DNA of 40,148 nt, taken from Chlamydiae bacterium CG10_big_fil_rev_8_21_14_0_10_42_34 (lineage in GTDB: Bacteria; Chlamydiota; Chlamydiia; Chlamydiales; SM23-39). This document shows, in pieces, positions 1 through 40,148 of this stretch. The stretch covers positions 1-40,148 of the forward strand of contig PFAD01000019.1 in NCBI GenBank assembly GCA_002773795.1, read 5' to 3'. Below the pieces are notes generated by a model. It did not search any database and had not been told where the DNA came from. It worked only from the letters and a program-made list of their open reading frames with translations. The translations under genes and the position numbers were made by a program. Every line of letters starts with the position of its first letter. Within the stretch, counting starts at the first letter, position 1.

Positions 1-519
1 CTTCCCCAATTTCATATTCAAAATGAATACATGAACCTAGAAGTGGAATCAAAAGAAGAAAGAGACTCTCTGAGGAATTTCAAAACGCAGGCAAAATGGA
101 TTTGCAGATCACTGAGTAGAAGGAAAAAACTCCTTCATGAGATTTGTCGCATCTTGATTTGTAAACAATCTGCGTATCTTGAACAAAAAGGAGCTCTTAC
201 CACACTTTCAATGAAAGAGATTGCCGAAAAACTTGAAGTCCACGAGTCTACTATCTCTCGCGCACTTTATGGTAAATATGCATCAACTCCAAGGGGCATT
301 ATTGCACTTAAATCTTTAACCACAGTGGCTCCCCAAACAGAAACAGCTAAAGAAATTCTCCAAAGCCTCATTCAGAATGAAGACAAAAAAAAACCGCTTA
401 CTGACGATGAATTAGCTGAAAAGCTCAAATCAAAAGGGCATTTGATCGCGCGTAGAACAATTGCTAAATACCGGAGCCAATTGAAAATCGGCTCCGCTAG
501 CGTGAGAAAGCACTCCTAA
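1..519 (+). CDS. rpoN: RNA polymerase sigma-54 factor, C-terminal part (gene cut by window start)
   Basis: This is the last 172 codons of sigma-54, the RNA polymerase subunit that recognises -24/-12 promoters and needs an AAA+ activator. The frame is open from base 1, so the ATG at 31 is internal and the true start lies outside the window. Two parts are visible. A helix-turn-helix (MKEIAEKLEVHESTISRAL) is followed by the stretch YASTPRG. Near the end is the RpoN box (ARRTIAKYR), the signature that binds the -24 element. The reading frame stops at 517-519 and overlaps by four bases the stop of the convergent MFS gene. Assignment is secure because the RpoN box is nearly invariant. Confidence 0.96.
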   Translation, partial: LPQFHIQNEYMNLEVESKEERDSLRNFKTQAKWICRSLSRRKKLLHEICRILICKQSAYLEQKGALTTLSMKEIAEKLEVHESTISRALYGKYASTPRGIIALKSLTTVAPQTETAKEILQSLIQNEDKKKPLTDDELAEKLKSKGHLIARRTIAKYRSQLKIGSASVRKHS

Positions 520-1799
520 TTCAAGGAGCGCACCAACTTGAATTCTCTATCGGGATGGTGAAATAATATCACAGTCACAACAGATATACCTGTCAAACCT
601 GCAAGAAGGAGGAACGCCCCTTGATAATTGCCCGTAAGATCGATCAGCCATCCAGTTAATATTGGAGCGATAACTCCGGCTAGAGAAAGACAGCTCGAAG
701 TGATCCCTTGCGCAGTACCAGAGCGCTCTTTTGCGACATCAATATTGACGCTAAAAAATGCGGGCTGCGGCATTAAGCCAAAACCTAAAGCAAGACTTAA
801 AAAGATAATAGATAGACCTAATGTATCGGTAAAGCTAAGACAGACGAAGAAAAATGCAGCGAGAAATTGACTTACCCAAATAATGTGGGATCGAGACAGT
901 CTGCCACTTCCTGTTTTTTTATATAAATAGTCTGAAATGACTCCCCCAACTTTTAAGAAAATTGCTCCCACAAGCCATGGAATCGTTAAGTACCAGCCAA
1001 CGCTTTTCAAATCGAGATTATGCTGTGATAGAAAATAACCCGGAAGCCAAAGGGTGGCAAAAAACAACATATAGCCAAAAGCGAAGTAGGCAATATTGTT
1101 CGCAATTAATGCTGGGTGCGTGAGGATGAATCGCCAATCGACTAAGCTTTTCTTCTGTTCGCCCTTCATTAAAGATGGAGTGGCAATCAGCTTACGCTCT
1201 TCTGCATTTACATAGCGGCTGTCTTCTGGATTATCTCTAAAGAAAAAGTACCAAACACCTGCCCACAAAATTCCAGCTATGCTAATGATAAAAAACATCA
1301 CTCTCCACCCATAGTCTGCAACGAGGTAAGAGGTAATTGGGGCTCCAATCACAGAAGAAAGAGGAATGGCTACAAGTCCCAATGAAAGGGCTCTTGCTCT
1401 TTCAGAAGGGGACAACCAGTTACTAATAGAGCGTGTAATTGCAGGGAAATGGGGCCCTTCTGTAACTCCCAAAAGGAAACGGAGGCCAATGAACCCCCAA
1501 AATCCGGAAGCAATACCTAAAAGACCAACACAAACCGACCAGCCGATGGCAGCCAAAGGCCAAACAAGCCTTGCGCCCCAATTATCGACAAGCCATCCAC
1601 CCACAACAGTAAGTAAAATATACCCCAATCCAAAAGCCGAAAGGATCATTCCAAATTGCGTATCGGTGAAATGGAACTCTTCTTTCAGTGGGTTGATTAC
1701 AAATGAGATTGCTGAGCGGTCGATAAAGTTAATCAGCGTAATAATAAAAATTAGGCTAGTAACGAACCAACGAAAATTTGTTTGAGACTTCTTTGCCAT
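516..1799 (-). CDS. MFS transporter, anion:cation symporter (ACS)-like
   Basis: This 427-residue protein has about twelve hydrophobic segments and the usual length for a major facilitator carrier. The first segment carries NFIDRSAIS, followed by a stretch with TDTQFGMILSAFGLGY. Both resemble the ACS group (hexuronate, glucarate, phthalate and similar organic anions). The loop after helix 2 has GGWLVDNWGAR, the MFS motif A region. It should sit in the inner membrane and import a small organic anion, but the substrate cannot be read from sequence. A good ribosome site, AAGGAA, lies five bases before the ATG, which supports this start. It converges on rpoN and lies 57 bases downstream of the Kdo hydroxylase gene on the same strand. 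Confidence 0.85.
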   Translation of the reverse strand: MAKKSQTNFRWFVTSLIFIITLINFIDRSAISFVINPLKEEFHFTDTQFGMILSAFGLGYILLTVVGGWLVDNWGARLVWPLAAIGWSVCVGLLGIASGFWGFIGLRFLLGVTEGPHFPAITRSISNWLSPSERARALSLGLVAIPLSSVIGAPITSYLVADYGWRVMFFIISIAGILWAGVWYFFFRDNPEDSRYVNAEERKLIATPSLMKGEQKKSLVDWRFILTHPALIANNIAYFAFGYMLFFATLWLPGYFLSQHNLDLKSVGWYLTIPWLVGAIFLKVGGVISDYLYKKTGSGRLSRSHIIWVSQFLAAFFFVCLSFTDTLGLSIIFLSLALGFGLMPQPAFFSVNIDVAKERSGTAQGITSSCLSLAGVIAPILTGWLIDLTGNYQGAFLLLAGLTGISVVTVILFHHPDREFKLVRSLN

Positions 1800-1856
1800 G
1801 CTGTTTCCTTAATTTTGGAGATATCCTACCACTATTTGCTTCTTTTCCGCTAGAAT

Positions 1857-2825
1857 CTATCCATTTGACACTGAATGGTGTGTATGAATAGGAAAAAGTT
1901 CCCTTAAAAATTGCTGATCGATCAGATTCTTGCCCGATAGTTGCTCTAAAATGGATAAGGGGGACTTTTCCGGATATAGGAGAGCTCTTTGCGGAACTAA
2001 AAAAGTCTGTTCTAGCGCGTACTGACCTGCAAGTGCAGCGTGCGATACTTGATCTGTAAAAACCGCCCAGCATGATCCTGGAGGAAACTCCCAATGGTCT
2101 TTATGGCAACTTTCTTGAAAAGCACTACTTTCTTTTAAAAAGTTGTGCATGTTCATCATAAATGTATCATATGGAGAACGGAGAGCTTTTTTTAAGCCTG
2201 AAGACTTTAAGAACCTCTTCATTTTCCGCCCTAACTTAGCCGCCAAACTATAGTTTACAGATTTTGGAATCGAAACGATCTGGTAAAACTCTTTCGCAAG
2301 TTCTTTAAATTCACTAGATGTGATCCAGTGGCGACTGTCCGACGGATTAATGTTTGTAAAAAAGCGCAAAATGCGAGAGCCGTGCATGGGCCTTGTCGGA
2401 AATGCATCGACATGCAAAAGGTCATTTCGAGCCCTAACGCGTAGCTTGCGCCCCTTTTCTTGAAAAGGTCTAAAACTTGCATAGTCTAGCTTCCAATCAT
2501 TTGCATATGGCTGTAAAAGTTTTGTGAGAAATTCAGTTGCTCGAAGCGAATAGTCTCTTAATATTTCTTTAAGCCTTAAGGTCGAAGCAAGATCATTTGA
2601 ACCATGATTGGTCACTTGATCTAAGCAAGGCTTGTATGCGATATTTTTTCGAGAGCTTGACCCACTTTGTCTTTGCGTAAGCAAAAAATCTATCTCTTCT
2701 TTTGGGAATGAAAAAGGTGTCGTCGGGAAAAACAAAATATTTCCGTCTTCAAGCGCCTCACAATACTTGAATCGATTTTCGCCCTTTTCCCACTCTTTAT
2801 TTTCTATCGTGATTTTTCTAGTCAT
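1857..2825 (-). CDS. kdoO: Kdo hydroxylase (Fe(II)/2-oxoglutarate dioxygenase), KdoO-like
   Basis: This protein resembles the KdoO family, which hydroxylates C3 of the LPS core sugar Kdo to give Ko, using Fe(II), O2 and 2-oxoglutarate. The family hallmark is the segment around residues 137-160 (LLHVDAFPTRP, then RILRFFTNINP). His138 and Asp140 would be the first two iron ligands and His262 (QVSHAA) the third. Length, 322 residues, fits. It acts on the cytoplasmic side of LPS assembly. The ATG follows AGGGG by four bases. It starts seven bases after the stop of the HExxH membrane protein gene, so the two are probably co-transcribed. Modified Kdo would alter the inner core of the chlamydial LPS. 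Assigned from motifs recognised by eye. Confidence 0.85.
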   Translation of the reverse strand: MTRKITIENKEWEKGENRFKYCEALEDGNILFFPTTPFSFPKEEIDFLLTQRQSGSSSRKNIAYKPCLDQVTNHGSNDLASTLRLKEILRDYSLRATEFLTKLLQPYANDWKLDYASFRPFQEKGRKLRVRARNDLLHVDAFPTRPMHGSRILRFFTNINPSDSRHWITSSEFKELAKEFYQIVSIPKSVNYSLAAKLGRKMKRFLKSSGLKKALRSPYDTFMMNMHNFLKESSAFQESCHKDHWEFPPGSCWAVFTDQVSHAALAGQYALEQTFLVPQRALLYPEKSPLSILEQLSGKNLIDQQFLRELFPIHTHHSVSNG

Positions 2826-2832
2826 GAGACCC

Positions 2833-3591
2833 CTATAAGTAGCTTTTAATAACTTTCCAACGCAAACAGCTTTGCTTTTCTGCGTATTCTTTAAGATTTA
2901 ATCCTTTTGAAAAGGCTTGAATTTCTCGATCTGTTAAACGAAACAAAATTGCCCGCACTTTGCGTAAATCAGGCACAAAAAAAGAAATCTGCTTTGCCGC
3001 CTTTTTCAGCTGGCTGTGCCTTAAGATCAAACGGAAAAAACCCATTGCAACCCACAGTGCAGCACCCAAATAAAAAGAGGGCCAAAATATCGCACCCACA
3101 ATAAAAATCAAAAAGGGCCAAGCTTCCCAAGGTCTTTGCAAAATAGGACCTAAAACCTTTCTCCACTTTTTTTCTGATGTCATAAACGCGAAGAATTCTT
3201 CGTACCTATCTTCATTAAAACCAGATCTCGCGGCATGAACGGCTTCATGCGCCAATATTTCCTCGCGACTATAAACCTTAAGGTATGACCCCTTTCTCAA
3301 ACTCTCTCGCAATTGAATAGAGTTCAAAGCTTTTCCCTCAATCCATGCGGCAGCGCCTTGCCATGGAGCTAAGCTTTGATTTGAGTAAAACGCACAAATG
3401 TAAAGCGGCTTTACATCATACAATTGATCCAAATAAATGCGAACCCAATCCCAATGGGCTTCTGGGATCCAATCACCTGCCTCAAAAGTTTTTTTTACTT
3501 TTGCTACCCGTGCAAGGAACGTGTCCTCATTCTCCCCTGGCCCGGGGATAAATCCCATTTTATCTAGTGCAAGCAAATCACGATCTGTCAT
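2833..3591 (-). CDS. Conserved membrane protein with HExxH zinc-protease-like motif
   Basis: This 252-residue protein of unknown function contains HEAVH at 115-119 followed by GFNE and an Asp-Arg-Tyr-Glu-Glu stretch (128-132). That is the arrangement HExxH plus a downstream Glu used by zinc metallopeptidases. Two adjacent hydrophobic segments at about 157-190 would anchor it in the membrane, with a basic C-terminal tail. The motif is short and the fold is not a recognised M48 protease, so peptidase activity is inference. It begins a two-gene minus-strand unit with kdoO and is divergent from topA. A good sigma-70-like promoter sits directly before it. No clear Shine-Dalgarno sequence precedes the ATG, and the predicted transcript would start only a base or two upstream. 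Confidence 0.7.
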   Translation of the reverse strand: MTDRDLLALDKMGFIPGPGENEDTFLARVAKVKKTFEAGDWIPEAHWDWVRIYLDQLYDVKPLYICAFYSNQSLAPWQGAAAWIEGKALNSIQLRESLRKGSYLKVYSREEILAHEAVHAARSGFNEDRYEEFFAFMTSEKKWRKVLGPILQRPWEAWPFLIFIVGAIFWPSFYLGAALWVAMGFFRLILRHSQLKKAAKQISFFVPDLRKVRAILFRLTDREIQAFSKGLNLKEYAEKQSCLRWKVIKSYL

Positions 3592-3599
3592 AAAGAAAC

Positions 3600-3629
3600 A
3601 TTATGGGATCTAAGGTGAAATCTTCTCAA
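3600..3629 (-). promoter_or_regulatory. Sigma-70-like promoter for the HExxH gene and kdoO
   Basis: Read on the minus strand there is TTGAGA (3624-3629), an 18-base spacer, and CATAAT (3600-3605). Each box differs from consensus at one position. The -10 box ends eight bases before the ATG at 3591, which predicts an almost leaderless mRNA. This is a pattern match only. Confidence 0.5.
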
Positions 3630-3687
3630 TCCTTTCTAGAAAATAGAAAATGCGTTACCATCTGTCCGATTTTGAGGACTATATAGT

Positions 3688-6258
3688 ATGGGCAAGGCTC
3701 TTGTCATTGTTGAATCTCCCGCGAAAATCAAGACTTTAAAGAAGTTTCTTGGTTCAAATTTTATTTTTGAGTCATCGATTGGCCATATTCGCGATCTGCC
3801 TCAAAAAGAGTTCGGAATTGATACTGAACATGACTTCGAGCCCAAATATGTTACGCTCTCAGACAAAAAAGAGGTCATCAAAAAGCTTCAAGACGCTGCT
3901 AAAAAAGCAGATATCGTCTACCTCTCACCCGACCCTGACCGCGAAGGGGAGGCTATTGCCTGGCATATCGCATCCATTCTCCCTAAGGGGACAAAAATCA
4001 AAAGAACTCCGTTTCAGTCGATCACTAAAACAGCTGTTCAAGAAGCTCTCGACAATCCGCGCGATATCGATATGGATCTCGTTGACGCTCAGCAAGCACG
4101 TAGACTCCTCGACCGAATTGTGGGTTATAAGATTTCTCCGATCCTAACACGAAAAGTAAAAAGAGGCCGCCACGGCACTTCTGCAGGAAGAGTTCAGTCA
4201 GTTGCGCTTAAACTTGTGGTGGATCGCGAAAAAGAGATCGACGCCTTTACCCCCGTTGAATATTGGAATATTGGAACGCAGCTTCAGCCAAAGGTAAAGG
4301 GAGAAAAGGCATTCCCAGCCACACTTTTCACTGTAAACGACCTAAGAGTTGAAAAGGAAAAGGGGAATAAAGAGTGCTTCCTCATTCCAAATGAACAAAC
4401 AGCAAAACAGATTACAGATCGCCTAGAAAAGGCAACCTATACTGTCGAATCGGTAGACAAAAAAGAGAAAAAGAGAAACCCAGTCCCCCCATTTATCACC
4501 TCGACGCTGCAACAAGAGGCTAGTCGCCACTACGGTTTTTCAGTTTCTCGAACGATGAATATTGCCCAAGGCCTATACGAAGGGGTCGATATGGGTCCCG
4601 ACAGCGAAGGTTTGATTACTTATATGCGTACCGACTCGGTCAATATTGCCCCTGAGGCAATTTCTAATGCGCGTAAATACATCCTCAACCGCTTTGGACA
4701 AGAGTATCTTCCCGACCAACCTAAGATTTACGCCTCTAAAAAAACAGCGCAAGAGGCCCATGAGGCGATACGCCCAACGAGCCTTTCTCGAGACCCCGAG
4801 AAAATCCGCCAATACCTTTCCATTGATGAATATAAGCTTTACCTCCTCATATGGCGCAGATTTATCGCATCTCAAATGAATCCAGCTATCTATGATACGG
4901 TCTCTGCCGACATCGCGACAGACCAAGACATCCTCCTTCGCGCTACAGGATCGGTCATCAAATTCAACGGATACCTAGCGGCATACGAAGAGAAAAAAGA
5001 CAAAGGCGCTCCCGACGAAGATGACGATAACAGCAAGATTCTTCCTCCTTTGGAAGTAAATATGCCCTTAAACCTTATAGAAGTCACATCGAGCCAATCA
5101 TTCACAAAGCCACCTCCCCGTTTTACAGAAGCTTCCTTAGTGAAAGAGCTTGAGCGCTTAGGCATTGGTCGTCCATCTACCTATGCTGCGATCATGAACA
5201 AGATTCAGAGTAGAGATTACACGACAAAAGAGAGCCAAGCTCTAAAACCTACTGAGCTCGGCAAAATCATCTGTGAGATGCTCGAACAAAACTTTCCACC
5301 TATTATGGATGTGACCTTCACAGCCCAAATGGAAAATCAGCTTGAAGAAGTGGCAGAGCACAATAAGAACTGGAAAGAGATCATCCGTGATTTTTGGCGC
5401 GACTTTATCCCCCTTGTTGAAAAGGCGGAAAAAGAGGCCGTAGTCCCAAAACTTCTCACCGATATCGACTGTCCAAAATGCGGTAAGCCGTTACAAAAAA
5501 TTTGGTCTCGTAGCAAGTATTTCTATGGCTGCTCAAACTATCCTGAGTGCGACTATACAGCTCCTATCGAAGCACTTACCTTTAACAAAGAAGATTACGA
5601 TCCCAATTTTGATTGGGATCAACCTTGCCCTACTTGCGGATCCCCAATGACTCTACGTCATGGGCGCTTTGGAGCCTTTTTAGGTTGCTCCAAGTACCCA
5701 GATTGCAAAGGGATCGTGAACATCCCGAAAAAAGGGGAACAGACCTTCAGTCCAGGCGAACTGCCACCTTGTCCTGCAGTTGGTTGCGACGGCCATTTCA
5801 CCGCCCGCAAATCTCGCTTTGGGAAAACATTTTTCTCCTGCTCAAATTATCCAGACTGCGATGTCATTGTCTCAACACTAGATCAAGCAGAGACTAAATA
5901 TGGATCAACTCACCCTAAAACCGCCTATGTGAAAAAAGGGGGCAAGGGGAAATTTGCGAAAAAAGGGGCAAAAGGGAAAAAGGGGAGCAAAGAGGCCCCT
6001 GAAAAGAAAAAGAAGAAGGCGATTAAGCAGCCCGCATATAAAGTTTCGCCAGAACTTTCAAAAATAGTTGGTGCAACAGAGCTGTCCAGACCAGAGGCCA
6101 CCAAAAAAATCTGGGAATACATTAAAGCACACCACCTTCAAGACCCAACCAATAAAAGACGCATTATTCCCGATGCAAACCTTGCAAAAATTATTGGGAA
6201 AGAACCGATTGACATGATGAAGCTCTCCTCCTTTTTGACAAAACATCTGAAAAAGTGA
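3688..6258 (+). CDS. topA: DNA topoisomerase I with C-terminal SWIB domain
   Basis: This type IA topoisomerase relaxes negative supercoils in the cytoplasm. The Toprim domain starts at residue 1 (VIVESPAK, Glu9) and has the acidic triad in PDPDREGE (Asp82, Asp84, Glu86). The nucleophile is Tyr312 in GLITYMRTDS. Three four-cysteine zinc modules follow at about 594-735. Next comes a lysine/glycine-rich linker (about 745-780), then a SWIB domain (about 783-856) beginning near YKVSPELSKIVG. At 856 residues it matches chlamydial TopA, where the SWIB fusion is known; SWIB otherwise occurs in eukaryotic chromatin remodellers. The start is supported by GAGGA nine bases before the ATG and by the conserved N-terminal sequence. 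No operon partner is obvious. Confidence 0.97.
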   Translation: MGKALVIVESPAKIKTLKKFLGSNFIFESSIGHIRDLPQKEFGIDTEHDFEPKYVTLSDKKEVIKKLQDAAKKADIVYLSPDPDREGEAIAWHIASILPKGTKIKRTPFQSITKTAVQEALDNPRDIDMDLVDAQQARRLLDRIVGYKISPILTRKVKRGRHGTSAGRVQSVALKLVVDREKEIDAFTPVEYWNIGTQLQPKVKGEKAFPATLFTVNDLRVEKEKGNKECFLIPNEQTAKQITDRLEKATYTVESVDKKEKKRNPVPPFITSTLQQEASRHYGFSVSRTMNIAQGLYEGVDMGPDSEGLITYMRTDSVNIAPEAISNARKYILNRFGQEYLPDQPKIYASKKTAQEAHEAIRPTSLSRDPEKIRQYLSIDEYKLYLLIWRRFIASQMNPAIYDTVSADIATDQDILLRATGSVIKFNGYLAAYEEKKDKGAPDEDDDNSKILPPLEVNMPLNLIEVTSSQSFTKPPPRFTEASLVKELERLGIGRPSTYAAIMNKIQSRDYTTKESQALKPTELGKIICEMLEQNFPPIMDVTFTAQMENQLEEVAEHNKNWKEIIRDFWRDFIPLVEKAEKEAVVPKLLTDIDCPKCGKPLQKIWSRSKYFYGCSNYPECDYTAPIEALTFNKEDYDPNFDWDQPCPTCGSPMTLRHGRFGAFLGCSKYPDCKGIVNIPKKGEQTFSPGELPPCPAVGCDGHFTARKSRFGKTFFSCSNYPDCDVIVSTLDQAETKYGSTHPKTAYVKKGGKGKFAKKGAKGKKGSKEAPEKKKKKAIKQPAYKVSPELSKIVGATELSRPEATKKIWEYIKAHHLQDPTNKRRIIPDANLAKIIGKEPIDMMKLSSFLTKHLKK
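5599..5620. repeat. Perfect 9-bp inverted repeat inside topA
   Basis: GATCCCAAT (5599-5607), a four-base loop, and ATTGGGATC (5612-5620) form a perfect hairpin within the coding region, between the first and second zinc modules of TopA. No T-run follows, so it is not a terminator. It may be a by-product of the encoded residues DPNFDWD. Confidence 0.6.
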
Positions 6259-6299
6259 TTTTTTAAAAGGAAATCAACAACGAACTTTCGAGATTCTTT

Positions 6300-7541
6300 G
6301 TGTATAAAGCCACCTTTCGCATCAATATAAGAAAAGCCCTTTTGATGTCGTTTGTGGCACTGGGTCCACTTGGAAATTTACTTACTCCTCATTTCCTCCC
6401 GAGCGCCCTTCGCACCTATTTTTTTCTGCTGCCCCTTTTCCCCCTCTTTTTTTTCATCATATACGAAAGGTTCATGAAAATTGGAGCGCTTTTTCTCCCT
6501 CTTTTTATCTACAGCTTCGTTTCGGCGCTCTTAGTTACCTTTTTTGGCCAGGCGAATGAATCCCACACCCTCTTTCGCTTTTTCCTTCTCTTCACCCAGT
6601 TCTTTTTTATTCTAGGAGCAGTGTCTTCACTAAAAACCAGAGATGAGCTCATTTCGACACTCAAAATCTATCTCATTTCTTATAGTATCTCACTTGCGAT
6701 AGGCTACTGCTTCTACATAGGCTACTATCTAAAAATCGTCCCACTATCGATACTTGATCGGTTTTCTGTCCTTACCCAGTTTGGATTTTCGATTTTGCGC
6801 TTTTCTCCAGGATCCTACCCAAACGAATACGGGATCGTATCAAGCTTTGTCCTTTCAATTCTCACCATACTTATTTTTGAAAAAAATCAGAGGTTTATCC
6901 CTGTCAGAAAACCGCTCCTCTATTCATTTTTCACCCTTACATTTATTGCCTTTCTTCTAACAACAACTCGAGCTGCCTATCTCTCATTTGCCCTCGTTCT
7001 CCTCTACCTTCTTTTGAGATCAAAAAATTTCTTCCGCGCCTTTTTAAAGCTCTCAATCTTTACTACCTGCCTCTTCACCTTCTTGTCCTTTTTTAAATTC
7101 AATATGTTTAAAATTCTAAAAGCTGGTTTTGGACAAAAAATGCACCAAGGATCTCTTGGAGAAAGACTACAAACATGGAATGTCGCATTAGAAAGAGCGA
7201 AAGAATCCCCAATTTGGGGAACGGGATTTGCCTCGATAACAAACGTCCACAATGTCTATTTCCAGCTTCTTTTTGAACTTGGTGCAATAGGGACTTTAAT
7301 ACTTATTTTAAGCTTTCTCATAGCATTTCTTGAAAGCACATCAAAATATAGCTCAGGAATAAAAGATGAAACTACTCATTTTCTAGAAAAGATTCGAATG
7401 GCTGGCCTGATCAATGTTCTTACCTTCGCCGCTAGTAATCACAACCTCAACCACCACTTGACGTGGTTTGTCTTTTTTCTTTGCCTCGCAACACTTCGCC
7501 TTCCATTCTTAAAGACGCGTCAAGAACTGCCCACAACTTGA
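6300..7541 (+). CDS. O-antigen ligase/polymerase-like membrane protein (Wzy_C family)
   Basis: This is a strongly hydrophobic protein of up to 413 residues with about ten to twelve membrane segments. Near residues 285-340 a periplasmic loop and following helix carry the Wzy_C/WaaL-type pattern: a WNVALERAKESPIWGTG stretch, then HNVYFQLLFELG. Members either polymerise O-units or ligate glycan to lipid A-core. The two roles cannot be told apart by sequence alone. The frame opens with GTG at 6300. The ATG at 6345 (residue 16) is an alternative start, and neither has a strong ribosome site. The 3' end overlaps the convergent manC gene by 22 bases. Its presence implies a polymeric surface glycan beyond a bare Kdo core. 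Confidence 0.82.
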   Translation: MYKATFRINIRKALLMSFVALGPLGNLLTPHFLPSALRTYFFLLPLFPLFFFIIYERFMKIGALFLPLFIYSFVSALLVTFFGQANESHTLFRFFLLFTQFFFILGAVSSLKTRDELISTLKIYLISYSISLAIGYCFYIGYYLKIVPLSILDRFSVLTQFGFSILRFSPGSYPNEYGIVSSFVLSILTILIFEKNQRFIPVRKPLLYSFFTLTFIAFLLTTTRAAYLSFALVLLYLLLRSKNFFRAFLKLSIFTTCLFTFLSFFKFNMFKILKAGFGQKMHQGSLGERLQTWNVALERAKESPIWGTGFASITNVHNVYFQLLFELGAIGTLILILSFLIAFLESTSKYSSGIKDETTHFLEKIRMAGLINVLTFAASNHNLNHHLTWFVFFLCLATLRLPFLKTRQELPTT

Positions 7542-8572
7542 TGATTTGCCCGCTCTCGCATCTCCTCAAGAAGCGCTTTGACCCGTTGTGATTCTCCCTT
7601 TTTACTAATTAAAATAGCATCTTCTGTTTCGACAATTAATAAATCATCTAAACCAATTGTAGAGATGATCCTTTTGCCCCCAATGATCAGACTATTTGTC
7701 GTATCAATTGCCATAACTTGGCCTACAGTTACGTTTTGATTATGATCCTTTTCCATTGCGTCATAGACGCTATCCCAAGAGCCAACATCCGACCAGGAAA
7801 TAGCTAAAGGACAAACAAGGATCTCTTTGGATTTTTCCATGATTGCGTAATCAATGGAAATATCCGGCAATCGTTCAAACTGCTCCCTTACCTCTTTCGC
7901 CTCAAGTTTAAAAAGATACCCTAGCTCGGGACAATGCAGCTTTACTTGCTCCCAAAAAGTCGCCATAGAAAATAAAAACATCCCTGAGTTCCAAAAGAAA
8001 TTAGGATTTTCTACATATTTTTCAGCAGTTTTAAGGTCGGGCTTTTCAATAAAGCGTTTCGCTTCAAAAGTTAGCGAATCAAACTCTTTTCCTATTTCGA
8101 TATAACCATAGCCGGTTTCGGGCTTTGTCGGACGAATTCCAAATGTGATGATTTTATTCGTCGTTGATACGCTACTTATTACCTGCTCAATAGCGTGAAG
8201 AAATACAACTTCAGGCTCAATTAAATGGTCCGATGGGACAACTAAAATCGGTTCATTTTCTTTTGCCCCACACTCTTCTTGAAGTATTTTAATCGCAAGA
8301 GCAATTGCGGGTGCTGTATTTTTCCGAACAGGTTCTACAAAAATACGACAGTCGGCGCCAATCTTATCAAGATGCTCTTTCACAAGGGCAAAATGGTGCT
8401 CACTTGTCGCAACCACCACATCATCAATAAAAGGGGCCTTCTGCAATCTATTTACAGTTCGCTGCAGAAGAGATAATCCTTCTCCAAATTTTAGAAACTG
8501 CTTAGGAAGATGCTCTCTAGATAAGGGCCAAAGTCGAGTCCCACCACCACCTGCTAAAACAATTGCTTTCAT
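7520..8572 (-). CDS. manC: Mannose-1-phosphate guanylyltransferase (GDP-mannose pyrophosphorylase)
   Basis: This enzyme makes GDP-mannose from mannose-1-phosphate and GTP. The N-terminus has the nucleotidyltransferase signature (LAGGGGTRLWPLSREHLPKQ). FIEKPD near residue 170 and the NSGMF motif near 193 belong to the sugar-phosphate site. At 350 residues it is the short form: the C-terminal phosphomannose isomerase domain of bifunctional ManC is absent. Its ATG overlaps by four bases the stop of the upstream GT4 gene, so it is the last gene of a three-gene minus-strand operon. It probably supplies GDP-mannose to those glycosyltransferases. No phosphomannomutase or phosphomannose isomerase gene is present in the window. 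Confidence 0.93.
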   Translation of the reverse strand: MKAIVLAGGGGTRLWPLSREHLPKQFLKFGEGLSLLQRTVNRLQKAPFIDDVVVATSEHHFALVKEHLDKIGADCRIFVEPVRKNTAPAIALAIKILQEECGAKENEPILVVPSDHLIEPEVVFLHAIEQVISSVSTTNKIITFGIRPTKPETGYGYIEIGKEFDSLTFEAKRFIEKPDLKTAEKYVENPNFFWNSGMFLFSMATFWEQVKLHCPELGYLFKLEAKEVREQFERLPDISIDYAIMEKSKEILVCPLAISWSDVGSWDSVYDAMEKDHNQNVTVGQVMAIDTTNSLIIGGKRIISTIGLDDLLIVETEDAILISKKGESQRVKALLEEMRERANHQVVGSS

Positions 8573-9651
8573 ATTTTGTCCCTCACAAATTGCGCAAATA
8601 ACTCATTAAATCGATTCACTGAAAACTCCTCGGCCCTTTTGCGACACTGACTTGGATCCATTTCCATCTTCTCAAACTTCTCAACCGCATCAACCAAAGA
8701 AGAAGATGTCTGCTCACTAAAAAAAAGCCCCGTCTTACCCTCGACAACCGTCTCACACACTCCCCCTTTACCAAGGGCAATCACAGGAGTTCCGCAGGCC
8801 ATTGCCTCAACGGGAAGAATCCCAAAATCTTCCACGGCCGCAAATACAAATGCTTTTGCCTTTTGCATGTACTCTTTTAATACAGAATCGGGTTGATATC
8901 CAAGAAGTTCCACATTTTTCCCTGCGCTTCTTTTCACTTTTTCCAATTCAGGCCCATCCCCAATCACAACCAATTTTTTGTCACCCATTTTCGAAAATGC
9001 TTCGACAATCAAATCGATCCTTTTGTAGGGAACAAAGCGAGAAGCTGTCACATAATATGAGTCTTTAACATCTTCACTTTCATAATATGAAATATCCACA
9101 GGAGGATAGATCACGGCAGCATCTCTCCCATAGAATTTTTCGATTCTCTTGGCCACATACTTCGAGTTGGCGATAAAATGATCTACCCTTCTCGCTGAAT
9201 GAACGTCCCAGCCTCTAAGATAATGGAGCATCCACCGAGCAAATGCGCTCTTCACGCCCCGATATTCTCTTAAATATTCGTGCATTAAGTCCCAAGCGTA
9301 GCGCATCGGGGTATGGCAATAGCAAATATGGACCTGATCAGGGGATGTGATCACCCCTTTTGCAGCGCAGTGCGATGACGAAACAATCAAATCATAGCCA
9401 GTTAAATCGTGTTGCTCAATGGCCAAAGGAAATAGGGGTAAATAGCTTTTATATTTCGTCTTTGCCCAGGGAAGTTTTTGAATAAAAGACGGCCTCACCT
9501 CTAAGTTTTCAAAGTAGGTCCCTTTTAACATTTTCTCATGCTGTACCAATGTGTAAATCGGAGATGGATATAACTTATGGATTGCCTCTAGAACTTTTTC
9601 TCCACCACCAACACCTGAAATTAACCAATCATGAACAATTGCACTACGCAA
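8569..9651 (-). CDS. GT4 family glycosyltransferase (probable mannosyltransferase)
   Basis: This GT-B fold retaining glycosyltransferase acts on the cytoplasmic side of the membrane. The N-terminal half has IVHDWLISGVGGGEKV, and CYCHTPMRYAWD is typical of the mannosyltransferase branch of GT4. The C-terminal nucleotide-sugar site has EDFGILPVEAMACGTPV, the E-x7-E motif. GDP-mannose as donor is inferred from adjacent manC. The frame is open to a TTG at 9666. I prefer the TTG at 9651 because AGAGG lies six bases before it and it overlaps the upstream stop by only eight bases. It then encodes 360 residues. It is the middle gene of a three-gene operon. Confidence 0.88.
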   Translation of the reverse strand: MRSAIVHDWLISGVGGGEKVLEAIHKLYPSPIYTLVQHEKMLKGTYFENLEVRPSFIQKLPWAKTKYKSYLPLFPLAIEQHDLTGYDLIVSSSHCAAKGVITSPDQVHICYCHTPMRYAWDLMHEYLREYRGVKSAFARWMLHYLRGWDVHSARRVDHFIANSKYVAKRIEKFYGRDAAVIYPPVDISYYESEDVKDSYYVTASRFVPYKRIDLIVEAFSKMGDKKLVVIGDGPELEKVKRSAGKNVELLGYQPDSVLKEYMQKAKAFVFAAVEDFGILPVEAMACGTPVIALGKGGVCETVVEGKTGLFFSEQTSSSLVDAVEKFEKMEMDPSQCRKRAEEFSVNRFNELFAQFVRDKI

Positions 9652-10648
9652 AACAGACCTCTTCAAATACTTTTCGATGTTCCATTGCTGTCTTTTCCCA
9701 TTTAAAAACCTCTACCCGTTCTAACCCACGCTGTATCAACTTTGCTCTCAACTTTTCATCCACAGCTACACGGCGAATCGCATCTGCCATCTCATCTACA
9801 TTTTCTGGGTTAAAGTATACGCTCGCATCCCCACACACTTCTGGAATGCTTGCAGCATTAGACACAACCGTTGGACACCCACAGCTCATAGCTTCAAGCG
9901 GAGGGAGCCCAAACCCTTCATAAAGCGAAGGGAATACAAACATTTCCGCCATACTGTACAAAACGGGGAGCTCTTCATCAAGAACTTGCCCCAAAGCAGT
10001 CCCTTTCCCCACAACAACTAACTCTAATCCCGAAACGTTCACTTTTGAAAATGCACGAATAAGCCTTTCGATATTTTTATGCGGCTTGAAATTTCCGATA
10101 AATAGAACAAACCTTTCAGGGAGTCGATATTTCTTACGAATCTCTTCCGAGCTTGGTTTTCGTGAAAAAGTATTCCGATTTATACCAACATGGATAACTT
10201 TTAGATCTCCACATCCAACAAACTTTTCAATTTCCACCTTAGAAAACTGAGAAACAGTGATTGCCCGATCAGACCTTGCCAAAGCTCGTCTCATCACCCA
10301 TTTTGCGTACATTTTTTTTTCAAATGTACCCAACGCTAGGTGACATGCATCATGGATTGTTGCAATCCTTTTTTTCGCCCTTATCGGCAAGAGAGGGACA
10401 TTGTAGTGCGGAGACCAAAACAAATCACATTTTGGCACCTTCAAAGGGTACTGCAGCTGTTCTTTCACCGAGTAGATAGGTGCACGAAATAAAATTTGTT
10501 CAATTCCGCAGCACCATGGTTGATCAAAACGGTCCACCAATAGCCGAAGACGAAATGGAGCTGCATTGAAAAAGGGGACTAATTGTCGGATATAAACTCC
10601 GATTCCTGAACAAAATGCCATCCTGGCATCAATACAAAGATCGATCAT
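9644..10648 (-). CDS. GT4 family glycosyltransferase
   Basis: This GT-B glycosyltransferase of about 334 residues begins with MIDLCIDARMAFCSGIGVYI, the pattern of GT4 enzymes with a glycine-rich acceptor loop. The donor site has EGFGLPPLEAMSCGCP and then IPEVCGDA, typical of mannosyl- or rhamnosyltransferases of O-antigen assembly. The frame is open further upstream to 10696, but those 16 residues are unlike the family and contain a TATGAT -10-like box, so I place the start at 10648. It heads the operon with the next GT4 gene and manC. The C-terminal residues VCFA overlap the start of the next gene. Confidence 0.86.
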   Translation of the reverse strand: MIDLCIDARMAFCSGIGVYIRQLVPFFNAAPFRLRLLVDRFDQPWCCGIEQILFRAPIYSVKEQLQYPLKVPKCDLFWSPHYNVPLLPIRAKKRIATIHDACHLALGTFEKKMYAKWVMRRALARSDRAITVSQFSKVEIEKFVGCGDLKVIHVGINRNTFSRKPSSEEIRKKYRLPERFVLFIGNFKPHKNIERLIRAFSKVNVSGLELVVVGKGTALGQVLDEELPVLYSMAEMFVFPSLYEGFGLPPLEAMSCGCPTVVSNAASIPEVCGDASVYFNPENVDEMADAIRRVAVDEKLRAKLIQRGLERVEVFKWEKTAMEHRKVFEEVCFA

Positions 10649-10655
10649 GCAAAAC

Positions 10656-10661
10656 ATCATA
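10656..10661 (-). promoter_or_regulatory. Possible -10 box for the GT4-GT4-manC operon
   Basis: The minus strand reads TATGAT seven bases before the preferred ATG at 10648. The -35 region at usual spacing is poor (TTTTGA at a 16-base spacer), so support is weak. If used, the transcript would start at or next to the start codon. Confidence 0.3.
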
Positions 10662-10688
10662 GCAGATTCGAGCAAAATCAAAACCGGA

Positions 10689-10717
10689 TTGTTCATAACA
10701 CCCAGTTTTGCTATGGT
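10689..10717 (+). promoter_or_regulatory. Sigma-70-like promoter for the GT4 gene at 10747
   Basis: TTGTTC (10689-10694), a 17-base spacer, and TATGGT (10712-10717). The expected transcription start near 10724 is about 23 bases before the ATG at 10747, which fits that start and argues against the more upstream ATG at 10708. Confidence 0.42.
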
Positions 10718-10746
10718 CTATGGCTTGTATTTTCTTGAAGAAAACA

Positions 10747-11880
10747 ATGCTTTATCACGGACATAACTTAAGAATTGGAGTTGATGCCAGTTCAATTCAT
10801 GAAGCGCAATCTGGAGTAGGTAATTACACATTTTACCTGCTCGATGAGCTCATTAAATTGCGTCCACAAGATACTTTTTTTCTTTATACATTTCGGCACA
10901 TACTGGCCTTGAAGCATTTTTCCAAATATCCAAACGTAATTTTGCGGCAAAACGCATCTCTTTCTATTAGCGAAGCTTTGTGGAGTCAAACGACCCTTGC
11001 CTTGATGTGCAGAAAAGATAAACTTCATATCTTTTGGGGACCTACTCAATCAATCCCTCTCGCACTGCATAGATCAACACAAACAATCCTTACGATCCAC
11101 GATTTTGCCTATAAACTATATCCCCAAACGGTGTCATATATCCGCGGAATTTATCTCAGACTATTTTCCTCTATTTTCTTCAAAAGAGCCTCAAGACTCA
11201 CAACGAACTCAAAAGGGACTGCATTGCGTTTAAAAGAGCTATATAACCTCTCTGCCCATGCCATTGTCCCTTGTCCGATCAAAACCTCCCTAGAACTCTA
11301 CGACAAAGAGTCCCTAAACCTATGGCTTCAAGAGCGCAATCTAACTTACAATAACTATGCATTAACATTAGGAACCCTTGAGCCGAGAAAAAATCTAGAA
11401 AGCACAATTACCTCCTACTTATTTGGGCTAAAAAAATATGGGGCTAAAAAAATGATGCCCCTCGTGATTATTGGGGGCAGCGGATGGAAAAATAGAGCCC
11501 TTCAAAAGCTTATCAACACAGCCTGTGAAAAATACCCCAAAAATATCCGCTACCTGGGATATCTTCCAGACAACGAAGTGAACATGTATTTATGTGGAGC
11601 GAACAAATTTATCATGCTCTCTCACTACGAAGGTTACGGGATGCCTATTGCGGAGGCGAGAGTTTGTCAAACGCCGGTCATTTGCTCCCCCGTTCCAGAA
11701 ATGCTTGAAGCCGCAGAAAATGACGCCACTGCCATTACTTTTGGCGAGGCTCAAGAAAAATTAGCAGAGAATTTTCTTTCTCAAACACCTCACAAAAAAA
11801 AGCAAAAAATAGTGACGTCTTACAAGACGAACGTAGATCTAGCCCAACTCTTATCAAAACAAATCACATCATTTCGCTGA
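10747..11880 (+). CDS. GT4 family glycosyltransferase
   Basis: This 377-residue GT-B glycosyltransferase is divergently arranged from the other two GT4 genes. The N-terminus has RIGVDASSI and a SGVGNYTFYLL loop. TIHDFAYKLYP lies further on, and LGTLEPRKNLE is the typical GT4 phosphate-binding segment. The donor site is EGYGMPIAEARVCQTPV with two glutamates, followed by VPEM. The sugar donor cannot be told. The frame is open to an ATG at 10708, but that ATG precedes the -10 box and the extra 13 residues are unlike the family. The start at 10747 has a weak GAAG-type ribosome site. The tail is lysine-rich and divergent. Confidence 0.85.
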   Translation: MLYHGHNLRIGVDASSIHEAQSGVGNYTFYLLDELIKLRPQDTFFLYTFRHILALKHFSKYPNVILRQNASLSISEALWSQTTLALMCRKDKLHIFWGPTQSIPLALHRSTQTILTIHDFAYKLYPQTVSYIRGIYLRLFSSIFFKRASRLTTNSKGTALRLKELYNLSAHAIVPCPIKTSLELYDKESLNLWLQERNLTYNNYALTLGTLEPRKNLESTITSYLFGLKKYGAKKMMPLVIIGGSGWKNRALQKLINTACEKYPKNIRYLGYLPDNEVNMYLCGANKFIMLSHYEGYGMPIAEARVCQTPVICSPVPEMLEAAENDATAITFGEAQEKLAENFLSQTPHKKKQKIVTSYKTNVDLAQLLSKQITSFR

Positions 11881-11911
11881 TAAATACACAAAAAAACAAC
11901 CCGATAAACCG

Positions 11912-11940
11912 TTGCTAAAAAATTTCCAATCCCGTACCTT
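11912..11940 (+). promoter_or_regulatory. Weak promoter candidate for the 13-gene sugar operon
   Basis: TTGCTA (11912-11917), 17 bases, TACCTT (11935-11940), in the 93-base gap before the first gene of the long plus-strand run. The -10 box is poor (three of six). A promoter is expected in or near this gap because the next gap as large as this is about 12 kb downstream. GAAGGAGAG before the ATG at 11974 is the strongest ribosome site in the region. Confidence 0.28.
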
Positions 11941-11973
11941 CAATCAGATTAAATGCCATGAAGGAGAGAAAAA

Positions 11974-12966
11974 ATGCGTATTTGCGTAGCCGGTGGAGCT
12001 GGATATGTTGGCTCTAGACTTGTCCCTGAGTTATTAAAAAAGGGCCACGTAGTTGTTGTCCTAGATCTCTATCTTTATGGCGAAGATGTGTTCAAAGAAT
12101 TTGAGGGAAATAAAAACCTCATTCAAATCAAAGCAGACATTCGCGATTTGGAAGCTGTTGAAAAATCTCTACAGGGCTGCGATGCTGCCATCCACTTAGC
12201 CTGCATTTCGAATGACCCAAGCTTCGAGCTAAATCCAGAGCTTGGTAAATCGATCAATCTCGATGCGTTCGAACCCTTTGTTCAACTTGCAAAAAAACAT
12301 AAAATCAAACGATTTATTTACGCCTCCTCTTCTTCCGTTTATGGAGTAAAACAAGAGCCCAATGTGACTGAAGATATGTCGCTAGAGCCGCTTACCGACT
12401 ACTCTAAATTTAAAGCTGAGTGTGAAAAAATTCTGTTTAAACATATGTCTGACGACTTTATTTGCACAAGTTTGCGCCCTGCAACAGTCTGTGGCTACGC
12501 TCCAAGGCAAAGATTAGATGTCGTCGTCAATATTTTGACAAATTTGGCGTTTCACACAGGCAAAATCAAAGTTACTGGCGGCTCTCAGATGAGACCCAAT
12601 ATTCACATAGAAGATATGGTCGCCGCATACCTTCTTGTCCTCGAAGCACCTGCTGAAAAAATTCAGGGACAAATCTTTAATGCGGGCTACCACAACCATA
12701 CAGTTTTGGCGCTCGGAAAAATGGTTCAAGAAATCGTCGGGAAAAAAAGACCTGTTGAGCTAGAAGTTGAGCCTACCAATGACAACCGCTCATACCACGT
12801 ATCTTCTGAAAAAATCGCGAAGACACTCAATTTCCAACCTAAATTTACTATTGAAGATGCCGTCAAAGACCTATTAGCTGCTTTTGAATCGAATAAACTC
12901 CCTGAAGCAATGACCGATATCCGATATGTGAACATTAAAACAATGAAAGCTGTGGATCTGAAATGA
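11974..12966 (+). CDS. NAD-dependent nucleotide-sugar epimerase/dehydratase (extended SDR)
   Basis: This 330-residue extended SDR begins with the Rossmann signature [10 protein letters not shown]. It has the catalytic Ser region (ASSSSVYG, near 115-122) and the YxxxK pair in DYSKFKAE (near 140). Such enzymes epimerise, dehydrate or reduce NDP-sugars in the cytoplasm. The exact reaction is not readable, but the C-terminal half ([15 protein letters not shown]) matches this family's sugar-binding region. It is the first gene of the long operon. A strong ribosome site, GGAGAG, lies six bases before the ATG. Its stop overlaps the next start as ATGA. Confidence 0.87.
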
Positions 12967-13952
12967 AAAAAGCCCTTGTAACAGGTGGCGCAGGTTTTAT
13001 TGGAAGCCATCTCACAGATTTACTATTGAGCCAAGGACACCAAGTCATTGCCATCGATAATCTTTGCACAGGTTGGCGAAAAAACTTGAACCAAGCGGAG
13101 AAAAATCCCAACTTCCGATTCGTTCAAGCAGATATTCGCGATCCAAAAGCCCTAAAGGGGCTCTTTGAAGGCGTAGACTGGGTATTTCATCTAGCAGCTC
13201 TTGCAGATATCGTCCCATCTATTGAAAAACCGCGAGAATATTTTGAAACGAACGTCGATGGTACTTTCAATGTGTTGGAAGCCTCAAAACTGGCAAATGT
13301 AAAACGGTTTCTGTATGCTGCCTCTTCATCATGTTATGGGATTGCCAAAACATACCCAACTCCAGAGGATGCCCCCGCAGCGCCTCAGTACCCATATGCC
13401 TTAACGAAATACCTGGGAGAGCAGCTCGTCCTTCACTGGGCGCAAGTCTATCAGCTGCCAGCTATGTCCCTACGCCTTTTTAATGTGTTTGGTCCACGGT
13501 CCCGCACAACCGGCGTATATGGCGCTGTTTTCGGTGTATTTTTGGCACAAAAACTGCACAAAAAGCCCTACACAGTAGTAGGAGATGGAAATCAAACAAG
13601 AGACTTTACCTACGTGGCAGATGTTGCTGATGCCTTTTATACCGCAGCACAGTCAGACATTTGTAATGATTTTATGAATGTGGGCAGCTCTGGCCACTAT
13701 AGCGTGAACAAACTCGTTGAGCTTTTGGGGGGTCCAATTACCTATATTCCAAAAAGACCAGGAGAACCAGATTGTACCTATGCGGATGTGACTAAAATCC
13801 AACAAAAACTAAAGTGGAAGGCAAAGACCTCTTTCGAGCAGGGAGTAAGCCATATTTTAGATCGCATCGATGATTTTCGCGATGCCCCTCTTTGGGAACC
13901 AGCATCTATTCAAGAAGCTACAAAAACTTGGTTTCAACACCTAAAAAGCTGA
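12963..13952 (+). CDS. UDP-sugar 4-epimerase-like (GalE/WbpP-type SDR)
   Basis: This 329-residue extended SDR has [11 protein letters not shown] at the N-terminus, the catalytic AASSSCYG segment near 117-124, and [10 protein letters not shown] with Tyr/Lys (YxxxK) near 147-151. [10 protein letters not shown] and the downstream [12 protein letters not shown] are typical of UDP-hexose and UDP-HexNAc 4-epimerases of the WbpP/GalE type. It should interconvert NAD-bound UDP-sugars; which hydroxyl is inverted is inference. Translation is coupled to the preceding gene by the ATGA overlap. It lies seven bases before the SIS isomerase gene. The two SDRs in a row suggest successive steps on one sugar. 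Confidence 0.88.
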
Positions 13953-13959
13953 GGGAAAA

Positions 13960-14592
13960 GTGATATTTTCAAACCGATTTAGCGATCTTACAAAAGCAAT
14001 TGAAACATGTCTTTATTTTTCGGAAGAAAACCAAATTTCCGAAGAAAATGCTTTTTATCAAGCTCTTGAAATGATCGAAACTACTCGTTCACAAAACGGA
14101 ATTGTTTACGTGATTGGTAATGGGGGAAGCGCTGGAATTGCGTCTCACTTTAGTACAGACCTCATTAAGTCTCTTCAAATTCCTTCGCAAACACTTTACG
14201 ACTCTAATTTAATGACGTGTCTTTCCAACGATTATGGCTACGATACAGTTTTCAGTTATCCTCTTGAAAAACTGCTAAAACCCCAAGATCTCTTAGTGGC
14301 CATCAGCAGCTCGGGGAAATCTCCTAATATCATCAAAGGTGTGCAAGCTGCTATCTTAAGAAAAGCGTCGGTATTTACACTCAGTGGGTTTTCTGAACAA
14401 AATCCTTTGAAAAAACTCGGCAACCTAAATTATTGGGTAGACCGATGCGACTACGGCCTTGTAGAAACCTCCCATTTTTTCCTCCTACACACACTCATTG
14501 ACTTATGGAATGAAAACGCACCTAAGGAAGCAAAACATGCAAAAATCGTTGGAAACACCGACGCAAAAGATCAAATCTCTGCAAGAAATTGA
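13960..14592 (+). CDS. SIS-domain phosphosugar isomerase, GmhA-like
   Basis: This 210-residue protein resembles sedoheptulose-7-phosphate isomerase (GmhA), which starts NDP-heptose synthesis. The phosphosugar loop GNGGSAG is at 53-59, followed by HFSTDL, SNDYGYD and AISSSGKSPNI. Near the end ETSHFFLLH carries the region of the catalytic His. Aligned by eye to E. coli GmhA, the base Glu65 is replaced by Asp67, which may mean altered substrate or activity. The start is GTG at 13960 with GAGGG just upstream. The 3' end overlaps the HldE-like gene by 56 bases, which points to a joint role in making an activated heptose or similar sugar. Confidence 0.85.
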   Translation: MIFSNRFSDLTKAIETCLYFSEENQISEENAFYQALEMIETTRSQNGIVYVIGNGGSAGIASHFSTDLIKSLQIPSQTLYDSNLMTCLSNDYGYDTVFSYPLEKLLKPQDLLVAISSSGKSPNIIKGVQAAILRKASVFTLSGFSEQNPLKKLGNLNYWVDRCDYGLVETSHFFLLHTLIDLWNENAPKEAKHAKIVGNTDAKDQISARN

Positions 14593-16084
14593 AGAAATTC
14601 TTGGTGCAGATCGCAGTATTGGCCTAAAAATAGTTCAATGCCATGGCGTTTTTGACCTTCTCCACCCTGGCCACATCCGCCACTTTCGAACAGCGAAAGA
14701 GCAGGGAGATAAGTTAATTATCACCATTACGCCGGATCGGTTTGTCAACAAAGGCCCAGGTCGTCCTGTTTTCACTGAAGCCTTGCGCTTAGAAGCTATT
14801 GCTGCTTTACAAGATGTTGATTATGTAGTCCTCAATGATTCTCCTGATGCAGTTTCAATCATAAAAAAAATCAAACCCTCTATCTACGTCAAAGGAAATG
14901 AGTACAGCGATCACGGCTCTGATATTACAGGAAAAATTTCTGAAGAGGCAAAAGCTGTAGAATCTGTTGGAGGTAAAATTTTCTATACTGACGACATCGT
15001 ATTTAGCTCATCTTCTCTTCTGAACCGCTATTTTGATAACATTCCACCTGAAGTAACGCGCTTTCTCAATAGTTTAAAAGCAACTTATACTGACAAAGAC
15101 ATCATTAAAAAAATTGAAAGTCTAACCAACTTAAACGTACTTGTAATTGGCGATGCAATCATCGATGAATATCAATTTGTTTCTCCTCTAGGCCAATCGG
15201 GGAAAGGGCTTCACATGGCAGCTCGCTGTCTTGAAAAAGAAATCTACTTGGGCGGTTCTTTAATTATTGCAAACCATATTGCTCAATTTACTCCTAACGT
15301 AACCTTGCTTACAGCACTCGGCAAAGATTGCCCTCATATGAATTTCATAAGGCAAAATTTAGATCCTTCTATAAAAACTAAATTTACCTATCTCGACGAC
15401 ACGACAACGCTGACAAAAAAACGGTATGTCCTCAAAGATGGAAAAACTCTATCAAAGCTTTTTGAATGTTATTCAGGTCAAGATGAGGCTTTAGAACCTC
15501 GTCAAACCTTTGAGATAATTCAATTTTTACAAGAAAATGCACATAAATATGACTTAGTTTTAGTTTGTGATTTCGGCAATGAATTTACCAATCCTCAGAT
15601 CATTGATGCCATTGCAGATCTCCCCAATTTCCTCGCCCTTAACACACAAACTAATAGCGGAAATCGCGGTTATAATGTGGTCACAAATTACAGAAGAGCC
15701 GATTTCATCTCCCTAAATGAACCAGAATTTCGCCTCGCAGCACATGATAAAAGGAGCTCACTAGAGGGAATTGCGGCAGACATTTGTCAAATCATGACCT
15801 GCAAAAACATCTCGATCACTCGAGGTGTTGACGGCGTTTTTTCTTACACCTCTGATGGCAATTCAATGCAAATTCCGGCATTTGCGACAAATAGCGTAGA
15901 CAGAATCGGTGCGGGTGATGCCTTTTTGTCCCTTTGCTCATTATGCCTAGCGAATCATTACTCTCCCGCCTTATCAAACTTCATTGGTTCGATAGCTGCT
16001 GCAATGAGCGTACAAATGGTGGGAAACCAAGAGTCCATAAAAAAAACCTCTCTTTGTAAATTTATTACCCGATTGATGAAATGA
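14537..16084 (+). CDS. Nucleotidylyltransferase-PfkB kinase fusion (HldE-like, domains in reverse order)
   Basis: This 515-residue fusion has an N-terminal cytidylyltransferase-type domain (CHGVFDLLHPGHIRHF near 35-50, the HxGH nucleotide site; about 20-175). Its C-terminal part is a PfkB/ribokinase-type kinase (VIGDAIIDEY near 206; the catalytic GAGD at about 458-461). E. coli HldE has the same two activities with the kinase first, so the order here is swapped. The expected role is to phosphorylate a sugar phosphate at C1 and convert it to an NDP-sugar. The frame is open to 14498, but the ATG at 14537 has AAGGAAG before it and starts where the homology starts. The stop overlaps the E1-alpha start as ATGA. 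No separate GmhB phosphatase is visible. Confidence 0.87.
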   Translation: MQKSLETPTQKIKSLQEIEEILGADRSIGLKIVQCHGVFDLLHPGHIRHFRTAKEQGDKLIITITPDRFVNKGPGRPVFTEALRLEAIAALQDVDYVVLNDSPDAVSIIKKIKPSIYVKGNEYSDHGSDITGKISEEAKAVESVGGKIFYTDDIVFSSSSLLNRYFDNIPPEVTRFLNSLKATYTDKDIIKKIESLTNLNVLVIGDAIIDEYQFVSPLGQSGKGLHMAARCLEKEIYLGGSLIIANHIAQFTPNVTLLTALGKDCPHMNFIRQNLDPSIKTKFTYLDDTTTLTKKRYVLKDGKTLSKLFECYSGQDEALEPRQTFEIIQFLQENAHKYDLVLVCDFGNEFTNPQIIDAIADLPNFLALNTQTNSGNRGYNVVTNYRRADFISLNEPEFRLAAHDKRSSLEGIAADICQIMTCKNISITRGVDGVFSYTSDGNSMQIPAFATNSVDRIGAGDAFLSLCSLCLANHYSPALSNFIGSIAAAMSVQMVGNQESIKKTSLCKFITRLMK

Positions 16085-17034
16085 CCCAAACACAACAATC
16101 TTTATCCTTAGATCTTTATCGAGAAATGGTTCGGATTCGGATGATCGAAGAGGCCATTGCTGAAAAATACCCAGAGCAGAAAATGCGCTGTCCTGTCCAC
16201 TTAAGTATTGGGCAAGAAGCTGTAGCCGTTGGTGTATGTAAAGCGGCTTTACATACAGATTATCTCATCAGCAACCATCGCGCGCATGCCCATTATCTTG
16301 CAAAAGGGGGAGACCTCAAAGCAATGATTGCTGAAATTTATGGGAAAAGCACAGGTTGCTGCTCTGGAAGGGGCGGCTCGATGCATTTAGTAGACAAATC
16401 CGTTGGTATGTATGGCTCCACTCCAATCGTAGGAGGAAGCCTTCCAGTAGGTGTTGGCTTAGCATTTGCGACTCACTTAAAACAAGAAAAAAACGTCACG
16501 CTTATTTTCTTTGGCGAAGGAAGCACTGAAGAGGGAGTTTTTGCTGAAAGCCTTAACTTTGCTGCGCTCAAAAAGCTTCCCGTCTTGTTTGTTTGTGAAA
16601 ATAACTTTTATTCCGTCTACTCTCCACTTGAAGTCAGACAACCTCAAGAGCGAGATCGAGCAGCTATTGCACGTGCGCACGGAATACTTGCAAAAACTGG
16701 GAACGGAAATGACGTTGAAGAGGTCCATCTACTTGCACAGGAGGCCATCCAATCCATTCGCGAAGGAAAAGGTCCAGTTTTTCTTGAATTTACAACATAT
16801 CGACACAGGGAACATTGCGGGCCTAACTTTGATAACAATATAGGCTATCGAACAGAAGATGAGTTCCATTCTTGGGAAAAGAAATGCCCAATTCAGTTTC
16901 AATCTCAAAGAGTTCAGGCCGATATAAATGGCATCCGATCCTCGATCCTTACTGAGATCGAAGAAGCCTTTGCTTATGCAGAGAAAAGTCCTCTTCCACA
17001 ATTTGACATTGAGAAAGAATCCCCCTATGCCTAG
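16081..17034 (+). CDS. TPP-dependent dehydrogenase E1 component, alpha subunit
   Basis: This 317-residue protein belongs to the E1-alpha family of 2-oxoacid dehydrogenases, which bind thiamine pyrophosphate. The TPP site runs from GEG (145-147, Glu in place of the usual Asp) to ENN (173-175). HLSIGQEAVAVG and SNHRAHAHYL are further family marks. YRHREHCGPN near 240 replaces the phosphorylation-loop sequence of mitochondrial PDH. With the beta gene it should form a heterotetramer. No lipoyl E2 or E3 gene is present, so a role in sugar synthesis, with a sugar accepting the TPP-bound carbon unit, is more likely than energy metabolism. That is inference from context. The ATG overlaps the HldE-like stop. 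Confidence 0.88.
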   Translation: MTQTQQSLSLDLYREMVRIRMIEEAIAEKYPEQKMRCPVHLSIGQEAVAVGVCKAALHTDYLISNHRAHAHYLAKGGDLKAMIAEIYGKSTGCCSGRGGSMHLVDKSVGMYGSTPIVGGSLPVGVGLAFATHLKQEKNVTLIFFGEGSTEEGVFAESLNFAALKKLPVLFVCENNFYSVYSPLEVRQPQERDRAAIARAHGILAKTGNGNDVEEVHLLAQEAIQSIREGKGPVFLEFTTYRHREHCGPNFDNNIGYRTEDEFHSWEKKCPIQFQSQRVQADINGIRSSILTEIEEAFAYAEKSPLPQFDIEKESPYA

Positions 17035-18100
17035 ACAACTTAAATTCCATGAAGCTATCTTAGAAGCAACCGATCAAAAAATGGCTCAAGATCCCAATGT
17101 TTATCTGATGGGGCTTGGCGTACCGGATCCTAAAGGGATTTTTGGGACAACCTCTGGGCTAGAAAAAAAGTATGGTCCAGGTCGCGTTATGGACATGCCC
17201 ACATCGGAAAATGCCATGACAGGCATTGGGATTGGATCTGCTATCCTCGGAATGCGCCCCATTATGTCCCACCAACGTGTCGATTTTTTCCTTCTAGCAC
17301 TCGATCAACTCATCAACAATGCAGCTAAATGGAACTATATGTTTGGCGGGCAGATGAAAGTTCCACTAGTAATCCGCCTTATTATTGGTAGAGGTTGGGG
17401 ACAAGGCCCTCAGCACTCACAATCACTACACAGCTTTTTCGCACATATTCCTGGGCTTAAAGTTGTGATGCCATCTACTCCTTACGATGCAAAGGGGCTG
17501 TTGATCTCCGCGATTGAAGATGACAATCCCGTCGTTTTTCTCGAACATCGATGGCTCCATAATACATTTGGGGATGTCCCCCAAGAAATGATCCGCGTCC
17601 CCATCGGCAAAGCAAAAATTGTCCGACAAGGAACGGACGTAACCATCGCAGCAACATCACACATGGTTTTAGAGGCTCTAAAAGCGTCAAAATGGCTCGA
17701 AAAAGATGGAATTTCAGCTGAACTCATTGATCTTCGAACAATCCGTCCTCTAGACAAAGAGACACTTCTCACTTCTGTCAAAAAAACAGGCCGGCTCATC
17801 GTTGCTGATCCCGACTGGAAAACGGTCGGAACTTCTTCTGAAATCCTCGCGATCGCAACGGAAGAGGCGTTTTCTTACCTCAAATCTGCGCCAGTTCGCG
17901 TAGCATATCCAGACAGACACACACCAACAAGCTGGGCCCTTGCCAACCACTTCTATCCAACAGCAAAACATATCGCTATAGAAGCTTTAAAAATGATGGG
18001 AAAACCGACCCATGCTCAATCACTGATTGAAGAACTCCTCAAACAGTGCACAGAAGAACCTCTGGATGTTCCAGATAAAGAATTTACAGGACCCTTTTAA
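17027..18100 (+). CDS. TPP-dependent dehydrogenase E1 component, beta subunit
   Basis: This 357-residue protein is the partner of the preceding alpha subunit and has a transketolase-like pyrimidine-binding domain and C-terminal domain. PTSENAMTGIGIGSAILG carries the conserved Glu that activates TPP. GPQHSQSLHSFFAHIPGL is the signature of E1-beta subunits, and the C-terminal domain begins near VPIGKAKIVRQG. The frame is open upstream to 16928 inside the alpha gene. The start at 17027 fits the family, has a purine-rich GAGAAAGA before it, and overlaps the alpha stop by eight bases. Sixteen bases separate it from the next gene. Confidence 0.89.
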   Translation: MPRQLKFHEAILEATDQKMAQDPNVYLMGLGVPDPKGIFGTTSGLEKKYGPGRVMDMPTSENAMTGIGIGSAILGMRPIMSHQRVDFFLLALDQLINNAAKWNYMFGGQMKVPLVIRLIIGRGWGQGPQHSQSLHSFFAHIPGLKVVMPSTPYDAKGLLISAIEDDNPVVFLEHRWLHNTFGDVPQEMIRVPIGKAKIVRQGTDVTIAATSHMVLEALKASKWLEKDGISAELIDLRTIRPLDKETLLTSVKKTGRLIVADPDWKTVGTSSEILAIATEEAFSYLKSAPVRVAYPDRHTPTSWALANHFYPTAKHIAIEALKMMGKPTHAQSLIEELLKQCTEEPLDVPDKEFTGPF

Positions 18101-18116
18101 TTTTTAAGGTAAAACA

Positions 18117-19106
18117 ATGAAAAAAGTACTCGTCATCGGTAGCAATTCTTTCTCTGGCAGTGATTTTGTCGACCTGCTTCTTGAAGAGGGAAAATATAAC
18201 GTAATCGGAGTAAGCAGATCACCAGAAAAAAGCGCACTGTTTCTCCCTTATAAATCACGAAATTCCAAAAACTTCCAATTCCATCAAATTGATCTTAATA
18301 AAGATCTTCCGCGCTTAGCTGAGCTGCTCGATGAATTTCGCCCCGATTACATCGTGAATTTTGCAGCGCAAAGTGAAGTGGCTCCTAGTTGGGAAAATCC
18401 TCATCATTGGTTCCAAACGAACGCGGTCGCTCTCACCCAATTTGCCAACCTCATTAAAGACACCACCTACCTAAAAAAGTATGTCCACATTTCCTCTCCT
18501 GAAGTCTATGGCACATGTGTTGGAAATATCTTAGAAACAGCGCCATTAAACCCAAGCACTCCCTATGCTGCATCGAAAGCTGCAGGAGATCTGTCGTTAT
18601 TTACTTTTGCGAAAAATTTCCCATTCCCCCTTGTCATGGTGCGCGCAACAAATGTCTACGGTGCACACCAACAGCTTTTTAAAATCATTCCCCGTTCTGC
18701 CATCTATCTAAAACTTGGGAAAACAATTGAACTCCACGGCGGAGGAACTGCAGTTAAATCCTATATCCATATCAGAGATATCTCGCGCGGTGAACTTGCC
18801 GTAATGGAAAAAGGGCGCACCGGTGAAATTTACCACTTATCTCCTGATCAAGGAGTCGCGGTAAGCGATGTAGTTCGTACAATTTGCGAAAAAATGAACG
18901 TTTCCTTTTCCGCCTCCACACAAACTGTGGCAGAGCGGCTCGGACAAGACAAAGCCTATACAATCGATTCTACGAAGGCTCGAACTGAATTAAACTGGAA
19001 ACCCATCATCACTTTGGCTGAAGGGATAGGACAAACTGTTTCGTGGGTAGAAAAAACCTTCGACGAAATAGCAAAACAACCTTTAGTCTATATCCACAAG
19101 GAATAA
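18117..19106 (+). CDS. NDP-sugar 4,6-dehydratase-like SDR
   Basis: This 329-residue extended SDR has an N-terminal Rossmann motif in a slightly modified form (GSNSFSGSDF). The active-site stretch is HISSPEVYG, where Ser-Pro-Glu takes the place of the Thr-Asp-Glu of dTDP-glucose 4,6-dehydratase or the Ser/Thr-x-Glu of GDP-mannose dehydratase. PYAASKAAGD gives the Tyr/Lys pair. RATNVYGAHQQLFKIIPR resembles the RmlB-type sugar site. A 4,6-dehydratase is therefore likely, but the replaced Asp, the usual acid, leaves an epimerase possible. The product would be a 4-keto-6-deoxy sugar, the usual precursor of deoxy and branched sugars. Ribosome site AAGG. It is followed four bases later by a methyltransferase. 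Confidence 0.8.
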   Translation: MKKVLVIGSNSFSGSDFVDLLLEEGKYNVIGVSRSPEKSALFLPYKSRNSKNFQFHQIDLNKDLPRLAELLDEFRPDYIVNFAAQSEVAPSWENPHHWFQTNAVALTQFANLIKDTTYLKKYVHISSPEVYGTCVGNILETAPLNPSTPYAASKAAGDLSLFTFAKNFPFPLVMVRATNVYGAHQQLFKIIPRSAIYLKLGKTIELHGGGTAVKSYIHIRDISRGELAVMEKGRTGEIYHLSPDQGVAVSDVVRTICEKMNVSFSASTQTVAERLGQDKAYTIDSTKARTELNWKPIITLAEGIGQTVSWVEKTFDEIAKQPLVYIHKE

Positions 19107-19110
19107 CGCA

Positions 19111-19764
19111 ATGGAAATTGATCTACTCATCAACTACCCACGTGCAAAGCGTAATGTGCTAGAACGGGGTGCTACAAAAACAGAAGAAGACCGCCAAATC
19201 GCTCGCCAATTTGGGAAAGATTTCTTCGACGGAGATCGACGCCACGGATACGGAGGATTCAATTACCATCCCCGTTTTTGGCAACCTGTTGTGCCAACTT
19301 TCCAAAAGCACTTTAACCTCAACTCAGAGAGCAAAGTACTCGACGTAGGCTGCGGCAAAGGATTTATGCTCTACGATTTTTCCCAAATCATTCCCAATAT
19401 TCAAGTGAAAGGAATCGATGTTTCCACCTATGCGATTGAGCATGCAATCGATGCTGTAAAACCTCTTGTTCAAGTAGCTGATGCGAGAAAACTCCCCTTT
19501 AACGACAAAGAATTTGATCTCGTAATTTCCATTAACACAGTCCACAATCTGGAAAAACCCGATCTAGCAAAAGCCCTACAAGAAATCGAAAGAGTTTCAA
19601 AAGGAAGTAGCTTTATTACCGTCGATGCGTACCGCAATGATGAAGAAAAAGAGTTGATGTACGCGTGGAATTTAACTGCGAAAACAATCATGCATGTCGA
19701 TGAATGGAAGGCTTTTTTCAGAGAAGTTGGATATACCGGCGACTACTACTGGTTTATCCCATGA
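19111..19764 (+). CDS. SAM-dependent methyltransferase (class I)
   Basis: This 217-residue class I methyltransferase has a clear motif I (VLDVGCGKG near 75-83), then GIDVS (motif II) and a DLVISINTVHNL motif IV/post region. The N-terminal extension, with YPRAKRN and FGKDFFDGDRRHGYGG, is unusual for a general methyltransferase. I recall this extension in proteins that sit beside E1-alpha/beta and GmhA-like genes in surface-sugar clusters of other phyla, but this is memory and not checked. It probably acts on a sugar or sugar nucleotide of this pathway. AGGA lies eight bases before the ATG. The stop overlaps the next start as ATGA. Confidence 0.8.
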   Translation: MEIDLLINYPRAKRNVLERGATKTEEDRQIARQFGKDFFDGDRRHGYGGFNYHPRFWQPVVPTFQKHFNLNSESKVLDVGCGKGFMLYDFSQIIPNIQVKGIDVSTYAIEHAIDAVKPLVQVADARKLPFNDKEFDLVISINTVHNLEKPDLAKALQEIERVSKGSSFITVDAYRNDEEKELMYAWNLTAKTIMHVDEWKAFFREVGYTGDYYWFIP

Positions 19765-20810
19765 AAACACTTGCTGCAATCTTAGTCCAATTAAATGCCC
19801 CTCTAGAAATTGTTGAGCTTGAAATCCCTTCTTTAAAACGGGGCCAAGTTCTTGTTCAAATAGCCTATAGTGGGTTGTGCCATACGCAACTTAATGAGTG
19901 GAAAGGTTCCAAAGGACCCGACCCATTTCTTCCTCACACTCTAGGGCACGAAGGCTCTGGGATTGTTTTAGAAGTGGGAGAAGGGGTTACAAAAGTCAAA
20001 CCGGGGGATCACGTTGTCCTCTCATGGTTAAAAGGGACAGGACTTGATGCGCCCAGCACAACTTACCAAGGACCTAACATCACAGTTAATTCAGGCGCCA
20101 TTAGTACTTTTCTAGAAAAAGCGGTTATTTCTGAAAATCGGCTTATTCCTATTCCCTCCGAAATCCCTTTGAAAGAGGCAGCTTTGCTTGGTTGCGCTAT
20201 TCCTACGGGAGCAGGCGTTGTCATGAATAACATGCAAATCAAAGAAGGGCAATCTGTCGTTATTTTTGGCGTTGGAGGAATCGGATTAAGCGCAATTTTA
20301 GCAGCAAAACATGCGAAAGCCAACCCCATTATTGCCATTGACATCCGATCCGAAAAGCTTGAAAAAGCTGAGTTGTTGGGAGCAACCCACATTGTCAATT
20401 CTCTGGATTGTAACCCTTTAACAAAAATATCAGAAATCCTCGGGAATAACGGCTCAGACTTTGCCCTTGAATCAGTGGGTAGAAAAGAGGTCATGGAAAT
20501 GGCCTTTCAGTGCGTAAGACCGTTTGGTGGATTATGCGTACTTGCTGGCAATCTCCCCAAGGGAGAAAAAATTCAAATCGATCCATTTGATCTCATTAAA
20601 GGGAAAAAAATTATTGGCACATGGGGAGGTGGAGCAAATATTGATCGCGATGTTCCCCTTTTCGCTAATATTTTTCTAAAAGATGCAAACTTTCTAAAAC
20701 CAATGATTAGTCATGAGGTCAAACTTTCAGAAATCAATGAACTTATGAGTGCCCTAAACAACGGACAAATTGCTCGCGGACTCATCGGATTTGGAGGTGT
20801 ATGCATTTAG
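19761..20810 (+). CDS. Zinc-type alcohol dehydrogenase-like oxidoreductase (MDR family)
   Basis: This 349-residue medium-chain dehydrogenase shows the catalytic zinc ligands Cys40 (SGLCHTQ), His63-Glu64 (LGHEGSG) and probably Cys145 (LLGCAIPTG). The NAD(P) site is GVGGIG at 170-175. The four-cysteine loop that binds the structural zinc in classical enzymes is absent: the region around 88-112 has no cysteine. The substrate is unknown; a sugar alcohol or keto-sugar in the same pathway is likely from context. The frame is open to 19704, but the family starts at MKTLAAILV. That start gives the ATGA overlap with the methyltransferase gene. It overlaps the SDR gene by ten bases. Confidence 0.87.
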   Translation: MKTLAAILVQLNAPLEIVELEIPSLKRGQVLVQIAYSGLCHTQLNEWKGSKGPDPFLPHTLGHEGSGIVLEVGEGVTKVKPGDHVVLSWLKGTGLDAPSTTYQGPNITVNSGAISTFLEKAVISENRLIPIPSEIPLKEAALLGCAIPTGAGVVMNNMQIKEGQSVVIFGVGGIGLSAILAAKHAKANPIIAIDIRSEKLEKAELLGATHIVNSLDCNPLTKISEILGNNGSDFALESVGRKEVMEMAFQCVRPFGGLCVLAGNLPKGEKIQIDPFDLIKGKKIIGTWGGGANIDRDVPLFANIFLKDANFLKPMISHEVKLSEINELMSALNNGQIARGLIGFGGVCI

Positions 20811-21592
20811 GAATTGAGGGAAAAGTTGCCTTTATCACTGGGGCAGGAAGAGGTTTAGGTAAATCCATTGCAAATTGCTTAGCTAGAGAAGGTGTGAGCA
20901 TTATTGCAAATTCACGCAGCGAAGAAGATCTTCGCAGCTTAATGAATGAGCTTCCTAAACCAAAAAGCGAAATTGACCACCAATATTTCTGTGCAGACTT
21001 GGCAACAAATCATGGGCCAGAGGATCTATTAAACTTTTTAGATAGGCAACAAGTTACCCCAGATATTGTCATCCATAATCTAGGCGGCAACTTAAATATT
21101 ACCGATCCTCTTTGCTCGCTTGACCAATGGCGGTCGGTCATGCGTATCAACGTAGAAGTTCCAATCGAATTAAACCGCATTTTCATCCCACAAATGCAAA
21201 AAAAAGGTTGGGGTCGAATTTGCCACGTATCATCAATTGCAGGGCTTGAAAACCAAGGCCCTCCCGCCTACTGCGCAGCAAAAGCCGCCCTCATCGCTTA
21301 CGCAAGAAGCGTAGGGAGATATGTTGCGAAAGATGGGATTGTAGTCACCTCCATTCTCCCTGGAGCCGTCTTCACTGAAGGAGGCTATTGGGATACTGCT
21401 TCAAAAACAAGACCCGGACACGTAGAAAAATATTTGTCAGAACGTATGGCGATCAATCGATTTGGAAAACCAGATGAAATTGGTGAAGTGGTTACATTTA
21501 TGTGCTCTAACCATTCCTCATTTTGTATTGGCTCAGCATTTTTAGTCGATGGAGGTCAAGGAAAAGTATTTTTTGGCCAAGAACTTTCATAG
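20801..21592 (+). CDS. Classical short-chain dehydrogenase/reductase
   Basis: This 263-residue classical SDR has TGAGRGLG (cofactor loop), HNLGGN in place of NNAG, the catalytic Ser in HVSSIAG, and Tyr/Lys in PAYCAAKAA. The C-terminal FLVDGGQG is typical of the FabG-like group. It probably reduces or oxidises a hydroxyl or keto group on an intermediate of this operon; the substrate is not known. It overlaps the dehydrogenase gene by ten bases and precedes the transketolase pair by twelve. Two other classical SDRs lie in the second cluster (32823 and 34521); they are related in family but not near-identical copies. Confidence 0.87.
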   Translation: MHLGIEGKVAFITGAGRGLGKSIANCLAREGVSIIANSRSEEDLRSLMNELPKPKSEIDHQYFCADLATNHGPEDLLNFLDRQQVTPDIVIHNLGGNLNITDPLCSLDQWRSVMRINVEVPIELNRIFIPQMQKKGWGRICHVSSIAGLENQGPPAYCAAKAALIAYARSVGRYVAKDGIVVTSILPGAVFTEGGYWDTASKTRPGHVEKYLSERMAINRFGKPDEIGEVVTFMCSNHSSFCIGSAFLVDGGQGKVFFGQELS

Positions 21593-21604
21593 GATACCCG
21601 AAAC

Positions 21605-22384
21605 ATGCAACAGACTCTTTTAAATAAAGACTTACGCAAAGAAATTGTAGAAATGATTTTTCGTGCGAAAGAAGGGCACATCCCCAGCTCATTTTCCATC
21701 ATCGATATCATTCACCATTTGTACTCAAAAGTACTTAAATTTGATCCAAATAACCCAAAGTGGGAAGAACGCGATTACTTTATCTTAAGTAAGGGACATG
21801 GGGGAGTCGCCCTTTACGTAGTGCTCCATAAATTTGGTTTTTTGAATCAAGAACACATTCTCTCTTACAGCTTAAAAGGGGGAATTTTAGGGGGACACCC
21901 AGATTCAACGAAAGTGCCTGGAGCAGAAGCCTGCACAGGTTCATTAGGACACGGCTTTCCAACTGCCGCAGGCGTTGCTTTAGGACTAAAAATTCAACAG
22001 AAACCAAACCGTGTTTACGCACTTTTAGGCGATGGAGAATGCAACGAAGGGACCATTTGGGAAACTGCCTTAGTAGCAGCAAAACAGCGCCTATCCAACT
22101 TAACAGCAATCATCGACTTTAACGGGTCTGCAGCTCAAATCTTGCCCGTTGACCCACTTGCAGACAAATGGAGAGCATTTGGCTGGAATGTCGTAGAAAT
22201 TGATGGACATGATGAGAATCAATTAGAGCTTGCTTTTTCTGCCCCTCGAAAAGAAGGTCCTCTCGCAGTGATTGCGCACACTACAAAAGGAAAAGGGGTA
22301 AGCTTTATTGAAGGACACGGAAAATGGCACCATAAAATCCCTACTCACGAAGAGCTAAAACTGATATTCGAGGAACTGAAATGA
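21605..22384 (+). CDS. Transketolase, N-terminal (TPP-binding) subunit
   Basis: This 259-residue protein matches the N-terminal half of transketolase. GHIPSSFSIID near 24-34 and SKGHG near 62-66 supply conserved histidines. The TPP diphosphate/Mg site runs from GDG (142-144) to Asn173. HPDSTKVPGAEACTGSLGHG is a family-typical stretch. The gene ends with an ATGA overlap to the C-terminal half, so the enzyme is split in two subunits, as in archaea and some sugar clusters. It would move a two-carbon ketol unit between sugars, here probably to lengthen or reshape a sugar for the glycan. AGGA precedes the ATG. Confidence 0.9.
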   Translation: MQQTLLNKDLRKEIVEMIFRAKEGHIPSSFSIIDIIHHLYSKVLKFDPNNPKWEERDYFILSKGHGGVALYVVLHKFGFLNQEHILSYSLKGGILGGHPDSTKVPGAEACTGSLGHGFPTAAGVALGLKIQQKPNRVYALLGDGECNEGTIWETALVAAKQRLSNLTAIIDFNGSAAQILPVDPLADKWRAFGWNVVEIDGHDENQLELAFSAPRKEGPLAVIAHTTKGKGVSFIEGHGKWHHKIPTHEELKLIFEELK

Positions 22385-23328
22385 AAAAACTACGACAAGA
22401 ATTTGCCGATACAATGTTAGAAGTTGGCAATACCGACCCGAATCTCGTCGTGATGGTGGGAGATATTAGCCATGGAATTTTGCAACCTTTTGCAAAAGCG
22501 CACCCTCACAGATACTTTAACGTAGGAATTTGTGAGCCTACCATCGTAAATATGGCAGCTGGCGTTGCTAAAACTGGCCTTATCCCCGTCGTTCATACAA
22601 TCGCACCTTTCATCATCGAAAGAGCCTATGAGCAAATTAAACTCGATTTTGGCTATCAACAACTAGGCCTCAACCTTATTAGCGTAGGCTCAGCTTTTGA
22701 CTACGCGCAATTGGGCTGTAGCCACCACTGTTATAATGATATCTCACTTATGAGCCATTTCAAAAAGGCTCAAATTTTTTTTCCTTCAAGTGCGATGGAA
22801 TTGAATATCCTTTTTAAAGCTGTATACAACAATGGCGGCATTAACTACTTCAGACTCCCAGAAAAACCCCATGGGATCACTCTTTCTCCAGAAAGCATTG
22901 AAGTTGGCAAGGCAATTAAAGTAACTACTGGAGAAGACCTAACAATTGTTGTCATCGGACCACAGCTTAAAACCGCTTTTGATGCTGCCGTTGCGTTAAA
23001 AAAGGGCGGAATTACAACAGAAATTCTTTACTACCCGACGATTAAACCATTCGATCAGGATTCCTTAATCGCTAGCGCAACTAAGACAAAAAGGGTCCTC
23101 GTAGTTGAAGAAGCCTCTGCTCACGATGGGATGTTCAACTATTGCTTAAGGGCCCTCATGCACACCCCAAATATAGAGTATGCACAAATAGCCATTGACG
23201 ACTTCGTCCACCAATATGGGACATATGAAGAACTTTGCGATGAGTTAGGATTTTCCGTGTCTGGTATATTGCGTACAGTTGATGAAAAATTCAACTTGAA
23301 GCTCAATCTAATAGCTCAAAGGGCTTAA
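22381..23328 (+). CDS. Transketolase, C-terminal (pyrimidine-binding) subunit
   Basis: This 315-residue protein is the second half of the split transketolase. FNVGICEPTIVNMAAGVA contains the conserved Glu52 that activates the TPP aminopyrimidine. The segment GCSHHCYNDI takes the place of the GPTHH region, and a C-terminal transketolase domain starts near residue 180. Alone it has no complete active site; it needs the preceding subunit. Together they make about 574 residues, shorter than housekeeping transketolase (about 660), and resemble the small forms of sugar clusters. Start and stop overlap or nearly touch their neighbours, so it is translated with them. Confidence 0.89.
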   Translation: MKKLRQEFADTMLEVGNTDPNLVVMVGDISHGILQPFAKAHPHRYFNVGICEPTIVNMAAGVAKTGLIPVVHTIAPFIIERAYEQIKLDFGYQQLGLNLISVGSAFDYAQLGCSHHCYNDISLMSHFKKAQIFFPSSAMELNILFKAVYNNGGINYFRLPEKPHGITLSPESIEVGKAIKVTTGEDLTIVVIGPQLKTAFDAAVALKKGGITTEILYYPTIKPFDQDSLIASATKTKRVLVVEEASAHDGMFNYCLRALMHTPNIEYAQIAIDDFVHQYGTYEELCDELGFSVSGILRTVDEKFNLKLNLIAQRA

Positions 23329-23330
23329 AA

Positions 23331-24281
23331 GTGAATCCAAAAATTTATGTAATTACCTATCATAAGTTTAACCACTGCCCCGATTACCACAAAAATGCAA
23401 AACCGCTTGATGAGCGTTTTTTAAAAAGTGATGACCGCTATATTTATTACCTAATCGACAAAGAGGTCCCTGCTCCCTTAAAGGACAAACCTGTTATATT
23501 AGAAAACAAACTAAGCGAAACCTTTCATGAGGCGGGCGGCAAATACTTTGGTGAATGGTCGTTTCTTCTCGCAGAAGAGCAGGTTGCATTTTGCGAATAC
23601 CCATTTTTTATGATTTCGTCGAGGTTCTATGAGAAAAACAACTGGCTACACAAAGATCTTAACCAAGAATGGGACTCATTATTCGGCCACTTTAACCACT
23701 TTAGATGGGGTTACTTGCCTAGCTATGATCGCCCATTGAGATGGATCGATCTTTCCTGGGAAAAAGACTTTAAAAACCAAGCATGGAACTATAAGTTTTT
23801 TCCATTCACAGATAAAACTTATGAACTGATCGAAGAGCTCTATGGAATTAATATTCCCCGCGACTATCAGTTTACTGCAGATCTTTTCTGCAATTACATC
23901 GGATTTAAAAGTCGTGACGAGCTCCTTGAATATACAGCATTTTACCGACCGATCATCGACTACTTTTTCGATGCTAATTACCAACCCAAAAGAGATATTT
24001 CTAAATATGTACGCACAACTGGCGGATTTAGAAACGAAAAAAGCTTTACGTTCATCCTAGAGCTAATCTGCCACCTGTTCTTTTTTCAAAAAAAACAAAG
24101 GTATTTTGCTCTTCATTACAATGGCTATTATTCAATTGATGAAGCGAACAAAAAAATGGACCGTCTAAAGCGCTTCAGACTTCCTCTTTTCAAATATGCA
24201 AACCGCCTCTTACGTTGGCAGTATCGACGGATGAAGACCGAGGGCTTTCTTGCTCCCATACAAACGCTTCTAAAAAAGTAA
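23331..24281 (+). CDS. Unrecognised protein, possible GT-A-type glycosyltransferase
   Basis: I do not recognise this 316-residue protein. It starts with KIYVITYHKF, a beta-strand pattern like the first strand of GT-A glycosyltransferases and distantly like DUF4422 proteins. It is rich in aromatic residues (FGHFNHFRWGYLPSYDRPLRW). It has no signal peptide. The last third is basic (KKMDRLKRFRLPLFK) and could sit against the membrane. It begins with GTG two bases after the transketolase stop, so it is the last gene of the 13-gene operon. A transfer step using the pathway's sugar is a reasonable guess from position, not from motifs. Confidence 0.6.
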   Translation: MNPKIYVITYHKFNHCPDYHKNAKPLDERFLKSDDRYIYYLIDKEVPAPLKDKPVILENKLSETFHEAGGKYFGEWSFLLAEEQVAFCEYPFFMISSRFYEKNNWLHKDLNQEWDSLFGHFNHFRWGYLPSYDRPLRWIDLSWEKDFKNQAWNYKFFPFTDKTYELIEELYGINIPRDYQFTADLFCNYIGFKSRDELLEYTAFYRPIIDYFFDANYQPKRDISKYVRTTGGFRNEKSFTFILELICHLFFFQKKQRYFALHYNGYYSIDEANKKMDRLKRFRLPLFKYANRLLRWQYRRMKTEGFLAPIQTLLKK

Positions 24282-24284
24282 TAT

Positions 24285-24600
24285 CCCACTTGTTAGTTAG
24301 CAACCCTATATTAAAAGACTGGATAGTCAGGTAATTCCGGTTCTCCAATGAGCACACGAACTTTTCATTGATAGCATTATCGAAAACTTGTCCACCACAA
24401 GCCGTTACCATGAAAGCATAGCGCCAGCCCCAGGGAAATAAATGAATCAGCTTAATATCTTACGCTGAGACAAAAACTCCCTTAACGCTTTTCTTTCGCC
24501 AATTTCATTGATACCACTGAAGCTGTTTTTTCCAGATAAAATCATCAAATATAATAATGGTTCCTAGCTGTACATACTTTCCAAAATATTGGAGCACTCA
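24285..24600 (-). pseudogene. Frameshifted methyltransferase-like remnant
   Basis: The minus strand carries three successive fragments in three frames. The first, 24597 to 24508, reads YFGKYVQLGTIIIFDDF and ends in a stop. The second, 24515 to 24450, reads GINEIGERKALREFLSQRK and ends in a stop. The third starts at 24459 with DIKLIHLFPWGWRYAFMV and stays open past 24285. The GTIIIFDDF segment followed by ALREFL resembles the C-terminal half of TylF-like or related SAM methyltransferases. A stop at 24598-24600 precedes the first piece. The order and contiguity of the pieces suggest a decayed gene. This reading was done by eye, and the family is uncertain. Confidence 0.42.
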
Positions 24601-24640
24601 GGGAGTTCTTTCAGAAAAAAGAATATATGACGAGAGATAT

Positions 24641-24670
24641 AAAAAATCGCTATTCTCCAAAAAGGAGAAT
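24641..24670 (-). terminator. Rho-independent terminator after the ABC exporter gene
   Basis: Read on the minus strand, ATTCTCC, a five-base loop and GGAGAAT form a seven-base-pair stem (24652-24670), followed after four bases by a run of six T (24641-24646). It lies 34 bases past the end of the ABC gene. The stem is short, so strength is moderate. Confidence 0.5.
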
Positions 24671-24703
24671 GCAAACCGAACGTTTTTTGTTCGACAAACA
24701 CCC

Positions 24704-26524
24704 CTAAGAACTCAGAGCAGCTTCGGATCTTTGCTGCGTATTCCAAAGAAATGCATATTGCCCATTCGACGAGATCAGCTCTAAATGAGAACCTGTTTCC
24801 ACAATCCGGCCTCTTTCCAAAACATAGATCTGGTTAGCATCGATTACCGTTGAAAGCCTGTGCGCAACAATAATAATTGTTTTCTTTCCTTGAAAATGGC
24901 TCAAGGCTTTTTGAATTAATTTTTCCGATTGCGTATCTAAACTACTTGTCGCCTCATCAAGGATTAAAACTTCAGGATTACGGACAAATGCGCGCGCCAA
25001 TGCAATTCTTTGACGCTCTCCCCCAGAAAGACGGTATCCTCTCTCACCTAATACAGTCTGATACCCTTGAGGCAATCGTGAAATAAATTCATGAGCCTCG
25101 GCCATCTTCGATGCAAGAACAACTTCATCAGCTGTTGCATCAAGAAAGCCGAAACGAATATTTTCCTCAATTGTGTCATTAAAAATGAAAGTATCTTGGC
25201 TTACTACCCCTAAAGCATTACGCCAACTTTCCAAGCTAAATTCTTTGATCTCATGTTCATCGACCAGAATTTTGCCTTGTGTTGGCTCATATAAGCGAAC
25301 AAGAAGATCCATAATGGAGGATTTTCCAGCTCCAGAAGAGCCAACAAAAGCTACTGTAGAACCTTTAGGGATAGTAAATGTCGCATCTTGAATTGCCGGT
25401 TCGTTTGTGTCGTTATACTGAAGCTTGACATGATCAAAGGCAATATATCCTTTAATCTTAGGAAATACGTTACCTTCTTGCTTGGCATAGCTTTTCCCTT
25501 TAGCACTTAATATTTCTTCAAGTCTTTCAACAGGTCCCCAATTAGAAGCAATACTAGTTATCCCAGCCAAAAATAATTGAAATCTGCCATTAATACGGTA
25601 GACAATCGTAACAAATGTTAGCAAAATCGGCAGGGCATTTGTATGCTTGTTCACCAGAATTTTCTCTCCCACAATCAAAAATATCCCCACTAAAACGACT
25701 CCTGTGATTTCACTAATTGGGGGGATAGCGCGGCTCCAATAAGCAAGCGTTTTTGTAGCCTTAGCAACTTTATTAAGAGTTGAAAGAATGCTTTCTAGCA
25801 CATTTTTTTGTTTTGCAAATGTATGAATGACTCTCATCCCATTGAGACTTTGTATAGTGTTTTTACTAAACTCTACAAGATGCTCGGAAAGAAGGATCGA
25901 AATTTTCGAGATTTTTTGAATAATAATTTTAAGCGAAATACCAATTAATCCAAATAAAACAACAGCAAATAATGTTAGTGGAACCGACAGAAAAAACATA
26001 ACCCCTATCGAGGCGCAAATTGTAAAGGCAGCTACAATGGAGCAGTTTGCAGCATCCATTACAGTGGGGATCAAGATAGACGGTATTTTTGCATACTCGA
26101 CGAGATCCCCAATCTTATATTTGCTTACACAAGGAAATGTAAGAGACAAAATCTGTTGATAAACCCTTTTTTGTGTATCGATTTGAATACGGGTAGCTAA
26201 AAGAATAGCTGTGATTTGTCCTATATAAGTAAGTGCGCTTCTAAAAGCTTGCAGCAGAAGGGCTGCTGCTAAGAAAAACACGAAAAGCTCCCGTGTATTA
26301 AAAGAAGCAATCCAATTAAAAATAATGGGATGTAAGAAAAATGGGTGATCCAAAGCGTTGTTACCGCTTAGAGCGCTGAAGGAAAGCAAGATACACCCAA
26401 AAGAGAGACCTTCTAAAAGCCCTGCCAAAATATTTGGGATTAAAATAAGGCCGAATACAAATAAGTTCTTCCCCTTTTCGCCTAGAAAAATACCCCTAAT
26501 TATTGGCTTTGAAAATCCTTTCAT
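24704..26524 (-). CDS. Fused ABC exporter (MsbA/PglK-like), candidate glycan-lipid flippase
   Basis: This 606-residue half-transporter has an N-terminal membrane domain (about 20-330, six segments) and a C-terminal ATPase. The ATPase shows Walker A GSSGAGKS (395-402), the signature LSGGERQ (499-505), Walker B ILDE (521-524) and the switch His555 (IVAHRLSTV). It should work as a homodimer in the inner membrane. The family includes MsbA (lipid A) and PglK (lipid-linked oligosaccharide). Its place between two glycan gene blocks, with no Wzx or Wzm/Wzt gene in the window, suggests a flippase for the glycan. That is inference. GGAG lies eleven bases before the ATG. Confidence 0.85.
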   Translation of the reverse strand: MKGFSKPIIRGIFLGEKGKNLFVFGLILIPNILAGLLEGLSFGCILLSFSALSGNNALDHPFFLHPIIFNWIASFNTRELFVFFLAAALLLQAFRSALTYIGQITAILLATRIQIDTQKRVYQQILSLTFPCVSKYKIGDLVEYAKIPSILIPTVMDAANCSIVAAFTICASIGVMFFLSVPLTLFAVVLFGLIGISLKIIIQKISKISILLSEHLVEFSKNTIQSLNGMRVIHTFAKQKNVLESILSTLNKVAKATKTLAYWSRAIPPISEITGVVLVGIFLIVGEKILVNKHTNALPILLTFVTIVYRINGRFQLFLAGITSIASNWGPVERLEEILSAKGKSYAKQEGNVFPKIKGYIAFDHVKLQYNDTNEPAIQDATFTIPKGSTVAFVGSSGAGKSSIMDLLVRLYEPTQGKILVDEHEIKEFSLESWRNALGVVSQDTFIFNDTIEENIRFGFLDATADEVVLASKMAEAHEFISRLPQGYQTVLGERGYRLSGGERQRIALARAFVRNPEVLILDEATSSLDTQSEKLIQKALSHFQGKKTIIIVAHRLSTVIDANQIYVLERGRIVETGSHLELISSNGQYAFLWNTQQRSEAALSS

Positions 26525-26558
26525 TCAATTCGTTGCTCCAAAAAAGTCTGCGCTATTG

Positions 26559-26587
26559 ATACTAACATCGATCTGTAAAAACTGCAA
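26559..26587 (-). promoter_or_regulatory. Sigma-70-like promoter for the ABC exporter gene
   Basis: On the minus strand there is TTGCAG (26582-26587), 17 bases, and TAGTAT (26559-26564), 34 bases before the ATG at 26524. Boxes match consensus at four positions each or better. Confidence 0.45.
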
Positions 26588-26676
26588 TTCATGCTCAATG
26601 GACAAGAGAAATCGTGAAATAAAATTCAGCCCCAATTATACTCCGCGCAAAGCTGATCATAGAGAGTTTCATTCAG

Positions 26677-27984
26677 ATGAGTTTCACTTTAATGGGAAGA
26701 ATTGGGAATCGATACTCCAAAACGTTATGTATCGCTAGAGCGACACTTCACATTCTCGCAGTTTTTTGCTCCATTCTTTTTTTCCCAATCAGCTGGCTTC
26801 TTAAACTATTGGGGATTCGGGTATTTGTTTCAGGAACAGCGATAGGGCACTTCACAATCGAACCTGAAACCTACTTAAAAGAGCAGAGACTAGGAAGAAT
26901 TCCAAAATACAAATCTATTTTATTCCCTCCCTTCAAACCGGTTATTTCTCGACACCCATGGAAGCTCAATACTTGTAATGACTATCTTACTCACCTATGG
27001 AAACAACGATTTTGGGTGATCACAAATCCCCTTATAGCATTTCTCCTGTACCCCATACTAGGTGGACCCTATCTGAAAAAACCATTATTTTTTCGCAAAC
27101 ACTGGCTGTTTCATCAAAATCAATATTGGGAGCTAAAAGCTGGAAATCGACTTTTTGATATTCAAGCTGAGTACTACAAAAAATTCCCCACATTTAGCCC
27201 AGCTGAATCAATGTTAAAAATCCCAACAGCTGATGAAGAAAAGGGAAGAAAAGTCCTGAGTCAGTGGGGAATTGGCAAGGAGGACTGGTTTGTCTGTTTT
27301 TATGCAAGAGAACCTGGCTTTTATGATTTTAGAGATGCTCAAGTACAAGGACTACGTTACGCGGACATCGACACATACCACTTAGCATTACAAGAAATCT
27401 CACAAAGGGGCGGCTGGTGCATTCGAATGGGATCGCCAAATACGAAACCTCTTTCAACCAAACTATCACAAATTCCTCGCATTATCGATTATCCCCACAC
27501 CGAGTTCGTTTCCCCCTTTATGGACGTGTTTCTTTCAGCCAAGTGCCGCTTTTTTTTAGGAGGGGCAAGTGGAATCACCCTTTTACCCGGGTTATTTGGA
27601 AATCCAAGTGTTGTGGCAAATCTTGTTCCCGTTAATGTGCTCCCTCCTTACCCAAACGATATAGGCATTCTTAAACTCCATTATTCGCAAAAGAAAAAAC
27701 GACTCCTTACATTCCCAGAAATTTACAAAACAAGACTTGGAATGTCTCACGAAAACCGTGATTTCGAAAAGGCACAAATTGATCTCATCGATAATACAGA
27801 TGAAGAAATTCACGAGGCTGTAAAAGAAATGCTAGATCGCTTGGAAAATAGATTTATTGAATCCGACCATCACCCACAACTACAAAAACGATTTATGGAT
27901 AGGATACCGAGCGAAGCTTGGAGTAAAAATTGCTGCGCCCGCATAGGAGCACATTTTTTAAATAAATACGCTGATTTATTTTGA
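26677..27984 (+). CDS. TIGR04372-family glycosyltransferase
   Basis: This 435-residue protein has a hydrophobic segment near 20-45 and then a soluble part. FYAREPGFYDFRDA (near 205-218) followed by DIDTYHLALQEI and GGWCIRMG are the stretches by which I recognise the TIGR04372 putative glycosyltransferase family, found in O-antigen and surface glycan clusters. FLGGASGITLLPGLFGNP resembles the GT-B donor site. Donor and acceptor are unknown. The ATG at 26677 has only a weak purine stretch before it; ATG at 26692 is an alternative. It is the first gene of a second plus-strand run and is divergent from the ABC exporter. Its stop overlaps the next start by one base. Confidence 0.78.
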   Translation: MSFTLMGRIGNRYSKTLCIARATLHILAVFCSILFFPISWLLKLLGIRVFVSGTAIGHFTIEPETYLKEQRLGRIPKYKSILFPPFKPVISRHPWKLNTCNDYLTHLWKQRFWVITNPLIAFLLYPILGGPYLKKPLFFRKHWLFHQNQYWELKAGNRLFDIQAEYYKKFPTFSPAESMLKIPTADEEKGRKVLSQWGIGKEDWFVCFYAREPGFYDFRDAQVQGLRYADIDTYHLALQEISQRGGWCIRMGSPNTKPLSTKLSQIPRIIDYPHTEFVSPFMDVFLSAKCRFFLGGASGITLLPGLFGNPSVVANLVPVNVLPPYPNDIGILKLHYSQKKKRLLTFPEIYKTRLGMSHENRDFEKAQIDLIDNTDEEIHEAVKEMLDRLENRFIESDHHPQLQKRFMDRIPSEAWSKNCCARIGAHFLNKYADLF

Positions 27985-28874
27985 TGGATAAAACTAAAAC
28001 AAAAACTTTTGTCATTGGAAGCGCAGGCTTTTTGGGAAAGCATTTTCTTGAGAGCTACCGTAATGATGAACCTAAAACGATAGGAACTCAGCACTTCTCT
28101 TCGGATAAGCCCTTCTATTTTAACCTGGAAAAACCAGATATTAGAGCACTTCCTTTAAACGAAGGATATACACATGCGTTGATTGCCGCTTCGACGGGAC
28201 TTTTTGTCGAGTGTGAGAAACAGTATGAAAAAACAGCTGTTGGCAATGTTTACGGAACGCTTCAACTGGCCAAAAGCTTAGCAGAAGTGAATATTACCCC
28301 TATCTTATTTTCTTCATCATATGTTTTTGACGGCAACGATGGACAATACTCAGAAGAAAGTTTGATTAACCCCATCAATGGATATGGGCTTCAAAAAGCG
28401 GAAGTAGAAAAAAAAATTGACCACGTCTGCAAAGGAAATTACCTTCTTCTTCGCTTGAGCAAAGTATTTACACTTGCAAAAGGAGACGGGACTCTCCTCG
28501 ATGAAATTGTGCAAAAGCTAGTGTCTCAAAAAACTATTTTTGCCGCTCATGATCAGATTTTCACCCCCATTCTCATCGATGATGTAATTCGCATAACCCA
28601 GCACCTACAAGCTCTTAGAGCTACGGGATTATATCATATTTGCGGCACAGAAAACTGGTCTAGATACGACCTCACAAAAACCATTTCCAGCTTATTATCG
28701 AGTCCTCCCACAATCATACAGTCGATCTCTCTCGACGATCTTCCCGACAAAATAAAAAGACCGAAGAAAACAAATATGCTATGCCAAAAAGCGTTAAACA
28801 CAGGCATTAGTCCTCCAAAAACTGTGACTGAATGTATTCAAATCATGCAAAACTTATGGGTAGAACATGTCTAG
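27984..28874 (+). CDS. RmlD-like NAD(P)-dependent sugar reductase (extended SDR)
   Basis: This 296-residue SDR has the cofactor loop GSAGFLGKHF and the catalytic Ser in SSSYVFDG, the hallmark of dTDP-4-dehydrorhamnose reductases. The Tyr/Lys pair is in NGYGLQKAEVEK. Next to EESLINPINGYG it matches the RmlD-type order. It probably reduces a 4-keto NDP-sugar to the finished deoxy sugar. The rest of an Rml set (RmlA, B, C) is not in this window, although the 4,6-dehydratase-like gene at 18117 could supply a substrate. The start is the ATG at 27984, overlapping the preceding TGA. It overlaps the next gene by eight bases. Confidence 0.8.
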   Translation: MDKTKTKTFVIGSAGFLGKHFLESYRNDEPKTIGTQHFSSDKPFYFNLEKPDIRALPLNEGYTHALIAASTGLFVECEKQYEKTAVGNVYGTLQLAKSLAEVNITPILFSSSYVFDGNDGQYSEESLINPINGYGLQKAEVEKKIDHVCKGNYLLLRLSKVFTLAKGDGTLLDEIVQKLVSQKTIFAAHDQIFTPILIDDVIRITQHLQALRATGLYHICGTENWSRYDLTKTISSLLSSPPTIIQSISLDDLPDKIKRPKKTNMLCQKALNTGISPPKTVTECIQIMQNLWVEHV

Positions 28875-29478
28875 CACTCTATTAAAATTTGGAGACCATT
28901 GGTCCTTCAACATTCGAAATGATCCCAAACGATTGGCTTTTGTTCTGGCTCGTTATCACTTTGCCACCAAAATGATGCAAAATCCTACTTCAGTCCTAGA
29001 GCTAGGCTGTAGCGAAGGGGTTGGAGCCCCTATACTAACGCGTCAAGCAAAAAAATATACTGGAATTGATTTAGACATGTCAGCAATCAAAAGCGCACAA
29101 ACTAATTTCCCAGAAGATAAATTCCAATTTACTCATGATGACTTCATGGGAAATCTTTATGGAAAATTTGACGCTGTGGTTAGCTTGGATGTCGTCGAAC
29201 ACATTTTACCAGAATTTGAACACATCTACTTTGAAACAGTTCGAAAAAATGTTTCTGATGAGGGGATTTGTATCATTGGCACACCTAATATTACCGCTGC
29301 TCCCTTTGCCTCTGAGGCAAGTCAATTGGGCCACGTAAATCTTTTTACTCAAAAGCGCCTAACGACCACTCTTGGAAAGTATTTTAAATTTGTATTCCCC
29401 TTCGGGATGAATGATGAAGTTGTCCATACAGGATTTTCTGGCATGTCACACTATTTAATTTGCATAGGATTTAATTAA
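28867..29478 (+). CDS. SAM-dependent methyltransferase (class I)
   Basis: This 203-residue class I methyltransferase has motif I VLELGCSEGVG (near 41-51), acidic GIDLD and VVSLDVVEHI. Several stretches, GTPNITA, ASEASQLGHVNL and NDEVVHTGFS, recur in the protein encoded at 35312-35989, so the two are paralogs. The sugar position methylated is unknown. It lies between an RmlD-like reductase and another methyltransferase gene in the same run, with short overlaps. Role in methylating a glycan or nucleotide sugar is inferred from context. Confidence 0.82.
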   Translation: MSSTLLKFGDHWSFNIRNDPKRLAFVLARYHFATKMMQNPTSVLELGCSEGVGAPILTRQAKKYTGIDLDMSAIKSAQTNFPEDKFQFTHDDFMGNLYGKFDAVVSLDVVEHILPEFEHIYFETVRKNVSDEGICIIGTPNITAAPFASEASQLGHVNLFTQKRLTTTLGKYFKFVFPFGMNDEVVHTGFSGMSHYLICIGFN

Positions 29479-29479
29479 T

Positions 29480-30103
29480 ATGATCAAAGAAACAAAATCT
29501 AACTGGGAATGCGTTACCAGCATAATTAAACAGGAAACTCCTGTTACTCTTAGCGAGCTAACTACTCAATTGTTTCTTGATCAACCTGAAGAGCTCCTCT
29601 CATTCTTAAATCAATATAAATTCGCTTCAAAATTACTAAAAAAAGATCAAAAAGTTTTAGATATTGGGTGCCGAGAGGGGCTAGGTTCCTATATTTTGGC
29701 CAAGGAAGGGGTTGAAGTACACGGGGTGATAGAGATGAACACAGAGTATAAGATGGCCCTAGCCAACTTCTCTCACCCAAATCTCACATTTTCTTGCCAA
29801 AAGGTCTCGCAAATTCCATCAAGCAATTGGGATGCAATTATCTGCTTAAATCATCCTGATTCTCTAAAAACTCAAACAGAGATTTTTTTAAAGGACTTGT
29901 ACGCAAAGCTAGATAACTCAGGCCTTGTGATTTTGAGTCTTCCCGCCGATTTATCTTTATTTGAAAAAGTTTCTAAATTTCTACAGGATAAATTTATGTT
30001 TTTTTGGAAATTTGCCATATATAACGACACAATCATTCCAGATAATAAAACCCTAATTCCTCTTTTACCATCACTCATAATCGGCGGAAAAAAAAGGAAA
30101 TAA
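29480..30103 (+). CDS. SAM-dependent methyltransferase-like protein, diverged
   Basis: This 207-residue protein has a recognisable motif I (VLDIGCREGLGSYIL near 53-67), so it belongs to the class I methyltransferase fold. The second motif lacks the usual acidic residue (HGVIEMN), and the post-I and IV regions are weak (WDAIICLNHP). It may be a poorly active enzyme, a partner of the preceding methyltransferase, or a diverged acceptor-specific form. It starts one base after the preceding stop and ends two bases before the GT2 gene, which speaks for co-translation. The C-terminus is basic (GGKKRK). Confidence 0.65.
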   Translation: MIKETKSNWECVTSIIKQETPVTLSELTTQLFLDQPEELLSFLNQYKFASKLLKKDQKVLDIGCREGLGSYILAKEGVEVHGVIEMNTEYKMALANFSHPNLTFSCQKVSQIPSSNWDAIICLNHPDSLKTQTEIFLKDLYAKLDNSGLVILSLPADLSLFEKVSKFLQDKFMFFWKFAIYNDTIIPDNKTLIPLLPSLIIGGKKRK

Positions 30104-30105
30104 AC

Positions 30106-31032
30106 GTGCGTCTTTCGATCATCATGCCCAACTATAATCATGGACAATTTTTAAGATCACGGATCGAATCTATTCTTGAGCAGCTCACAGATGAAGATGA
30201 ATTGGTCGTCGTCGACGACGCCTCCACTGATGAGAGCGCTTCAATTATTGGTAAATACGCATCAAAAGACTCAAGAGTTCGCCTTATTCAAAATGGGCAA
30301 AATATGGGGCCTGCAAAATCGGCCAATATCGCAATAGAACACGCAAAGGGTGAATACGTTGCATGGCTGGCATCTGATGACATCATGCTCCCTGGGTTTG
30401 TTAAGCAAAATATGGCCATTTTGCAAAAAAACCCGAAAATTGGAATTGTCTGCTCAAGTTTTGTTGAATGGGATGATCGCTTTCCCTCAGAAACAGTACA
30501 ATATGAACCTCAACTAAATGTAGATAACCCCCAGGTATTTTCCCCCTCAATAATTACTCAAGTTTTTTGGAATACCAATTTTTGGATTCCAGGAAATACA
30601 GCAATTACTAAGCGGAGCCACATTCTCAAATATGGTCTCTTTAATAGCTCATTTGGGCATCTTTGTGATTGGTTTTTATTTCATACAATTGCTCTTTATG
30701 AAGGAGCTGCCTACATTCCTTCACCACTTGCTCTTTTCCGAAAAAACAACCAGTCTTATAGCAGCCAATCTCGTAACCATCTCGTAAAAAAACGGATGAT
30801 AGAAAAAAACGTAATCGACTATATCTCTCTTCCCGAAAATAAAGAGCTTAGAAGACGCTTTAAACAAGCTGGTCTTTTTCGATTCATTATCCGAAATGAG
30901 CTAATTCAGTTACTCAAAAACCCTCGTTCATGGGATCTACTCCTCTCATTTTTGCACAGAGGGATCTCTAGAAAATTCAAAAAAACATACTCTAAGGAAA
31001 AACTTTATGACATCAATCACAACCCAGCTTAA
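30106..31032 (+). CDS. GT2 family glycosyltransferase
   Basis: This 308-residue GT-A glycosyltransferase starts with LSIIMPNYNHGQFL, carries the nucleotide-binding VVDDASTDES near 36-45, and has WLASDDIMLPG in the DxD position. The C-terminal half (CDWFLFHTIAL) also occurs in slightly changed form in the GT2 encoded at 33611, so the two are paralogs, likely adding related sugars in one chain. The start is GTG with AAAGGA before it. The 3' end overlaps the next gene by 26 bases. Donor sugar not known. Confidence 0.86.
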   Translation: MRLSIIMPNYNHGQFLRSRIESILEQLTDEDELVVVDDASTDESASIIGKYASKDSRVRLIQNGQNMGPAKSANIAIEHAKGEYVAWLASDDIMLPGFVKQNMAILQKNPKIGIVCSSFVEWDDRFPSETVQYEPQLNVDNPQVFSPSIITQVFWNTNFWIPGNTAITKRSHILKYGLFNSSFGHLCDWFLFHTIALYEGAAYIPSPLALFRKNNQSYSSQSRNHLVKKRMIEKNVIDYISLPENKELRRRFKQAGLFRFIIRNELIQLLKNPRSWDLLLSFLHRGISRKFKKTYSKEKLYDINHNPA

Positions 31033-31897
31033 GTCAGCGCTCCAGACAGGATTCAAAAAATTGGGATATCAAATACGTAAACACTATGAAGCATGTGATG
31101 ATATTGGCAGGGAGTATGAAGACCTTCCTGACAGCCCATTTCCAAGGTTTACCCTCAAAAAAGCTCCCCCGACTCCTTGGTCAGGAAATGATGTAAAATT
31201 CATCGTGGATAATGGCAAAACTAAGCTGGAAGAAGTGGTCTATTATTCACACTTGAGCTTGCTAAAGATGTGTAAAGATTTTTCCTTTAAGACCGTTTTA
31301 GACATCGGTAGCCATGAGAGAAGAGTAACCAGAATATTTGAACATATTGGAAAAAAAGTGACCACCATCGAAGTTGCACCAGGTTACGAAGCTGATATCA
31401 AAGCCGATTATCTGTACCACCAATTTACCACCCAATTTGATGCTATTTGGTGCAGCCAAACATACGAACACCAAAGAAATCCTGGGCTATTTTTGGATAA
31501 ATTATTTGATGACTTATCCGATGGCGGCGTCTTAGCTCTTACAGTTCCCTTTCAACTCGATCATTATGTTTTATTTGGTCATTTGAATATTACATCTCCA
31601 CTTATGCTGATCTACCACTTAGTCTGTGCTGGGTTTGATTGTAGCGACATCTGCATGAAGTGCTATAATGGCTCTATAGCAGTCATTCTTAAAAAGAAAT
31701 ACAATGGAATTAAAAGAGGACTCTCTTTTGGGTCATTACCTTTGCTAAACTCGACAAAATCTGCAGCCAAAGAGTTGCTTGGTGATGAGCTTTTCGCTCA
31801 AATGAAACAATCTTTCCCCCCATGTCTTGCTGACGAAGTAGAACGAAATATTCTCACTTCGCATATTAAATCAATCAATTGGAGCGACCCTATTTAA
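31007..31897 (+). CDS. SAM-dependent methyltransferase-like protein
   Basis: This 296-residue protein has a class I methyltransferase core in its middle: VLDIGSHERRVTRIF (about 96-110) as motif I, TTIEVAPG as motif II, and FDAIWCSQTYEHQRNP as motif IV. The glycine-rich loop is reduced to one glycine. The N-terminal 90 residues are unlike standard enzymes. The ATG has AAGGA seven bases upstream and lies within the end of the GT2 gene, so the two are coupled. It is the last gene before a 68-base gap with a promoter. Substrate unknown. Confidence 0.7.
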   Translation: MTSITTQLKSALQTGFKKLGYQIRKHYEACDDIGREYEDLPDSPFPRFTLKKAPPTPWSGNDVKFIVDNGKTKLEEVVYYSHLSLLKMCKDFSFKTVLDIGSHERRVTRIFEHIGKKVTTIEVAPGYEADIKADYLYHQFTTQFDAIWCSQTYEHQRNPGLFLDKLFDDLSDGGVLALTVPFQLDHYVLFGHLNITSPLMLIYHLVCAGFDCSDICMKCYNGSIAVILKKKYNGIKRGLSFGSLPLLNSTKSAAKELLGDELFAQMKQSFPPCLADEVERNILTSHIKSINWSDPI

Positions 31898-31926
31898 AAT
31901 CAATGCAAATTGAAGATATAAAAAAG

Positions 31927-31955
31927 TTGCAAAACCAAACCTATAGTACTATGAT
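31927..31955 (+). promoter_or_regulatory. Sigma-70-like promoter, strong match
   Basis: TTGCAA (31927-31932), exactly 17 bases, TATGAT (31950-31955). The -35 box matches four of six and the -10 box five of six positions. The -10 box ends ten bases before the ATG at 31966, and no Shine-Dalgarno sequence lies between, so a nearly leaderless mRNA is predicted. Confidence 0.58.
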
Positions 31956-31965
31956 TTCGTGATCT

Positions 31966-32826
31966 ATGAGCCTACCCACAAAGACAAAAACACTTAAGAC
32001 AGTTTGGCCGGTTAAACAAACGGTAAATCTTGGGAATTTAATTACTTTCCGCCAAGAGATTGAGCTTATCTGCACGGCTTATGGGTATTCAAACGCCCTT
32101 ATTTTTTTTGAACAAACCCCTCCCCAAATTCAAACTCAACTTTCTTATTTCAATGATGTTTTAAAATCTGAAACCATTGCGATTAAAGTTATTTTTGATT
32201 GTTTGGGCAAAGAAGATGTTGAGTGGCCTCCCAACGATCCAGAAATTGAAAAGTGGTCTTATGGTTCTTTTAAAAGAGTAGGTCTTTTGCATCAAAAAAC
32301 TAACTTATTCCCCAACTTATCTTGGCCGTTAGATAACCTTAATAAAGCAAAGGATCTTTACGAAAATCTAAGAACAAACTGCGAAAAAGTGATCGCTGTA
32401 CATTTAAAGAATCAAGGAAAGGGCCAACCAGAAGAGAGCAATGCACAATTTTCATCTTGGGCGGAGTTTTTTTCTGAAAATCTTCACATTAAATTTCTTC
32501 TTTTAGGCGACGATCACTTTCCTTCGCATTTACTCACCCCCAATTTAGTATTAGCAAGGCAAATGGATGTCAATTTAATCACCCAACTTGCCTTTTGCAG
32601 CCTTTGTGATGGCTTTTTGGGGATGGCTGCTGGAATAGCAACGGCGGCATGTCTAAGTACTACCCCCTATGTTATCTTTAAGCACCCATCCCACCACGTC
32701 GCAGAAATGGAAATAGAACTTGGCGATTTAGACCATCTTTCTTTTGCCCTAGGCAACCAAAAATTATGGCGAATTACTGATGACCTCAAAAATATTCGTG
32801 CTGGTTATGAGGTATTAAAATCATGA
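31966..32826 (+). CDS. Unrecognised protein, possibly GT-B glycosyltransferase
   Basis: I do not recognise this 286-residue protein with certainty. The C-terminal half has VIAVHLKNQG, FLLLGDDHFP and then GFLGMAAGIATAACLSTTPYV. This order of strand, strand and glycine-rich donor loop resembles the C-terminal domain of GT-B enzymes and the TIGR04372 protein at 26677 (FLGGASGITLLPG). The N-terminal half (LITFRQEIELICTAYGY) is not diagnostic. No signal peptide or membrane segment is seen. It has its own promoter and is followed by an SDR gene with an ATGA overlap. Glycosyl transfer is a guess from fold-like pattern and context. Confidence 0.55.
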   Translation: MSLPTKTKTLKTVWPVKQTVNLGNLITFRQEIELICTAYGYSNALIFFEQTPPQIQTQLSYFNDVLKSETIAIKVIFDCLGKEDVEWPPNDPEIEKWSYGSFKRVGLLHQKTNLFPNLSWPLDNLNKAKDLYENLRTNCEKVIAVHLKNQGKGQPEESNAQFSSWAEFFSENLHIKFLLLGDDHFPSHLLTPNLVLARQMDVNLITQLAFCSLCDGFLGMAAGIATAACLSTTPYVIFKHPSHHVAEMEIELGDLDHLSFALGNQKLWRITDDLKNIRAGYEVLKS

Positions 32827-33587
32827 ATCAGCCCAAAAAAGCTGTTCTTTGCGGTGCCTCCCAAGGGATAGGGAGAACCATAGCCTATAAATTCCATTCT
32901 CTTGGTTGGGAAGTTGCAATCCTCGATGTTCAATCCAATGAGGAAATGCAAAGCGCTGGGATCAATATGCATACTTGCGATGTAAGCGATTTTATAAAAA
33001 CTGAATCTACATTCAAAAAAATATTCGAGGATTTTGGAACCGTTGATGTCCTTGTCAATTGCATCAGAACAAGGCAAAAGGCCCCTTCAACAGCCCCCTT
33101 GTTTGAGCAGTGGGAAAAAGCCTTAAAAGTTGATCTAAATACTTATTTAAATGCCTCCTTGATCGTATGTGAAAAGATGAAGACCCTTTCGAAACCCTGC
33201 AATATTATTCAGTTCTCCTCTATCACTTCGCACTTAATAACTCTGAGAGAATCAATGTCTTATCATACAGCAAAGGCTGCGATCAATCAGATGACCAAAT
33301 ATTTGGCTGTTCAATACGGCCCCTATAATATCCGAGTCAATGCGATATCTCCAGGTCTCATAAGCAATGAAAAATCAGAAAACTACTCAAGCATGCCGGA
33401 TGCAAGCTTGTACTCGAAACTTGCACTACATATCCCATTGAGACGTAGCGGTTCTCCAGAGGAAGTCGCAGAAGTAGCTCTCTTCCTCTCTACATCAGCA
33501 TCTTCTTTTATTTCCGGCCAAGAAATTGTGGTTGACGGTGGATTAAGCATCTGCGAGCAGGTTGGAATCGCCCTGCAAAAAGAGTAA
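32823..33587 (+). CDS. Classical short-chain dehydrogenase/reductase
   Basis: This 254-residue classical SDR has the cofactor loop GASQGIG, catalytic Ser in FSSITS, and Tyr/Lys in MSYHTAKAAINQ. The NNAG motif is changed to NCIR, which is unusual. The C-terminal part, with ISPGLI and VVDGGLS, is typical of the FabG-like group. It probably modifies a sugar hydroxyl or keto group in this cluster, but the substrate is unknown. It is translationally coupled to the preceding gene by ATGA and followed 23 bases later by a GT2 gene. Confidence 0.84.
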   Translation: MNQPKKAVLCGASQGIGRTIAYKFHSLGWEVAILDVQSNEEMQSAGINMHTCDVSDFIKTESTFKKIFEDFGTVDVLVNCIRTRQKAPSTAPLFEQWEKALKVDLNTYLNASLIVCEKMKTLSKPCNIIQFSSITSHLITLRESMSYHTAKAAINQMTKYLAVQYGPYNIRVNAISPGLISNEKSENYSSMPDASLYSKLALHIPLRRSGSPEEVAEVALFLSTSASSFISGQEIVVDGGLSICEQVGIALQKE

Positions 33588-33610
33588 ATACTTAAAAAAA
33601 GAAAAATAAT

Positions 33611-34552
33611 ATGACTGATCTCATTTTGAGCGTATCTCTTCCAACTTATAATCATGCCATCTACTTGCCAGAGAGAATCCCATCTATCCTTGCAGCAATG
33701 CCTCAAAATGCCGAATTAATCATTGTAGACGATGGATCGACTGATAACAGCGAGGAGATCATTAGATCCTTTGCAGAGCAAGATTCAAGAATCATTTTCA
33801 TGAAAAACGAAAAAAATCTCGGGGTTATTAAATCACTTCACAAAATTACGGCAACTGCGCGCGGAAAGTACATGTCTTTCTTATCAGCTGATGATTATAT
33901 CCTCCCTGAATATTTTTCTAAGATCCTACACTTTGCAGAAAAATATCCTAGTTTTGCAATTTATGTATCAAACTTTGGGTATTCAAATGATGTGATTCCA
34001 AAGAGCCACGATGAGATTAAATCTGACTTCTTACTTCCAAACCCTAAAGGGCCCTCTTTCTTTGGCCCAAAACAAACTATTCACCTATTTTCTCATACAG
34101 CATTTTGGGTGCCAGCACACTGCTCCATTATTCAAAGAGAGACCCTCCTTCAACTCGGCGGCTTTCGAGAAGAGTTTAAACACAATACTGATTGGTTTTT
34201 GTTTCATGCTGCTGCATTAATTGGAGGAGTTGCATACCTCCCAGAAACTCTTGCTGTATGGCGGCTTGACAACAAAGGATATACCTCGCAAACAACTAAC
34301 CATGATCAGAATCTTTTTAATGTTCAAATTAGTATTTTTAATTATTTGAGAAAATCAGAGAGGAAAGATCTTAGACCTCTTTTTGCAAGATCGGGGGTAT
34401 TAAGGGGTGTTCTTAAACAGCGATTTTTTTACTTTTTATTTCGTCCTGTCTATTGGGACTTTCTTCTATTTAGCTGTATTAGATATATCAGAAATTCTTG
34501 GAAGAAATTGCGCGCAAAATTCAGCACATCCCTTTCATTTTCCCACCATTAA
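33611..34552 (+). CDS. GT2 family glycosyltransferase
   Basis: This 313-residue GT-A glycosyltransferase has SVSLPTYNHAIYL, the nucleotide site IIVDDGSTDNSEEI (near 36-49) and FLSADDYILPE in the DxD position. It is a paralog of the protein encoded at 30106: both carry the TDWFLFH/CDWFLFH stretch, followed by AYLPE or AYIPS. It has no strong ribosome site (an A-rich leader only). Its 3' end overlaps the convergent SDR gene by 32 bases. It ends this plus-strand run. Acceptor and donor unknown. Confidence 0.86.
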   Translation: MTDLILSVSLPTYNHAIYLPERIPSILAAMPQNAELIIVDDGSTDNSEEIIRSFAEQDSRIIFMKNEKNLGVIKSLHKITATARGKYMSFLSADDYILPEYFSKILHFAEKYPSFAIYVSNFGYSNDVIPKSHDEIKSDFLLPNPKGPSFFGPKQTIHLFSHTAFWVPAHCSIIQRETLLQLGGFREEFKHNTDWFLFHAAALIGGVAYLPETLAVWRLDNKGYTSQTTNHDQNLFNVQISIFNYLRKSERKDLRPLFARSGVLRGVLKQRFFYFLFRPVYWDFLLFSCIRYIRNSWKKLRAKFSTSLSFSHH

Positions 34553-35315
34553 CATGGAAGCATGATCCAGTAATCCAACTCGCTTCATCGCTTGCAAGAA
34601 ATAAAACAAGTGGAGAAATATCAACTCCCTGTCCCATTCTTCCTAACGGAATTTTCAACGCTTCTTTAGATCCCATTTCTCTTGCTACTTCTTCAGGAGG
34701 CAGATTTTTTTCACAAGAGATCTGCTGGACACTTTTATCCCATGAATCGGTTTCTACAGAACCCGGACAAACACAGTTAACCAAAATCTTCTCAGATGCG
34801 AGAAAATTAGAAAGATATTTGCTGAAATTAATGGTACTTGATTTCGTGCTCGTATAATGGGGGTTATAAAAACCGGGTTCAATTCCTGAAATGGAAGAGA
34901 TATTGATAATTCGAGGTGACTGGGAGACTTTTAAGTGAGGGATTGCTTCTTTGCAAAAATGAACCATGCTCATAACATTGAGTTCGAATGCATCGCGCCA
35001 ATTTTGGGCCTTCATGTCAAAAAAATCCCCAAATTGGGTGGCGCCTCCTACATTATTAACTAAAATATCTAGCCCGTTAAAATGTTGAACTGTATGAGCT
35101 ATTACTTTTTTAACATCTTCTTCTTTAGTGACGTCCGCCTGTACAGCTAAGACGCCACGTTTATTTTGAAGCTCTCTTAAGTCCTCAATACCTCTGGCAC
35201 AAATGGCAACCTGCGCTCCAGCATCAATAAATTTTTCTGCTATTGCTCTTCCGATTCCCTTCGACCCTCCGGTAATAAGGACCTTTTTTCCACTAAAATC
35301 AAAGCGGATTGTCAC
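34521..35315 (-). CDS. Classical short-chain dehydrogenase/reductase
   Basis: This 264-residue classical SDR has the cofactor loop ITGGSKGIG, NNVGG in the NNAG position, catalytic Ser in NISSISG, and Tyr/Lys in HYTSTKSSTINF. CFHVNGGKMKG closes the protein. It is likely an oxidoreductase of a sugar intermediate. The gene is the last of a three-gene minus-strand unit: it begins with a four-base overlap to the methyltransferase gene upstream. It is convergent with the GT2 gene, and no terminator was seen at the overlap. Confidence 0.85.
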   Translation of the reverse strand: MTIRFDFSGKKVLITGGSKGIGRAIAEKFIDAGAQVAICARGIEDLRELQNKRGVLAVQADVTKEEDVKKVIAHTVQHFNGLDILVNNVGGATQFGDFFDMKAQNWRDAFELNVMSMVHFCKEAIPHLKVSQSPRIINISSISGIEPGFYNPHYTSTKSSTINFSKYLSNFLASEKILVNCVCPGSVETDSWDKSVQQISCEKNLPPEEVAREMGSKEALKIPLGRMGQGVDISPLVLFLASDEASWITGSCFHVNGGKMKGMC

Positions 35316-35989
35316 TTAATTTTTCCTACGCCCACTCCAATCAAATAATGAGCCATTGGAGAAAATCCTGTGTGAACTACCTCATCATTCATCGAAAACA
35401 TAAAGACATTCGCGAATTCTTTTTGTAGAGCTTCCCTTAAAGTGTCTCCACTTTTGAGGTTAATATGCCCTTTTTGACTTCCTTCGCTCGCGTACTGGTG
35501 AGCCGTAATATTTGGGGTTCCCAAAATTAAGATCCCATCTTGATTCAAAGAACCTGCAATATTCGATACAAACTTCTCTTCCAAAGAAAAAGGGATATGT
35601 TCGATTACATCTAGAGCAAAAGCCGCATCAAATTGCCCCTTTACCGGAGATTCGGTCATGTCGTGAATGCTGTACGTACAGCGATCACCATAAGTATTTC
35701 TTTTTACAGCATCTTTGATCACTATGGGCTCAAAATCTATCCCATGAACTGAGTCGACAGACTGAAGTACAATCGGGGTACCAATTGAATCTCCACACCC
35801 CACTTCTAAAACACGTTTTTTCCCCACGAACATTTTAGAGCAAAACTTATAGCGAGAAAAAAGAAAGCACATGTGGCGAGGGTCGTTGCGCCAAATATGG
35901 CTAGTGTATGGGCCCATTACAACACCACCTTGAGAATTGTAAGTATCAAACTGCGTTTGATTTTGAGCTTCTTTTGCAATTGCTGTCAT
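35312..35989 (-). CDS. SAM-dependent methyltransferase (class I), paralog of the one at 28867
   Basis: This 225-residue class I methyltransferase has motif I VLEVGCGDSIG, GIDFEP and AFALDVIEHI. It shares GTPNITA, ASEGSQKGHINL and NDEVVHTGFSPMAHYLI with the protein encoded at 28867, so the two derive from one ancestor. Divergence is enough to suggest different targets. It sits between a C-methyltransferase-type gene (18 bases upstream) and an SDR gene (four-base overlap), forming one unit. It probably methylates a sugar in this glycan. Confidence 0.83.
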   Translation of the reverse strand: MTAIAKEAQNQTQFDTYNSQGGVVMGPYTSHIWRNDPRHMCFLFSRYKFCSKMFVGKKRVLEVGCGDSIGTPIVLQSVDSVHGIDFEPIVIKDAVKRNTYGDRCTYSIHDMTESPVKGQFDAAFALDVIEHIPFSLEEKFVSNIAGSLNQDGILILGTPNITAHQYASEGSQKGHINLKSGDTLREALQKEFANVFMFSMNDEVVHTGFSPMAHYLIGVGVGKIK

Positions 35990-36007
35990 AACTTTGTTTC
36001 CTAGTTT

Positions 36008-37177
36008 TTAGTTTACTAATGGGATAAGAACTCTTCTTGGAGCCATCTCAGATATTTTCCCAAATATACTTCGAGTATTTTCTAAAGACGTCACGAGAAA
36101 ATTACTATTTTTTGGAATCGAACATTTTTTCACACATCTTACTGTTACTGGAACATTTTGATAACTAATTTGATCTTTTTGTTCATCATCATCAAGTATG
36201 CAGATAAGCTCGGAAAAATCTGTTTTCAAATGATAGCCCAATGTGGCCAACATTAAACTAGCCCCATACCCATAAATATTGTTTTCGAATTTTTTCAACT
36301 GTATGGATAACAAATCCATTTGCTTTGTGTAATTTTGAATCGCTTTCTCTATGCTTGCCTTTTTTTCAGCTACATCCACAGAAGGAGTGACTGTCGTTTT
36401 TCCTTTTCGGAAAGCGATCAACATAGCACCACCACAAGAACCTTGGCGATTGTATTCATGAGAAACATACTCTCCACCTATCTCAGCAATCAATCTTTGA
36501 AAGCTTGACAAATCAAAATAGTGGTAATGTTGGTGAAAAATCGCATCAAAGCGATTCGCTTCGATTAAATTTTCAAGACAAGGAATCTCAAAAACATACA
36601 ATGCATGCGGAGCCCCTTTTTCCAAAAGGGCGGTAAGCATTTCTCTCGGATTTGCAACATGCTCTAAAACATGTCTGCAAAAAATAAGATCTGGTAATAG
36701 CTCTTCTTTTCCAAAGTCTACTTTTTCTATGAACTGACCGAGAATCTTAACCCCATCGATAATTTGTCCATCTTGTAAAGAGCACACAGGGTCAACTACG
36801 CAACGTTTTTCTATATCAACTTTCTTTGCTAAATAAAGATCATTCCCACCTACATCGAGGAGAGAGTTGAAAGTTTGAGATCCTTTTATGCTAGAAAAGA
36901 AATTTAGAAAAAATTCTGAACCTAAACAAGCGGACTTGGAAAGGCTTGTCCGAAAAGAATATTCAGATGCCGTGTACAATAGTTCGGGAGAAAGCTGAAC
37001 TCCAAGCTGTACATGGCCACAATCATTACAAATCAAAAGGCGCTGATCAAAGTAGAGTATTTTAAGGGGATCATAGCAACCATACTTTTCCGTAAGAGGT
37101 AATTTAGGAAGGTCCCACAACAGAGCTAAATCGGAGTGATTACAAACACCGCACTTTTCAACAGTTCTTTTTTCCAT
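36008..37177 (-). CDS. Sugar C-methyltransferase-type protein (zinc-binding N-terminus)
   Basis: This 389-residue protein has the three-part layout of sugar C-methyltransferases such as those for mycarose-type sugars. The N-terminal zinc module has Cys9, Cys12, Cys50 and Cys53. The class I methyltransferase core has LLDVGGND near 107-114. The region CLENLIEANRFD and FHQHYHYFDL is highly typical. The C-terminal domain has IYGYGASLMLATLGYHL and an ILDDDEQK stretch. It would place a methyl branch on a keto-sugar nucleotide. It is the first gene of a minus-strand unit with a methyltransferase and an SDR gene. No clean promoter was seen at usual spacing. Confidence 0.85.
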   Translation of the reverse strand: MEKRTVEKCGVCNHSDLALLWDLPKLPLTEKYGCYDPLKILYFDQRLLICNDCGHVQLGVQLSPELLYTASEYSFRTSLSKSACLGSEFFLNFFSSIKGSQTFNSLLDVGGNDLYLAKKVDIEKRCVVDPVCSLQDGQIIDGVKILGQFIEKVDFGKEELLPDLIFCRHVLEHVANPREMLTALLEKGAPHALYVFEIPCLENLIEANRFDAIFHQHYHYFDLSSFQRLIAEIGGEYVSHEYNRQGSCGGAMLIAFRKGKTTVTPSVDVAEKKASIEKAIQNYTKQMDLLSIQLKKFENNIYGYGASLMLATLGYHLKTDFSELICILDDDEQKDQISYQNVPVTVRCVKKCSIPKNSNFLVTSLENTRSIFGKISEMAPRRVLIPLVN

Positions 37178-37424
37178 TATTAGCGTTCACTTTTTAAGAC
37201 TTACAAATATGTTCAAGACAAATCTTGCACTTTGAGTTTTTAGCATAATCTATCCTTTTCATGCTACTTTAACCTATCTCAGTAAAATGTTTAGTCGATT
37301 TTTTGATTCTTTTGAGGTTGCCCCCGTACAGAAAGGACTCTTCCCCAATTTATCCGTGATTAGCTATACTAACTCTAACTTACCCCTTCGTTAGAAATGA
37401 ATTGTAACCTTAGGCTTTGATATT
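37178..37424. other. Divergent intergenic region
   Basis: These 247 bases lie between the minus-strand C-methyltransferase gene and the plus-strand aldo/keto reductase gene. A -10-like TATACT lies at 37365-37370 on the plus strand, with a poor -35. TCTAAC (37374-37379) and GTTAGA (37390-37395) form a six-base inverted repeat in the presumed leader of the reductase gene. No open frame of note and no recognised RNA was seen. Confidence 0.4.
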
Positions 37425-38327
37425 ATGAATAATAAATTGATGTTGGGGGGCAATATTTTTGGACACTTTGCTGACAAAAAACAGACTTCGACTCTTTTAG
37501 CAAAAGCAAAAAACCTGGGCATTACCGCGATTGATACAGCAGACGTCTATTCAAATGGTCTTTCTGAAGAATTTATTGGAGAAAACATTAAAACAAATAG
37601 AGAACAATGGTTTGTTGCTACAAAAGTGGGGCTGCAGTCACACGCTTCTCCAGAGGGTCTTGGGAGAAAAAACAACATCATTCAAAGAGTTGAAAATAGT
37701 TTAAAAAGGCTAAAAAGCGATTATATAGACCTATATCAAATACATCATTTCGACCCCTTAACACCTTTGGAAGAGACCCTAGAAGCATTTGAATTATTGG
37801 TAAAGCAAGGAAAAATCCTAGCAGCTGGAATTTCCAACTATAACCTAAATCATTTAAAGTTACTAAAAGAGGGCGACTCAAAGTGCATTAAATTCCACCA
37901 AATGCCACTAAACATCACCAATTTCAGCCAAACAAAACAGGTGCTATTTGAATCGACAAAACAAAACATTTCAATTCTAGCCTACTCAAGTCTAGTTCGT
38001 GGACTGTTCAATGAAAAATATATTTCAGGAGACATCCCTTCGGGTTCGAGAGCTTCAATAAGTAAGAACGTGCAAGCAGACTTAACTCCTGATTTTTTAT
38101 GCCGATTAGAAAAAACTGCCAAGTTGTGTAAAAACCATCAAGTTTCTTTACTTGACGCTGCTATTCAGTGGGTTGCTCAGCAACAAGATGTAAGGTGGAT
38201 AATTGTTGGCATTAGAGAGGTTGACCAACTTACATCTGTCAACCACGCAGCAGCAAATACGTTGCCCAAAACACTACTCAACGAACTGGAAGCTATTTGG
38301 TTAGGCTTTCGGCCTTTTAAAAAATGA
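37425..38327 (+). CDS. Aldo/keto reductase
   Basis: This 300-residue protein has the aldo/keto reductase catalytic tetrad: Asp37 and Tyr42 (AIDTADVYSNG), Lys67 (ATKVGL) and His107 (LYQIHHFD). GISNYNLNHL near 155-165 and the C-terminal WIIVGIREVDQL supply the NADPH-binding part. The barrel is complete. Substrate is unknown; relatives act on sugars, aldehydes or oxidised cofactors. It stands alone between a divergent C-methyltransferase and a convergent LhgO gene (overlap of 11 bases at the stops). A role in finishing a keto-sugar is possible but not shown. Confidence 0.88.
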   Translation: MNNKLMLGGNIFGHFADKKQTSTLLAKAKNLGITAIDTADVYSNGLSEEFIGENIKTNREQWFVATKVGLQSHASPEGLGRKNNIIQRVENSLKRLKSDYIDLYQIHHFDPLTPLEETLEAFELLVKQGKILAAGISNYNLNHLKLLKEGDSKCIKFHQMPLNITNFSQTKQVLFESTKQNISILAYSSLVRGLFNEKYISGDIPSGSRASISKNVQADLTPDFLCRLEKTAKLCKNHQVSLLDAAIQWVAQQQDVRWIIVGIREVDQLTSVNHAAANTLPKTLLNELEAIWLGFRPFKK

Positions 38328-39513
38328 CCCTTTCGGCAATTTGTCTGCCAATCGCGAAACTTGCCGTTGCTGCGGGTGAGGGCGCATTTAGAACATGCAC
38401 CATGTTTTTTTCTTCCAAAATAGAAAAATCATCCACTAATTTTCCATCTCTTGTCACAACTTGAGCCCTGATTCCCGCTCCTCCTGGAGATAGATCCTTT
38501 TCCTGAATTTCAGGAATTAGTTTTTGAAGGTCGCGAAGAAAAAGCCTTTTACTAAAGGAACGCGCCATCTCGTAAAAGCCTGCACGCCAATATTTAGAGG
38601 CCATTTTCCAAAATCCAGGATAGGAAATTACATCCATACAGTCCTTTAAACTGAAATCAACTTTCCGATACCCCTCTCTTGCAAGAGCCAAAATTGCGTT
38701 CGGCCCTGCCTCAACTTTGCCATTAATCATCCTTGTTAAGTGAACTCCAAGGAATGGAAATCGAGGATCTGGCACTGGGTAAATGAGCCCCTTTACAAGG
38801 TGGTTTTTCTCTTTTGTAAGCTCATAATATTCTCCCCTAAAAGGAAGAATTTTTTGAGGTGCCTGTTTTTTACCCATCGCTTCTCTTGCGATTCGATCTG
38901 AAAATAATCCCGCGCAATTGATGAGTTGCTTTGTCGTGTACTCATTTTTAGGCGTATTGATCCGAATTGAATCAGATTGCGCATCAATGGCTATCACCGC
39001 TTCATTGAGACAAACTTCCCCACCTAAGCGCTGAAACTCTGCGCTCAGTTGTTTGGCAACCTCTTTGTAGGAAATAATAGAACAATCGGGAATCCAAAGA
39101 GCATCAATGGCTACGACATGGGGTTCGATTTCCTTTAAACGAGATGGGCCTACCCTTTCCATCGCAACACCGTTAGCTCTACCTCGATTTTCAATCTCGT
39201 CGAGCTTTGCTATTTGAGACTTTTCTGTCGCAACGATCACTTTTCCAAGCTTTTGAGTTGCAATGTTAAATTTTTGGCAAAACTCGAGCAGTTCGCTTTT
39301 TCCTGCAGTACAATTTTTCGCTTTTAAAGAGCCTGGCTTATAATAGACCCCTGAGTGGATGACTCCGCTATTATTTCCTGTTTGATGCCTTGCTACTTCT
39401 TCTTCTTTTTCAAGTATGGTCACTTTCAAGTGAGGGTGGGAGCGAAGTAATTGGTAGCCAGTAGCTAGCCCAACGATGCCTGCGCCAATAATTGTTACAT
39501 CTCGATTCATCAT
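38317..39513 (-). CDS. lhgO: L-2-hydroxyglutarate oxidase-like FAD enzyme (LhgO family)
   Basis: This 398-residue FAD-dependent oxidase has the Rossmann motif GAGIVGLATGYQL, the stretch NNSGVIHSGVYYKPGSLKA typical of LhgO, and SPAATASFAIGRQ near the C-terminus. It oxidises L-2-hydroxyglutarate to 2-oxoglutarate, delivering electrons to the quinone pool. It may be membrane-associated. The frame is open to 39552, but the -10 box of a good promoter lies in that stretch, so the start is the ATG at 39513 or its neighbour at 39510. It is not obviously linked to the glycan genes and may mark a return to core metabolism. Confidence 0.86.
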   Translation of the reverse strand: MMNRDVTIIGAGIVGLATGYQLLRSHPHLKVTILEKEEEVARHQTGNNSGVIHSGVYYKPGSLKAKNCTAGKSELLEFCQKFNIATQKLGKVIVATEKSQIAKLDEIENRGRANGVAMERVGPSRLKEIEPHVVAIDALWIPDCSIISYKEVAKQLSAEFQRLGGEVCLNEAVIAIDAQSDSIRINTPKNEYTTKQLINCAGLFSDRIAREAMGKKQAPQKILPFRGEYYELTKEKNHLVKGLIYPVPDPRFPFLGVHLTRMINGKVEAGPNAILALAREGYRKVDFSLKDCMDVISYPGFWKMASKYWRAGFYEMARSFSKRLFLRDLQKLIPEIQEKDLSPGGAGIRAQVVTRDGKLVDDFSILEEKNMVHVLNAPSPAATASFAIGRQIAERVIF

Positions 39514-39533
39514 ATTGCTCTTTTTAGCCACAA

Positions 39534-39562
39534 ATTTTGGGCAAGCGCCCATTCTTTGTCAA
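39534..39562 (-). promoter_or_regulatory. Sigma-70-like promoter for lhgO
   Basis: On the minus strand, a perfect TTGACA (39557-39562), 17 bases and CAAAAT (39534-39539). Expected start of transcription is about 14 bases before the ATG at 39513. This supports the shorter protein start. Confidence 0.55.
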
Positions 39563-39591
39563 CGATGGGTCATTTAAGCTAAAAAAGAGGC

Positions 39592-39620
39592 TTGGACATT
39601 TTTCGCCCCTCGCATAATAA
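39592..39620 (+). promoter_or_regulatory. Sigma-70-like promoter for the last glycosyltransferase gene
   Basis: TTGGAC (39592-39597), 17 bases, TAATAA (39615-39620). It ends eleven bases before the ATG at 39632. The intervening bases are T-rich without a ribosome site, so a very short leader is predicted. Confidence 0.48.
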
Positions 39621-39631
39621 TTGCTCTTTTT

Positions 39632-40148
39632 ATGGAAAACATCACCTTTATCTCCCTTACTCCTAACACACGTTGCGAAGCGGGCCACGATGTGGTTTAT
39701 CATCGCTGTCTAGAAACAATTTGCAAACAGCTAGGGATCAACTTTTGGGCATTTACATCTCGCTTTGCAACATTTGTACTACCCAGTCGTTGGAGTCCTT
39801 TTTTCCGCGCGCGCAAGTGGCGAATCATCGATTGTGCAAGAGCCTTTTTTTTTCAACGCTTTGAAAAAGGAGAAAAGCGTATCTTTTTCATTGAATCATT
39901 CAGCACAATCGACTTTTTTTCTCTATGTATCGCAGGCTTTCTTTTTGCCAAAAGATCCGATTCGCTGTGGGTTTTCTTCCGCTATGGAAAAAATCAGCTG
40001 CCCATGAAAGGCTTCCTTCATCTTGTTTTGACAAGGATTTTACAGTTCCGATTTAAGGAGAGGTTTGTAGCTCTTACTGATAGCGAGCTCATCAAAAACT
40101 CTTTTTCGCCTCAACTTCAGTTGAAAGTGATGCCCATTCCTCACACTG
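39632..40148 (+). CDS. Glycosyltransferase, N-terminal part (cut by window end), GT-B-like
   Basis: The frame from the ATG at 39632 stays open to the last base (172 codons) and has no stop. The protein starts with ENITFISLTPNTRCEAGHDV, with a long aromatic and basic middle part. Near residue 147 it reads RFVALTDSELIKNSF, then LKVMPIPHT. That last arrangement, a Thr-Asp-Ser stretch followed by a Pro-x-Pro, is common at the hinge of GT4-like glycosyltransferases. The donor domain lies beyond the window, so the family is tentative. It is divergent from lhgO. No ribosome site is visible. Confidence 0.62.
   Translation, partial: MENITFISLTPNTRCEAGHDVVYHRCLETICKQLGINFWAFTSRFATFVLPSRWSPFFRARKWRIIDCARAFFFQRFEKGEKRIFFIESFSTIDFFSLCIAGFLFAKRSDSLWVFFRYGKNQLPMKGFLHLVLTRILQFRFKERFVALTDSELIKNSFSPQLQLKVMPIPHT

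Follow-up and report, generated by a model that had tools for sequence, protein, structure and literature searches.

The question raised by this locus is which sugar is built with the help of the C-methyltransferase encoded at positions 36008 to 37177, and where on that sugar the methyl group would be placed. The DNA analyzed, hereafter the window, is an entire contig of 40,148 nucleotides belonging to a 1.68-Mb assembly of 21 contigs, the host being taken as a member of the Chlamydiae; its genes are designated below by their lowest coordinate. A preliminary description of the locus had proposed a three-domain enzyme adding a methyl branch to a keto-deoxy sugar. In the reading favored here, which is considered rather probable, the protein is a C-methyltransferase of the TylC3/TcaB9 fold, belonging to a separate clade and acting in a ThDP-dependent sugar-branching pathway, which would deliver a methylated branched sugar to an O-antigen-type glycan. 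An unusual branched sugar is probably a constituent of the surface glycan. This idea is now better supported than it had been in the preliminary description, mainly through genes that were not cited there (the ThDP carboligase genes 21605 and 22381 and the SDR gene 20801).

The open reading frame on the minus strand starts with ATG, encodes 389 amino acids and has exactly the coordinates given in the preliminary description. Pfam recognizes a PF08421 zinc module at residues 9-68 (36.4 bits for a cut-off of 31.3) and a PF13489 methyltransferase domain at residues 101-239 (46.6 bits for a cut-off of 27). The C-terminal domain, PF08484, stays under its cut-off in Pfam (13.5 versus 23.5 bits), and a PF08484 search of the organism's own genome did not match the protein. 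An AlphaFold model computed from a 17-row alignment (pLDDT 85.2, pTM 0.86) nevertheless aligns over residues 2-389 with MtmC (4rvd; Z 36.6, rmsd 2.8, 375 residues aligned) and over its full length with TcaB9 and KijD1 (Z 35.5-35.9), the best chain outside the TylC3/TcaB9 family reaching Z 17.7 over 195 residues. As the alignment with the three enzymes extends to residue 389, the C-terminal domain is present by fold. The three-domain assignment of the preliminary description therefore holds for the zinc module, the SAM core and the full-length fold, its third domain being justified by the fold match and not by the sequence score. The same three enzymes are the nearest PDB relatives by sequence (best 4rv9, E 2.1e-12), and the identity to solved TylC3-type enzymes amounts to 18-21% in the structure comparison. 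Only weak matches were returned by a plasmid search (20.6-25.8% identity among the best 20 of 107 records).

The SAM-binding residues on which the preliminary assignment depended are present in the core. The segment LLDVGGND aligns with IVEIGCND of TcaB9, D129-P130 with the acidic residue following the second strand, and the SAM motif is invariant in a four-row alignment of the clade defined below. In the 17-row family alignment, the zinc cysteines C9, C12, C50 and C53 are invariant, as are H173 and H217, and G110 and N112 of the SAM core are at least 90% conserved. The active-site residues Y76, H181, Y222, E224 and H225 of TcaB9 correspond to Y73, H173, F214, Q216 and H217, so that three of the five are kept (Y73, H173, H217) and two are changed (F214, Q216). 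H217 is the counterpart of H225, which we take to be the catalytic histidine of TcaB9; mutants Y222F, E224Q and H225N of that enzyme appear in PDB titles. Architecture, fold and the retained catalytic histidine support a predicted activity of SAM-dependent sugar C-methyltransferase, and the altered F214 and Q216 suggest that the reaction may differ from that of TcaB9.

The family motif YHEH reads xHQH in 10/10 members of the clade to which the protein belongs, referred to as the HQH clade. These are two Chlamydiae (the window and L020), three Methylophilaceae (L032, L072, L073) and five Pelagibacterales (L074, L075, L076, L077, L078). In a 48-row tree of methyltransferase-profile rows, selected at E<1e-20 with at least 330 amino acids and without long runs of unread residues, they group into a single clade, whose branch measures 2.22 changes per column and receives 100/100 support. 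The F-for-Y change also occurs outside the clade, FHEH being found in L034-L038, L042, L044 and L048. The idea that the E-to-Q change is unique to the clade had to be rejected, as a C-methyltransferase of another clade (L091 9314-10573, genome G077) carries YHQH through an independent Glu-to-Gln change. A single clade forced on all 11 Q-bearing rows was likewise rejected (p-AU 0.001). The HQH clade is therefore defined by the tree and not by the letter alone.

Members of the clade are rare. At E<=1e-50 they were detected in 2/232 Chlamydiae genomes (the order and the phylum searches each cover 232 genomes), in 3/187 genomes of the family of the Methylophilaceae carrier and in 5/397 genomes of the Pelagibacterales, the order of the Pelagibacteraceae carrier. 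The HQH methyltransferase was not found in two congeneric genomes with a completeness of 90% and 84%, which suggests that the gene was acquired by transfer or is frequently lost. The assembly of the window also encodes a canonical YHEH paralogue, clipped by the start of contig C5. The HQH clade is a rare, separate branch of a known TylC3/TcaB9 kind of enzyme and not a new kind of system.

The genes of the window relevant to the present analysis are collected in Table 1.

Table 1. Coordinates of the C-methyltransferase and of the sugar-related genes of the window
Feature	Coordinates	Strand	Remarks
Extended SDR/epimerase	11974..12966	+	Recurrent in HQH loci
SIS-domain (GmhA-like) sugar-phosphate isomerase	13960..14592	+	
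HldE-like fusion	14498..16084	+	Reverse order: nucleotidyltransferase, then PfkB kinase
ThDP E1-alpha-like subunit, extra copy	16081..17034	+	GEG instead of GDG
ThDP E1-beta-like subunit	16928..18100	+	
4,6-dehydratase-like extended SDR	18117..19106	+	203 bits vs RmlB equivalog cut-off of 365
Class I methyltransferase, kept in branching cassettes	19111..19764	+	Type fused to YerE-like enzyme in L032 and L072
Zinc alcohol dehydrogenase (ADH)	19704..20810	+	Relatives adjoin split transketolase in Chlamydiae loci
SDR20801	20801..21592	+	With HQH clade in 9/10 loci
Split transketolase, N-terminal ThDP-binding subunit	21605..22384	+	GDG...DFNG motif kept
Split transketolase, C-terminal subunit	22381..23328	+	
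RmlD-like reductase	27981..28874	+	TTG start; 111 bits vs RmlD equivalog cut-off of 224
FabG-like SDR	34521..35315	-	Overlaps methyltransferase 35312; third gene of minus-strand run
Class I SAM methyltransferase	35312..35989	-	Next gene downstream of the C-methyltransferase; 42% identical relative adjoins YerE-like gene of L020
HQH-clade C-methyltransferase	36008..37177	-	Zinc module, SAM core and C-terminal domain of nucleotide-sugar-binding type
Aldo/keto reductase (AKR)	37425..38327	+	PF00248, 193.5 bits; divergent from C-methyltransferase

The contig begins with a sigma-54 fragment. Positions 1857-7541, at the edge of the glycan cluster, hold a Kdo hydroxylase, a topoisomerase I with a SWIB domain and a Wzy_C/O-antigen ligase. 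A sugar nucleotidyltransferase and glycosyltransferases are also carried and, together with the Kdo hydroxylase and the Wzy_C ligase, they identify the setting as an O-antigen-type glycan cluster. At the other end, positions 38317-39552 encode an L-2-hydroxyglutarate oxidase (551 bits for a cut-off of 299), a 52% identical relative of which is located on the HQH contig of L020. Four open reading frames of 252-435 amino acids (23331-24281, 26677-27984, 2833-3591 and 31966-32826) display no Pfam match over cut-off; the product of the one at 31966 shares 38% identity with a relative in L020.

Between 16081 and 23328, the E1-alpha/E1-beta pair is followed by the 4,6-dehydratase-like SDR, the class I methyltransferase, the zinc ADH, SDR20801 and the two transketolase subunits. 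E1-alpha 16081 scores 281.6 bits for a cut-off of 393.85 in the nearest PDH family, and the three relatives examined read GDG at its GEG position; E1-beta 16928 barely reaches the cut-off of the PDH-beta subfamily (321.1 versus 321). A housekeeping origin of this pair and of the split transketolase was rejected because other E1 and transketolase copies are encoded elsewhere in the assembly, on contigs C13 and C12. The YerE-like profile gave no match in the window. AKR 37425 is a candidate branch reductase through its analogy to the AKR Pau7 (see below), and its position divergent from the methyltransferase may be a coincidence. The 4,6-dehydratase-like SDR is located where the preliminary description had placed it, at 18117; the RmlD-like reading frame begins at 27981 and not at 27984. 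The roles proposed there for the two enzymes, supplying and finishing the sugar, are not sustained by their scores, both well under the equivalog cut-offs.

The neighborhoods of the 10 HQH loci were scored against those of 33 control loci carrying other family members, 17 originating from a separate search and 16 from Chlamydiae. The profiles of recurring neighbor genes used for these counts (YerE, SDR and others) were built from HQH loci, and their scores consequently favor them. Loci from one bacterial group are non-independent, and among the controls L080 and L081 have a single transketolase in common, L036 nearly duplicates L037, and the contigs of L035, L046, L047, L087, L092, L093 and L094 are shorter than 10 kb. 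A ThDP carboligase was found in all ten HQH loci versus 10 of the 33 controls (Fisher p 9.6e-5), within 6 kb in nine loci and at 13.6 kb in the window, a distance exceeding the 10-kb flank given to the controls. A YerE-like enzyme was detected in seven HQH loci (L020, L032, L072, L073, L074, L075, L078) versus 1/33 controls (p 2.8e-5). With a threshold of E<1e-80, SDR20801 was detected in nine versus 0/33 (p 1.8e-8), L076 missing this threshold and L077 passing it narrowly (6e-81). The split transketolase is present in four HQH loci (window, L020, L074, L076), as is an E1-type pair or subunit (window, L072, L073, L077).

Linkage is tight in six loci (L032, L072, L074, L075, L077, L078). The methyltransferase gene overlaps the YerE-like gene, or lies at most 10 bp from it, in L032, L072 and L075, and the SDR is at most 4 bp from the methyltransferase gene in L074, L075, L077 and L078. 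Linkage is loose in the window, where the methyltransferase is encoded on the opposite strand, at the above distance from the split transketolase. The extended SDR/epimerase type of 11974 recurs in L020, L032, L072, L074, L076 and L077. An acetaldehyde dehydrogenase and DmpG-type and HpcH-type aldolases belong to the same gene run in L032 and L072, and DmpF/DmpG-type genes are found near the HQH gene in L075. At L032 3827-6418 and L072 10797-13367, a single open reading frame combines the YerE-like enzyme with a 19111-type class I methyltransferase domain.

The association was also examined on the scale of genomes. At E<=1e-80, the SDR20801 profile matched four of the five HQH genomes versus 1/392 others among 397 Pelagibacterales genomes (p 2.4e-8), the underlying alignment including three of the four best-scoring Pelagibacterales loci, so that the scores lean their way. 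The sole non-HQH genome with SDR20801 at this threshold (G543, L116 7877-16004) holds a cassette of about 8 kb composed of the SDR, a YerE-like enzyme, a split transketolase, an ADH and a 19111-type methyltransferase, and no C-methyltransferase was found. SDR20801 therefore accompanies ThDP branching, and the HQH enzyme is associated with the two together. These counts support a linkage of the HQH C-methyltransferase to ThDP carboligases known or proposed for branched sugars. Such a linkage of a ThDP enzyme or split transketolase to a C-methyltransferase was not described among the titles and abstract openings of the open library searched. A point against the favored reading is that glycan clusters are generally rich in sugar enzymes, as illustrated by the controls with a ThDP carboligase.

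Within Chlamydiae, split transketolases of the window type are encoded by 15/232 genomes as short open frames scoring 305.9-435.7 bits, separated by a clear gap from the other transketolase matches, which reach at most 203.4 bits and are nearly all full-length. A zinc ADH adjoins the split transketolase in 8/8 Chlamydiae loci inspected, out of 12 obtained.

The pathway proposed can be summarized as follows. The zinc and SAM domains of the methyltransferase would hold the cofactor, and the C-terminal domain a nucleotide-activated keto-sugar. His217 would deprotonate the carbon beside the ketone, and this carbon would then attack the methyl group of SAM. Branching would start from a ketone generated by a 4,6-dehydratase or by the zinc ADH 19704. 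The ThDP carboligase adding a carbon side chain to this ketone would be the split transketolase 21605/22381, possibly along with the E1 pair 16081/16928, and the ketone of the side chain would then be reduced by SDR20801 or by AKR 37425. The substrate of the methyltransferase would arise in this branching pathway or feed it; the order of the steps is likewise inferred. The expected product is a branched sugar that carries a methyl group, either on its ring or on its side chain, and belongs to an O-antigen-type glycan. Precedents exist for several of these steps. A review lists three ThDP classes tied to the branching of sugar ketones, YerE-like decarboxylases, E1-type alpha-keto-acid dehydrogenases 2 and, as a proposal, split transketolases, and mentions that side-chain ketones may later be reduced or methylated (PMC12247030). 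In paulomycin, Pau7, an AKR, reduces the ketone of the side chain (PMC4753412). The YerE-like ErwE is described in the review as preferring 4-hydroxy-2-oxo acids (PMC12247030), which fits the presence of DmpG-/HpcH-type aldolases close to the methyltransferase gene of L032 and L072. A more specific version can be put forward tentatively, although it is more doubtful: the HQH clade would represent a new type of sugar C-methyltransferase, methylating the ThDP-made side chain at the carbon beside the acyloin ketone and not on the ring, and SDR20801 would reduce this ketone. Methyl-branched side chains would then be the product of a mobile cassette of two steps, one half of which is the methyltransferase, and this cassette would have spread among marine bacteria and intracellular Chlamydiae.

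Other explanations must be weighed against this pathway. An enzyme acting like TylC3 would simply methylate C-3 (or C-5) of an NDP-4-keto-6-deoxyhexose, leading to a virenose- or mycarose-like sugar and leaving the ThDP genes to another sugar of the same glycan. The fold and the catalytic histidine are those of 3-C-methyltransferases, the window holds the 4,6-dehydratase-like 18117 and the RmlD-like 27981, and canonical C-methyltransferases are also found near split transketolases (e.g. L034, L041, L043, L044, L080, L082). The long and fully supported HQH branch with its two altered active-site residues, and the tracking of YerE-like enzymes and SDR20801, nearly absent from the controls, nevertheless make this somewhat improbable. 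The altered residues could instead mean that C-methylation was lost, leaving an inactive protein or an O-methyltransferase, since the equivalents of Y222 and E224 are gone. This is regarded as distinctly unlikely: the fold is kept, the zinc cysteines, H173, H217 and, within the clade, the SAM motif are invariant, and a motif fixed in all ten members is under selection. The FHEH relatives and the one YHQH relative in other clades, moreover, indicate that the family tolerates each of the two changes on its own.

The remaining alternatives displace the role of the ThDP enzymes or the point at which methylation takes place. The split transketolase could form a higher ketose phosphate (e.g. octulose phosphate), to be converted by the SIS isomerase and the HldE-like enzyme into an NDP-octose devoid of any ThDP branch, on which the C-methyltransferase would act. 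Lincomycin biosynthesis uses such an octose route. The SIS and HldE-like genes adjoin the ThDP genes of the window (13960-16084), and HldE-like genes recur in L032, L072, L074 and L076. YerE-like enzymes, a class acting on ketones, stand in for the transketolase or occur alongside it in most HQH loci, however, and the zinc ADH adjacent to the transketolase in Chlamydiae fits the formation of a ketone preceding branching, so that the octose route appears improbable. Methylation of the alpha-keto-acid donor before ThDP ligation, in the manner of MrsA, would accord with the possible donor-making genes in the L032 and L072 runs and near the gene in L075, and with the acceptance of 4-hydroxy-2-oxo acids by ErwE (PMC12247030). 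It is judged very unlikely in view of the sugar-nucleotide C-terminal domain of TcaB9 and KijD1 kept in the fold, of the partial match to MrsA (Foldseek TM-scores of 0.35 and 0.39), and of the Pfam scans, in which no DmpG/HpcH-type aldolase was recognized among the window reading frames.

The favored pathway connects the ThDP-dependent branching of sugars with a sugar C-methyltransferase clade that has received little study, and indicates split-transketolase branching cassettes in Gram-negative glycan clusters. Should it be correct, these split transketolases would be ready candidates for in vitro characterization, and unusual branched sugars would be components of the O-antigen-type glycans of some Chlamydiae.

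Compared to known systems, the protein shares with TylC3, MtmC, TcaB9 and KijD1 the full-length three-domain fold, the zinc cysteines, the SAM motif and Tyr73, His173 and His217. It differs by F214 and Q216 in place of their Tyr and Glu, by its separate clade, by its length of 389 amino acids versus 416-426 for the PDB chains and by a PF08484 score under cut-off. Virenose of Coxiella, which the preliminary description had offered as a parallel, involves the same broad C-methyltransferase family in an intracellular bacterium, and the resemblance ends there: CBU_0691 is canonical by its 44% identity to TylCIII, as published (PMC3539893), whereas the identity of the present enzyme to TylC3-type structures is far lower and its clade is another one. 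A virenose-like main reading was rejected on these grounds. The yersiniose and erwiniose systems (YerE/ErwE) are approached by the relatives of the enzyme that adjoin YerE-like enzymes (L032, L072, L075) and by the aldolases, near the gene in some loci, that may make 4-hydroxy-2-oxo acids; the window differs in holding a split transketolase and an E1 pair, with no YerE-like profile match. The split transketolases of miharamycin and amipurimycin also consist of N- and C-terminal subunits accompanied by an oxidoreductase, and are proposed to transfer a hydroxyacetyl branch onto a keto-sugar (PMC12247030). The 13 split transketolases named in that review all originate from Streptomycetes, and none, according to it, has been characterized in vitro (PMC12247030). 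Those described here reside, in contrast, in glycan-type clusters of Chlamydiae and of other Gram-negative bacteria.
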